The notes under the pieces were generated by a model. The model worked only from the letters and a program-made list of their open reading frames with translations, ran no database searches and had not been told where the DNA came from. The position numbers and the translations under genes were made by a program. A stretch of 64,000 nucleotides of DNA from Marchantia polymorpha subsp. ruderalis (taxonomy: Eukaryota > Streptophyta > Marchantiopsida > Marchantiales > Marchantiaceae): NCBI GenBank assembly GCA_037833965.1, contig AP031353.1, positions 13,332,501-13,396,500 of the forward strand. Reading direction: 5' to 3'. How positions within the stretch are numbered: the stretch's first letter is position 1; every line of letters begins with the position of its first letter. This document shows positions 1 through 64,000 of the stretch, in pieces.

Positions 1-259
1 CATGGTTGTGAGAGTGTGGGAGAGGGCGGAGAGGATAGCCGTAGGGCTGTGTGCGCAAGCGAGAGAGGATCGAGAGAGTATCGCTGAGTGGGAGTGAGAG
101 GGCCAAGAGGATCGTTGGATAGCCGTGTGTGCGAGATCGCTGAGAGATCATTCGGGGCTAGTGGAGAGAGATCTTGAGAGGGAGGGCCGTGTGCGAGCTG
201 AGAGATTGCCGGGAGGCTGAGCGAGAGAGTGTAGGCGAGGGCTGAGTGCTCGCTGAGAG
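1..259. other. GA-rich flank of the first solo LTR
   Basis: This stretch is rich in GAGAG and GTGTG runs on the plus strand and continues in the same style after the solo LTR (from 6288, gagagggtggagag...). Bases 255-259 (GAGAG) are the left target-site duplication of that insertion. No gene is visible. It may be part of another, older repeat that received the insertion, but this is inference. Confidence 0.5.
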
Positions 260-1268
260 TGTAATAACCCACTAAAGGCTAAAACTGCAATATAGTGGTA
301 GAAAGGTCGAACCCACAGGGACAGAGGAACACACAGGGTACAAAGTGTCACGTTTAACAGACTATTGATGAGTTTGAATTCTCAGGCGACTGTCACTCCC
401 AGAAATACTGCAAGTGTCCACTCGGAGCGCACTCGGAGGTCGCACAGTGCAGCGTAACACAAACACACACACACCTGAAACTACAGAAACACAACCCAGA
501 GATCCGTTAGGACCTCTACTCAAGATTTCAGGGGGGGAAGTCTCTCGCGAGCACACTCGGCAAAGCTGCGGGCAGTGACTTCCAACTCCGGCTTTTACAA
601 CACTTCCACTAGCTTGTTGCTAGTGTAGGAAACCCGGTTTGGACTGCCTACTTCGGATCGAAGTCACTCCTACGCGGTGAACAACACTCTCAACTCACGA
701 AACGCGCAGAGAACACAGGTCCGCACTGAAGGACTCACTGAGAAACATTCCAGTAACACAACAACAGTCTATTGAAGAGTTTGAATTCTCAGGCACTTGT
801 CATTCCCAGAAATACTACAGGGGTTACCCTCAAGGCACCTGCTTCAGCGTAACCTGAATTTACAACCAAGGCTTACACGAAGTAGCAAAACTTCACTTTG
901 ACATTCAGGGGAAAAATCCCAAGGGAGTACAATCAGAAAGAAACACTCAAAGGTGTAGGGGCGAAACTGTTCAAGTATCTAACTAGTCACTGGCTCTGAG
1001 CATCGGCAGTCACCCGCAGGTGCAGATCCGAACTACTCAAGTCTCTAACCAATGTACTAGCTCTGAACATTCGGCCGAAGGCCTTCAGCTACAAAATGCG
1101 GAACGCTAAGTTGTAACTCCTCATGCGTGGTGACAGAACTCAAGGACACAAACACGCAAAGGAAATGGGTTCCTGATCTATACTTCTGAGTTTGGGAAAG
1201 AACCCCAGGCAAAACGCCTGGAACTATTTTATACCTTCTAAGTCCTAACTAGCACTACACTGCACTAC

Positions 1269-2190
1269 CATGGTGCGAGCCGCAACAGATCCTACACCTG
1301 AGGAGTCGGCGGCTGCCTTCCCCTCTAACTTACAACCTAAATCTAACCCTAACCCTAAATCTGAATCCTAAGCCTACTGTACAGAGCCGCCAGCGCCTCT
1401 CTACCCAAGATCTGAGGCTGAAAATTTGCAGGCAGGCGTGGCCGGCCGAGATCAACGGCCCCACAAAATTTCAGATCCATCCGACCGTCCATCGCAAAGA
1501 TATGGGCCCCGCAAGATCTCTGAACCTAGGCCAAAATTCCTTCTCCAAAATCCGAGGACTGTGGGTTCCACGCGTCCTACACGCAAGCCGCCTACTCGCA
1601 GGCCGCCACTGCCACACCTGAACATTCTACATTCATGACCACCCGATCCTCGCCGGAGGAAATCTCCTTCCGCGCACCGCCGAATGCGTCCAACCGCCAA
1701 AGACGCACTTCCACACCTTGTCAATCTCTAACAGTCACCCCGACGCCCATAACTCACGGATCCCTGCTTCGTTTGCAACGTTCTTGGGCTCGTTGGAACG
1801 AGCGTGTTGTGCTCTTTCCAACGAGCCCCTGACCAAGTCAAACGGATAAGAATTGAGAAAGTTATCACTGTTTTACTCTTCCGCCGAAGGCCTTCAACCG
1901 TCGAAGGCGTCCGTCCGCGCATCGGACAAAAGTCGATCTCCCTACCTCCGAAGGCGGAATTCCCGGAAGCGTAACCCCGAAGGCGAACATCTAGGGCCGA
2001 AGGAGAACGTCTACGTATCTTCCGATAGTCCTAACTCCCTAAATTCCCATCCGTCCCAGGCGTTCTTGGGCTCGTTGGAACGAGCGTCGCGAGCTCTTTC
2101 CAACGAGACCCTAACCACCGCAAACCATTAAGAATTGAAAACACTATGTCAATTTTACCCTTCCGCCGAAGGCCTGCATGTGCACAGGCC
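1269..2190 (-). other. Frameless-class U3 patch inside solo LTR copy 1
   Basis: From the segment starting catggtgcgagccgcaacag the sequence follows the short LTR at 31547-33703 (its 32558 onward), not the frame-bearing LTRs. It contains two copies of a hairpin module: CTCGTTGGAA at 2071-2080 pairs with TTCCAACGAG at 2098-2107, and a related copy lies near 1783-1828. A short degenerate CCCTAA-like stretch lies near 1335-1361. The join to the long-frame class falls at about 2184-2193. It replaces the last ~90 codons of the LTR-encoded frame. Confidence 0.8.
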
Positions 2191-5078
2191 GCCTACTTGC
2201 AACCCGGCTGCGCACAATTCAAACTCACGCAGTGTGAGTTTCTCCTGCGCCTTCACTTCCCAGTGGGCGTAGCCCTTGAGACAGTGGGCAACACGCCTCG
2301 CCATCTCCACCTTCGTGCGATCCGCCTCCTTCCTGCGATCCTCTTCAATTATCACTAATTGCGATTCGGCTTCAGCACGTTGCGCTCTCAATTCGCCACA
2401 CTCTGACTGTAACCTGCGGATTAACTCTTCATCCGCCTGCCGTGCGAGCTGACATTGTTCCAACAACCGAGTCTGTCGCACGAGCTCCTCTGACAAAATC
2501 CGATTCTGGGCCTGCTCAGAAATGAGTGCTTCCTTGACCTTCACCTGCTCCTTGGTTAGCTCGTCCAGTTTCTCATCCTTCATCTTCTCGGAGTGCTTGT
2601 AGAATTTCTGATTAAGTTTGTACTGACCCCACAAGCATGCATGCTTCTCCTTCAATTCCCTCAACTCCTGGTCCACTCTAGCTAACAGCTTGCTGGTGTG
2701 GACTTTAGTGCGAGTCCGCCTGCGCACTAACTCGATGTAAGATCCCGGCTGGAGTGGGTCGGCGTATTTATCGACCTTGCGATCCAAGTACCTCAGCAAC
2801 GGAATCACCTGCTCAGAGAGCGCCGCCGCCGGCGCTCCAACAATTTCCTCCTCCTCCTCCTCGGTGTCTTCTGCTCCTGACATTTCTTCCGTGGAGCCCC
2901 CGTCGTCATCATCCGAGTGGAGAATTTCAGTCGCCATTGATTGCGTCGGCGACTGCCCCGAGTGGGGCTGCACGTCATCGACGTGTGCTGCCTGCGAAGG
3001 CACGGCTGCAGCCTCGCTGCTCGTCGCCAAAATGTCTAAGGCGGAAGGCGAATGTACCCGTGCGGCATCCCCGTCGCTCGCTTGTTGGTTGTCTACCGCG
3101 TCCTCTCTGCCGCCGTCGCCCGCCGCCGAAGGCGATCGAGCGGAGGGTGGCTGCGCGGGGTTTGATTGCGCATCGCGCATCAAAATTTCATCCCGCGGAT
3201 AGTCACTCCGCTCCTCCGTCTGTTGCTGCTCCCTTGATCGGTCCGTGGGGGCTGTGTCCGGCCCGTGCGCAGGCGCAATTGCCGGCGCCTTGTCCGCCGC
3301 AGGCGTAGCGCCGCGGACATCCATCGCCGAAGGCGACATGGCCGGGGGCCGCTCGCCCGATGTCCCTTGGCCTATAGGCCCTACCGCCGAAGGCGCATCT
3401 ATCAGCGGACTTCCCGCCGATGGTGCGGCCTCCGCACGCTCCCTGCTCGTATCTCCTCGGCTCGAAGGCCCTGGCGCCGAAGGCGCAAATTGCGGCGCGT
3501 GGTGCGCTGGAGGGTCTGGCCCCGAGGGCCGGTGTCTCGTAGGCGGTTCTTCCGCCGGCTCCTTCCCCTTCCTACGTTGGAACGGGGGTGATTCTTGCCT
3601 GTGCACAGGCGGCACGTGTGGAGGTGTCCTGTGCACAGGCGACCTGTGCACAGGCGAACTGCTCCTTCCCACGCGTAAGCGTAGATCCACGTCCACTTGT
3701 GATCGCCTGTCCGCGGAGGCTCGTCCGTCCGCGGAGGCTCGTCTGTGCGCAAACGGAACATCTGTCCGCATCGCACGTGGTAACTCCGGAGGCCCTTGGC
3801 CCGTATGCGGCCTCTCTCCCGTCGAGGTTGCAACGTGGCCCGTTGCTCCTGCGGTCGTCCGCGCTTCCTCATGCTTCTCTGGCGACGCACTTCCTTTCTC
3901 CGTCGCAATCGTCGCCGTGTCCGCACTGTCGGCTGGTAACACCAGTATGCGTGCCTTCTGCTTCGGCCGGCTGTATGACTCGCACAGCGGCCGCGGTCGA
4001 ATGGGAGCAGAGGGTTCTTGATGCTGCTCCTCTTCAGACTCTTCCCTCCATCGCCGCTTCCGCGGCACTCGTGCTGCAGGAGTGTGTCTCCCTTCGTCCC
4101 TCCGCCTTGATGGGGTAGAAGTCGGTGACTCCTCTGCATCAGTGTCGACCTCATTCTCCCGCACATACTTCCCGGGATGGTCGATGGACAATGGCGGAAA
4201 ATGTTCAAGCTCCGCCGCTGTCAAACAATTCCGCTGTCGATAAAAATTGATGAGGAAAGGAGAAAGATGGTTTAGAGTTCTCCCTTCTCCTCAAACGCGT
4301 GCTGTCGCATCACCCTGTGCAGGATGCTCGCCCAGTGAATTGGAGTTCCCTCGATGACGCACTCCACAAAAGAGACCTGCCACAATGTGATGTAACAGGC
4401 GCGGTGCGGCTGCAGTAATTGCATCAGCGCCGCGGACAAAGTCCGGCGAAATCGATCCTTGTAATCACGGGTCCTGTACCCATTCTTGGTAGACCTCCCG
4501 GTCTTGAACAGCTCCACAAATTGCGCCTCTTCCTGCTTGGTCACCTTGATGCTCTCACTGTCGAAAAGGAGATGCCCTGGCATGCCAGCACATCTTCCCA
4601 ACGCCTGCGCCCAATCTTGGACTGTCCACCGATCAACATGCGGACGCAATCCGCGCGAGGGTGGTCCCTGTGGCTCTAGCCACTCGCGCACCATATTCGC
4701 ACAGATGTAGTTCCATCCCCATAGCAAGAAATCGAGCTTTCTTGCTATTAAGCGCTCCTCGAAAGCGCGCAGCCCGTTCTGTGGTAGGCGAAGTGGCACC
4801 ATCCGCAATCTGCTCGGTCTCGTCATTGCGTTCCTGGGGTTCGCTCGCCCGCTCATTCTACTTCCGCACCGCCCGAGCTTCTTTCTCTCTCGGCAAACTC
4901 TAATCACCCTCAATTCCAAATCACGCGCATTCACTTCTCCCTCAATCAACAAGAAATCTCCTGTGCGGCGACGTCGAGAATGTTCAGCAGCCAGCAGATG
5001 GATGCGCGCAGCGCGCACAAGAGATTGGAATCGCAAATTCAAGAATGGGACGTTCTCCGCCGCCCGGTCGAAGGTCAT
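2155..5078 (-). pseudogene. LTR-encoded protein, broken copy (copy 1)
   Basis: This is the same protein family as the intact frame at 15815-18949. It starts with the MTFDRAAEN context at 5078. Near 4287 the C-run seen in all other copies (GTTCCCCCCTTC) has become GTTCTCCCTTC, one base shorter, which shifts the frame (stop at 4272). The remaining frame runs 4224-2155. Its C-terminus is not the family's own: after the REFELCAAGL segment it reads into the frameless-class patch and stops at 2155. No function can be expected as one protein. Confidence 0.88.
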
Positions 5079-6292
5079 GGTCGGCTCTTGCTCGTGAAGA
5101 ACGTCTCACTTGATGGCCGCGCCGGCTGTACGCTGGAACGGTCTTCGCTCTCACGCGCAGCTTCACGCTCCGCCGTCGTCGATTAAACTCTCACGCTCGA
5201 ATTGGCGGATTTGAACTCCGCGAGCATATTACCCCGCGGACATGGGGGCGTAGCGCCGAAGGCGAGTTTTCCGCCTTGCGCGGTACACTTGTTCGTACCG
5301 CCCCTCGGCCAATCCCCCTCTGCCTTGACGCGTGTGTCCGCATGTCGGACAAAAGTTCATCTCCTGCCTGTGCGCAGGCAGGAGCCTCGGCGGATGCTCC
5401 GCCGGCACGGAACTTCATCCTCCTGTGCACAGGCGGTCGCCTGTGCGCAGGCGAATGCTGGCGCGGAAGGCGTTGACCGTGGTCAGCCGTCTCCGTCCAG
5501 TCTGTCCGTTCCTTGTCTCTTCGTCGGCGCTTCCGCCGCCGCAACTCCGTCCGTCCAAGAGCGCATCCACCCGTCCCGTCCGCATGGTCCGTACCGATTT
5601 GATTACTCTGGCGACTCTTCCGCCGTACGCGGCGCTGCGCTGGCGCGGAAGGCGCCGTACACTTTCTACCTCACAAGGCGCATTTCTAGGGCCCAAGGCG
5701 GATTTTCCGCCGACGCCGAAGCGCCTGTGCGTAGGCGGACTTCGCGCCTCCCCTAACCCTACTTCGCCTGTGCACAGGCGAACGCCTTCGTCCGCGCATA
5801 GGACAAAACTTGATTCCCCCTTCCGCGTAGGCGGAATTCGCGCCGGTGGCGAACTCTTTCCGCCGTAGGCGACCGCCTCCGTTTCTTCCAATAGTGATAA
5901 CTCCCTAAGTCCTCATCCGTTCCAAGCGTTCTTGGACTCGTTGGAATCAGTGCGTCGAGCTCTTTCCAACGGGACCCTAACTTGGTCAAGGCGCCCGAGG
6001 GTTGACCTAATTATGGAGGGTTTCCCTACAGCCGCGGACGCAACCTCCGAAGGCGGGTTTTGCGCCTTGCGTCGTAGGGGTCCTAACTGCAGAGCTCGCA
6101 GGGAGGGTGGTGCCTGTCCTCACTGCTGCACCCCAAATCCCAGATTCTACAAGATCCCTCGAGAATCCCCGCGATCTTCCGGATTCACTCCGTTTTGATG
6201 TACCGAAGTCTATTTACAATGCTGCCAGGGTACAGTTTTCCAAAAATGTTTTAATTTCCTCAAAATTGCCAAAAGTGGGGTACCACAGAGAG

Positions 6293-7316
6293 GGTGGAGA
6301 GTGAGTTGATTGATGAGAGGAGGGATCTTAGCGAAGCGTTTCCTGTGTGTGAAGATCGCTATCGCAAGAACTGTCACCTAACTTCATACGAGGCAGCGTG
6401 TTCGTGAGGTGGCACTCATTAGAAATATACTTAGAAAGCACTTGAAATACACTTAGAAGTCTAGCTTTGAAGTACATGTTTTGAGAACTGAGAAGTTAGA
6501 TTATGGGAGCTCGAACCCCCACCTGGATTACAAACGCTGAAGGGTGGGGAGTTTCGGCTCACATACATATCTCTTCTCTTGAGGGTGAACCATGTTACAT
6601 CATGTCTAGGACGTGACTTGATTTTCTGCTTTTTATGTTTTCTCTATCAACGCTAACAATCTAATCACATATTAAATAAATTTCTGTAGAGATATTTTGT
6701 TTAATAAATTCAGATCATTGAACAAATCGGAGAAAGCTCAAGGTACTCATGAATAGAAGTAAAAATTCAACTTAAGTGTTGTTGAAAGAGAGATTTTTTG
6801 TGATGAACCACAAGGAGTTGATACTTCAAAGAATCAAGCTTCTTAACTTGAGATTGTAAAAAGATGTAAGGAAACTATTAAACCTTGACACACACCAGCA
6901 CATGAAGATCAAGGAGTATCATCAACAAGAATTAAGTCATAATGCTCTAATTATGCTTTTGAACAATTTGAAAAATGGGTTGATTCCAATTAGTTAAAAG
7001 CTCGTGATATCTTCCTTCACAATGATAACATGACCTTGTTCATAAGAGTTAATGGATTTTTTTCATATGGATTTTGTTTTGAATACTTCATTGTACATCT
7101 TTTTATTTGCACATAATTTCATGCTCACATTCAATGCAATTCTTGATAAAAGTAATGAAAGAGAGAATAACATTATTATCTTTTGCTCAAGATGATCTGT
7201 CAGCGAAACACTTACTTCTTATGGTAGATGATGTCTTCATATCACAATAAAATAAAATTGATGAAAAAAACAAAGTAGTCATTTGAAGTACTCATGATCA
7301 AATTGGAAATTGATTT
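6293..7316. other. Spacer between solo LTRs 1 and 2; shared 75-bp block
   Basis: No gene is supported. Bases about 6487-6562 (ttagattatgggagctcg... to ...gtttcggctcaca) recur on the opposite strand at about 26960-27030 beside the PHD-finger pol tail, so this is probably debris of that other retroelement. From about 6620 the sequence turns AT-rich. Short stop-ridden stretches around 6720-7000 vaguely resemble a decayed copia polyprotein, but not well enough to call. Confidence 0.5.
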
Positions 7317-8524
7317 TAAATTGTGGTACCCCACTTTTGGTAATTTTGAGGAAATTAAAACATTTCTGGAAAACTGTACCCTGGCAGCAATGTAAATAGC
7401 CTTCGGTGCATCAAAACAGAGTGAATTCGGAAGATCGCGGAGATTCTCGAGGGATCTCGTAGAATCTAGGAGTTGGGTGCAACAGTAAGGACGGGCACCA
7501 CCCTCCCTGCGAGCTCTGCAGTTAGGATCTCTACGGCGCAAGGCGCAAAACCCGCCTTTGGAGCTGCGTCCGCGGCGATAGGGAAATCCTTCATATTTAG
7601 GTCAACCCCCGGACGCCTTGACCTAGCTAGGGTCTCGTTGGAAAGAGCTCGACGCACTGATTCCAACGAGCCCAAGAACGCCAACAGCGGATAAGGACTC
7701 CGGGAGTTATGAAGGTTGTAAGATACTCAGCTCTTCGCCTGCGCACAGGCGGAGAAGTTTTGTCCTATGCGCGGACGAAGGAAGTTCGCCTGTGCACAGG
7801 CGAAATAGGGTTTGAGGTAGGCGCGAAGTTCGCCTACGCACAGGCGTCCGCCTGTGCACAGGCGCTTCGGCGTCGGCGGGAAATCCGCCTTGGGCCCTAG
7901 AAATGCGCCTTGTGAGGTAGAAATTGTACGGCGCCTTCTGCGCCAGCGCAGCGCCGCGGGCGAGCAAGGAGCCGCCAGAATAGTCAAATCCGTACGGACC
8001 GTACGGACGGGACGGATGGATGCGCTCTTGGACGGACGGAGTTGCGGCGGCGGAAGCGCCGACGAAGAGACAAGGAACGGACAGTCTGGACGGAGACGGC
8101 TGACCGCGGTCAACGCCTTCCGCGCCAGCGCGTTGCCGCGGACGGAATTCGCCTGCGCACAGACGAGCGCCTGTGCACAGGAGGATGAAGTTCCGCGCCG
8201 GCGGAGAATCCGCCGAGGAGTCTGCCTGCGCACAGGCGGGAGTTGAACTTTTGTCCGACATGCGGACACACGCGTCGAGGCAGAAGGGGATTGGCTGAGG
8301 AGCGGTACGAACGAGTGTACCGCGCAAGGCGGAAAACTCGCCTTCGGCGCTGCGCACCCATGTCCGCGGTGTAGTACGCTCGCGGAGTTCAAATCCGCTA
8401 ATTCGAGCGTGAGAGTTTAATCGGCGACGGCGGAGCGTGAAGCCGCGCGTGAGAGCGGAGACCGTTTCAGCGTAGAGCCGGCGCGGCCATCAATTGAGAC
8501 GTACTCCACGAGCAAGAGCCGACC

Positions 8525-9249
8525 ATGACCTTCGACCGGGCGGCGGAGAGCGTCCCATTCTTGAATTCGCGATTCCATTCTCTTGTGCGAGCTGCGCGCG
8601 TCCATCTGCTGGCTGCTAAGCATTCTCGACATCGCCGCACAGAGAATTTCTTGGTGATTGAGGGAGAAGTGAGTGCGCGTGATTTGGAATTGAGGGCGAT
8701 TAGAGTTTGCCGAGGAAGAAAGGAGCTCGAGCGGTGCGGGAGTAGAATGAGCGGGCGAGCGAACTCTAGGAACGCAATGACGAGACCGGGCCGATTGCCG
8801 ATGCTGCCGCTTCGTCTACCACAGAACGGGCTGCGCGCTTTCGAGGAGCGCTTGATAGCAAGAAAGCTCGATTTCTTGCTATGGGGGTGGAACTACATCT
8901 GTGCAGATATGGTGCGCGAGTGGCTAGAGCCACAGGGACCACCCTCGCGCGGATTGCGTCCGCATGTTGATCGGTGGACAGTCCAAGATTGGGCGCAGGC
9001 ATTGGGAAGATGTGCCGGCATGCCATGGCATCTCCTCTTCGACAGTGAGAGCATCAAGGTGACCAAGCAGGAAGAGGCGCAATTTGTGGAGCTGTTCAAG
9101 ACCGGGAGGTCTACCAAGAATGGGTACAGGACCCGCGATTACAAGGATCGATTCCGCCGGACTTTGTCCGCGGCGCTGATGCAATTACTGCAGCCACACC
9201 GCGCCTGCTACGTCACATTGTGGCAGGTCTCTTTTGTGGAGTGCGTCAT
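8525..9249 (+). pseudogene. LTR-encoded protein, 5' part of copy 2
   Basis: This is the N-terminal ~241 residues of the family protein, starting MTFDRAAES in a good plant start context (gaccATGacc). The frame is cut within ...SFVECVI by the insertion of solo LTR copy 3. The protein continues at 19981. The conserved W-G-W-N-Y-I-C segment, the PSRGLRPHVDRW segment and the KNGYRTRDYKDRFRR segment are present. Confidence 0.88.
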
Positions 9250-9444
9250 TGTAATAACCCACTAAAGGCTAAAACTGCAATATAGTGGTAGAAAGGTCGA
9301 ACCCACAGGGACAGAGGAACACACAGGGTACAAAGTGTCACGTTTTAACAGACTATTGAGGAGTTTGAATTCTCAGGCAACTGTCACTCCCAGAAATACT
9401 GCAAGTGTCCACTCGGAGCGCACTCGGAGGTCGCACAGTGCAGC

Positions 9445-9475
<31 letters not shown>

Positions 9476-10269
9476 CTGAAACTACAGAAACACAACCCAG
9501 AGATCCGTTAGGACCTCTACTCAAGATTTCAGGGGGAAAGTCTCTCGCGAGCACACTCGGCGAAGCTGCGGGTAGTGACTTCCAACTCCGGCTTTTACAA
9601 CACTTCCACTAGCTTGCTGCTAGTGTAGGAAACCCGGTTTGGACTGCCTACTTCGGATCGAAGTCACTCATACGCGGTGAACAACACTCTCAACTCACAA
9701 AACGCGCAGAGAACACAGGTCCGCACTGAAGGACTCACTGAGAAACATTCCAGTAACACAACAACAGTCTATTGAAGAGTTTGAATTCTCAGGCACTTGT
9801 CATTCCCAGAAATACTACAGGGGTTACCCTCAAGGCACCTGCTGCAGCGTAGCCTGAATTTACAACCAAGGCTTACACAAAGTAGCAAAACTTCACTTTG
9901 GCATTCAGGGGAAAAATCCCAAAGGAGTATAATCAGAAAGAAACACTCGAAGCTGTAGGGGCGAAACTGTTCAAGTATCTAACTAGTCACTGGCTCTGAG
10001 CATCGGCAGTCACCCGCAGGTGCAGATCCGAACTACTCAAGTCTCTAACCAATGTACTAGCTCTGAACATTCGGCCGAAGGCCTTCAGCTACAAAATGCG
10101 GAACGCTAAGTTGTAACTCCTCGTGCGTGGTGACAGAACTCAAGGACACAAACACGCAAAGGAAATGGGTTCCTGATCTATACTTCTGAGTTTGGGAAAG
10201 AACCCCAGGCAAAACGCCTGGAACTATTTTATACCTTCTAAGTCCTACCTAGCACTACACTGCACTACG

Positions 10270-13200
10270 CTACACGCCTGCACGGAACCACGCTACACTA
10301 CACTCCGCGGAACCTGTACTACGTCTCCTGCGCGGCCGACTGCCGCGCACTAACTCCCTACCCTGCCAATCTTCCGCTCGACTGCGCAGTCCCAAACGCT
10401 GCAACGCGGCGGTCACCTCCACTTCGAGGGCGGACATGGTATCCTGTGCCTTCGATAGAAAGGCATCGAGCTTCTTTGCTACCTTCCGCCGACTCCTACT
10501 GTCGCCTGACAACAACTCGGCTGCGCGCAATTCAAACTCACGCAGTGTGAGTTTCTCCTGCGCCTTCACTTCCCAATGGGCGTAGCCCTTGAGACAGTGG
10601 GCGACACGCCTCGCCGTTTCCACCTTCGTGCGATCCGCCTCCTTCCTGCGATCCTCTTCAATTATCACTAATTGTGATTCGGCTTCAGCACGTTGCGCTC
10701 TCAATTCGCCACACTCTGACTGTAACCTGCGGATTAACTCTTCATCTGCCTGCCGTGCGAGCTGACATTGTTCCAACAACCGCGTCTGTCGCACGAGCTC
10801 CTTTGACAAAATCCGATTCTGGGCCTGCTCAGAAATGAGTGCTTCCTTGACCTTCACCTGCTCCTTGGTGAGCTCGTCCAGTTTCTCATCCTTCATCTTC
10901 TCGGAGTGCTTGTAGAATTTCTGATTAAGCTTATACTGACCCCACAAGCATGCATGCTTCTCCTTCAATTCCCTCAACTCCTGGTCCACTCTAGCTAATA
11001 GCTTGCTGGTGTGGACTTTAGTGCGAGTCCGTCTGCGCACTAACTCGATGTAAGATCCCGGCTGGAGTGGGTCGGCGTATTAATCGACCTTGCGATCCAA
11101 GTACCGCAGCAACGGAATCACCTGCTCAGAGAGCGCCGCCGCCGGCGCTCCAACAATTTCCTCCTCCTCCTCCTCGGTGTCCTCTGCTCCTGACATTTCT
11201 TCCGTGGAGCCTCCGTCGTCATCATCCGAGTGGAGAATTTCAGTCGCCATTGATTGCGTCGGCGACTGCCCTGAGTGGGGCTGCACGTCATCGACGTGTG
11301 CTGCCTGCGAAGGCACGGCTGCAGCCTCGCTGCTCGTCGCCAAAATGTCTAAGACGGAAGGCGAATGTACCCGTGCGGCATCCCCGTCACTCGCTTGTTG
11401 GTTGTCTACCGCGTCCTCTCTGCCGCCGTCGCCCGCCGCCGAAGGCGATCGAGCGGAAGGTGGCTGCGCGGGGTTTGATTGCGCATCGCGCATCGAGATT
11501 TCATCCCGCGGACAGTCACTCCGCTCCTCCGTCTGTTGCTGCTCCCTTGATCGGTCCGCAGGGGCTGTGCCCGGCCCGTGCGCAGGCGCAATTGCCGGCG
11601 CCTTGTCCGCCGCAGGCGTAGCGCCGCGGACATCCATCGCCGAAGGCGACATGGCTGGGGGCCGCTCGCCCGATGTCCCTTGGCCTATAGGCCCTACCGC
11701 CGAAGGCGCATCTATCGGCGGACTTCCCGCCGATGGTGCGGCCTCCGCACGCTCCCTGCTCGTATCTCCTTGGCTCGAAGGCCCTGGCGCCGAAGGCGCA
11801 AATTGCGGCGCGTGGTGCGCCGGAGGGTCTGGCCCCGAGGGCCGGTGTCTCGTAGGCGGTTCTTCCGCCGGCTCCTTCCCCTTCCTACGTTGGAACGGGG
11901 GTGATTCTTGCCTGTGCACAGGCGGCACGTGTGGAGGTGTCCTGTGCACAGGCGACCTGTGCACAGGCGAGCGCCTGTGCACAGGCGGACTGCTCCTTCC
12001 CAGGCGTAAGCGTAGATCCACGTCCACTTGTGATCGCCTGTCCGCGGAGGCTCGTCCGTCCGCGGAAACTCGTCTGTGCGCAAACGGAACATCTGTCCGC
12101 GTCGCACGTGGTAACTCCGGAGGCCCTTGGCCCGTAGGCGGCCTCTCTCCCGTCGAGGTTGCAGCGTGGCCCGTCGCTCCTGCGGTCGTCCGCGCTTCCT
12201 CATGCCTCTCTGGCGACGCACTTCCTTTCTCCGTCGCAATCATCGCCGTGTCTGCACTGTCGGCTGGTAACACCAGTCTACGTGCCTTCTGCTTCGGCCG
12301 GCTGTATGGCTCGCACAGCGGCCGCGGTCGAATGGGAGCAGAGGGTTCTTGATGCTGCTCCTCTTCAGACTCTTCCCTCCATCGCCGCTTCCGCGGCACT
12401 CGTGCTACAGGAGTGTGTCTCCCTTCGTCCCTCCGTCTTGATGGGGTAGAAGTCGGTGACTCCTCTGCATCAGTGTCGACCTCATTCTCCCGCACATACT
12501 TCCCGGGATGGTCAATGGACAATGGCGGAAAATGTTCAAGCTCCGCCGCTGTCAAACAATTCCGCTGTCGATAAAAATTGATGAGGAAAGGAGAGAGATG
12601 GTTTAGAGTTCCCCCCTTCTCCTCAAACGCGTGCTGTCGCATCACCCTGTGCAGGATGCTCGCCCAGTGAATTGGAGTTCCCTCGATGACGCACTCCACA
12701 AAAGAGACCTGCCACAATGTGATGTAGCAGGCGCGGTGGTGCTGCAGTAATTGCATCAGCGCCGCGGACAAAGTCCGGCGAAATCGATCCTTGTAATCAC
12801 GGGTCCTGTACCCATTCTTGGTAGACCTCCCGGTCTTGAACAGCTCCACAAATTGCGCCTCTTCCTGCTTGGTCACCTTGATGCTCTCATTGTCGAAAAG
12901 GAGATGCCCTGGCATGCCAGCACATCTTCCCAACGCCTGCGCCCAATCTTGGACTGTCCACCGATCAACATGCGGACGCAATCCGCGCGAGGGTGGTCCC
13001 TGTGGCTCTAGCCACTCGCGCACCATATTCGCACAGATGTAGTTCCATCCCCATAGCAAGAAATCGAGCTTTCTTGCTATCAAGCGCTCCTCGAAAGCGC
13101 ATAGCCCGTTCTGTGGTAGGCGAAGTGGCACCATCCGCAATCTGCTCGGTCTCGTCATTGCGTTCCTGGGGTTCGCTCGCCCGCTCATTCTACTTCCGCA

Positions 13201-13410
13201 CCGCCCGAGCTTCTTTCTCTCTCTGCAAACTCTAATCGCCCTCAATTCCAAATCACGCGCACTCACTTCTCCCTCAATCAACAAGAAATCTCCTGTGCGG
13301 CGACGTCGAGAATGTTCAGCAGCCAGCAGATGGATGCGCGCAGCGCGCACAAGAGATTGGAATCGCGAATTCAAGAATGGGACGTTCTCCGCCGCCCGGT
13401 CGAAGGTCAT
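10270..13410 (-). pseudogene. LTR-encoded protein, single nonsense (copy 3)
   Basis: The frame is 1047 codons long and open except for one in-frame TAA at 11080-11082. There a lysine codon in the RKVDKYADP segment has changed (AAA to TAA; a transversion). Both halves, 13410-11083 and 11079-10270, lie in the same frame. All domains of the family are present: the N-terminal globular part, the VHR and PSA repeats, the acidic patch and the coiled coil. It would give a 776-residue protein lacking the coiled coil. Confidence 0.9.
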
Positions 13411-15153
13411 GGTCGGCTCTTGCTCGTGAAGAACGTCTCACTTGATGGCCGCGCCGGCTGTACGCTGGAACGGTCTTCGCTCTCACGCGCGGCTTCACGC
13501 TCCGCCGTCGTCGATTAAACTCTCACGCTCGAATTGGCGGATTTGAACTCCGCGAGCGTATTACCCCGCGGACATGGGGGCGTAGCGCCGAAGGCGAGTT
13601 TTCCGCCTTGCGCGGTACACTTGTTCGTACCGCCCTTCGGCCAATCCCCCTCTGCCTTGACGCGTGTGTCCGCATGTCGGACAAAAGTTCAACTCCTGCC
13701 TGTGCGCAGGCAGGAGCCTCGGCGGATGCTCCGCCGGCGCGGAACTTGAACATCCTCCTGTGCACAGGCGTTCGCCTGTGCGCAGGCGAATTCCGTGCGC
13801 GGCGCTGCGCTGGCGCGGAAGGCGTTGACCGTGGTCAGCCGTCTCCGTCCAGTCTGTCCGTTCCTTGTCTCTTCGTCGGCGCTTCCGCCGCCGCAACTCC
13901 GTCCGTCCAAGAGCGCATCCACCCGTGCCGTCCGCATGGTCCGTACCGATTTGATTACTCTGGCGGCTCTTCCGCCGTACGCGGCGCGGTGCTGGCGCGG
14001 AAGGCGCCGTACACTTTCTACCTCACAAGGCGCATTTCTAGGGCCCAAGGCGGATTTTCCGCCGACGCCGAAGCGCCTGTGCACAGGCGAGCGCCTGTGC
14101 GTAGGCGGACTTCGCGCCTTCCCTAACCCTACTTCGCTTGTGCACAGGCGAACGCCTTCGTCCGCGCATAGGACAAAACTTGATTCCCCCTTTCGCGTAG
14201 GCGGAATTCGCGCCGGTGGCGAACTCTTTCCGCCGTAGGCGACCGCCTCCGTTTCTTCCAATAGTGATAACTCCCTACGTCCTCATCCGTTCCAAGCGTT
14301 CTTGGGCTCGTTGGAATCAGTGCGTCGAGCTCTTTCCAACGGGACCCTAACTTGGTCAAGGCGCCCGAGGGTTGACCTAATTATGGAGGGTTTCCCTACA
14401 GCCGCGGACGCAACCTCCGAAGGCGGGTTTTGCGCCTTGCGTCGTAGGGGTCCTAACTGCAGAGCTCGCAGGGAGGGTGGTGCCTGTCCTTACTGCGGCA
14501 CCCCAAATCCCAGATTCTTCAAGATCCCTCGAGAATCCCCGCGATCTTCCGGATTCACTCTGTTTTGATGTACCGAAGGCTATTTACAATGCTGCCAGGG
14601 TACAGTTTTCCAAAAATGTTTTAATTTCCTCAAAATTGCCAAAAGTGGGTGTGGTACCCCACTTTTGGCAATTTTGAGGAAATTAAAACATTTTTGGAAA
14701 ACTGTACCCTGGCAGCATTGTAAATAGCCTTCGGTACATCAAAACAGAGTGAATCCGGAAGATCGCGGGGATTCTCGAGGGATCTTGAAGAATCTGGGAT
14801 TTGGGGTGCCGCAGTAAGGACAGGCACCACCCTCCCTGCGAGCTCCGCAGTTAGGATCTCTACGGCGCAAGGCGCAAAACCCGCCTTCGGAGGTTGCGTC
14901 CGCGGCTGTAGGGAAACCCCCGTAGTTAGGTCAACCCTCGGGCGCCTTGACCAAGTCAGGGTCCCGTTGAAAAGAGCTCGACGCGCTGATTCTAACGAGC
15001 CCAAGAACGCTTGGAACGGACGAGGACTTAGGGAGTTATCGCTACTGGAAGAAACGGAGGCGGTCGCCTGCGGCGGAAGGAGTTCGCCACCGGCGCGAAT
15101 TCCGCCTACGTGGAAGGGGGATTCAAGTTTTGTCCTATGCGCGGACGAAGGCG

Positions 15154-15173
15154 TTCGCCTGTGCACAGGCGAA
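15154..15173. repeat. Perfect 20-bp palindrome TTCGCCTGTGCACAGGCGAA
   Basis: This is one clear example of a motif scattered through all LTRs of the family, with core CGCCTGTGCACAGGCG. Further copies or near copies (GCGCACAGGC, TACGCACAGGCG) occur nearby at 15196-15230 and 15511-15530, and within the coding part at 17222-17281. Equivalent copies stand at 5425-5450, 7739-7866, 13758-13790, 38225-38255 and 49415-49445. Confidence 0.9.
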
Positions 15174-15460
15174 GTAGGGTTAGGGAAGGCGCGAAGTCCG
15201 CCTACGCACAGGCGTTCGCCTGTGCACAGGCACTTCGGCGTCGGCGGAAAATCAGCCTTGGGCCCTAGAAATGCGCCTTGTGAAGTAGAAAGTGTACGGC
15301 GCCTTCCGCGCCAGCGCAGCGCAGCGTACGTCGGAGGAGCCGCCAGAGTAATCCAATAGGTACGGACCGTGCGGACGGCACGGGCGGATGCGCTCTTGGA
15401 CGGACGGAGTTGCGGCGGCGGAAGCGCCGACGGAGAGACAAGGAACGGACAGACTGGACG

Positions 15461-15613
15461 GAGACGGCTGACGGAGCCGTCTCCGCGCCGGCGGAGAATC
15501 CGCCGAGGTCCCTGCCTGCGCACAGGCAGGAGTTGAATTTTTGTCCGACATGCGGACACACGCGTCAAGGCAGAAGGAGATTGGCCGAGGGGCGGTACGA
15601 ACAAGTGTACCGC
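15461..15613. repeat. String of small perfect inverted repeats in U3
   Basis: Within 153 bases five stems follow one another: 15461-15483 (GAGACGGCT/AGCCGTCTC, 9 bp), 15489-15505 (CGGCGGA/TCCGCCG, 7 bp, 3-base loop), 15511-15530 (CCTGCCTG/CAGGCAGG, 8 bp, 4-base loop), 15543-15557 (GTCCG/CGGAC) and 15592-15613 (GCGGTAC/GTACCGC, 7 bp). Similar strings occur at the same place in the other LTRs (about 5330-5480, 8105-8340, 13600-13800, 38050-38290, 49230-49470). The region precedes the LTR frame and does not code. Confidence 0.85.
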
Positions 15614-15814
15614 GCAAGGCGGAAAACTCGCCTTTGGCGTTACGCCCCCATGTCCGGAGGATGACACGCTCGCGGAGTTCAAATCCGCCAATTCGAGCGT
15701 GAGAGTTTAATCGACGACGGCGGAGCGTGAAGCCGCGCGTGAGAGCGAAGACCGTTCCAGCGTACAGCCGGCGCGGCCATCAAGTGAGACGTTCTTCACG
15801 ACCAAGAGCCGACC

Positions 15815-18800
15815 ATGACCTTCGACCGGGCGGCGGAGAGCGTCCCATTCTTGAATTCGCGATTCCAATCTCTTGTGCGCGCTGCGCGCATCCATCTGCT
15901 GGCTGCGGACCATTCTCGTCGTCGTCGCACAGGAGATTTCTTGTTGATTGAGGGAGAAGTGAGTGCGCGTGATTTGGAATTGAGAGCGATTAGAGTTTGC
16001 CGAGAGAGAAAGAAACGCGGACAGTGCGGAAGTAGAATGAGCGGGCGAGCGAACCCCAGGAACGCAATGACGAGACCGAGCAGATTGCGGATGGTGCCAC
16101 TTCGCCTGCCGCAGAACGGGCTGCGCGCTTTCGAGGAGCGCTTAATAGCAAGAAAGCTCGATTTCTTGCTATGGGGATGGAATTACATCTGCGCGAATAT
16201 GGTGCGCGAGTGGCTAGAGCCACAGGGACCACCCTCGCGCGGATTGCGTCCGCATGTTGACCGGTGGACAGTCCAAGATTGGGCGCAGGCGTTGGGAAGA
16301 TGTGCTGGCATGCCAGGGCATCTCCTTTTCGACAGTGAGAGCATCAAGGTGACCAAGCAAGAAGAGGCGCAATTTGTGGAGCTGTTCAAGACCGGGAGGT
16401 CAACCAAGAATGGGTACAGGACCCGTGATTACAAGGATCGATTTCGCCGGACTTTGTCCGCGGCGCTGATGCAATTACTGCAGCCGCACCGCGCCTGCTA
16501 CATCACATTGTGGCAGGTCTCTTTTGTGGAGTGCGTCATCGAGGGAACTCCAATTCACTGGGCGAGCATCCTGCACAGGGTGATGCGACAGCACGCGTTT
16601 GAGGAGAAGGGGGGAACTCTAAACCATCTTTCTCCTTTCCTCATCAATTTTTATCGACAGCGGAATTGTTTGACAGCGGCAGAGCTTGAACATTTTCCGC
16701 CATTGTCCATCGACCATCCCGGGAAGTATGTGCGGGAGAACGAGGTCGATACTGACGCAGAGGAGTCACCGACTTCTACCCCATCAAGACGGAGGGACGA
16801 AGGACGACACACTCCTGCAGCGCGAGTGCCGCGGAAGCGGCGATGGAGGGAAGAGTCCGAAGAGGAGCAGCATCAAGAACTCTCTGCTCCCATTCGACCG
16901 CGGCCGCTGTGCGAGCCATACAGCCGGCCGAAGCAGAAGGCACGCAGACTGGTGTTGCTAGCTGACAGTGCAGACACGGCGACGATTGCGACGGAGATAG
17001 GAAGTGCGTCGCCAGAGAGGCGAGAGGAAGCGCGGACGACCGCAGGAGCGACGGGCCACGCTGCAACCTCGTCGGGAGAGAGGCCGCCTACGGGCCAAGG
17101 GCCTCCGGAGTTACCACGTGCGATGCGGACAGAGGTTCCGTTTGCGCACAGACGAGCCTCCGCGGACCGGCGAACACCAGTGGACGTGGATCTACGCTTA
17201 CGCGTGGGAAGGAGCAGTCCGCCTGTGCACAGGCGCTCACCTGTGCACAGGTCGCCTGTGCACAGGTCGCCTGTGAACAGGACACCTCCACACGTGCCGC
17301 CTGTGCACAGGCAAGAATCACCCCCGTTCCAACGTAGGAAGGGGAAGGAGCCGGCGGAAGAACCGCCTACGAGACACCGGCCCTCGGGGCCAGACCCTCC
17401 GGCGCACCACGCGCCGCCATTCGCGCCTTCGGCGCCAGGGCCTTCGAGCCGAGGAGATACGAGCAGAGAGCGTGCGGAGGCCGCACCGTCGGCGGAAAGT
17501 CCGCCGATAGATCCGCCTTCGGCGGTAGGGCCTATAGGCCAAGGAACATCGGGCGTGCGGCCCCCGGCCATGTCGCCTTCGGCGATAGATGTCCGCGGCG
17601 CTACGCCTGCGGCGGACAAGGCGCCGGCAAATGCGCCTGCGCACGGGCCGGGCACAGCCCCCACGGACCGATCAAGGGAGCAGCAGACGGAGGAGCGGAG
17701 TGACTGTCCGCGGGACGACATCTCGATGCGCGATGCGCAATCCAACCCCGCGCAGCCACATTCCGCTCGATCGCCTTCGGCGACGGACGACGGCGACAGA
17801 GAGAATGAGGTGGGCAATCAACCAGCGAGCGACGGGGATGCTGCTCGGATACATTCGCCTTCCGCCTTAGACATTTTGGCGACGAGCAGCGAGGCTGCAG
17901 CCGTGCCTTCGCAGGCAGCACACGTCGAGGACGTGCAGCCCCACTCGGGGCAGTCGCCGACGCAATCAATGGCGACTGAAATTCTCCACTCGGATGATGA
18001 CGACGGAGGCTCCACGGAAGAAATGTCAGGAGCAGAAGACACCGAGGAGGAGGAGGAGGAAATTGTTGGAGCGCCGGCGGCGGCGCTCTCTGAGCAGGTG
18101 ATTCCGTTGCTGCGGTACTTGGATCGCAAGGTCGATAAATACGCCGACCCACTCCAGCCGGGATCTTACATCGAGTTAGTGCGCAGGCGGACTCGCACTA
18201 AAGTCCACACCAGCAAGCTATTAGCTAGAGTGGACCAGGAGTTGAGGGACTTGAAGGAGAAGCATGAGTGCTTGTGGGGACAGTACAAGCTTAATCAGAA
18301 ATTCTACAAGCACTCCGAGAAGATGAAGGATGAGAAACTGGGCGAGCTCACCAAGGAGCAGGTGAAGGTCAAGGAAGCACTCAACTCTGAGCAGGCCCAG
18401 AATCGGATTTTGTCAGGGGAGCTCGTGCGACAGACGCGGTTGTTGGAACAATGTCAGCTCGCACGGCAGGCGGATGAAGAATTAATCCGCAGTTTACAGT
18501 CAGAGTGTGGCGAATTGAGAGCGCAACGTGCCGAAGCCGAATCGCAATTAGTGACGATTGAAGAGGATCGCAGGAAGGAGGCGGATCGCACGAAGGTGGA
18601 GACGGCGAGGCGAGTCGCCCACTGTCTCAAGGGCTACGCCCACTGGGAAGTAAAGGCGCAGGAGAAACTCACACTGCGTGAGTTTGAATTGCGCGCAGCC
18701 GGGTTGTTGTCAGGCGACAGTAGGAGTCGGCGGAAGGTAGCGAAGAAGCTCGAGGCCTTTCTGTCGAAGGCACAGGATACCATGTCCGCCCTCGAGGGGG

Positions 18801-18949
18801 AGGTGTCCGCGGCGTTGCAGCGGTTGGGACTGCGTAGTCGAGCGGAAGAGTGGCAGGGTAGGGAGCTAGTGCGCGGCAGTCGGCCGCGCAGGAGACGTAG
18901 TACAGGTTCCGCGGAGTGTAGTGTAGCGTGGTTCCGTGCAGGCGTGTAG
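15815..18949 (+). CDS. LTR-encoded protein, 1044 aa, intact (coiled-coil, unknown function)
   Basis: Unrecognised protein encoded wholly inside a solo LTR. The ATG has a favourable context (gaccATGacc), and the start is conserved in every copy. Residues 1-310 look globular, with LLWGWNYICANMVREW (118-133), PSRGLRPHVDRW (140-151) and a segment at 222-285 (PHRACYITLWQV...PIHWASILHRVM...LSPFLINFYR). The layout of that segment recalls the 'putative plant transposon protein' domain found in many plant TE extra ORFs; this is by eye only. Residues 315-720 are Pro/Ser/Ala/Arg-rich, with basic patches RVPRKRRWR (338-346) and RPKQKARRL that could be nuclear signals, VHR repeats (470-499) and PSA repeats. 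Residues 727-750 are acidic (DDDD...EEEEEE). Residues 800-1000 form a long Glu/Lys/Arg/Leu coiled coil. There is no RT, protease, zinc knuckle or transmembrane segment, so it is not an obvious envelope. It stops 36 bases before the TATA box, so the LTR transcript would start after it. Confidence 0.85.
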   Translation: MTFDRAAESVPFLNSRFQSLVRAARIHLLAADHSRRRRTGDFLLIEGEVSARDLELRAIRVCRERKKRGQCGSRMSGRANPRNAMTRPSRLRMVPLRLPQNGLRAFEERLIARKLDFLLWGWNYICANMVREWLEPQGPPSRGLRPHVDRWTVQDWAQALGRCAGMPGHLLFDSESIKVTKQEEAQFVELFKTGRSTKNGYRTRDYKDRFRRTLSAALMQLLQPHRACYITLWQVSFVECVIEGTPIHWASILHRVMRQHAFEEKGGTLNHLSPFLINFYRQRNCLTAAELEHFPPLSIDHPGKYVRENEVDTDAEESPTSTPSRRRDEGRHTPAARVPRKRRWREESEEEQHQELSAPIRPRPLCEPYSRPKQKARRLVLLADSADTATIATEIGSASPERREEARTTAGATGHAATSSGERPPTGQGPPELPRAMRTEVPFAHRRASADRRTPVDVDLRLRVGRSSPPVHRRSPVHRSPVHRSPVNRTPPHVPPVHRQESPPFQRRKGKEPAEEPPTRHRPSGPDPPAHHAPPFAPSAPGPSSRGDTSRERAEAAPSAESPPIDPPSAVGPIGQGTSGVRPPAMSPSAIDVRGATPAADKAPANAPAHGPGTAPTDRSREQQTEERSDCPRDDISMRDAQSNPAQPHSARSPSATDDGDRENEVGNQPASDGDAARIHSPSALDILATSSEAAAVPSQAAHVEDVQPHSGQSPTQSMATEILHSDDDDGGSTEEMSGAEDTEEEEEEIVGAPAAALSEQVIPLLRYLDRKVDKYADPLQPGSYIELVRRRTRTKVHTSKLLARVDQELRDLKEKHECLWGQYKLNQKFYKHSEKMKDEKLGELTKEQVKVKEALNSEQAQNRILSGELVRQTRLLEQCQLARQADEELIRSLQSECGELRAQRAEAESQLVTIEEDRRKEADRTKVETARRVAHCLKGYAHWEVKAQEKLTLREFELRAAGLLSGDSRSRRKVAKKLEAFLSKAQDTMSALEGEVSAALQRLGLRSRAEEWQGRELVRGSRPRRRRSTGSAECSVAWFRAGV
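17222..17281 (+). repeat. CCTGTGCACAGG repeats inside the coding frame
   Basis: Four consecutive palindromic units, some CCTGTGCACAGGTCG, encode the repeated P-V-H-R-S pattern of the LTR protein. The last is altered (CCTGTGAACAGG). Copy number differs between LTRs: the copy-1 protein has fewer VHR units, copy 3 and the full-length element intermediate numbers. The array is therefore length-variable. Confidence 0.8.
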
Positions 18950-18985
18950 CGTAGTGCAGTGTAGTGCTAGGTAGGACTTAGAAGG

Positions 18986-18994
18986 TATAAAATA
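18986..18994 (+). promoter_or_regulatory. TATA box of solo LTR copy 4 (TATAAAATA)
   Basis: TATAAAATA lies 36 bases after the stop of the LTR frame. It is followed by a perfect 6-bp hairpin CCAGGC/GCCTGG (18998-19014), with the expected transcription start near 19016-19024. It is conserved in all copies, e.g. 34704-34712 and 45885-45893 on the minus strand. It places the U3/R border right after the frame, so the whole frame lies in U3. Confidence 0.75.
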
Positions 18995-19142
18995 GTTCCA
19001 GGCGTTTTGCCTGGGGTTCTTTCCCAAACTCAGAAGTATAGATCAGGAACCCATTTCCTTTGCGTGTTTGTGTCCTTGAGTTCTGTCACCACGCACGAGG
19101 AGTTACAACTTAGCGTTCCGCATTTTGTAGCTGAAGGCCTTC

Positions 19143-19866
19143 GGCCGAATGTTCAGAGCTAGTACATTGGTTAGAGACTTGAGTAGTTCGGATCTGCACC
19201 TGCGGGTGACTGCCGATGCTAAGAGCCAGTGACTAGTTAGATACTTGAACAGTTTCGCCCCTACACCTTCGAGTGTTTCTTTCTGATTGTACTCCTTGGG
19301 ATTTTTCCCCTGAATGCCAAAGTGAAGTTTTGCTACTTCGTGTAAGCCTTGGTTGTAAATTCAGGTTACGCTGCAGCAGGTGCCTTGAGGGTAACCCCTG
19401 TAGTATTTCTGGGAATGACAAGTGCCTGAGAATTCAAACTCTTCAATAGACTGTTGTTGTGTTACTGGAATGTTTCAAAGTGAGTCCTTCAGTGTGGACC
19501 TGTGTTCTCTGCGCGTTTTGTGAGTTGAGAGTGTTGTTCACCGCGTCTGAGTGACTTCGATCCGAAGTAGGTAGTCCAAACCGGGTTTCCTACACTAGCA
19601 GCAAGCTAGTGGAAGCGTTGTAAAAGCCGGAGTTGGAAGTCACTGCCCGCAGCTTTGCCGAGTGTGCTTGTGAGAGACTTTCCCCCTGAAATCTTGAAGT
19701 AGAGGTCCTAACGGATCTCTGGGTTGTGTTTCTGTAGTTTCAGGTGTGTGTGTGTGTGTGTGTGTTACGCTGCACTGTGCGACCTCCGAGTGCGCTCCGA
19801 GTGGACACTTGCAGTATTTCTGGGAGTGACAGTCGCCTGAGAATTCAAACTCATCAATAGTCTGTT
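19143..19866 (+). repeat. Two pairs of internal direct repeats in R/U5
   Basis: The pair 19402-19456 and 19813-19866 share AGTATTTCTGGGAATGACA followed by GCCTGAGAATTCAAACTC and end in AATAGTCTGT-like sequence. The pair 19143-19190 and 19212-19255 share GCCGA..GTTCAGAGC..AGT..TTAGA.ACTTGA.(A/T)AGTT. A (TG)n run at about 19745-19764 varies in length between copies. All are in what should be the untranslated leader of the element's RNA. Confidence 0.75.
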
Positions 19867-19980
19867 AAACGTGACACTTTGTACCCTGTGTGTTCCTCTG
19901 TCCCTGTGGGTTCGACCTTTCTACCACTATATTGCAGTTTTAGCCTTTAGTGGGTTATTACAGTGGGGTACCACAGTCAT

Positions 19981-22383
19981 CGAGGGAACTCCAATTCACT
20001 GGGCGAGCATTCTGCACAGGGTGATGCGACACCACGCTTTTGAGGAGAAGGGGGGAACTCTAAACCATCTCTCTCCTTTCCTCATCAATTTTTATCGATA
20101 GCGGAATTGTTTGACAGCGACGGAGCTTGAGCGTTTTCTGCCGTTGTCCGTCGACCATCCCGGGAAGTATGTGCGGGAGAATGAGGTCGACACTGATGCA
20201 GAGGAGTCACCGACTTCTACTCCGTCAAGGCGGAGGGACGAAGGGAGGAACACTCCTGCAGCACGAGCGCCGCGGAAGCGGCGATGGAGAGAGGAGTCCG
20301 AAGAGGAGCAGCATCAAGAACCCTCTGCTCCCATTCGACCGCGGCCGTTGTACGAGTCATACAGCCGACCGAAGCAGAAGGCACGCAGACTGGTGTTACC
20401 AGCCAATAGCGCGGACACGGCGACGATTGCGACGGAGAAAGGAAGTGTGTCGCCAGAGAAGAATGAGGAAGCGCGGACGTCCGCAGGAGCAACGGACCAC
20501 GCTGCAGCCTCGACGGACGAGAGGCCGCCTACGGGCCAAGGGCCTCCGGAGTTACCACGTGCGTTGCGGACAGGTGTTCCGTTTGCGCACAGGCGAGCCT
20601 CCGCGGACGGACGAGCCTCCGCGGACAAACGACCGCAAGCGGACGTAGACCTACGCCTACGCGTGGGAAGAAGCAGTCCGCACGTGCACACTGTGCACGT
20701 TGCGGACTGTGCACGTCACTTCCACACGTGCCGCCTGTGCACAGGCAGGAATCACCCCCGTTCCAACGAAGGAAGGGGAAGGAGCCAGCGGAAGAGCCGC
20801 CTACGAGACACCGGCCTTCGGGGCCAGACCCTCCGGCGCACCACGCGCCGCAATTTGCGCCTTCGGCGCCAGGGCCTTCGAGCCGAGGAGATACGAGCAG
20901 GGAGCGTGCGGAGGCCGCACCATCGGCGGGTAATCCGCCGGTAGATGCGCCTTCGGCGGTAGGGCCTCAGGGCCAAGGGACATCGGGCGAGCGGCCCCGG
21001 CCATGTCGCCTTTGGCAATGGACGTCCGCGGCGCTACGCCTGCGGCGGACAAGGCGCCGGCATTTGCGCCTGCGCACAGGCCAAGCACAGCCCCCGCGGA
21101 CCGATCAAGGGAGCAGCAACAGGCGGAGGAGCGGAGTGACTGTCCGCGGGATGAAATTTCGGTGCGCGATGCGCAATCAAACCCCGCGCAGCCACCCTCC
21201 GCTCGATCGCCTTCGGCGACGGACGTCGGCGGCAGAGAGGATACGGTAGACGATCAACAAGCGGGCGGCGGGGATGCAGCACGGGCACATTCGCCTACCG
21301 CCTTAGACATTTTGGCGAAGAGCAGCGAGGCTGCAGCCGTGCCTTCGTAGGCAGCACACGTCGACGACGTGCAGCCCCACTCGGGTCAGTCGCCGACGCA
21401 ATCAATGGCGACTGAAATTCTCCACTCGGATGATGACGACGGAGGCTCCACCGAAGAAATGTCAGGAGAAGGACACCGAGGAGGAGGAGGAGGAAATTGT
21501 TGGAGCACCGGCGGCGGCGCTCTCTGAGCAGGTGATTCCGTTGCTGAGGTACTTGGATCGCAAAGTCGATAAATACGCCGACCCACTTCAGCCGGGATCT
21601 TACATCGAGTTAGTGCGCAGGCGGACTCGCACTAAAGTCCACACCAGCAAGCTACTAGCTAGAGTGGACCAGGAGTTGAGGGAATTGAAGGAGAAGCATG
21701 AATGCTTGTGGGGTTAGTATAAACTCAATCAGAAATTCTACAAGTACTCCGAGAAGGTGAGGGATGGGAAACTGGAAGAGCTCACCAAGGAGTAGGTGAA
21801 GGTCACAGAAGCACTAATTTCTAAGCAGGCCCAGAATCGGATTTTGTCAGAGGAGCTCGTGCGACAGACGCGGTTGTTAGAACAGTGTCAGCTCGCACGA
21901 CAGGCGGATGAGGATGTAATCCGCAGGCTACAGTCAGAGTGTGGCGAATTGAGAGCGCAACGTGCTGAGGCCGAATCGCAATTAGTGGTAATTGAAGAGG
22001 ATCGCAGGAAGGAGGCAGATCGCACAAAGGAGGAGACGGCGAGGCGTGTCGCCCACTGTCTCAAGGGCTACGCCCACTGGGAAGTGGCGGCGCAGGAGAA
22101 ACTCACACTGCGTGAGTTTGAACTTCGCGCGGCCGGTTTGTTGTCAGGCGACAGCAGGAGTCGGCGGAAGGTAGCAAAGAAGCTCGACGCTTTTCAGTCG
22201 AAGGCGCGGGATACCATGTCCGCCCTCGAAGTGGAGGTGTCCGCGGTGCTGCAGCGATTGGGACTGCGCAGTCGAGCAGAAGACTGGCAGGGTAGGGAGT
22301 TAGTGCGCGGCAGTCCGTCGCGCAAGAGACGTAGCACAGGTTCCGCGGAGTGTAGTGTAGCGTGGTTCCGTGCAGGCGTGTAG
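19981..22383 (+). pseudogene. LTR-encoded protein, 3' part of copy 2, decayed
   Basis: It continues the frame interrupted at 9249, from EGTPIHWASILHRVM to the family C-terminus SAECSVAWFRAGV. Stops at 20099-20101, 21348-21350, 21715-21717 and 21793-21795 are all TAG where related copies have CAG. Frameshifts occur around 20690-20720, where the VHR palindromes are altered, around 20998 and near 21466. The coiled-coil part from 21796 is still open. This is the most decayed class-A copy, fitting its outermost place in the nest. Confidence 0.85.
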
Positions 22384-23382
22384 CGTAGTGCAGTGTAGTG
22401 CTAGTTAGGACTTACAAGGTATAAAATAGTTCCAGGCGTTTTGCCTTGGGTTCTTTCCCAATTTCGGAAGTGCAGATCAGGAACTCATTTTCTCTGCGTG
22501 TTTGTGTCCTTAGTTCTGTCACCACGCAAGAGGAGCTACAACTTGGCGTTCCACATTTTGTAGCTGAAGGTCTTCGGCCGAATGTTCAGAGCTAGTACAT
22601 TGGTTAGAGACTTGAGTAGTTCGGATCTACACCTGCGGGTGATTGCCGATGCTCAGAGCCAGTGACTAGTTAGATACTTGAATAGTTTCGCCCCTACACC
22701 TTCGAGTGTCTGTTCCTGATTGTACTCCTCTGGGATTTTTCCCCTTTGTTACTTCGTGTAAGCCTTGGTTGCAAATTCAGGTTACGCTGCAGCAGGTGCC
22801 TTCAGGGTAACCCCTGTAGTATTTCTGGGAATGACAAGTGCCTGAGAATTCAAACTCTTCAATAGACTGTTGTTGTGTTACTGGAATGTTTCTCCGTGAG
22901 TCCTTCAGTGCGGACCTGTGTTCTCTGCGCGTTTTGTGAGTTGAGAGTGTTGTTCACCGCGTCTGAGTGACTTCGATCCGAAGTAGGCAGTCCAAACCGG
23001 GTTTCCTACGCTAGCAGCAAGCTAGCGGAAGTGTTGTAAAAGCCGGAGTTGGGAGTCACTACCCGCAGCTTCGCTGAGTGTACTCTCGAGAGACCTTCCC
23101 CCTGAAATCTTGAGTAGAGGTCCTAACGGATCTCTGGGTTGTGTTTCTGTAGTTTCAGGTGTGTGTGTGTGTGTGTGTGTTACGCTGCACTGTGCGACCT
23201 CCGAGTGCGCTCCGAGTGGACACTTGCAGTATTTCTGGGAGTGACAGTCGCCTGAGAATTCAAACTCCTCAATAGTCTGTTAAACGTGACACTTTGTACC
23301 CTGTGTGTTCCTCTGTCCCTGTGGGTTCGACCTTTCTACCACTATATTGCAGTTTTAGCCTTTAGTGGGTTATTACATAAAT

Positions 23383-23848
23383 CCTGATATTCAAATAGGA
23401 GATTTGTAAATATTCATTCTTGTAATGCTTGCAGCTTTGTGTCAACATGCTGAAAATTGAAGTTTTTTGCAATACTTTTTGAAGTTTTGATCATTGGTGA
23501 TGCAAACTGATTTTACATGTATTTGATCAACTATTTAACATAAAAGCATAAATTTTTTAATCAAATTTTTTTAACTTAAACTTATTTTTTCAAAATTTTT
23601 ACTTTAAACTGATAATTTAACAAAAAGATATTATCTCTTATTTAAAAAAAGTTTAGACACAAAAAGTGATATATCTGTTAAATTTAATATTTATGCACTA
23701 TTTTGAATCTTATTGATATAAAATTTTTAAATCCCTATTAAAAATTATTTCATAAACAAGAAATTATGCATATTTTTAAAAAAATTTCAGATTTTTTTAA
23801 AAAATTTCATCTCCAGCTATTCAAATTATCATCAATCACATTTAAGTC

Positions 23849-23879
<31 letters not shown>

Positions 23880-24079
23880 TATTTGTGTAAAGAGATTTTT
23901 CAAAATTTCAATTTTCTTTTAACCATACTGTTCTTTGAAAGTTGAATGTTATTAATGTTGCTGGTTTTTGGAAATAATAGTTATTTTACGTGTGAAAAAA
24001 GTAGATTTCATGAAATTTGAATTTGAAGAATGTAAATAAATTAAGATATGATTTACAGTAATTATTATATATTATGCAC
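23383..24079. other. AT-rich intergenic, (AT)n microsatellite
   Basis: AT-rich sequence without a credible frame. A pure (AT)14 run lies at 23849-23876. Confidence 0.7.
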
Positions 24080-24957
24080 AAAAATTTGTAATCTTATTAA
24101 AATTTTATTTACCATACTGATTTGAGTTTAATTATTTTGAAATTTTGAAATTTTTATATTAACAGAAATGATTCTATCTATTTTTAAGTTCTTCATTGAT
24201 TTTACTATTGCATTGAGTTTAATATCAATTCTTTTCAAAAACCCTTCTAAATATTCAATATTAAGTTTGTATTAGTCAATAATAGATAGAAATAATAAAG
24301 AACTTATTTATTGTAAATCTAAATGATAAAAAAATAAAAAATATTAATGGCTAAAATTTGTTATGCTAAAAAAATCTCAATAACCAATGAAAATTTTCAA
24401 AAATCAATTTCTAATATTTATGTTATCTTTTCATATTTTAAAATATCTTTCTATCAATTATGTCACAAGTCAATTATAAAAACTTTGGCCTTATACTTTT
24501 CAAAATTTACTTGTATTTGTAAAATTTGTAATCTTATTAAAATTTTATTTACCATACTGATTTGAGTTTAATTATTTTGAAATTTTGAAATTTTTATATT
24601 AACAGAAATGATTCTATCTATTTTTAAGTTCTTCATTGATTTTACTATTGCATTGAGTTTAATATCAATTCTTTTCAAAAACCCTTCTAAATATTCAATA
24701 TTAAGTTTGTATTAGTCAATAATAGATAGAAATAATAAAGAACTTATTTATTGTAAATCTAAATGATAAAAAAATAAAAAATATTAATGGCTAAAATTTG
24801 TTATGCTAAAAAAATCTCAATAACCAATGAAAGTTTTCAAAAATCAATTTCTAATATTTATGTTATCTTTTCTATTTTAAAATATCTTTCTATCAATTAT
24901 GTCACAAGTCAATTATAAAAACTTTGGCCTTATACTTTTCAAATTTTACTTGTATTA
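24080..24957. repeat. Tandem duplication, about 440-bp unit
   Basis: The unit beginning aatttgtaatcttattaaaa at about 24086 recurs with an offset of 440 bases (e.g. tttgagttta at 24121 and 24561) and ends with matching ...actttggccttatacttttcaaa (about 24480-24506 and 24920-24942). The two units are nearly identical, so the duplication is recent. No gene is visible in it. Confidence 0.85.
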
Positions 24958-25660
24958 TAATGAATAAACATCAATATTGCAATACATAAGATCAAAACAT
25001 AAATCATTTTTACATCAAACATCACATTACATATGTGAATTTTTTTTATTAAAATATATCTTTTATGCTTTCCAAAAGAAAAAAAACTAGCTTACTCATA
25101 ATAATGCAACATCAAAGAACTATTTTGTTATAATTTTGCACTAGCTTTTCTTTCATAGGTTTAAAGTCAAATCTTAGTGTTGATCATTTGATAGTCTTAG
25201 ATGACTAAAAGTTTACTTTACTACCAAAAATTTACGCAAAGTCTATTTCCAAAAACGTCTTTTTGGACTACGTGCTCAACTAGCTTGAGAAACACCCTGA
25301 GCTCAAACAGATATCATTTGCATATTCGAATCCACCAAAAATGCCAAAAAATCAACTCTCTGTTTGATTCCTTTCTGACAGGATTATTCACAGTTTCCCG
25401 GTGCAGCTTACTTTCACTGTGCAGCTTAGTTGGACGTTTCGTCTTCCGACCCAACTATTTCAAAACCACCTCCATCAATCTTGGAGCACCTTCAAACTCA
25501 AAATTTTTGAATTTTGTCCCTCCAAAATTGCAATTTTGTGAAATCACAGTAGGAAGAATTAACCTAAATCTTCAAACACTCATAACTTCGTGAACTTCTA
25601 TCGAAATTCAACAAAATTTAGGTGAAATTGATCGTCTCAAAGAGGATATCAAGCCTATCT
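24958..25660. other. AT-rich spacer without a supported gene
   Basis: A 130-codon frame at 25201-25593 has no recognisable domain and a low-complexity composition. On the minus strand the segment resembles non-coding LTR-type sequence feeding into the repeats that follow. I see no gene here. Confidence 0.5.
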
Positions 25661-26534
25661 GTGAAGATTTGAAAAATTCGATAACTAAAAATTCAAATTT
25701 AAAAAAAACAAAGCAGATTGTCGTGCGAATACATATCGTCATACACTCTACATCGCTGACATGCTACTCACATACACATACGCACACATACGCACATATA
25801 AGGCGCGAGAGAGTACACACTCAAATGTCACAACTGAAATAAACGGGAGATTCCACACTGGAATTTCAGTCGGTCGATTACTCTACTGGCAACAAACCGT
25901 CACCGTCACAAACATGAGTCAAGCCCAACCCACTCCACACTCGGAGAATCTGTGAAGATTTGAAAAATTCGATAACTAAAAATTCAAATTTTAAAAAAAC
26001 AAAGCAGATTGTCGTGCGAATACATATCGTCATACACTCTACATCGCTGACATGCTACTCACATACACATACGCACACATACGCACATATAAGGCGCGAG
26101 AGAGTACACACTCAAATGTCACAACTGAAATAAACGGGAGATTCCACACTGGAATTTCAGTCGGTCGATTACTCTACTGGCAACAAACCGTCACCGTCAC
26201 AAACATGAGTCAAGCCCAACCCACTCCACACTCGGAGAATCCAAGTCGACGCAAAGGGGAAAGTCGCTCTACGCTCCCAACGCTTCCAGGCTCGACTCGA
26301 AGAACTAACGTTCTTCGAGCCATCTTCGACTGTATACCCCTCGTAACCTGAACCCTATCTCCACGTCTAAATATAGTAAGTGCCCAGACTGCGAGAGCCG
26401 ACTCGAAACTACATGACAGTTGTCGTGCGAATACATATCGCCATACACTCTACATCGCTGACATGCTACTCACATACACATACACACACATACACACATA
26501 TTAGGCGCAAGAGAGTACACACTCAAATGTCACA
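25661..26534 (-). mobile_element. LTR-like sequence of a second gypsy-type element, with 291-bp tandem units
   Basis: On the minus strand a sequence starting TGTGACATTTGAGTGTG (26534) follows a purine tract and a pol tail, as the start of a 3' LTR would. The same start recurs twice more inside direct units offset by 291 bases (25661-25951 and 25952-26242, nearly identical). A third, shorter match is at about 26416-26534. The other end of the LTR is not clear, so limits are approximate. Confidence 0.55.
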
Positions 26535-26548
26535 ACTCGCCCCCCCTA
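26535..26548 (-). other. Polypurine tract of the PHD-finger element
   Basis: The minus strand reads TAGGGGGGGCGAGT immediately before TGTGACATTT. A G-rich purine tract directly before a TG start is the usual primer for plus-strand DNA synthesis next to a 3' LTR. It lies about 150 bases after the pol-tail stop at 26701. Confidence 0.55.
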
Positions 26549-26700
26549 GCTGGCGGTCAGGTCCCTCTGACTCCCAGGTAACCCTATCTACAACTACATG
26601 CTATACACCTTCGTGGGTGCGCGAACTAGTAGGCCGGGTGCTATGTCGCCCCATCGTTAGTCGTCTATCTGCAATTCATAACATGTGAAGATCAAGTCAT

Positions 26701-27000
26701 CTACCCCTCTGAAGTACATCGAGGACAAACCCATCGTCTAGCCAGAATAACATCGATAGGCGGAGTCAGGCACAACATGTGCCATCCCCTAGAACACCTA
26801 TCACACACCAACATACGGACCGCCTCACCAACTGACCCACATAGCATGCACCTCAAGCTAGCACGTACTATTGCTAAGCTTGGGTCCATAGTACCATCTA
26901 TGTTTGGGAGGTAGCATGGCGCACAATTGCGCACATGATCCTTCCAAACAACGTGTGAGCCTAAACTTCCCACCCTTCAGCGTTTGTAGTCCAGGTGGGG
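26701..27000 (-). pseudogene. Retroelement pol tail with PHD-type zinc finger (fragment)
   Basis: The minus-strand frame 26973-26701 encodes KDHVRNCAPCYLPNIDG followed by a C4-H-C3 arrangement (C-M-L-C, VCDRC, GWHMLC, WVCPRC), the signature of a PHD finger. The stop is at 26701. In some plant and algal gypsy elements a PHD finger follows the integrase C-terminus. Here the polypurine tract and LTR-like start follow directly, supporting that reading. The integrase core is missing; a related C-terminal piece lies at 29280-29571. Confidence 0.65.
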
Positions 27001-27430
27001 GTTCGAGCTCCCATAATCTAACTTCTCTGATTTCGACCATGTGGTCAAAGTGTATTCAAGACAATGAGATCATAAACATTTGCTCTTTCACAGACAAATT
27101 ATCTAGAACTGAAAATAATAACTTGCTGTCTGCTATCTCCACAAGAGCAACAGACAAGCTCTTTGTTACATAAAGATCTAACCCAACTCTGGGTGACTTT
27201 CTCAATACCACAGCCGCTGTGGTCTATCCTAGCTCCGAGTTCCACTTCCAATTCCTACTCAGATTTCAGTGTCGATTTCTCAGCTTCCACCTTTAGACTC
27301 CACCAGATTCCTATCTCAGATTCAACTCTCCCTTTTCAATTTCAATTAAAGATCCCGACTGTCAGATTTCAGTCTCAGATTTCGCTTCACTCTCAGCTCC
27401 CATTCTCAGGTCATCCACTCTGATCTCAGC
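27001..27430. other. Spacer, no gene seen
   Basis: It contains part of the block shared with 6487-6562 (to about 27035) and then CT-rich sequence leading into the tandem array. Frames here are short and show no domain. Confidence 0.5.
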
Positions 27431-27626
27431 TCCCACTCACAGATTACACTTCAATCTCAGATCCCACTCTCAGGTCTTCCACTCACAGATTACACTTCAA
27501 TCTCAGATCCCACTCACGGATTTCACTTCAATCTCGGATCCCACTCACAGATTTCACTTCAATCTCGGATCCCACTCACAGATTTCACTTCAATCTCAGA
27601 TCCCACTCACAGATGTCGCACCTCAA
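27431..27626. repeat. 31-bp tandem repeat, about six units
   Basis: The unit is approximately cccactcacagatttcact followed by tcaatctcagat. It recurs six times, with variants tta/ttt and cag/cgg, and one interrupted unit (actctcaggtcttcc). It is a minisatellite-like array with no coding sense. Confidence 0.85.
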
Positions 27627-27819
27627 TCTCAGATCCCAATCTAATTTCACTCCACGATACAACTCTCCACCCACGAGAGGTTGCTTCCTTCTACTTCGAA
27701 CACTCCACACTCCCCTCCTAATCCTCACCACTCCCCTGCGAAAATCACTCACATCCACACTCTATTCCAGCGACTAATCCCACCAGCGTCACCGCACAAT
27801 GGCACACCACACGATCTCT

Positions 27820-29190
27820 ATCCCTAGGCCGAAAATTCCTCTCCAACGTTCAAGGGCCGAGTCACCCACAGCCCGCGTGAATGCCGTTCCCGCGATGATG
27901 TGCAACGGCCTGGCTCCCATGTGCAACTTCATGCCGCGCCGCTGCCACACCTGTACAGTCTTTATTTATGATCACGTCAACATCCGCCGTCCGAAATTGT
28001 CTTCCGCGCACCGCCAAAGGCATCCCCCGCCGAAGACACTCTTCTACACCTTTGCCTATCTATAACAGTCACCCCGACGCCCATAACTCACGGATCCCTA
28101 CTTCGTTTGAAACGTTCTTGGGCTCGTTGGAACAAGCGTGTTGTGCTCTTTTCAACGAGCCCCTAACTAAGTCAAACCAATAAGAATTCAGAAAGTTATG
28201 ACGGTTTTTACTCTTCCGCCGAAGTCGTTTGCCTATCCGCAAGCATCCGCGTCCTACCCGCAGGCCGCCTACCCGCAGGCGTCCGCCTATCCGCAGGCCG
28301 CCTATCCGCAGGCGTCCGCGTCCTACCCGCAGGCGTCCTTGGGCCAAAGGCCCCTCTAATTGTTAACGCCGAAGGCCCCTCTATATGTTAGCGCCAAAGG
28401 CCCCTCGCCTAACCATGACAGCCGCCTTCGACGCTCATAACTCACTTATGACTAATCCGTTTCAAGAGATATTGGTCTTGTTGGAACCAGCGCGTCGAGT
28501 TCTTTCCAACGAGACCCGAATCAAGTCAAACCGCTAAGAATTGAAAAAGATATGCCGGTTTTACTGCTTCGCCGAAGGCCTACAACCGCCGGAGGCGTTC
28601 GTCCGCGCATAGTACAAAAGTTGAACTTCCTTCCGCGTAGGCGGAATTCCCGGCGGAGGCGAACTCCTTCCGCCGAAGGCGAACGTCTACGTATCTTCCG
28701 ATAGTCATAACTCCTTCAGTCCTCATCCGTTCCAAGCGTTCTTGGGCTCGTTAGAACAAGCTTGTCGAGCCCTTTCCAACGAGACCCTAACCAACGCAAA
28801 CCGTTGAGAATTGAAAACGTTATCACGGTTTTTCCCTTCCGCCGAAGGCGTTTGCCTATGCACAGGCCGCCTATGCGCAGGCCGCCTACGCGCATCCCGC
28901 CGAAGGCCCTCCATATCAGAAACTTCCGCCGCTCCCAACTCGATGATGCCTCATCCGTTTCAAGAGTTCTTGATCTTGTTGGAACGAGCGTCGCGAGCTC
29001 TTTCCAACAAGACCCTGAACTGAGTCAAGGCGTCACACATTGAAGACGTTATGAGAGTTTCACTCCTTCGCCGAAGGCCTTTTCCCGAAGGGACTTCCCC
29101 GAAGGCACTTCGCCGAAGACCTTGCCCCGAAGGCCTGCTTCCGCACCTCTTGCCCCCTAACCATCACACCAACTCCTAATCTTGCAGAAA
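27820..29190 (-). repeat. Fragment of frameless-class U3 with four hairpin modules
   Basis: The part at 27820-27960 parallels 32820-32950 of the short LTR (taggccgaaa..ttcct, gaatgccgttcc, catgccgcgccg). It then runs through four copies of the TCGTTGGAA...TTCCAACGAG module at about 28118-28165, 28468-28515, 28741-28790 and 28970-29020. These are separated by GCCGAAGGC and CCGCAGGC hairpin strings. No LTR ends are present, so it is a relic. Strand is given in element sense by comparison with 31547-33703. Confidence 0.7.
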
Positions 29191-29279
29191 CTTTCAGAAA
29201 ACCCCAAGCATAATTTTGCAAGAGCTTAAATCCAAACTTTTAACTCTCATAAGGGTAAAAAGACATGTGAGCACAGTTT

Positions 29280-29571
29280 TGTGCTCACACAACGCCGTCA
29301 CGACCCTCCAACAGGAGAACTCAGAAGGTAACACCTCCCGCACCCGCAAGATTGTGCGTTCCGCCGTCACATCCAATGTCGTCGGTGTAGTCTGCTGTAG
29401 ATAGACGTAGTCTCCCACATGGAATCTACGAATTGATGGTCGATAACCTCCTCCCTGAATGGTTGCATACCGCAACGTATCTCTATGTTGAGCAATCGCA
29501 AGATTCTCAAACGCTGCAGGCATAACTCTCTGAAAGAGCTCTGCACGCTGAGAACATACTCTCACCCACAT
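29280..29571 (-). pseudogene. Integrase C-terminal fragment of a gypsy element
   Basis: The minus frame contains AFENLAIAQHRDTLRYA and FHVGDYVYLQQ..., then ILRVREVLPS; a shifted frame continues VLLLEGRDG. The order AQHRDTLRYA - FxVGDxVYL - LRVxEVLPS - LLLEGRDG matches the end of gypsy integrases (GPY/F-like region). A 1-2 base frameshift separates the last two blocks. It probably belongs to the same element type as the PHD tail at 26701-27000. Confidence 0.6.
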
Positions 29572-29585
29572 ATTCGGGTTTTATT

Positions 29586-31546
29586 CCACCCACAATGGAG
29601 GTGGAATTGGGTGTGTCAGGACATGGTGCCCGAGTGGCAGAAGGGCAGGGACCAACCTACGCGCGGATTTCGACCGCACGTAGAGCGATGGGACATCACT
29701 GACTGGAAGCAGGTGTTGGGAAGATGCGCGGGAGAGGCCAGGCATCTTCTATTTGAGAGTGAAAGCATCAAGGTCACGAAGGAGGAGGAGATTTCCTTCG
29801 CGGCCCTTTTCAAGAGCAGCAAGTCCAGCAAGAACGGGTACAAGACCCGGGACTACAAGTATCGCTACCGCAAAAATGTCGCGGTAGCACTTCTTCAGCT
29901 CTTGTAGCCGCACAGGACCACCTACATCACTTCTTGGCAGGTGGCATTCGTGGAGCTGGCGTTGGCCGGAGCTCCAATTCATTGGGCTCGCATCCTGTGG
30001 AAGATAACGAGGCAGCATGCTTTCGAGGAGAAGGGACGATCGATCAATCACCTCTCCCCCTTCTTGATCAATTTCTATCGGTCGATGGATTGTCTGACCG
30101 CAACCAAGTGAGTGCAATTTCCATTGCTGTCACGCAGCAATCCGGGGCGGTACGTGAAGGACGTCGAGGTCGACACCAACGAAGACGAGACTCTTGCCTG
30201 CACGCCATCAGCCCAACCGAGAGCCGAAGGAGAATCGCTTGCAACACGAGTGCCGCGGAAGCGAAGATGGGAAGGAGGAGCAAAGAAGGGCCAACAATGC
30301 AATTTGGCTGCTCTCAAACGGAAGCGGCCACTGCAAGAGCTCTTCAGTCGGCCTAAGCAGAAGGCACGCAGACTCGTGTTGCCTACAAGTAGCGCGGAGA
30401 CGGGGCGTGCCGCAGAGGGGAAGGACTCACCATCCCTGGAGGAGGATAGGAGCGCGCGGACTGCAGACAGGTCAGCGGACCTCCTTGCGCCGAAGGCACG
30501 GATGCCTTCGGTGGAAGCAAGACGGCCTTCGGGCTAGGAGAGACAACACGCGGCACCGACGAACGTGCCGGCGGCGGATAGGTGCTCCGAGCAAGTACCG
30601 TTCGCTGAATCGATTGGGTCAGGAGCCTTCGGCTCAAGCGCCTTCGGCGTAGCGGAGAAGTGGGAAGGAGCCTGCGGATAGAGCGCCTTCGGCTCAAGGG
30701 CCTTCGGCCCAAGAGCTTGTGAGTAGGGAGTCTTCGGGGCAAGAGCCTTCGGCGAAAGCGCCGCCGGACGATGCGCCTTCGGCTCAAGGGCCTTCGGCCC
30801 AAGGGACTTCGGGTGAGTCGCCTTCGGCGGAAGCCCAATGCGGGGGGATAGACGACGGAGAGAAGGGGAAGACACGTGTGCCTTCGGCGCAGCCGCCTTC
30901 GGCTCAAACGCCTTCGGCGCTGCGGCTTTGGTAGCGACAGATTGGGCGGGCGGTGCGAGCTTGTCGAAGACTGGATCCCCCACCGCCTTAGACATTTTGG
31001 CAGGGAGTAGTGCGGCAGCAGCAAAAGCAAAAGCTACGCAGCCCAACTCCCGGGAATCGCAAGGGAATTCCGTGGCAATCGAAATCCTCAATTCGGAGGA
31101 TGACGGAGGCGAATCGGGCTCGGACGAGGAGGAGGAACAGTCAGTGAAAGGCACGCCGACAACGGCACTGTGCGAACAGATGGTACCTCTGTTGAGGTAT
31201 CTCAATCGCAAGGTGGCGAAGTACGCTGACCCCCGCCACCCTGGGTCCTACGTCGAATTGGTGCGCAGGCGAACTCACACCAAAGTCAGAACCAGTAAAT
31301 TGTTAGCTTCCTTGGACGAGGACATCAAGGACCTGCGATTGAAGAACGAGGCCCTCTGCGGACACCTCGCAATCGTGCGGAAGTTGTAGAAGGCAGTTAA
31401 GAAGACGCGAGACGATAAGTTCGAGGAGGCGAAGAAGGAGTTCGTCAAGGAGCAGGCGAAGCTCGCGGATGAGTTCGATTCTGAGCAAACTCAGAATCGT
31501 ATCTTGTCAGAGGAGCTCGTGCGGCAGACACGGTTGCTGGAGCAAT
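29586..31546 (+). pseudogene. Diverged relative of the LTR-encoded protein (older copy)
   Basis: The sequence parallels residues 120-880 of the intact LTR protein with many substitutions: RWNWVCQDMVPEW, TRGFRPHVERW, SESIKVTKEEE, KNGYKTRDYKYRYRK, PIHWARILWKITRQHAFEEKG, SPFLINFYR, RPKQKARRLVLP, an acidic patch, then KYADPRHPGSYVELVRRR. It ends in ILSEELVRQTRLLEQ at the border with the LTR at 31547. Stops include 29905-29907 and 31387-31389 (both TAG, CAG in relatives), and frameshifts occur at about 30110 and in the GCCTTCGGC-rich part 30490-30920. It defines a second protein subfamily. N- and C-termini are missing. Confidence 0.85.
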
Positions 31547-33703
31547 TGTAATAACCTACCAAAGGCTAAAACTGCAATATAGTGGTAGAAAGGTCGAACC
31601 CACAGGGACAGAGGCAACACACAGAGTACAAAGTGTCACATTTAACAGACTATTGAAGAGTTTGAATTCTCAGGCGACTGTCACTCCCATAAATACTTCA
31701 AGTGTTCACTCGGAGCTCACTCGGAGGTCGCACAGTGCAGCGTAGTTCACTCAACACACACACACACCTGAAACTATAGAAACACAACTCAGAGGTCGGT
31801 TAGGACCTCTACTTAAGATTTCGGGGGGAAAGTCTCTCGCAAATACACTCAGCGAATCTGCGGGTAGTGACTCCCAACTCCGGCTTCTACAATCCTTCCA
31901 CTAGTTTCTGCTAGCATAGGGCACCCAGTTTGGACTTCCTACTTCGGATCGAAGTCACTCACACACGGTGAACAACACTCTCAACTCACAAAACGCGCAG
32001 AGAACACAGGTCCAACTTAGAGACTCAACTGAGAAACGATCCAATAACACACCATAACAGTCTATTGAAGAGTTTGAATTCTTAGGCACTTGTCATTCCT
32101 AGAAATACTACAGAGGTTTGCCCTGAAGGCACCTACTGCAACGTAACCTGAATTACAACCAATGCTTACTCGAAGTAACAAAACTTCACTTTGGCATTCA
32201 GGGGAAAAATCCCGAAGGAGTACAATCAAGAACAATCACTCGAAGGTGTAGGGGCGAACTGTTCAAGTATCTAACTAGTCACTAGCTCTGAGCATCGGCA
32301 ATCACCCGCAAGTGTGGTTCCGAACTACTCAAGTCTCTAACCAGTACACTAGCTCTGAACATTCGGCCGAAGGCCTTCAGCTACAAAATGTGGATCGCCA
32401 AGTTGTAGCTCCTCTTGCGTGGTGACAGAACTAAGTACACAAACACGCAGAGAAAATGAGTTCCTGATCTGCACTTCCGAAACCGGAAGAATCCCAAGGC
32501 AAGACGCCTTGAACTACTTTATACCTTCTAAGTCCTAACTAACACTACACTACCTGCTATGGTGCGAGCCGCAACAGATCCTACACCTGAGGAGTCGGTG
32601 GCTGCCTTCCCCTCTAACTTACAACCTAAATCTAACCCTAACCCTTAATCTGAATCCTAAGCCTACTGTAGAGAGCCGCCAGCGTCTTTAACCGCTTTAC
32701 ATCCAAGATCTGAGGCTGAAAATTTGCAGGCATGCGTGGCGGGCTAACATCAACGGCCCCACCAAATTCAGATTCATCCGACTGTCCATCGCAAAGATAT
32801 GGGCCCCGCAAGATCTCTGAACCTAGGCCGAAATTCCTTCTCCAAAATCCGAGGTCCGGGGGACCCACATGCCGCTTGAATGCCGTTCCTGCGATTATGG
32901 GTAACGGCCTGCTCCTCACGTGCGACTTCACGCCCCGCCGTTCTGCCTCCCACACGCGACTTCACGCCCCGCTGTTCTACTTCTCACACTTGACATAATC
33001 CCGCCAATTTCCGCCATCGGGAATCTTCTGCCATGTGGCGCCGAAGGCGTCTACCGCCGAAGGCCCTTGCCCCGAAGGCGCTTGACCCGAAGTCCGTTGA
33101 CCTGAAGTCGCTTGACCCGAAGGCCTCTCTATCAGTAACTTCCGACACTCATAACTCATTGATCTATTATTCGTTTCAAGCATTCTTGGGCTTGTTAGAA
33201 CGAGCGGGTCGAGCTCTTTCCAACGAGACCCTCATCAAGTCAAGGCAATATGAATTGAGAAAGTTATGAGAGATTCACTCTTCCGCCAAAGGCGTACCGC
33301 CGAAGGCACTCTTCCGCCGAAGGCGTCTTCCGCCGAAGGCCCCACATCAGTAACTTCCAACACTCATAACTCAATGACCTCTCATCCGTTTCACAAGTTC
33401 TTGGGCTCGTTAGAACCAGCGCGTTGAGTTTTTTCTAACAAGACCCTAAATAATTCAAGGCGTTACGAATTGAGAAAGTTATGAGTGATCTACTGCCGAA
33501 GGTGCTCGAAGCGGGTCCTGCAGCATGAACCGCCCGTTCCATCCCAAGCGTTCGACTGTGGCCTAAGCCCAAAACCCCTTGACTGTCCTCGATACTCTTT
33601 TTACTCTGGTTTTGCGTACCAATTACTTTTTACAGCTGCTACCGCGGTATAACTATTCAGAAATGTTTTAGTTCCGACGAAAAACAAAAAGTGGGTTACC
33701 ACA
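31547..33703 (-). mobile_element. Short LTR without the long frame (frameless class), solo
   Basis: Minus-strand ends are TGTGGTAACCCAC (33703) and ..TTATTACA (31547), 2157 bp. The first kilobase in window order (31547-32557) matches the R/U5 of the long LTRs, including the TATA region near 32515-32525. The remaining U3 (32558-33703) is unrelated to the coding LTRs and matches 1269-2190 and 27820-29190. Flanking pentamers (GCAAT left, CTCCT right) do not match, so it is not a simple insertion with its own duplication. It may come from recombination between two elements. Confidence 0.85.
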
Positions 33704-33733
33704 CTCCTCCTCCTTCGTGACCTTGATGCTTTC
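33704..33733 (-). pseudogene. Remnant of diverged LTR-protein copy, right part
   Basis: The minus strand encodes ESIKVTKEEE and matches 29757-29790. It continues the piece at 50321-50420 across the full-length element, whose target duplication ACTCT (33734-33738; 50316-50320) splits it. It ends abruptly at the short LTR. Confidence 0.8.
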
Positions 33734-34703
33734 ACTCTTGTAATAACCCACTAAAGGCTAAAACTGCAATATAGTGGTAGAAAGGTCGAACCCACAGAGA
33801 CAGAGGAACACACAGGGTACAAAGTGTCACGTTTTAACAGACTATTGAGGAGTTTGAATTCTCAGGCAACTGTCACTCCCAGAAATACTGCAAGTGTCCA
33901 CTCGGAGCGCACTCGGAGGTCGCACAGTGCAGCGTAACACACACACACACACACACCTGAAACTACAGAAACACAACCCAGAGATCCGTTAGGACCTCTA
34001 CTTCAAGATTTCAGGGGGAAAGTCTCTCACGAGCACACTCGGCAAAGCTGCGGGCAGTGACTTCCAACTCCGGCTTTTACAACACTTCCACTAGCTTGCT
34101 GCTAGTGTAGGAAACCCGGTTTGGACTGCCTACTTCGGATCGAAGTCACTCCTACGCGGTGAACAACACTCTCAACTCACAAAACGCGCAGAGAACACAG
34201 GTCCGCACTGAAGGACTCACTGTGAAACATTCCAGTAACACAACAACAGTCTATTGAAGAGTTTGAATTCTCAGGCACTTGTCATTCCCAGAAATACTAC
34301 AGGGGTTACCCTCAAGGCACCTGCTGCAGCGTAACCTGAATTTACAACCAAGGCTTACACGAAGTAGCAAAACTTCACTTTGGCATTCAGGGGAAAAATC
34401 CCAAGGGAGTGCAATCAGAAAGAAACACTCGAAGGTGTAGGGGCGAAACTGTTCAAGTATCTAACTAGTCACTGGCTCTAAGCATCGGCAGTCACCCGCA
34501 GGTGCAGATCCGAACTACTCAAGTCTCTAACCAATGTACTAGCTCTGAACATTCGGCCGCAGGCCTTCAGCTACAAAATGCGGAACGCTAAGTTGTAACT
34601 CCTCATGCGTGGTGACAGAACTCAAGGACACAAACACGCAAAGGAAATGGGTTCCTGATCTGCACTTCTGATGGGAAAGAACCCCAGGCAAAACGCCTGG
34701 AAC

Positions 34704-34712
34704 TATTTTATA
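34704..34712 (-). promoter_or_regulatory. TATA box of the 3' LTR
   Basis: TATAAAATA on the minus strand, 37 bases after the LTR frame, followed by the CCAGGC/GCCTGG hairpin. Same arrangement as in the other LTRs. Confidence 0.7.
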
Positions 34713-34748
34713 CCTTCTAAGTCCTACCTAACACTACACTGCACTACG

Positions 34749-37700
34749 CTACACGCCTGCACGGAACCACGCTACACTACACTCCGCGGAACCTGTACTA
34801 CGTCTCCTGCGCGGCCGACTGCCGCGCACTAACTCTCTACCCTGCCACTCTTCCGCTCGACTGCGCAGTCCCAAACGCTGCAACGCCGCGGACACCTCCC
34901 CTTCGAGGGCGGACATGGTATCCTGTGCCTTCGACAGAAAGGCTTCGAGCTTCTTTGCTACCTTCCGCCGACTCCTACTGTCGCCTGACAACAACCCGGC
35001 TGCGCGCAATTCAAACTCACGCAGTGTGAGTTTCTCCTGCGCCTTCACTTCCCAGTGGGCGTAGCCCTTGAGACAGTGGGCGACTCGCCTCGCCGTCTCC
35101 ACCTTCGTGCGATCCGCCTCCTTCCTGCGATCCTCTTCAATTATCACTAATTGCGATTCGGCTTCAGCACGTTGCGCCCTCAATTCGCCACACTTTGACT
35201 GTAACCTGCGGATTAATTCTTCATCCGCCTGCCGTGCGAGCTGACATTGTTCCAACAACCGCGTCTGTCGCACGAGCTCCTCTGACAAAATCCGATTCTG
35301 GGCCTGCTCAGAATCGAGTGCCTCCTTGACCTTCACCTGCTCCTTGGTGAGCTCGCCCAGTTTCTCATCCTTCATCTTCTCGGAGTGCTTGTAGAATTTC
35401 TGATTAAGCTTGTACTGACCCCACAAGCACTCATGCTTCTCCTTCAAGTCCCTCAACTCCTGGTCCACTCTAGCTAATAGCTTGCTGGTGTGGACTTTAG
35501 TGCGAGTCCGCCTGCGCACTAACTCGATGTAAGATCCCGGCTGGAGTGGGTCGGCGTATTTATCGACCTTGCGATCCAAGTACCGCAGCAACGGAATCAC
35601 CTGCTCAGAGAGCGCCGCCGCCGGCGCTCCAACAATTTCCTCCTCCTCCTCGGTGTCTTCTGCTCCTGACATTTCTTCCGTGGAGCCTCCGTCGTCATCA
35701 TCCGAGTGGAGAATTTCAGTCGCCATTGATTGCGTCGGCGACTGCCCCGAGTGGGGCTGTACGTCGTCGACGTGCGCTGCCTGCGAGGGCACGGCTGCAG
35801 CCTCGCTGCTCGTCGCCAAAATGTCTAAGGCGGAAGGCGAATGTATCCGAGCGGCATCCCCGTCGCTCGCTGGTTGATTGCCTACCGCATTCTCTCTGTC
35901 TCCGTCGCCGAAGGCGGTCGAGCGGAGGGTGGCTGCGCGGGGTTTGATTGCGCATCGCGCATCGAGATTTCATCCCGCGGACAGTCACTCCGCTCCTCCG
36001 TCTGCTGCTCCCTTGATCGGTCCGTGGGGGCTGTGCCCGGCCCGTGCGCAGGCGCATTTGCCGGCGCCTTGTCCGCCGCGGGCGTAGCGCCGCGGACATC
36101 TATCGCCGAAGGCGACATGGCCGGGGGCCGCACGCCCGATGTTCCTTGGCCTATAGGCCCTACCGCCGAAGGCGCATCTATCGGCGGACTTCCCGCCGGT
36201 GGTGCGGCCTCCGCACGCTCTCTGCTCGTATCTCCTCGGCTCGAAGGCCCTGGCGCCGAAGGCGCAAATTGCGGCGCGTGGTGCGCCGGAGGGTCTGGCC
36301 CCGAGGGCCGGTGTCTCGTAGGCGGTTCTTCCGCCGGCTCCTTCCCCTTCCTGCGTTGGAACGGGGGTGATTCTTGCCTGTGCACAGGCGGCACGTGCGG
36401 AGGTGTCCTGTGCACAAGCGACCTGTGCACAGGTGAGCGCCTGTGCACAGGCGGACTGCTCCTTCCCACGCGTAAGCGTAGATCCACGTCCACTTGTGTT
36501 CGCCGGTCCGCGGAGGCTCGTCCGTCCGCGGAGGTTCGCCTGTGCGCAAACGGAATATCTGTCCGCATCGCACGTGGTAACTCCGGAGGCCCTTGGCCCG
36601 TAGGCGGCCTCTCTCCCGACGAGGTTGCAGCGTGGCCCGTTGCTCCTGCGGTCGTCCGCGCTTCCTCTCGCCTCTCTGGCGACGCACTTCCTATCTCCGT
36701 CGCAATCGTCGCCGTGTCCGCACTGTCAGCTGGTAACACCAGTCTGCGTGCCTTCTGCTTCGGCCGGCTGTATGGCTCGCACAGCGGCCGCGGTCGAATG
36801 GGAGCAGAGGGTTCTTGATGCTGCTCCTCTTCAGACTCTTCCCTCCATCGCCGCTTCCGCGGCACTCGCGCTGCAGGGGTGTGTCTCCCTTCGTCCCTCC
36901 GTCTTGATGGGGTAAAAGTCGGTGACTCCTCTGCATCAGTATCGACCTCGTTCTCCCGCACATACTTCCCGGGATGGTCGATGGACAATGGCGGAAAATG
37001 TTCAAGCTCCGCCGCTGTCAAACAATTCCGCTGTCGATAAAAATTGATGAGGAAAGGAGAAAGATGGTTTAGAGTTCCCCCCTTCTCCTCAAACGCGTGC
37101 TGTCGCATCACCCTGTGCAGGATGCTCGCCCAGTGAATTGGAGTTCCCTCGATGACGCACTCCACAAAAGAGACTTGCCACAATGTGATGTAGCAGGCGC
37201 GGTGCGGCTGCAGTAATTGCATCAGCGCCGCGGACAGAGTCCGGCGAAATCGATCCTTGTAATCACGGGTCCTGTACCCATTCTTGGTAGACCTCCCGGT
37301 CTTGAACAGCTCCACAAATTGCGCCTCTTCTTGCTTGGTCACCTTGATGCTCTCGCTGTCGAAAAGGAGATGCCCTGGCATGCCAGCACATCTTCCCAAC
37401 GCCTGCGCCCAATCTTGGACTGTCTACCGATCAACATGCGGACGCAATCCGCGCGAGGGTGGTCCCTGTGGCTCTAGCCACTCGCGCACCATATTCGCAC
37501 AGATGTAATTCCATCCCCATAGCAAGAAATCGAGCTCTCTTGCTATTAAGCGCTCCTCGAAGGCGCGCAGCCCGTTCTGCGGCAGGCGAAGTGGCACCAT
37601 CCGCAATCTGCTCGGTCTCGTCATTGCGTTCCTGGGGTTCGCTCGCCCGCTCATTCTACTTCCGCACCGCCCGTGCTTCTTTCTCTCTCGGCAAACTCTA

Positions 37701-37876
37701 ATCGCTCTCAATTCCAAATCACGCGCACTCACTTCTCCCTCAATCAACAAGAAATCTCCTGTGCGACGACGTCGAGAATGTTCCGCAGCCAGCAGATGGA
37801 TGCGCGCAGCGCGCACAAGAGATTGGAATCGCGAATTCAAGAATGGGACGTTCTCCGCCGCCCGGTCGAAGGTCAT
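34749..37876 (-). pseudogene. LTR-encoded protein in the 3' LTR, two lesions
   Basis: Starts at 37876. A TAG at 37424-37426 replaces the tryptophan of PHVDRW (residue 151). The frame then runs open 37423-35882. A 7-base deletion near 35895 (compare 47082-47100 in the 5' LTR) shifts the frame, and the coiled-coil part 35819-34749 continues in the new frame. Neither lesion is present in the 5' LTR copy. The product would be the transposon extra protein described at 15815. Confidence 0.88.
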
Positions 37877-39124
37877 GGTCGGCTCTTGGTCGTGAAGAAC
37901 GTCTCACTTGATGGCCGCGCCGGCTGTACGCTGGAACGGTCTTCGCTCTCACGCGCGGCTTCACGCTCCGCCGTCGTCGATTAAACTCTCACGCTCGAAT
38001 TGGCAGGATTTGAACTCCGCGAGCGTGTCACCCTGCGGACATGGGGGCGTAGTGCCGAAGGCGAGTTTTCCGCCTTGCGCGGTACACTTGTTCGTACCGT
38101 CCCTCGGCCAATCTCCCTCTGCCTTGACGCGTGTGTCCGCATGTCGGACAAAAATTCAACTCCTGCCTGTGCGCAGGCAGGAGCCTCGGCGGATCCTCCG
38201 CCGGTGCGGAACTTGAACATCCTCCTATGCACAGGCATTCGCCTGTGCGCAGGCGAATTCCGTCCACGGCGCTGCGCTGGCGCGGAAGGCGTTGACCGTG
38301 GTCAGCCGTCTCCGTCCAGTCTGTCCGTTCCTGGTCTCTCCGTCGGCGTTTCCGCCGCCGCAACTCCGTCCGTCCAAGAGCGCATCCCCCCGTGCCGTCC
38401 GCATGGTCCGTACCGATTGGATTACTCTGACGGCTCTTCCGACGTACGCGGCGCTGCGCTGGCGCGGAAGGCGCCGTACACTTTCTACCTCACAAGGCGC
38501 ATTTCTAGGGCCCAAGGCGGATTTTCCGCCGACGCCGAAGTGCCTGTGCACAGGCGAACGCCTGTGCGTAGGCGGACTTCGCGCCTTCCCTAACCCTACT
38601 TCGCCTGTGCACAGGCGAACGCCTTCGTCCGCGCATAGGACAAAACTTGAATCCCCCTTCCGCGTAGGCGGAATTCGCGCCGGTGGCGAACTCCTTCCGC
38701 CGTAGGCGACCGCCTCCGTTTCTTCCAGTAGCGATAACTCCCTAAGTCCTCATCCGTTCCAAGCGTTCTTGGGCTCGTTAGAATCAGCGCGTCGAGCTCT
38801 TTCCAACGGGATCCTAACTTGGCCAAGGCGCCCGAGGTTTGACCTAACTATGGAGGGTTTCCCTACAGCCGCGGACGCAACCTCCGAAGGCGGGTTTTGC
38901 GCCTTGCGCCGTAGAGATCCTATCTGCAGAGCGCGCAGGGAGGGTGGTGCCTGTCCTTACTGCGGCACCCCAAATCCCAGATTCTACAAGATCCCTCGAG
39001 AATCCCCGCGATCTTCCGGATTCACTCTGTTTTGATGTACCGAAGGCTATTTACAATGCTGCCAGGGTACAGTTTTCCAAAAATGTTTTAATTTCCTCAA
39101 AATTGCCAAAAGTGGGGTACCACA

Positions 39125-39138
39125 TGCCCCCCTCCTCA
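39125..39138 (-). other. Polypurine tract
   Basis: The minus strand reads TGAGGAGGGGGGCA directly before the 3' LTR start TGTGGTACC. It is the expected primer for plus-strand synthesis and lies 23 bases beyond the pol stop. Confidence 0.85.
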
Positions 39139-39161
39139 ATTGTGAGCGCCCACGCGAACAC

Positions 39162-42002
39162 TCACATGTGGTATTTCTTCAACCGCCACCCGTTCACTCG
39201 GGTGCCTAACAAATCGCCGGCCAGGTCCGCAAGTTGGATGGATCCATTCGGGAAGACTTCGACAACCCTGTAAGGTCCCATCCACCTTAGGTGCAGTTTG
39301 CCTGGGAATCTGGCATGCCTGCTGTCGTAGAGTAATGCCAAATCACCCGCCTGCAGGAGTACCGGTTTGATCTTTTTATCGTATCTCTCCTTTCGACGGA
39401 GCTGGATTTTCCTGGTGCGATCTTCGGCGTCTCTTCTCCTCTCATCCAGCAGCGTGACCTCCTGTAACCTGTAGAGCTGACTCTCCTCTGCGCCCATCCT
39501 CTGCAAATCCAACGTTCGTTGGGTGGGTACTTCAAATTCGATCGGGAGGATCGGGTGTTGCCCATAGACCAGAAAGTATGGTGTCTGCTTGGTCGTGATC
39601 TTCTCAGCTGTGCGGTACGCCCATAGAGCGGCTGCTAGCTTCGTATCCCAGTCGTGAGCGTGATTCACCGTGACCTTGAGTAGTATTTTACACAGCAGAC
39701 CATTGGACTTCTCCGTCAATCCATTTGCCTTGGGATTGTATGGAGTAGTCTTCCGGTGCTTGATGTGGAAATACCGTGTCAGATCTTCGATGATCTGATT
39801 CAGAAAATGCGTGCCCCGGTCGCTGACTAGCTCTAAGGGACATCCGTAGCGTGTGATGATCGACTCAAACAAGAATGCTGCCACTGTGGCAGCATCATCC
39901 CTTCTGGTGGCCCTGGCCTCTACCATTTTGGTGGCGTAGTCCGTTGCTACCAGAATGTAGCGCCTTCGTGTACTTCTAGTCACTGGTTGTATCGGCCCTA
40001 CAAAGTCAATACCCCACTTTTCGAAAGGTGCTAGAGGCATGATGGGAGTCAGGGGCCAGCGTGTTGTAGGCGTCGGTCTCCCCGTCCTCTGGCAACTGTC
40101 GCACTTGCGGATGTAATTGAGAACATCCTTAAACATGGTCGGCCACCAATACCCCGCATTTAGGATCTTTGTGACCGTGTTCCTGGTGGCATAGTGTCCA
40201 CCCGCCTCCTCTGTATGCATCGCACTCACTATTCTTGGTACCTCTGATTCCTCCAGGCATCTGCATAAGCGCTCATCTGCCATCTTCTTGAACAAAATCC
40301 CCTGCTGGAGTTGGTACGGACCTGCCTTATGAATAAAGACAGTTCGCTGTTCCAAATCCATGCCTTCGGGACACTGGAGGGTTAGCAGATATCGATACAG
40401 GTCGGCATAGCGGGACTCATGTCCTGCAGACAACTGAAATAACTCTTCATCTGGAAAATCGTCCACCAATTCCTCCTCTGTCGGCTGTGTCCATAATCGG
40501 GACAAGTAATCCGCATTTTCGTGGTGCACCCCTTTCCTGGTCTGGACTGTGTAGGTGAACTCTTGTAGTAACAACACCCACCTGGCGATCCGACCGGATA
40601 GGTCGGCTTTCTTGACTAGGTGTTGCAATGCGTAGTGGTCCACATGGAACACAAACTCGTAGCAGATTAGGTAGTGACGGAACTTTTTACAGGAGTACAC
40701 CATCCCCAACGCTTCTCTCTCCGTCGTGGTGTACTTCCGCTCTGCTAGAGACAGCTGTCGGCTCGCGAAGTAGATCGGGTAGTCCTTTTTGTTGTCATCC
40801 TTTTGACTCAGTACTACACCGATGGCGAATGCCGAGGTGTCAACGTAAACATGGAATGGTCGATTCCAGTCTGGACTCCTTAGTACGGGAGCAGTCGTGA
40901 GTTTCGCTTTAAGAGTCTCAAATGCTGACTGCTGGTTCGCACCCCAAGCATAAGGCTCGTCCTTCTTCAACAACTTGGTCAGGTCCGCCGCCAGTATTGC
41001 ATACAGGTGTATGAATCTTCGGTAGTAGCCCACATGACCCAGGAATGCTCGCAGCTCTCTTAGATTCGTGGGTGGTTCAAGCTCGAGTATAACCTTGACC
41101 TTCTCGATGTCCACCGCAATGCCGTCTGCCGAGACCCGATGCCCCAACAAGATCCCACTAGTCATAAAGAAAAAGCACTTCTCGGGATGCAGTGATAAAC
41201 TGCTCTCCCTACATTTATCGAAGGTCTGCTTCAAGTGACTTAGGTGTTCAGACCGCTTCCCAAAGACACAGAAGTCATCTATGAATATTTCCAGGAACTT
41301 CCTCAGTTGTTCCTGAAAGATATTGGTCATCATCCGTTGAAAGGTGGCAGGCGCGTTGCACAGACCGAAGGGCATCTTGTGGTATGCGTAAGTTCCCCAG
41401 TCGGTTGTGAACGTAGTTTTATCCTTGTCCTGTTCACGGATAGACACCTGATTGTAACCTGAGAACCCATCCAGGAAGCTATAACATTCATGTCCGGCAA
41501 CATGGTCTAGAATGGCATCCGTGAATGGTAACGGGTGATGATCCTTGCGTGTTGCTGCATTCAACTTCCGGAAATCCTGACACACTCGTATCTTACCCGT
41601 CAACTTCTTGGGTACGATAACAATCGGCGACACCCACTCGCTGCTGAGCACAGGGTAAATAATTCCAGCGCTCAAGTACTTATCTATCTCCTCTTTAACT
41701 AGCAAGGAGTATTTTGGGTTGAGGCGATACTGGCGCTGTCGTATGGGTACTGAGTCGTCCAGTAAATCGATACGGTGTTCCCCGTACCGCGCAGGTATCC
41801 CCTTCATGTCTTCGATCTTCCAGGCGAAGACGTCGACATAATGGCTAAGGAATGCCTGTACTTTCCTTAGCTCGTCTCCTCTCACCGCGCTTGATACCTT
41901 CAAGCACTTGCCGGGACTGAGTTGTACTTCGTGACAGTCACTAGGGTCGACAATGCCCTCGGTGTGACTCGTCTCACTCCTTCCCAGTCCCACAGTTAAT
42001 TG
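39162..42002 (-). CDS. pol: Pol: reverse transcriptase, RNase H, integrase (readthrough extension)
   Basis: The frame follows the UAG at 42005-42003 directly; the first possible initiator is only GTG (41993), so it is most likely made by readthrough. Counting from that GTG: RT about residues 100-290 with FIDDF at 237-241; RNase H about 380-500 (VYVDTSAFAIG; TTTEREAL; FHVDHYAL); integrase zinc-binding region 593-634 (H-x-H then CDSC); and catalytic core D663 (WGIDFVG), D725 (VSDRGTHF) and E761 (GLTEKSNG). The C-terminus FPGKLHLRWMGPYRVVEVFPNGS then VNGWRLKKYHM has no chromodomain. All catalytic residues are present and there are no internal stops, so it looks functional. It copies element RNA and integrates the DNA. 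Confidence 0.95.
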   Translation of the reverse strand, partial: QLTVGLGRSETSHTEGIVDPSDCHEVQLSPGKCLKVSSAVRGDELRKVQAFLSHYVDVFAWKIEDMKGIPARYGEHRIDLLDDSVPIRQRQYRLNPKYSLLVKEEIDKYLSAGIIYPVLSSEWVSPIVIVPKKLTGKIRVCQDFRKLNAATRKDHHPLPFTDAILDHVAGHECYSFLDGFSGYNQVSIREQDKDKTTFTTDWGTYAYHKMPFGLCNAPATFQRMMTNIFQEQLRKFLEIFIDDFCVFGKRSEHLSHLKQTFDKCRESSLSLHPEKCFFFMTSGILLGHRVSADGIAVDIEKVKVILELEPPTNLRELRAFLGHVGYYRRFIHLYAILAADLTKLLKKDEPYAWGANQQSAFETLKAKLTTAPVLRSPDWNRPFHVYVDTSAFAIGVVLSQKDDNKKDYPIYFASRQLSLAERKYTTTEREALGMVYSCKKFRHYLICYEFVFHVDHYALQHLVKKADLSGRIARWVLLLQEFTYTVQTRKGVHHENADYLSRLWTQPTEEELVDDFPDEELFQLSAGHESRYADLYRYLLTLQCPEGMDLEQRTVFIHKAGPYQLQQGILFKKMADERLCRCLEESEVPRIVSAMHTEEAGGHYATRNTVTKILNAGYWWPTMFKDVLNYIRKCDSCQRTGRPTPTTRWPLTPIMPLAPFEKWGIDFVGPIQPVTRSTRRRYILVATDYATKMVEARATRRDDAATVAAFLFESIITRYGCPLELVSDRGTHFLNQIIEDLTRYFHIKHRKTTPYNPKANGLTEKSNGLLCKILLKVTVNHAHDWDTKLAAALWAYRTAEKITTKQTPYFLVYGQHPILPIEFEVPTQRTLDLQRMGAEESQLYRLQEVTLLDERRRDAEDRTRKIQLRRKERYDKKIKPVLLQAGDLALLYDSRHARFPGKLHLRWMGPYRVVEVFPNGSIQLADLAGDLLGTRVNGWRLKKYHM

Positions 42003-42005
42003 CTA
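41997..42005 (-). promoter_or_regulatory. Readthrough stop context UAG-CAA-UUA between gag-pro and pol
   Basis: On the minus strand the gag-pro frame ends GAC GAA TAG CAA TTA ACT GTG GGA, and the pol frame is the same frame. UAG followed by CAA-UUA is the tobacco mosaic virus replicase readthrough context (CARYYA rule). No frameshift is needed. It would set a low Pol:Gag ratio through tRNA suppression of UAG. Confidence 0.8.
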
Positions 42006-44834
42006 TTCGTCTTCCGGCTGAATAGCTTCCGGCTCTTCTTCTTCTCCCACCGAACAGCAGGCAACGAATCCCACGAAGTAATCGGATTCGGTACCACTGG
42101 AATCCGATCGCGCGGTCGACTCACTGTCCTCGCCCGATGTGTAACCTGCACTTGTCGATGGGGTCTCTCCTTCGTGTCTGACCCTATTCCAGGGCACCGT
42201 AATGGTCTTGGTCGGTTCCGAAGGATGAGGAAACTTAAGGCGATGTCGTCGCCAATCACATCTGACTTGTGCACCATATAGCCATGGTCGCCCGAGCAGA
42301 ACGTCATAGCCCTGCTTCATCATCGGTTGAAGGATGATATACGTCAACCGAAAGTCCGCACCCCCGATGATCGTCTTGACATTGCGCAGCATACCTGCAG
42401 GCATTCTCCGCGTCTGATCCGCTAATCTCAACACACGCTTCGAGGGTTCGTATTGACTGAACCCCAAGGCTCTCGCTGTATCCTCCGTCATTATGTTGAC
42501 TCCTGATCCAGAGTCGATTGGCACTCTGCGTACACAACATCCTGCTATCTCCACATCGATCTCTGGTGGCCCTTGGTCTTCGCTCTCCACTTGATATACT
42601 TGAGAGGATGTGGATGCGCGCGGCTTCCGCGGATGCCGTAGCGAAAGCATCAACATTCTCCGATACGTCTTATTGTCCTCCAAGAGCTGCTTGAACGTGA
42701 TGTTCACTTTTCGACTCCCGAGATCTTCGACCAAGTCATAGTGGGCGCGTTGGGGCGCCGGGGTCGGCGACGCTCTGCGAGGTTCCACGGTGGCTGCTAA
42801 CTTCGCCCCAAGGGAGGAGGTCAAGTCTGGCCGCGGTGGGTCCTTTTGAGTGCGGATCGCTTCCTGCAACAGGTTGGCTACCTCGTTGCGGATATCCGGA
42901 GCATAGTTACGTTTCAGTAGGCGCACTGGCTCGTCCTCGACTGCTGTCTGGGGGCGCACTGCTGGTGCCTCCCGCGTAGCCGAAGACTTCCGAGCAGGTC
43001 GCGAGTCGGCCTTGCTGGATGTCTTCTCCTTCCCTTTTCCCGTCCGGTCGTCGGTTCTCCGTTCGTGCTTGCGAGTGTCCCGCTCTTGCTCCTTCGATTT
43101 CTTGGAACTACGAGTTTCGACCCGTGCGCACATAACCTCTTCAGCCGGCCATTCTTCGTCTTCGCCATCCCCGTCTGAACCTACTTCGACCTGGTTAACT
43201 TGGACGTCCTCCTTGGCAGGAGTGTTCACAAATCGTACCGCTGGCCGAGGGACTGGTGGCTGATCACACTCTGGCGCAGTATGCCCGATCTTCTTGCAAT
43301 TACTACATGTCGGAGCATAATCGTTTCGCCTTTTTGGATGGGGACACTGCGGTGAGAAGTGCCCAACTTCCCCGCAATTATAACAAGCTCGCGGTGGCGG
43401 TGGGTCAAACGTCCCTGGAAGTGCTCTCCGCCTCACGGGTACTGTAGTGGCCCGATCCACCGGGATATATCGTGGGACTTGCATTGCTGAAACTGCAGGA
43501 GGGGTAGGAACCGACTGGACGGCGTAGGCTGTCTCTTCGCTAGCCTCTCCATAGTACTGAGGGTGCTCTCCATAGTACGGTTGTGCCCACTCTACTGCGT
43601 TGACTGGATATGACGGACGGGTGGTAAGGCACTCGGTGTTTGCATGTCCCACCGCCCCGCACGTAGTACACCATAAGTTCGCTCGCACTCTCCCGGGTGA
43701 TTTTCGGCGATCATGCCCGCCTACCACTTGAACCTTGAGATCGGCGAAGTCCTTCACCAGGGTCTCCATCTTCGAGGCTATGTCTCCCGGCGCTCTGTCC
43801 GTAGTCACTCGTCGGGTGCCCTTTTTCTTCGCTGACCCATGCTTCTTCCTCTTCTTCTCCTCCTCCGACGATGAGGTTTCCTCTTCTTCGGATGAGGAAC
43901 GGTTCTCGTCCGAAGACGATTCCTCCGATGACGGAGTTGTACCTCTACGTCGTCTTCGCCCTCCCTTCGGTTTTCGCTCTTTCGACTCCTGTCTCTCTCT
44001 CCCTCTCCGGTTGAGAGTGGAAGTTTCGAAGGCTTCCGCCGATGCAATCACATCCTCAATAGTGTCGCACTTACTGCGTCGGCAAAAAGTCTCCATCTCC
44101 CGAGTTAAACCGGTCACGTACCAATCCACAGCTTGTTGTACCGAGAAAGGGGACCCTGGTCCTGTTTTCGGTATTCTGTCGAGGAGGTCCAGAAATCTCT
44201 CAGTGTAGTCACGCAGACTCTCCTTCTTCTCTCGCTGCAAATTACGTAACTTTGTTAAAACCCGGCTGTCGTAGCCGAGCTCGCGAAAGCGGCGAAGGAA
44301 CTTCTCCTTCAGCTGGGCCCATGTTGTCAACCCAGTCGGATCGATACTCTCGTGATTGTACCAACTCCTCGCTTTCTTCCGCAGAAGGCTTGGAAAGATC
44401 CTTAGTCGGTCGTCGTCTGCGATCTCGCGATTGGCAATAGACACCGATTCGAACAACTTGATGTATGAATCTGCATCGTCGTCATCCCCACTCCCTTTGT
44501 ACTTCGGGTAGGAATGTTTAGTAATCGGCTGAGGTAGCCGCACATTGGCTTGTCCGTCCGCCATCGGTGTGTCTGTCGACGGTCTTCGGGCGGTCGGTTC
44601 TACTTCACGAGGCGGGTCCGTGCAAGGAATATCTAGTAGAACTGTAAGCACCAAGTTTGGTTCCGAGTCGCCGGGGGTAGGTTCCCCAAGGATGTCGGCC
44701 GAACTAGGCTTAGGTACTCTTTTTGGTGTTTTCTTGTTTTGACGCCGTGTCTCTTCCACGGCCTTCTCTGAATCTCGTCGGAACTTGCGGACAGCTCTAG
44801 CACTTAGGTTGCTCCCGCCAGCCCCAGTCGACAT
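42003..44834 (-). CDS. gag-pro: Gag-protease polyprotein, 943 aa
   Basis: The ATG is at 44834, 87 bases after the 5' LTR. Residues about 105-260 form a gypsy-type capsid domain (YPKYKGSGDDD..., WYNHES...TWAQLKEKFLRRF, LRDYTERFLDLLDRI). Residues 290-345 are an Arg/Ser/Glu low-complexity stretch. Three CCHC zinc knuckles lie at 389-402, 484-497 and 510-523; the wide gap between the first and second is unusual. A basic linker 570-625 follows. The aspartic protease is at about 755-870, with active site PIDSGSG (772-778) and the C-terminal LLGRPWL motif (846-852). An acidic/Ser tail runs to the UAG. It packages element RNA and processes the polyprotein. No stops or frameshifts. Confidence 0.95.
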   Translation of the reverse strand: MSTGAGGSNLSARAVRKFRRDSEKAVEETRRQNKKTPKRVPKPSSADILGEPTPGDSEPNLVLTVLLDIPCTDPPREVEPTARRPSTDTPMADGQANVRLPQPITKHSYPKYKGSGDDDDADSYIKLFESVSIANREIADDDRLRIFPSLLRKKARSWYNHESIDPTGLTTWAQLKEKFLRRFRELGYDSRVLTKLRNLQREKKESLRDYTERFLDLLDRIPKTGPGSPFSVQQAVDWYVTGLTREMETFCRRSKCDTIEDVIASAEAFETSTLNRRGRERQESKERKPKGGRRRRRGTTPSSEESSSDENRSSSEEEETSSSEEEKKRKKHGSAKKKGTRRVTTDRAPGDIASKMETLVKDFADLKVQVVGGHDRRKSPGRVRANLWCTTCGAVGHANTECLTTRPSYPVNAVEWAQPYYGEHPQYYGEASEETAYAVQSVPTPPAVSAMQVPRYIPVDRATTVPVRRRALPGTFDPPPPRACYNCGEVGHFSPQCPHPKRRNDYAPTCSNCKKIGHTAPECDQPPVPRPAVRFVNTPAKEDVQVNQVEVGSDGDGEDEEWPAEEVMCARVETRSSKKSKEQERDTRKHERRTDDRTGKGKEKTSSKADSRPARKSSATREAPAVRPQTAVEDEPVRLLKRNYAPDIRNEVANLLQEAIRTQKDPPRPDLTSSLGAKLAATVEPRRASPTPAPQRAHYDLVEDLGSRKVNITFKQLLEDNKTYRRMLMLSLRHPRKPRASTSSQVYQVESEDQGPPEIDVEIAGCCVRRVPIDSGSGVNIMTEDTARALGFSQYEPSKRVLRLADQTRRMPAGMLRNVKTIIGGADFRLTYIILQPMMKQGYDVLLGRPWLYGAQVRCDWRRHRLKFPHPSEPTKTITVPWNRVRHEGETPSTSAGYTSGEDSESTARSDSSGTESDYFVGFVACCSVGEEEEPEAIQPEDE

Positions 44835-44880
44835 TCACCGAGCATGGCTGCTCGTAAAAACCCCGGTGTTGACGCAACTG

Positions 44881-44898
44881 TCCCCGGCAGCGGCGCCA
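44881..44898 (-). other. Primer-binding site, tRNA-Asp type
   Basis: The minus strand TGGCGCCGCTGCCGGGGA matches the tRNA-Asp-type PBS of Athila-like elements (TGGCGCCGTTGCCGGGGA) with one difference. It is separated from the LTR end (44921) by 22 bases instead of the usual few. The spacer holds a small inverted repeat AAGAAG/CTTCTT. Confidence 0.9.
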
Positions 44899-45884
44899 AA
44901 AAGAAGTTGTCGGCTTCTTATGTAATAACCCACTAAAGGCTAAAACTGCAATATAGTGGTAGAAAGGTCGAACCCACAGGGACAGAGGAACACACAGGGT
45001 ACAAAGTGTCACGTTTTAACAGACTATTGAGGAGTTTGAATTCTCAGGCAACTGTCACTCCCAGAAATACTGCAAGTGTCCACTCGGAGCGCACTCGGAG
45101 GTCGCACAGTGCAGCGTAACACACACACACACACACACCTGAAACTACAGAAACACAACCCAGAGATCCGTTAGGACCTCTACTTCAAGATTTCAGGGGG
45201 AAAGTCTCTCACGAGCACACTCGGCAAAGCTGCGGGCAGTGACTTCCAACTCCGGCTTTTACAACACTTCCACTAGCTTGCTGCTAGTGTAGGAAACCCG
45301 GTTTGGACTGCCTACTTCGGATCGAAGTCACTCCTACGCGGTGAACAACACTCTCAACTCACAAAACGCGCAGAGAACACAGGTCCGCACTGAAGGACTC
45401 ACTGTGAAACATTCCATAACACAACAACAGTCTATTGAAGAGTTTGAATTCTCAGGCACTTGTCATTCCCAGAAATACTACAGGGGTTACCCTCAAGGCA
45501 CCTGCTGCAGCGTAACCTGAATTTACAACCAAGGCTTACACGAAGTAGCAAAACTTCACTTTGGCATTCAGGGGAAAAATCCCAAGGGAGTACAATCAGA
45601 AAGAAACACTCGAAGGTGTAGGGGCGAAACTGTTCAAGTATCTAACTAGTCACTGGCTCTGAGCATCGGCAGTGACCCGCAGGTGCAGATCCGAACTACT
45701 CAAGTCTCTAACCAATGTACTAGCTCTGAACATTCGGCCGCAGGCCTTCAGCTACAAAATGCGGAACGCTAAGTTGTAACTCCTCATGCGTGGTGACAGA
45801 ACTCAAGGACACAAACACGCAAAGGAAATGGGTTCCTGATCTGCACTTCTGATGGGAAAGAACTCCAGGCAAAACGCCTGGAAC

Positions 45885-45893
45885 TATTTTATA
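45885..45893 (-). promoter_or_regulatory. TATA box of the 5' LTR (genomic RNA promoter)
   Basis: TATAAAATA on the minus strand; the CCAGGC/GCCTGG hairpin follows. The expected RNA start is near 45855-45863. This is the only clear core promoter upstream of gag. Confidence 0.7.
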
Positions 45894-45929
45894 CCTTCTA
45901 AGTCCTACCTAACACTACACTGCACTACG

Positions 45930-48900
45930 CTACACGCCTGCACGGAACCACGCTACACTACACTCCGCGGAACCTGTACTACGTCTCCTGCGCGGCCGAC
46001 TGCCGCGCACTAACTCTCTACCCTGCCACTCTTCCGCTCGACTGCGCAGTCCCAAACGCTGCAACGCCGCGGACACCTCCCCTTCGAGGGCGGACATGGT
46101 ATCCTGTGCCTTCGACAGAAAGGCTTCGAGCTTCTTTGCTACCTTCCGCCGACTCCTACTGTCGCCTGACAACAACCCGGCTGCGCGCAATTCAAACTCA
46201 CGCAGTGTGAGTTTCTCCTGCGCCTTCACTTCCTAGTGGGTGTAGCCCTTGAGACAGTGGGCGACTCGCCTCGCCGTCTCCACCTTCGTGCGATCCGCCT
46301 CCTTCCTGCGATCCTCTTCAATTATCACTAATTGCGATTCGGCTTCAGCACGTTGCGCCCTCAATTCGCCACACTCTGACTGTAACCTGCGGATTAATTC
46401 TTCATCCGCCTGCCGTGCGAGCTGACATTGTTCCAACAACCGCGTCTGTCGCACGAGCTCCTCTGACAAAATCCGATTCTGGGCCTGCTCAGAATCGAGT
46501 GCCTCCTTGACCTTCACCTGCTCCTTGGTGAGCTCGCCCAGTTTCTCATCCTTCATCTTCTCGGAGTGCTTGTAGAATTTCTGATTAAGCTTGTACTGAC
46601 CCCACAAGCACTCATGCTTCTCCTTCAAGTCCCTCAACTCCTGGTCCACTCTAGCTAATAGCTTGCTGGTGTGGACTTTAGTGCGAGTCCGCCTGCGCAC
46701 TAACTCGATGTAAGATCCCGGCTGGAGTGGGTCGGCGTATTTATCGACCTTGCGATCCAAGTACCGCAGCAACGGAATCACCTGCTCAGAGAGCGCCGCC
46801 GCCGGCGCTCCAACAATTTCCTCCTCCTCCTCCTCGGTGTCTTCTGCTCCTGACATTTTTTCCGTGGAGCCTCCGTCGTCATCATCCGAGTGGAGAATTT
46901 CAGTCGCCATTGATTGCGTCGGCGACTGCCCCGAGTGGGGCTGTACGTCGTCGACGTGCGCTGCCTGCGAGGGCACGGCTGCAGCCTCGCTGCTCGTCGC
47001 CAAAATGTCTAAGGCGGAAGGCGAATGTATCCGAGCGGCATCCCCGTCGCTCGCTGGTTGATTGCCTACCGCATTCTCTCTGTCGCCGTCGTCCGTCGCC
47101 GAAGGCGGTCGAGCGGAGGGTGGCTGCGCGGGGTTTGATTGCGCATCGCGCATCGAGATTTCATCCCGCGGACAGTCACTCCGCTCCTCCGTCTGCTGCT
47201 CCCTTGATCGGTCCGTGGGGGCTGTGCCCGGCCCGTGCGCAGGCGCATTTGCCGGCGCCTTGTCCGCCGCGGGCGTAGCGCCGCGGACATCTATCGCCGA
47301 AGGCGACATGGCCGGGGGGCCGCACGCCCGATGTTCCTTGGCCTATAGGCCCTACCGCCGAAGGCGCATCTATCGGCGGACTTCCCGCCGGTGGTGCGGC
47401 CTCCGCACGCTCTCTGCTCGTATCTCCTCGGCTCGAAGGCCCTGGCGCCGAAGGCGCAAATTGCGGCGCGTGGTGCGCCGGAGGGTCTGGCCCCGAGGGC
47501 CGGTGTCTCGTAGGCGGTTCTTCCGCCGGCTCCTTCCCCTTCCTGCGTTGGAACGGGGGTGATTCTTGCCTGTGCACAGGCGGCACGTGCGGAGGTGTCC
47601 TGTGCACAGGCGACCTGTGCACAGGTGAGCGCCTGTGCACAGGCGGACTGCTCCTTCCCACGCGTAAGCGTAGATCCACGTCCACTTGTGTTCGCCGGTC
47701 CGCGGAGGCTCGTCCGTCCGCGGAGGTTCGCCTGTGCGCAAACGGAACATCTGTCCGCATCGCACGTGGTAACTCCGGAGGCCCTTGGCCCGTAGGCGGC
47801 CTCTCTCCCGACGAGGTTGCAGCGTGGCCCGTTGCTCCTGCGGTCGTCCGCGCTTCCTCTCGCCTCTCTGGCGACGCACTTCCTATCTCCGTCGCAATCG
47901 TCGCCGTGTCCGCACTGTCAGTTGGTAACACCAGTCTGCGTGCCTTCTGCTTCGGCCGGCTGTATGGCTAGCACAGCGGCCGCGGTCGAATGGGAGCAGA
48001 GGGTTCTTGATGCTGCTCCTCTTCAGACTCTTCCCTCCATCGCCGCTTCCGCGGCACTCGCGCTGCAGGGGTGTGTCTCCCTTCGTCCCTCCGTCTTGAT
48101 GGGGTAGAAGTCGGTGACTCCTCTGCATCAGTATCGACCTCGTTCTCCCGCACATACTTCCCGGGATGGTCGATGGACAATGGCGGAAAATGTTCAAGCT
48201 CCGCCGCTGTCAAACAATTCCGCTGTCGATAAAAATTGATGAGGAAAGGAGAAAGATGGTTTAGAGTTCCCCCCTTCTCCTCAAACGCGTGCTGTCGCAT
48301 CACCCTGTGCAGGATGCTCGCCCAGTGAATTGGAGTTCCCTCGATGACGCACTCCACAAAAGAGACTTGCCACAATGTGATGTAGCAGGCGCGGTGCGGC
48401 TGCAGTAATTGCATCAGCGCCGCGGACAGAGTCCGGCGAAATCGATCCTTGTAATCACGGGTCCTGTACCCATTCTTGGTAGACCTCCCGGTCTTGAACA
48501 GCTCCACAAATTGCGCCTCTTCTTGCTTGGTCACCTTGATGCTCTCGCTGTCGAAAAGGAGATGCCCTGGCATGCCAGCACATCTTCCCAACGCCTGCGC
48601 CCAATCTTGGACTGTCCACCGATCAACATGCGGACGCAATCCGCGCGAGGGTGGTCCCTGTGGCTCTAGCCACTCGCGCACCATATTCGCACAGATGTAA
48701 TTCCATCCCCATAGCAAGAAATCGAGCTTTCTTGCTATTAAGCGCTCCTCGAAGGCGCGCAGCCCGTTCTGCGGCAGGCGAAGTGGCACCATCCGCAATC
48801 TGCTCGGTCTCGTCATTGCGTTCCTGGGGTTCGCTCGCCCGCTCATTCTACTTCCGCACCGCCCGTGCTTCTTTCTCTCTCGGCAAACTCTAATCGCTCT

Positions 48901-49068
48901 CAATTCCAAATCACGCGCACTCACTTCTCCCTCAATCAACAAGAAATCTCCTGTGCGACGACGTCGAGAATGTTCCGCAGCCAGCAGATGGATGCGCGCA
49001 GCGCGCACAAGAGATTGGAATCGCGAATTCAAGAATGGGACGTTCTCCGCCGCCCGGTCGAAGGTCAT
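45930..49068 (-). pseudogene. LTR-encoded protein in the 5' LTR, three lesions
   Basis: Starts at 49068. TAG at 47968-47970 replaces the glutamate after RPRPLC. One extra G in a G-run at about 47313 shifts the frame. TAG at 46233-46235 replaces the tryptophan of YAHWEV. The final part 46229-45930 is open. All lesions are private to this LTR; the 3' LTR has the normal bases there. Since the two LTRs were identical at insertion, the inserting element probably carried an unbroken frame. Confidence 0.88.
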
Positions 49069-50320
49069 GGTCGGCTCTTGGTCGTGAAGAACGTCTCACT
49101 TGATGGCCGCGCCGGCTGTACGCTGGAACGGTCTTCGCTCTCACGCGCGGCTTCACGCTCCGCCGTCGTCGATTAAACTCTCACGCTCGAATTGGCGGAT
49201 TTGAACTCCGCGAGCGTGTCACCCTGCGGACATGGGGGCGTAGTGCCGAAGGCGAGTTTTCCGCCTTGCGCGGTACACTTGTTCGTACCGTCCCTCGGCC
49301 AATCTCCCTCTGCCTTGACGCGTGTGTCCGCATGTCGGACAAAAATTCAACTCCTGCTTGTGCGCAGGCAGGAGCCTCGGCGGATCCTCCGCCGGTGCGG
49401 AACTTGAACATCCTCCTGTGCACAGGCATTCGCCTGTGCGCAGGTGAATTCCGTCCGCGGCGCTGCGCTGGCGCGGAAGGCGTTGACCGTAGTCAGCCGT
49501 CTCCGTCCAGTCTGTCCGTTCCTGGTCTCTCCGTCGGCGCTTCCGCCGCCGCAACTCCGTCCGTCCAAGAGCGCATCCCCCCGTGCCGTCCGCATGGTCC
49601 GTACCGATTGGATTACTCTGACGGCTCTTCCGACGTACGCGGCGCTGCGCTGGCGCGGAAGGCGCCGTACACTTTCTACCTCACAAGGCGCATTTCTAGG
49701 GCCCAAGGCGGATTTTCCGCCGACGCCGAAGTGCCTGTGCACAGGCGAACGCCTGTGCGTAGGCGGACTTCGCGCCTTCCCTAACCCTACTTCGCCTGTG
49801 CACAGGCGAACGCCTTCGTCCGCGCATAGGACAAAACTTGAATCCCCCTTCCGCGTAGGCGGAATTCGCGCCGGTGGCGAACTCCTTCCGCCGTAGGCGA
49901 CCGCCTCCGTTTCTTCCAGTAGCGATAACTCCCTAAGTCCTCATCCGTTCCAAGCGTTCTTGGGCTCGTTAGAATCAGCGCGTCGAGCTCTTTCCAACGG
50001 GATCCTAACTTGGCCAAGGCGCCCGAGGTTTGACCTAACTATGGAGGGTTTCCCTACAGCCGCGGACGCAACCTCCGAAGGCGGGTTTTGCGCCTTGCGT
50101 CGTAGAGATCCTATCTGCAGAGCGCGCAGGGAGGGTGGTGCCTGTCCTTACTGCGGCACCCCAAATCCCAGATTCTACAAGATCCCTCGAGAATCCCCGC
50201 GATCTTCCGGATTCACTCTGTTTTGATGTACCGAAGGCTATTTACAATGCTGCCAGGCTACAGTTTTCCAAAAATATTTTAATTTCCTCAAAATTGCCAA
50301 AAGTGGGGTACCACAACTCT

Positions 50321-50420
50321 TGAAGAGGAGATGTCCGTCCTCTCCCGCACATCTTCCCAACACTTGTTTACAGTCAGCGATGACCCATCGCTCTACGTGC
50401 GGTCAAAATCCGCGTGTGCA
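50321..50420 (-). pseudogene. Remnant of diverged LTR-protein copy, left part
   Basis: The minus strand encodes a stretch ending LGRCAGEDGHLLFK, matching the diverged family at 29655-29757. It is continued at 33733-33704 once the full-length element and one target copy are removed. Homology stops near 50420, at the start of AT-rich DNA. Confidence 0.8.
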
Positions 50421-53400
50421 AGACTACTTTGCTTCATTACTTCATCTTTTGATGTTTACTGTGCGAATACACTCCTATCGCCAAACTCAAATAGGATACG
50501 AAGTATTTTTCAGCTTGTAGCTTATTGAGTTTTATACCTCTCGGACTCCTCTCTCTTGTCAGTGTATTTTTTGTTTTTGATTCTGATCTAGCTCCTCAAA
50601 ATTTGCACTCCACCCTTCGACGTGATTTAAAATATTTTCAAAATATGATCAAAATATTTTGAATGATTCTTTAATTAACTATAAAGTATCCTATATCAAA
50701 TATACATATTTACATCTTTTTGGATCTTGAAGATTACATTTTGTATTCAAATCATGATTTTTTTTGGAATTTATAAAAAAATTGTAAAAACCAGAGTATA
50801 ATTTTTGTTTCATAATCCAATATTCACATATGACAATAACAACAGCAACGCGTAAAAGTCCAAACACAAGTACACATCCACACAATGTGGTTCATCTTTC
50901 TAAGAGCTACGTCCACATCAAACGCTCAATAACACGCAAATCCCTTTATTATTGTTAGGTAAAAAGTTGCATACAATAGATTTACTAGGGTCATTTAACC
51001 TACGGTTCAAGCAACCATCTTCAAGTCAATCATCTCACCATAAAAAATAAATTATTGCAAATTTATTTTTTAAAATTTTCTAATTTTTAAAACATTCTTA
51101 TTATATTAGTTTTAAAATAAATAAAAAAACATTAATAATCTCAAGTTTTAATTTTTACATATTCAAATTTCTTCAAATATTTCAATTTTATATGTTTGAA
51201 ATTAAAAAATATACTATCAAATTTTGAAATTATATACACGCACCACATTAATTGAACTTCGTAAAAGAATCACGTTCATGCTTCTCTGTTGAACCATGTG
51301 ACTGTGTAATGTAAAGTGAAATTTTTAAACTTGCTAAATACTTACCACTATAAGGTTTTGAATACTCCAAATCCAATAGAAATCACAATCCATACACACA
51401 AAGGAACACAAGAATTTGTTGACTAGGTTTAGCTTGAAAGTCTAATCTCCGCATATAACTCAATGAAGATAGTTCCAGTATATAACCAAGATCAATGTCG
51501 TCGGACTTTTATTTTTCACCATTCTCATAGATTTTCAATCCGGTGAGAAGTACACACAAAGACAATCACTTTTGCCTCCCCAACAAGACAAACTCTTCCT
51601 CACAGATGATTCTCTCTCTCTCTCTCAATGTGTTTTCCAAATCTCACACTCGACTTTTCTTGAAAAATCCTAACTGTAATGAAGCCCTTAATCCGTTGAT
51701 TAATTTTAAATCATCTTGACTTAAAACAGAAAAGTATCAAAATGGATCAAAGCCGTCAATTCCTATACAGCCAATAGGATATTGATACATGAACTAGCTG
51801 ATTACTAAACAATAAAACTAAAAGAAACTCTAAAGAAAAACGACTATACTCACAATCTTCACGTTAGTCTTTAGATTCTATCTTAGTCACTTGTACTCGT
51901 CCTTCACTATTCATTGTTTAATTAAGCTCAGTCACGATGCATCAACTCCAAAAAGTTCTAGACATAATCAAAACCTCCATATAGTATCACTTTTGTGCCA
52001 ATTCATATAAACTCATAAGTAATTGGTTAAAAAAACATTTACACAAATAAAGGAAAAAAAGATAGTATTTTATTATAAATCAATTTTAAATCTAGTTCTA
52101 AGATTTTTGTATGAGAAATACAGATGTCCATGTAAAGCATTTGTGTTATATTTAACACAAAATTTATATTTAAAATTCGAAAAAAAATTCAAAGCGGTAG
52201 AATTGAAATGTTTTAAGTTTCAAATTTAATTTTTATTACAAAATATTAGATAAATATAACAACAAAGTTTCATATATCATATAATTTTTTTATATTGTGG
52301 AATTTTTAAATTTTAGAAATTTAAGATCTATTATTTTAAACCCAAATATAAAGGATGAAATCATATTTATAGTTTTTAAAAATATTTGAGTTATAATCTT
52401 TTTAAAAGTAAGTGGAATTGAAAGTTTTGTTTTTACAATCTCTAAAACAGTTTGAAATATTTAAGATATTCTTTTTGAAAATACAGTAATTAACTTCAAA
52501 TTATTGAAACATTAGAATTTACAATATATAAAAAATTTGGAATATTTGTGGTCATATATTTTTTTATTAAATAATAAAAATAAAATTTTTAACTTTTATC
52601 AATTTAATAAATGGATTTATGTAACCAAGTACAAAACCAAAGTTAAAACAAAATTTTGTTAGGTATAAAAAAAACACTGATCTGTTAGGTAATACCATAT
52701 ACTTTGAAAAAATTTAATCTACAATATTAACATTCTAGATGAAAAACATTCATTTTGAATAACAAGTTAATCAATATGAAAAAAATATTTCTTAGCATAT
52801 ATTTTTAAATTTAAAAATAAAACTAGTACTAATATGCTAATAAGAAAGATAGATATCTTTGTGTAAAATATTTATTTTATATTTAACACAAAAATATAAA
52901 TTTTACAAATATTCTAAGCTTAAAAATTAAATTTAAGCTAAAAAAATGTCCTATTTAAAAAAATTTTAAAATTAAGTTTTTTAATATTCAATTTCAAATA
53001 AGTAAAATGAAAAGATTCCAACTTATTTATGTCTTGTGAAATTTTTAAGTCCAGAAATTTAAATTTTATTATTTAATTTTTGACGTGTAGAAGTAACTAT
53101 AGTAAAATTTTCCAAAAATTGAATAACCTAAAATTGTTCAAATTTTATTTTCTTTTTTCAATCGTAATTTTGATTGGAATATTTTGAAATAATATTTAAT
53201 TGAAATATTTTTGCTAAAAAAATATCTATATTTTACTTGAAAAAAATCACTTTAATAAATAATTTTTTTTGGAAATAAAAAAATGAAAATTATATATATT
53301 TTATGAAAATGAAAGTATTGTTTGAATTTTTTGAAAATTTTTTAGTTATATTATTTCAAAATAAATTAATACATCAAAATTTTGAAATGATCAATTTTAC

Positions 53401-54000
53401 AATTAGGAAAATTTGAACATACAAATTATGTTTATAATAATGATTAGATTTTAATTTTATAAATTTAATAGATGACATTTTGCCAAAAAAATCTAATAAT
53501 AGATAGAATATAATCTCTTTGATGATTTATAAGTCATGGTGGATTATTAGATTTTTTGATTTACATTTGAAGATATTGTCTAAGATATTACTATTCAAAG
53601 TGCAGTTAATTATATTTAATGACTTGTTATCCAATATGAAAAAAAAAATCATCTCATCATAATGTTTTCATATTTTAGAATAAATTAGATTTTTATAGGA
53701 GAGATACAAAACTTCCTACAAGGATTGGTCTTATATTGAACAAAAAAAACTCCAAAAATTTAAGTATTTTAAATGGAAGTATAAAATTTAGTATCTAAAA
53801 TTTAGAAACTTTTAAAACAGATAAAATTAAAATATTTTAATTTTTTTTTACGTAATTTTAAAAAGCTAACTAATTTTAATAAGTCAAATTAAAATAGTTA
53901 AAGTATCATGTAAATATTATATTATATAAATATTTAACATGTTTATTAGATATATTATTAACTAGAGACTGATAATGCATAAAATCAAATAAGCAATTTT
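50421..54000. other. AT-rich intergenic DNA, no gene seen
   Basis: Dense in A/T runs; the longest frames are about 65 codons with biased composition and no domains. A (TC) run tctctctctctctc lies at 51610-51624. There is no sign of LTR ends or RNA genes. Confidence 0.7.
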
Positions 54001-54482
54001 ATTACTTTCAATTTAGATGTGTGGGTTGGAATGCAATTTTGACTCATAAATCTGTACTTTATGTGACTATTCTTCTCAATGTAAGGCCCGTTGCGAGACT
54101 AGGTGACTGAAGTGTCCCACGACATATGCAAAGCCATTCAATAATGGATTGAAGAGTGGAACAGACATGCTTCAAAGAGTGCATCAGCAAACAGACCGCA
54201 CAACTTTCTGGTAACGCTCAAGTTCTACTTCTCAGTTTTAAACTTTCAGTAGTTGACTCTACGTCCTTGTCTATCAAACTCTATTCACTTGCGTCTAGCA
54301 TCATTCATATTCACATTCGAGTAAAAAAACTGTGCAGGTTTGATCATCCGTTGAGTGCAATCACAAAGTTCTGCACATCCTCAAAACGTCTCATTCCGAT
54401 TTTTGCATTTTTTAAATCACGTTTCATAAAGATCTGAACATAACTAGCAATCACTCTGAAATCCAAATTCTTTACCACAAAC
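54001..54482. repeat. Direct repeat unit 1, about 480 bp
   Basis: Nearly identical to 55645-56125 (atgtgtgggttggaatgcaa... to ...ctttaccacaa). Both contain a 93-codon frame (54156-54437; 55800-56081) with a few substitutions. It has no recognised domain and is more likely non-coding. The end part (gatctgaacataactagcaatcactctgaaatcc) occurs twice more, at about 55283 and 55555. Confidence 0.85.
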
Positions 54483-55644
54483 TATGCTCCAACTGTTTTT
54501 CCAATAATTTTAAATTACATAATGATTTTGTAAAAAATAAAAAATATGTTCAGTCACAAAAAATATCATCAAAATATTTTAATCAAAATTATGATCAAAT
54601 TTTTAAAATAAAAAATTTAAAACTACTATAGAAAAAATCATTCAAATTTTTTTTTGAAAAAATTAAAAATATTTTATTTATACTTGATTAAATTTAGATA
54701 TTAAAGCGTAAAAGTAAAAAAGTTAAGCTTTTTCAATATTTAAAAAAATTGTAACATCTTATATCTATCTGCTTAATAGTGTAATCAATATATTACAATA
54801 GCAAATAACGTTATTCTTGGAGTAATTGAAAAATATTCAATCACTAATTATGATTTGATGATTTTTTTTGGTATTAATAGAAAATTTTGCTATTAAAACA
54901 AATATAGCTTCATTATAAATATTAAATTAAGTAGGAAAAAAAAATTTATGCGTAAATATTTTAAAATTAAAAAAACACTAAAAAATTCATTAGTCCTTTT
55001 ATATAAATACATTTAATAATAATATCTGGAATTTTAATCTTTACCATATTTAAAAAATTTGCAATGTTTTTAAAATTAGAAGTTAAGCATGAAATTTTGT
55101 AATTTTACTCTTTAAAAATTAAAAAAAGCGTTTCAAGTATTAATTATTGAAATAAAAAGGTTTGAAATTTTTAGAATTTCGGTTTTTAAAATTTAAAAAA
55201 TGTGAAACACCATATTAATTTTTAAAAAATATTAAGTCAAATTTACTTATATTTGTTTACAATTAATATTAAAATCCAAATTTCTGAACCTAACTAGCAA
55301 TCACTCTGAAATCCAATTTCTTTACCACAACCTCTGCTCCAACTGTTTTTTCAATAATTTTAAATTATATAATGATTTTGTAAAAAATAAGAAATACTTT
55401 CAGTCACAAAAAATATCTTCAAAATATTTTAATCAAAATTATGATCAAATTTTTAAAATAAAAAATAAAAAATTATTTAGAAAAAATCATTCATTAAAAT
55501 TAATTTGAAAAAATTAACAATATTTATTTATATATATTCATATATAACACCAAGATCTGAACATAACTAGCAATCACTTTGAAATCCAATTTTTTACCAC
55601 AACCTCTGCTCCAGCTGTTTCTCCAATAATATTAAATTATAAAT
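54483..55644. other. AT-rich spacer between the duplicated units, with two partial repeats
   Basis: Partial copies of the unit's end are at about 55283-55475 (aacctaactagcaatcactc...) and 55553-55640. The first is followed by the same ~150 bp that follow unit 1 (54480-54640). No gene seen. Confidence 0.7.
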
Positions 55645-56125
55645 ATTACTTTTAATTCAGATGTGTGGGTTGGAATGCAATTTTGACTCATAAATCTGTA
55701 CTTTATGTGACTATTCTTCTCAATGTAAGGCCCGTCGCGACACTAGGTGACTGAAGTGTCCCACGACATATGCAAAGCCATTCAATAATAGATTGAAGAG
55801 TGGAACAGACATGCTTCAAAGAGTGCATCAGCAAACAGACCGCACAACTTTCTGGTAACGCTCAAGTTCTACTTCTCAGTTTTAAACTTTCAGTAGTTGA
55901 CTCTACGTCCTTGTCTATCAAACTCTATTCACTTGCGCCTAGCATCATTCAGATTCACATTCGAGTAGGAAAACTGTGCAGGTTTGATCATCTGTTTAAT
56001 GCAATCACAAAGTTGTGCACATCCTCAAAACGTCTCATTCCGATTTTTGCATTTTTTAAATCACGTTTCATCAAGATCTGAACATAACTAGCAATCACTC
56101 TGAAATCCAATTTCTTTACCACAAC
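55645..56125. repeat. Direct repeat unit 2, about 480 bp
   Basis: Second copy of 54001-54482, same orientation, about 1.64 kb further on. It ends in the same ctttaccacaac sequence and then diverges. Confidence 0.85.
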
Positions 56126-59100
56126 CGGCCCTGACTTTCAACAATATACATGCGCAGTCATGCCCGTGTAATGCTTCATAATAAGTGGCTGGTAGCAACG
56201 ACGATATCTCCCTCGCTATCAAAAAGGTTTCTGATCCTGCTACGCCGACTGAAGAGTTGAGTATTTTCATACATGATCAATGTAATTATGTAATCTTTAA
56301 ATGTGCAACTTTAATTGTCAATAAATATTTTGCTAAGAAATAATGATACAAACCATCTATATCTTATGAAATATATATTGAAATTTTGAAAGTAAGTTTT
56401 AAAAAAATAAAAAAATATGTTTATAAAGTTTACACACCAATTTTTTTATTTTTTTTGCATAATTAAAAACTGGAGTATTTTTTATCCGTTTAATTTATGC
56501 AATGAAACCTAACATTTTAAAAATAAAGAAATTATCAATCAAACATGTCAGTTTGAAGATTCATCACAAAAGAAAAAATTCAAGTAAATATTGATAGTTG
56601 ATAAGAAAAATATAGCATCCTTCAACATTTCAGATTTTGTGCATGCAAACTTTACAAGCTCTATTGATAAAATTCTAATTTATTTCACATTAACTTACTA
56701 GCATCTTTTGTATATAATAACAAACAAACCAGCTTAACTGACCAAGATTAAAATAATGGAAATAAATAAATATAGATAGAGTTAAGTCCTTAGAATCATA
56801 CCCTTTAATCATATTTTGAAATCTATAATCTTCATAAGCTATATAATTATCTGAAAACAGTTTTTAAAAGGAAACCTAGAAAAATTCATCTCTAAATTAG
56901 AATCCTAGCCAAAACATGATAGAGTAAAAGCTAATATAAATATAACAAAGTTGTTGGTGAAATCTACCGGTGATGCTTTTGTGAAATATGAAAAGTTGAT
57001 AATTTCAGAACTTTACAAATTTTTTTGGGGATCAATTCATCAATTTCAAAATATTGAAATTATAATCAATCTTGGCAATTTCAACCTTAACAGAATCTTA
57101 CGTCTAATTAATTTTATTTTAATTACCAATGTGTTTCATATGCTATTCATAACATTGATTTGTTGCAAAATATAATGCATTCTTATTATCATGATGAAGA
57201 TTCGTAAAATCTTTTTATCTTGATTTAGTTATATCATTATTCAACTGAAATTTTATTTTTTTTATCATTACAGATATAATTTTTATTTGTTAGTGAGCTA
57301 TGTAATTTTGCAAAATAGGTTTTTAACGATCAACGATATTCATCATCAAATGTAAATACATACACTATTTTATTTTATTTTGTAAAAATCTTGTTTAAAG
57401 TCAATCATCAACATAATCTAACAAGTATTTGGGATTGTCTAATTGCATCAGAAAAATAATCATGAAATTAAGTACTATTGAATTCCGTAATAATCCATTT
57501 TAGAGGATCTCAATACATTTTTATCAAATGTTACATGTACCTGCAAAATTTATTCATAATGATTATTATAAGTTTCTATTGCATAATATCATATACATGA
57601 GACTATCCATTACCTTGTCATGAAGAATTGGAAATATTTATTCCCTTTCAATGATATTAATTGTACATTCAGCAACAAAACGTTTGAAATGTGATATGAA
57701 AGAAGTCCAAATATTTCAAAAGTATGTTATGTTCAACAAATTTGTCTTTATTTTATCATAAAAATAATATTTTCAAATTCCTATGAATAATCATTCCTCA
57801 TATTTTTTTAACATATCTTGAATATATATTCCAGTATATTTCTAGACTATAAACATCAAATTGAGTTTTTGCTAAAATAAACATGTATCTCAGATAAGGT
57901 GTCAAGATGAAAAATCTTATTATGCATCTACACACATGGATCATGAACAATTCAGTGTTCAATGATCATCATTCCAACTTATTGTATTCTTTCCAGAAGA
58001 ATATCTCAGCTCCATAAGTACCCAATGCTCATGACTCTCTTCAAATTCTCAGAACGTCATTACGCAAATCCATCTGCAAACTCCAGCAAGCAAAGTTTAC
58101 AAAAGTTCATATAATGTACTGAGCAGCATAAGTTATGTACGACAGTTCTTACTCTACGCGTGAAGGCCCCATCTCGCTTGCTAGTATCCTGAGATTCAGG
58201 TTAATTTTTATGATGATTCAATGATAAATCATCGCCATAATAGATTTCTACAGATCATTATCTGTAGATGATGCGATTTGACCCGGGCAGGTCTACACAG
58301 TACCGGAGTAGTTGCAGCTAATTCGGACAAAGCAGAGAAGACGAGGACAGACCTTTGGTTTCTATTCTTTGTAATTTTCTAATAAAGGCAGGCATAGATT
58401 AGAATTCATTAGAATTCATATCAGCTAGCTAAAACATAGATGTGACCATTCAAACACCCTGGAAGCTGACTGTAGGCAGCCTTTGGTCAGACTAAAACCA
58501 AGAGTCTTCCATCTGTGAGGAATGAAAGTTTATAAGTATTTCGTCATATTTCACCTTGCGATGATGAGTCATTCTGACATATACTGTACTGAACCAAAAG
58601 TTTCCCAGGACCATTTACTTCAGAACTAATGAACATTCCAGGTCTTCCTATTTTGCGACTATAACGGAGTCACATTCGGGTGGACTTCTATCAAAGGCCG
58701 AACAGGCTTCTATAGATCTTTGTGACTCATTTCCTACGCTGTGATTGACCTTGATCTGAATCTGCTATTCCAGTTAAAAGCCAGTTCACAGCCATCAGAA
58801 CTAATGACCCCCTAGAGAGTATCCTAATATCTAAAATATTTAAGACCAAGATCGTGTACTTGTCTATTCTTTTCACTGAATGTCAGTCCTTGCACAGAAC
58901 TCAATTTTGAAGGCACCACACTCAAAATAATAACTAGGAGTTAACGAAGGTTATAGAAACTCGTTCAGTTGAAATATGAAGACTAGTAGATGAATGACTC
59001 AGCATGCAGAGTCTATGTGGAAGAATTAGGATAAATCAGTAAATGTTGCTAAGCATATGCTATCGCATCTGCGGAACCCTATGATTGCAGATGATTCTGA

Positions 59101-60178
59101 ACCATAGGAGCCATATTAGGCAAATTGCTTTTGATTCGCAAATGCTTTAAGTCAATTAGCGTCACCTGCTCTTGACAAAGCATGTCCAAAAAATAGACAC
59201 CTATCACAGATTTTAGAAGTTTTCACACAATGCATACATAAGCGATACTGACTGCCTCAGCGATTCTGAACCTCGCTGCTTCTCATCAATTTCTATACAA
59301 GTTTACTTGCAATGTGCGTTTGAAAGATCGTACTACAATGGGATGAGAACAGACGAGAAGAAGCCGTTGAAGTTTCGAAGCCCAGAAAAGGTAGAAAGGA
59401 AACGAATTCTCATTTCTGTGAAATTAAAAGATAGACGCAAGAGTCTAAGACTACAGTACTTTACTACTGTGGTCCTATTGCATAGGAAAACTGAGTCTCG
59501 ATAAATGTTTGTCTGTATCTCCATTCGGAGAATTTTGAGAAGTCATTGTCTCACAAGTTTATCAACTCGAGCACGGTGACAAGATCTCTCGTCACCTCAT
59601 GTCTGTTCTACGATGTAATACTCGACGCTTTATTAGACGTACACGATCCTAAGAAACCGTCAGCTATATTGACGGTTATGTTATGTAATGGGAACCTTAC
59701 ATTCAAGGGTTTTGACTCCACCTCTGAGAGACCAAACATCTCACAGTACAGTCAACAGGAAGTCTGGTACTCTATCAACAGCACTATTTAGGATTCCAGC
59801 CACCAAGGCTGCAACTGAGCAACATGCATCTATAATAATGGTTGTCAACGTCCGTCGTAGAGCTCGTCGGAATTTGAAAATATTAAATCTAGAGATTCGA
59901 TCGACATTTCATAATTACAGCAGACCCAGCTCCATGTACATTAAATTTATAGACAATTTTCTTCATCCTCAAAGTTTGATCCATAATAAGATAATCAAAG
60001 GGCCAATGAATCCAAGACACGGGCATTCGTTCATCTGATGGAAGTCCACAGAAAAATAACAACACATGAATTCTCCCCAGGTTGTGAACTCAATGCAATG
60101 ATTGCAGCAAAAATCTATGTGCTTGCCCGATCCCACAATTCACATCCTTACTGGTTACAGAACCTAGAAGCTGGACAC
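56126..60178. other. Gene-poor spacer upstream of the germin-like gene
   Basis: AT-rich to about 57950, then closer to balanced composition from 57950 to 60180. That may be promoter or untranslated sequence of the gene that follows. Frames of 60-116 codons (59307-60286) overlap one another and show no domains. I do not call a gene here. Confidence 0.55.
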
Positions 60179-60186
60179 TATAAATT
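60179..60186 (+). promoter_or_regulatory. TATA box of the germin-like gene (TATAAATT)
   Basis: TATAAATT stands 133 bases before the chosen ATG (60319). It would place the RNA start near 60210, giving a leader of about 110 bases. Confidence 0.55.
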
Positions 60187-60318
60187 TTGCAAGCATTTTA
60201 TGGATGCACATCATTCAATTCGAAACTTGAGCTCCACATTGCCAATTGAAACACAGCAGTGTTCGAGGTTTACTTTCTTGGTCTAAACTCGAAACCGTAC
60301 CTTCACGGTCACTCTGAA

Positions 60319-60951
60319 ATGGCATCTTCCTCTATGACGGGACAAGCAGGAATTCTGCTGTTTGGAATGCTGCTGTTAGCATTCTATGGAAGTCTTGTCC
60401 TGGGATCTGATCCCGACATCGTCACCGATTTTGGTATCAATGTAACATCGGGAGCAGATCTCCACTTCACAGGCTTCCGAGATCTACCAGAACAACCCAC
60501 GGGACAAGTACACATCACGTTCGCTTTCGACACAGAATTCCCCGGCGTGATCGGTATGGGAATCGCACCTGCACTTTTGAAATTTGGTACGGACTCAGTC
60601 AACTCGTTCCACACACATCCTCGGGGCGCTGAGATTTTCGTCATCCTAGATGGAGAGCTTGATGCTGGGATTGTTGACACAGCCAACAACCTGTACACTG
60701 CAACGCTCAAGAAAGGAGATGTGTTCGTGTTCCCCATGGGTTTAATGCACTACCAGATCAACCGAAGCAAGACGAAGACAGCCACTGTCCTTGCGGCTTT
60801 CGCCAGCCAGAACGCAGGACGTGTCAGCCTCCCTCCCAACATGTTCAACACCGAACCCCGCATTGAGACCGACATCATAATGAAGTCTCTCTTCTTGGAT
60901 AAGAAGACCGTCGAGCGCTTGAAAGCCTCTGACTTTCCCACCTTCGCATGA
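60319..60951 (+). CDS. Germin-like protein (cupin), 210 aa, secreted
   Basis: Intronless cupin. The ATG at 60319 is chosen over the upstream in-frame ATG at 60259 because it puts a clean signal peptide at the N-terminus (hydrophobic core GILLFGMLLLAFYGSLVL, cleavage probably before SDPDIVTDF). Germin box 1 is present as HTHPRGAEIFVILDG (two His and Glu bind Mn) and box 2 as GDVFVFPMGLMHYQIN (third His). Glycosylation sequons are NVT and NRS. The length fits the family (about 200-230). The two N-terminal cysteines that form the disulfide in typical seed-plant germins are absent, as in some bryophyte germins. Such proteins are apoplastic, often with superoxide dismutase activity; the activity here is inference. 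Confidence 0.93.
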   Translation: MASSSMTGQAGILLFGMLLLAFYGSLVLGSDPDIVTDFGINVTSGADLHFTGFRDLPEQPTGQVHITFAFDTEFPGVIGMGIAPALLKFGTDSVNSFHTHPRGAEIFVILDGELDAGIVDTANNLYTATLKKGDVFVFPMGLMHYQINRSKTKTATVLAAFASQNAGRVSLPPNMFNTEPRIETDIIMKSLFLDKKTVERLKASDFPTFA

Positions 60952-63716
60952 TGATGCTTAGAACTAACGGTTTCCAGCCTCAGAACTGTCCACTTATAGT
61001 CGATCTACCATATATAGACATACAGAAATAGCTACTATTAATTCTGAACTGAGGATATTAATCGGCAGCTACACTGCACGAAGGGATTCCATGACCATGC
61101 TGATTCTAAGGCATGGAAGGAATTAGACGAATAATTCCTCAATTGCAGCAAGTTGCATTTGTAATTTTGAACTTTTGGATACCAGTCCATCTGCTCAGTA
61201 TGCAATCAGTTTTGATTTTGTGACCACTGAGTTGTGATCTGTGTGTAATACTCAGTCGAATCATGTCGCTGTAGTAGAACAGAAATTCTTGCTTTCATTT
61301 CCTTACACAATATAAATATCATGATGTGTTTGTTGCCGAGTGCACAATCGATTGCTTAGCATATATATCTATTTGTGCATAGCAAATTATTTATGTAGCG
61401 ATCAGTGCTTGTATCTTCATGCTTCTGCATGATATCAACCAATCGAACGTTTCTTTGTATCCAGACCACTTTGTTTGAAGACCTGAACAGAATGGAAAGA
61501 AGGTCCGATCATGATATCTGTGCACTTGTATTCTGAAATCTCTGCTGTTGATTCCAACGCCCTAAACCTATTTCAAGTCCTCACGGATATTCGAAAGAAA
61601 ACCAATTCATTATTACAAGACGTCTAGACTACAGAACACACAACTTGCAAACGCAGCGAGTTCAATGCTTGTTCTGCTTTTGGAAGGTCAACTTGTGAGA
61701 GACTTGTTTTCACACAGTTATCTAATGGGAGATTTCACAATCTAGTCCAGTACTATGGAAGCTTATCGGTATCTGCAATCCATTGAAATGGTAATAGGTC
61801 CGTGCATCCTAGTAGCATCCAAGGGAGTTCGTAAACTGCCATCACAACCGTCGATTCTATTATGCCCTTGTGATGATGCTTCTGGAGATGTGAGCAGAGA
61901 TCCAGAGATAATCAGATTATGCTTTCGGAACGAGAGCAATTCTTCTTCCCTGGAGACAGATTTTGAACATTGTTCGACAAAGCACGTCCAGGATGGATGC
62001 TGCACGTGAAGTGCTCTTGCTCTTACGAGGATGGAATGCACAGAAGATAGAGGCCAACTAGTTCCTCTGCTTTTTCACTTGGATGACATAGCCGATACAC
62101 TAAAGAACGTTCTACAGCCGTGAAGGTATTGGTGAATCTCCCACAATATCAAATCTCTATAAACACTTGACAGGTGTTTTTCCCAAGATTCTTGAAGTCC
62201 ACACTCAATCCAATTATTAACAAAATAAGTAAACAATCGAATAGGAAAATCAAACATCAGAATTGTACGTCTTTGGCATTCATATAAGGTCGATGATAAA
62301 TAAAAATTCAAATCGTGACATGTATTGCATGGTTGTCCGCATGTAGCCTAGGGTAATCAACATCTTGAAAATTAAGATCAATAAAAGATTGAAAATCACA
62401 TTACCTTATTTGTAGCTCAACTGCAGAGCTACCTGAATGGAAAATTTTGTTCTCGCTGTATGAAGAATTTTTATCTCACATAAATATATGTAGCAAGAAC
62501 CATGACTCTCTTTGATTAGCAAGAAAATAAAGAAGAGTTTAAAATTCAATTTACAAATAAAATTATGTATTTATCTTTAAATCACAAGTTAGATTATATC
62601 ACATAATGAAAAATTATTCTTCATCAATATTTGGATCTTATTGTCATTTACTCAATCTACAAAATCTACTTTTGGACAGAAAAATTTAATCTAATAAAAA
62701 CATAATTTGTATTAGAGTAAGTCTTGTGGAGATTTCTTTCAATGAAATGCTTATCTCACTTAATATATTATAAAAATGTAAAAGTTGATCCAAAAAGATA
62801 AAATTGCAATTTGAGTTGCACTTCACATGTCATGGAAAGCTTAATATAAATTTAATATGAATGTTTTTCAAAAAATTTGAAAAACAAAGATCCATATTTA
62901 TTAATTTAATCATTAGACACAATATTTAAGATAGTATATTTTCTTTAGCGTTGTGTTGAATCTCATCATTTCATGTTTAAAATGACAAAATCCAAGTAAA
63001 ATCTAGCCAAAATAATTGATAATTGATCTACTGACAACAAAAATTGATTCGTACATTTAAAAAATCACATAAGATTTCAGAATATTAAATCAAATTAATA
63101 AAGTAAATAAGTTATCATGGACGTGAAACACAAGATCAACTTTAGAATTTTAGTATCGTTGGTATTCATTCTTTTCAACTTCAAAGTGCATGTAGGTATC
63201 TAGTAGTACTTGAACTTGTTTGTTGTATATATAGAAAGTCTCAAGACATTGTATCTCACTCTCATCAACACCACTTATACCTACTCTTTACATTATTAAT
63301 AGCACTTTCAGTTATCTTACTTTGAGCGTTTTATATAGTCTTGTTAGAGAAATCTCTTTAAATCTGGTATATTTTGGTATCTCTTTAAGCTAATCCCTCA
63401 ATGTTTTGTTCAATCATAAAGTTGCCGTTTGCAACAATCTGACATGAGTGCACTACCGATCTTTTTCCCAAAAGTTAGTATCTAATACTTTTTGTAGAGA
63501 TGTTGTACTAGATTTTCATTGAGGATTTTGCATGGATTTAAATAGACTCACTATTTTGTCAAGTCCAGTTGTTTTTGAAGTACAATTTCTCTTTAGACCA
63601 TAGATTAAACTTAGAGATTTCATTTTATGACATAAATATGAGCAAATCTATCTGAATTTCTTTACTTTTTCACTTTTTATTATCATTCCAATAGATTACA
63701 ACGCACGTAACCCTAG
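60952..63716. other. Downstream spacer, no gene seen
   Basis: Bases 60952-61400 probably include the 3' UTR of the germin-like gene. An 84-codon frame at 61755-62009 shows no domain. From 62200 the sequence is AT-rich. A TATA-like stretch at 63226-63233 is followed by no recognisable gene. Confidence 0.6.
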
Positions 63717-63721
63717 AACAT

Positions 63722-64000
63722 TGTGGTAACCCACTTTTTGTTTTTCGCCGGAACTAAAACATTTTTGATTAGTAAGTACCGTGGTAGTAGCTGTAAATAG
63801 TAATCGGTACGCAAAGCCAGAGTAAAAAGAGGATCGAGGACAGTCAAGGGGTTTTGGGCTTAGGCCACAGTGGAACGCTTGGAATGGAACGGGCGGTTCA
63901 CGCTGCAGGATTCGCTTTGAGCACCTTCGGCGGTAGATCACTCATAACTTCCTCAATTCTTAACGCCTTGAGTTACTTAGGGTCTCGTTAAAAAGAACTC
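63722..64000 (+). mobile_element. Start of a frameless-class LTR, cut by the window edge
   Basis: TGTGGTAACCCACTTTTTG (63722) and the following 279 bases match the minus strand of 33703-33420 closely. They include the GGGGTTTTGGGCTTAGGCC segment, and a hairpin module starts at 63981. The second half and the right duplication lie outside the window; the left pentamer is AACAT. Confidence 0.88.

Follow-up and report, generated by a model that had tools for sequence, protein, structure and literature searches.

A protein gene under purifying selection inside the LTR of a Ty3/gypsy retrotransposon family of Marchantia polymorpha

The additional open reading frames of plant LTR retrotransposons are mostly internal, between pol and the 3' LTR, in the passages of PMC7264820 that deal with them, and a section of PMC3485330 places extra frames upstream of gag-pol in some plant elements. 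Grande, RIRE2, Retand, Athila, Bagy2 and Retrosat2/RIRE3/RIRE8 (ORF0) possess, like the family described here, a conserved extra frame whose function is unclear, and Retrosat2, RIRE3 and RIRE8 have long LTRs as well (~3 kb). However, their extra frame is described as internal, whereas the frame reported here lies inside the LTR. Phrase searches of the open-licence literature found no case of a plant protein frame within an LTR; an earlier report is possible, and U3 is an unusual site for a protein gene in a plant mobile element.

The sag gene of mouse mammary tumour virus (MMTV) is located in U3, and Pfam includes a Sag model. According to the part of PMC11998498 that concerns endogenous copies, sag is, like our U3 frame, LTR-encoded and open in most of these copies. 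However, Sag belongs to an animal retrovirus and is a type II transmembrane superantigen, while the U3 protein shows neither a membrane segment nor an accepted Pfam match, and the Sag family was absent among the Pfam matches of the whole U3 protein and of 13 N-terminal sequences. The VANDAL elements that encode VANC in Arabidopsis are DNA transposons. VANC targets motifs that recur within its own element (PMC5735166, in the portion describing these targets), a mode of action that may apply to the U3 protein only by analogy, and the Pfam scan detected no sequence relation between the two. The LTR retrotransposon Cer1 of C. elegans encodes a nuclear accessory protein, CERV, that is translated from a spliced mRNA (PMC10309623, in its account of CERV) and by its description resembles what we propose here.

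Architecture of the element and its LTRs

The window, that is, the whole 64-kb stretch of DNA analysed, holds six LTR copies of one family, two in a complete element and four as solo LTRs. The complete Ty3/gypsy element (33739..50315, minus strand; 16,577 bp) is flanked by the duplication ACTCT at 33734-33738 and 50316-50320. LTR comparison delimits a 5' LTR of 5,395 bp (44921..50315, minus strand) and a 3' LTR of 5,386 bp (33739..39124, minus strand), which agree in 99.3% of 5,397 aligned columns and each contain an interrupted U3 frame. The element has TG...CA ends, a putative primer-binding site, TGGCGCCGCTGCCGGGGA (44881..44898, minus strand), 22 bases internal to the 5' LTR border, which presumably resembles the complement of a tRNA-Asp 3' end, and a polypurine tract, TGAGGAGGGGGGCA (39125..39138, minus strand), that directly precedes the 3' LTR.

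The gag-protease frame (42003..44834, minus strand; 943 aa) contains Retrotrans_gag and CCHC knuckles, with an aspartyl protease match near its end that lies under the Pfam cut-off, and it terminates with TAG followed by CAATTA; the pol frame (39162..42002, minus strand; 946 aa) continues in frame past this TAG. The Pfam order protease, RVT_1, RT_RNaseH, Integrase_H2C2 and rve is that of Ty3/gypsy elements (Metaviridae), and no chromodomain, the mark of chromoviruses, was matched after the integrase of this element (Pfam, limit E 10, where HMMER filters drop most matches above 0.1). The gag/pol junction UAG-CAAUUA is a predicted tobamovirus-type (type I) readthrough site with in-frame continuation, and it fits the type I consensus UAG-CARYYA given in the relevant section of PMC3542737. 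TAG-CAATTA is present in all 100 matches listed, of 538 in total, and the junction is likely a further natural case of such a site among plant retroelements.

Each solo LTR carries its own target duplication, namely GAGAG at 260..6287 (minus strand; with an insert at 1269-2199), GTCAT at 9250..14649 (minus strand; with a remainder at 19968-19975), GTGGG at 14650..19962 (plus strand) and TAAAT at 7322..23377 (plus strand; pieces 7322-9249 and 19976-23377). The last of these is the outermost of a nest in which LTR 14650-19962 sits inserted in the end of LTR 9250-14649. These four duplications and that of the complete element bear out the sequence-only reading, which had used five duplications to set the LTR borders.

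The U3 frame and its copies

Within the window, the U3 frame is open in a single place, solo LTR 14650-19962, where it occupies LTR positions 1166-4300 (15815..18949, plus strand; 1,044 aa from the ATG and 1,053 from stop to stop). The TATA box TATAAAAT (18986..18993, plus strand), which presumably directs the start of the genomic RNA, follows 36 bases past the end of the frame. Of the 23 LTR copies in our alignment, 22 keep this box; the alignment drops seven of 30 loci (L019 and L023, without the start motif, and five from one tandem array). If the TATA box marks the transcription start, the frame would lie wholly in U3, as in the case of MMTV Sag, and it shares the sense of gag-pol; on this basis the earlier claim of a sense frame within U3 holds. 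In a diverged copy (L059; 57% protein identity) the same frame again precedes a TATA box, indicating that the arrangement is old. The window also contains a degenerate, diverged relative of the frame (29596..31546, plus strand; 53% identity over 617 aligned codons).

The sequence-only reading had further claimed that both LTRs of the complete element encode a protein of about 1045 codons, but neither copy is open now. The 5' LTR frame is interrupted by two stops (codons 376 and 953) and shifts near codon 593, whereas the 3' LTR frame combines a single stop (codon 160) with a frameshift near codon 665; because these lesions differ, the frame was probably open when the element inserted. Among the other solo LTRs, the frame of 9250..14649 has a single stop (codon 784), that of 260..6287 is interrupted near codon 275 and cut at codon 976, and that of 7322..23377 is heavily disrupted.

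Across the genome there are 3,469 exact occurrences of the LTR end, and 39 of 44 scored protein matches are stop-free. Perfect 5-bp duplications flank ten of 30 LTR loci examined (nine of the 30 could not be classified by the end motifs used), one being the window's own plus-strand solo LTR and nine being new, and at the loci outside the window the LTR borders again enclose the frame. Eight of the ten are without stop, and L010 and L031 have one stop each. The proposal that the frame is copied with each insertion and survives in solo LTRs therefore stands for most duplication-flanked loci, but only one of the four solo LTRs in the window is open.

Purifying selection on the U3 protein

Among 26 distinct sequences of 30 copies chosen by protein similarity, pN/pS is 0.14, a value biased by that choice, and we therefore drew a second sample of 20 copies by their noncoding tail. 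These represent 20 of 40 full-length places, spread across chromosomes; they were taken from near the top of the list and hence are relatively young and similar in their tails. The frame is fully open in nine of them, and their alignments contain 55 gaps, of which 15 are frame-shifting while many of the other 40 are common to several copies. Eight copies were omitted from the calculation: five frameshifted ones (their own ratio being 0.30), L048 and L050, which lack 1,762 and 1,417 bases, and L043, which is 85% identical and aligned poorly. The remaining 12 give a pN/pS of 0.23 (bootstrap 0.18-0.30) for the U3 frame; the two alternative sense frames reach 1.94 and 1.42. The one antisense frame with a comparable ratio (0.27) contains 13-16 stops per copy in all 12, indicating that its value merely mirrors the selection on the sense strand's U3 frame. 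The third-position excess remains at non-CpG sites (46, 37 and 112).

Moreover, comparison with diverged copies (53-62% protein identity) yields dN/dS of 0.25-0.33 at dS of 0.91-1.32 in all four cases. Constraint is weak in the middle of the protein (codons 401-700, dN/dS = 0.32-0.73) and at the N-terminus (codons 1-100, pN/pS = 0.54). A dN/dS near 1 had been named in advance as speaking against function, and the values found are far below it. The U3 frame is clearly under purifying selection as a protein. It is selected across many copies, as are plant additional frames, but it is located inside the LTR instead of the internal region.

Possible roles of the U3 protein

The U3 protein has a conserved core at about residues 105-320, basic clusters, a proline-rich middle and an acidic patch. 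The core shows 42 invariant columns among 13 sequences, a count inflated by ten of them (L062-L071) having been chosen for open frames and similarity. Residues 801-1000 are proline-free, and composition points to a probable C-terminal coiled coil and suggests nuclear signals. The whole protein has a lone Pfam match far under the cut-off (12.6 against 29.7 bits), the 13 N-terminal sequences have six scattered Pfam matches, each in one of the 13 (best E 0.12), and PDB sequences gave no match. The protein may resemble the plant transposon domain PF20167; a search of its own genome with that family gave no match, but neither did 14 controls, so this negative carries no weight. Two AlphaFold runs gave mean pLDDT values of 36 and 44.

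The noncoding U3 leader before the frame (14650..15814, plus strand) contains four dyad sites of the form GCCT-N6-AGGC, compared with two in the frame and none in gag-pol or the tail, and five occur at 27800-29595, before the diverged frame (shuffled expectation at most 0.10 per region). Each of the 23 aligned leaders has two to five such sites. Their arms vary less than the surroundings (0.0086 versus 0.039), but this conservation, at first apparently strong, is not significant against CpG-matched random sites (fraction 0.08). In the same 23 LTRs, chosen by protein, π is 0.017 and 0.006 in the 300 bases around and upstream of the ATG, compared with 0.025-0.041 in leader bases 151-900; bases 1-150 are low as well (0.012), and low variability is hence not peculiar to the ATG region.

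A captured or chance frame without a role, open merely through the youth of its copies, would agree with the many young copies (as in the 99.3% LTR pair) and with the 11 of 20 sampled frames that are not fully open. However, the low pN/pS is specific to this frame and the protein is conserved to dS near 1, and we reject such a passenger as scarcely credible, barring a mutational bias that respects only this frame. An envelope-like or movement protein now residing in U3 is very improbable too, although the frame has the sense of the genomic RNA and would stand at its 3' end, in keeping with the plant env-like frames, which PMC7264820, in the passages concerned, describes as sense frames situated after pol and before the 3' LTR. 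The U3 protein does not have the transmembrane segment of an env-like third frame, its highest 19-residue Kyte-Doolittle mean being 1.14; this lack of any hydrophobic stretch of membrane strength is strong counter-evidence, on which we reject the idea, and no family match backs it.

A role at the RNA or particle stage, in export, packaging or assembly, is a tentative alternative; the protein would then be made from a spliced RNA with its final exon in the 3' LTR. The last-cistron position follows from the TATA box past the frame, Cer1 CERV offers a precedent in its spliced mRNA and its role in nuclear export (PMC10309623, same account), and the basic clusters and coiled-coil character are compatible with RNA binding or assembly, but no Pfam or PDB match backs it. 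It is likewise a tentative possibility that the protein is a VANC-like anti-silencer acting on its own element, binding short repeated LTR sites and stripping silencing marks. VANC targets are often tandem repeats that vary considerably among related elements (PMC5735166, target description), and the repeated dyads of the leader, with same-armed sites before the diverged relative, could be their counterpart by analogy; against this stand the absence of a Pfam match and the non-significant site conservation. When the role is taken alone, a regulator or anti-silencer on LTR sites has a real but less than even chance, whereas export, packaging or assembly is a weaker candidate, and so is some other role.

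On balance we favour, with some reserve, a high-copy Ty3/gypsy family whose U3 accessory gene predates the split of the present subfamilies and is needed for the spread of the element. Judging from the TATA box, the main promoter of this family would lie 3' of the gene, which would make the gene the last cistron of the genomic RNA, read from the 3' LTR only. The protein would most likely be expressed through a spliced RNA or through an additional promoter within the 1.1-kb U3 leader; solo LTRs would carry such a promoter as well. The protein may be nuclear, coiled-coil and probably dimeric, and its likeliest target would be its own LTR DNA or RNA. A more speculative extension, which we consider unlikely, is that the LTR constitutes a selfish regulatory gene, which combines a promoter and a terminator of its own with a DNA-binding dimeric protein and the dyad sites targeted by that protein.

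Because the gene lies in U3, it is duplicated with each insertion and retained by each solo LTR, and loss of the element body through LTR recombination leaves the accessory gene in place. The family thereby offers a testable system in which an element may keep a trans-acting protein in play despite the decay of its copies. Such frames could be miscalled as host genes during annotation, or dropped along with the LTR. If the LTR is indeed a selfish regulatory gene, each insertion, like each intact solo LTR, would supply an extra working copy, and intact LTRs would serve the whole family in trans, which would partly explain the thousands of LTRs in this genome.

Borders of the LTRs and position of the U3 frame

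The element (33739-50315) lies on the minus strand between two copies of ACTCT, and its LTRs (33739-39124 and 44921-50315) are 99.3% identical over 5,397 columns in the window self-comparison. Four solo LTRs, all delimited from blast pieces and flanks, each carry their own 5-bp duplication: 260-6287 (GAGAG); 9250-14649 plus 19968-19975 (GTCAT); the plus-strand copy at 14650-19962 (GTGGG), lying within the terminal bases of the second; and the outermost of the nest, 7322-9249 plus 19976-23377 (TAAAT). The five target duplications named by the sequence-only reading are therefore right.

The open reference copy of the U3 frame runs from an ATG at 15815 to 18949 in the plus-strand solo LTR and encodes 1,044 aa. 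It is followed at 18986 by TATAAAAT, which is kept in 22 of 23 aligned LTR copies; we infer that this is the start signal of the genomic RNA, and the frame would hence belong to U3, where it had been placed. In the diverged copy L059, GGTATAAAGTAG occurs within ~70 bases beyond the frame end, so the arrangement is older than the split of these copies. No such stretch follows the frame in the part of L061 seen, where LTR similarity ends soon after the frame, and in L060 the frame end itself is unmatched. Among 30 loci from the protein search of the own genome, the window's own copy included, ten (nine beyond the window) have LTR ends bordered immediately by a perfect 5-bp duplication, and the frame is inside the LTR (5.3-5.4 kb) in all ten. 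The LTR runs into a primer site at seven loci and is preceded by a purine tract at six, two loci having both; nine of the 30 were not classed by the end motifs used.

The claim that the element's own LTRs each encode the protein does not hold at present, as neither copy is open. The one in the 5' LTR is interrupted by stops at codons 376 and 953 and shifted near codon 593; the one in the 3' LTR has a single stop, at codon 160, and is shifted near codon 665. Two LTRs start out identical, and these lesions are not shared between them, so the element probably arrived with an open frame.

Several further features were observed in the window. A minus-strand LTR piece (31547-32868), ~89% similar to the element's family, abuts a diverged plus-strand frame at 31546, and the stretch past it (32600-33703) holds CCGAAGGC seven times against 0.1 expected. 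Many GCCTTCGG repeats lie in the middle of the diverged frame (30400-30930; 14 in 29596-31546 against 0.14 expected), and this octamer also occurs in leader-side sequence close by, which looks as though a short motif were spreading across coding and noncoding parts alike. Two tandem duplications between the elements were seen in the self-comparison (24081-24517/24521-24956, 99.3% identity; 25657-25950/25948-26241, 99.7%).

Gag-pol and abundance of the family

On the minus strand, a primer-binding-like stretch just inside the 5' LTR border is followed by gag (42003-44834) and pol (39162-42002), and a purine tract stands immediately before the 3' LTR. Pfam domains occur in Ty3/gypsy order (gag, CCHC knuckles, a sub-threshold protease, RT, RNase H and integrase), with no chromodomain in the element's frames. 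The gag stop, TAG, is followed by CAATTA, and pol runs on in the same frame (41997-42005, minus strand). With the stop codon left open, this junction has 538 genome matches, and TAG is present in 100 of 100 among the matches listed. The tobamovirus readthrough motif is given as UAG-CARYYA in a passage of PMC3542737, and TAG-CAATTA is best read as a leaky stop of this type, which would allow programmed readthrough. Stop-free pol was found in 45 of 48 scored matches (4,913 candidates) in the own genome.

The genome contains 3,469 exact matches to the 19-base LTR end and 802 occurrences of the LTR-primer-site junction. If an LTR is counted as 5.4 kb and a body as 5.8 kb, the family makes up some 10% of the 241 Mb, a rough estimate because copies can be truncated and diverged ends are missed. 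Regularly spaced copies are seen at 21.85 kb on contig C7 (7.66-7.75 Mb) and at ~11.2 kb on C3 (22.62-22.65 Mb) and C2 (31.35-31.38 Mb), those on C3 being LTR-body-LTR-body chains; at L033 and L034, one and the same LTR has a purine tract before it and a primer site after it. Matches in threes with identical scores, in steps of ~0.34-0.41 Mb (C1, ~2.4, 2.8 and 3.2 Mb), suggest a large tandem triplication on this small contig.

Selection on the U3 frame

Of 13,826 candidates in the protein search of the own genome, 44 were scored, 39 of them stop-free; pN/pS was 0.14 among 26 distinct copies of 30 fetched. As these had been chosen by protein similarity, a second sample was taken through the noncoding tail of 1,013 bases (20 of 40 full-length places found). 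In this sample, nine copies have a fully open frame and three a single stop without frameshift; a frameshift is present in five, two are missing large parts and the alignment of one is poor. For the first two groups (12 copies), pN/pS was 0.228 (bootstrap 0.176-0.295), and variable sites at codon positions 1, 2 and 3 numbered 62, 61 and 176 (non-CpG: 46, 37 and 112). The remaining two sense frames gave 1.94 and 1.42. One antisense frame gave 0.27; every one of the 12 copies has 13-16 stops in it, and it was rejected as a gene, its ratio being a shadow of the sense frame. Constraint peaks over codons 101-400, where the ratio is 0.02-0.05, and is weak at the N-terminus (codons 1-100, 0.54) and over codons 401-500 (0.50).

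Four diverged copies (L059, L060, L061 and window 29.5-31.5 kb; 53-62% protein identity over aligned codons) have dN/dS of 0.25-0.33 at dS 0.91-1.32, indicating that the protein is maintained over a long time. In the dN/dS check that the sequence-only reading had asked for, the ratio is far below 1 in both the 12 and the four copies.

The encoded protein and its possible role

Retrosat2 has its extra frame (ORF0) upstream of gag-pol, as described in PMC3485330, whereas the present frame is inside the LTR; MMTV Sag is called LTR-encoded in PMC11998498, like the U3-frame protein. Phrase searches of open-licence literature, mostly at listing level, recognised no plant element with a frame inside its LTR.

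The protein has no convincing match to known proteins and no confident predicted structure. Thirteen N-terminal sequences share a core of 42 invariant columns, an invariance somewhat inflated since ten were picked for open frames among 150 matches. Proline is abundant in the middle and absent from residues 801-1000 in the C-terminal part; together with basic clusters (RRRR, RKKR, RKRR) and an acidic patch, this suggests that the protein is nuclear and contains a coiled coil. A membrane protein seems unlikely because the highest 19-residue hydropathy is only 1.14.

If genomic RNA begins beyond the frame, the frame can sit only at its 3' end, and expression would need a leader promoter or a spliced RNA. 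Among 23 LTRs, the two 150-base windows leading into the ATG, the second of which takes in 35 coding bases, have a per-site diversity of 0.017 and 0.006. The values for the rest of the leader are 0.012 over its first 150 bases and 0.025-0.041 over positions 151-900. The dyad GCCT-N6-AGGC occurs four times in the leader and twice in the frame, with none in gag-pol or the tail, and five times in 27800-29595, before the diverged frame. All 23 leaders have 2 to 5 sites, but the conservation of the sites is not significant once CpG-matched. The leading idea for the mechanism is that the U3-frame protein, as a dimer, would act on these leader dyad sites.
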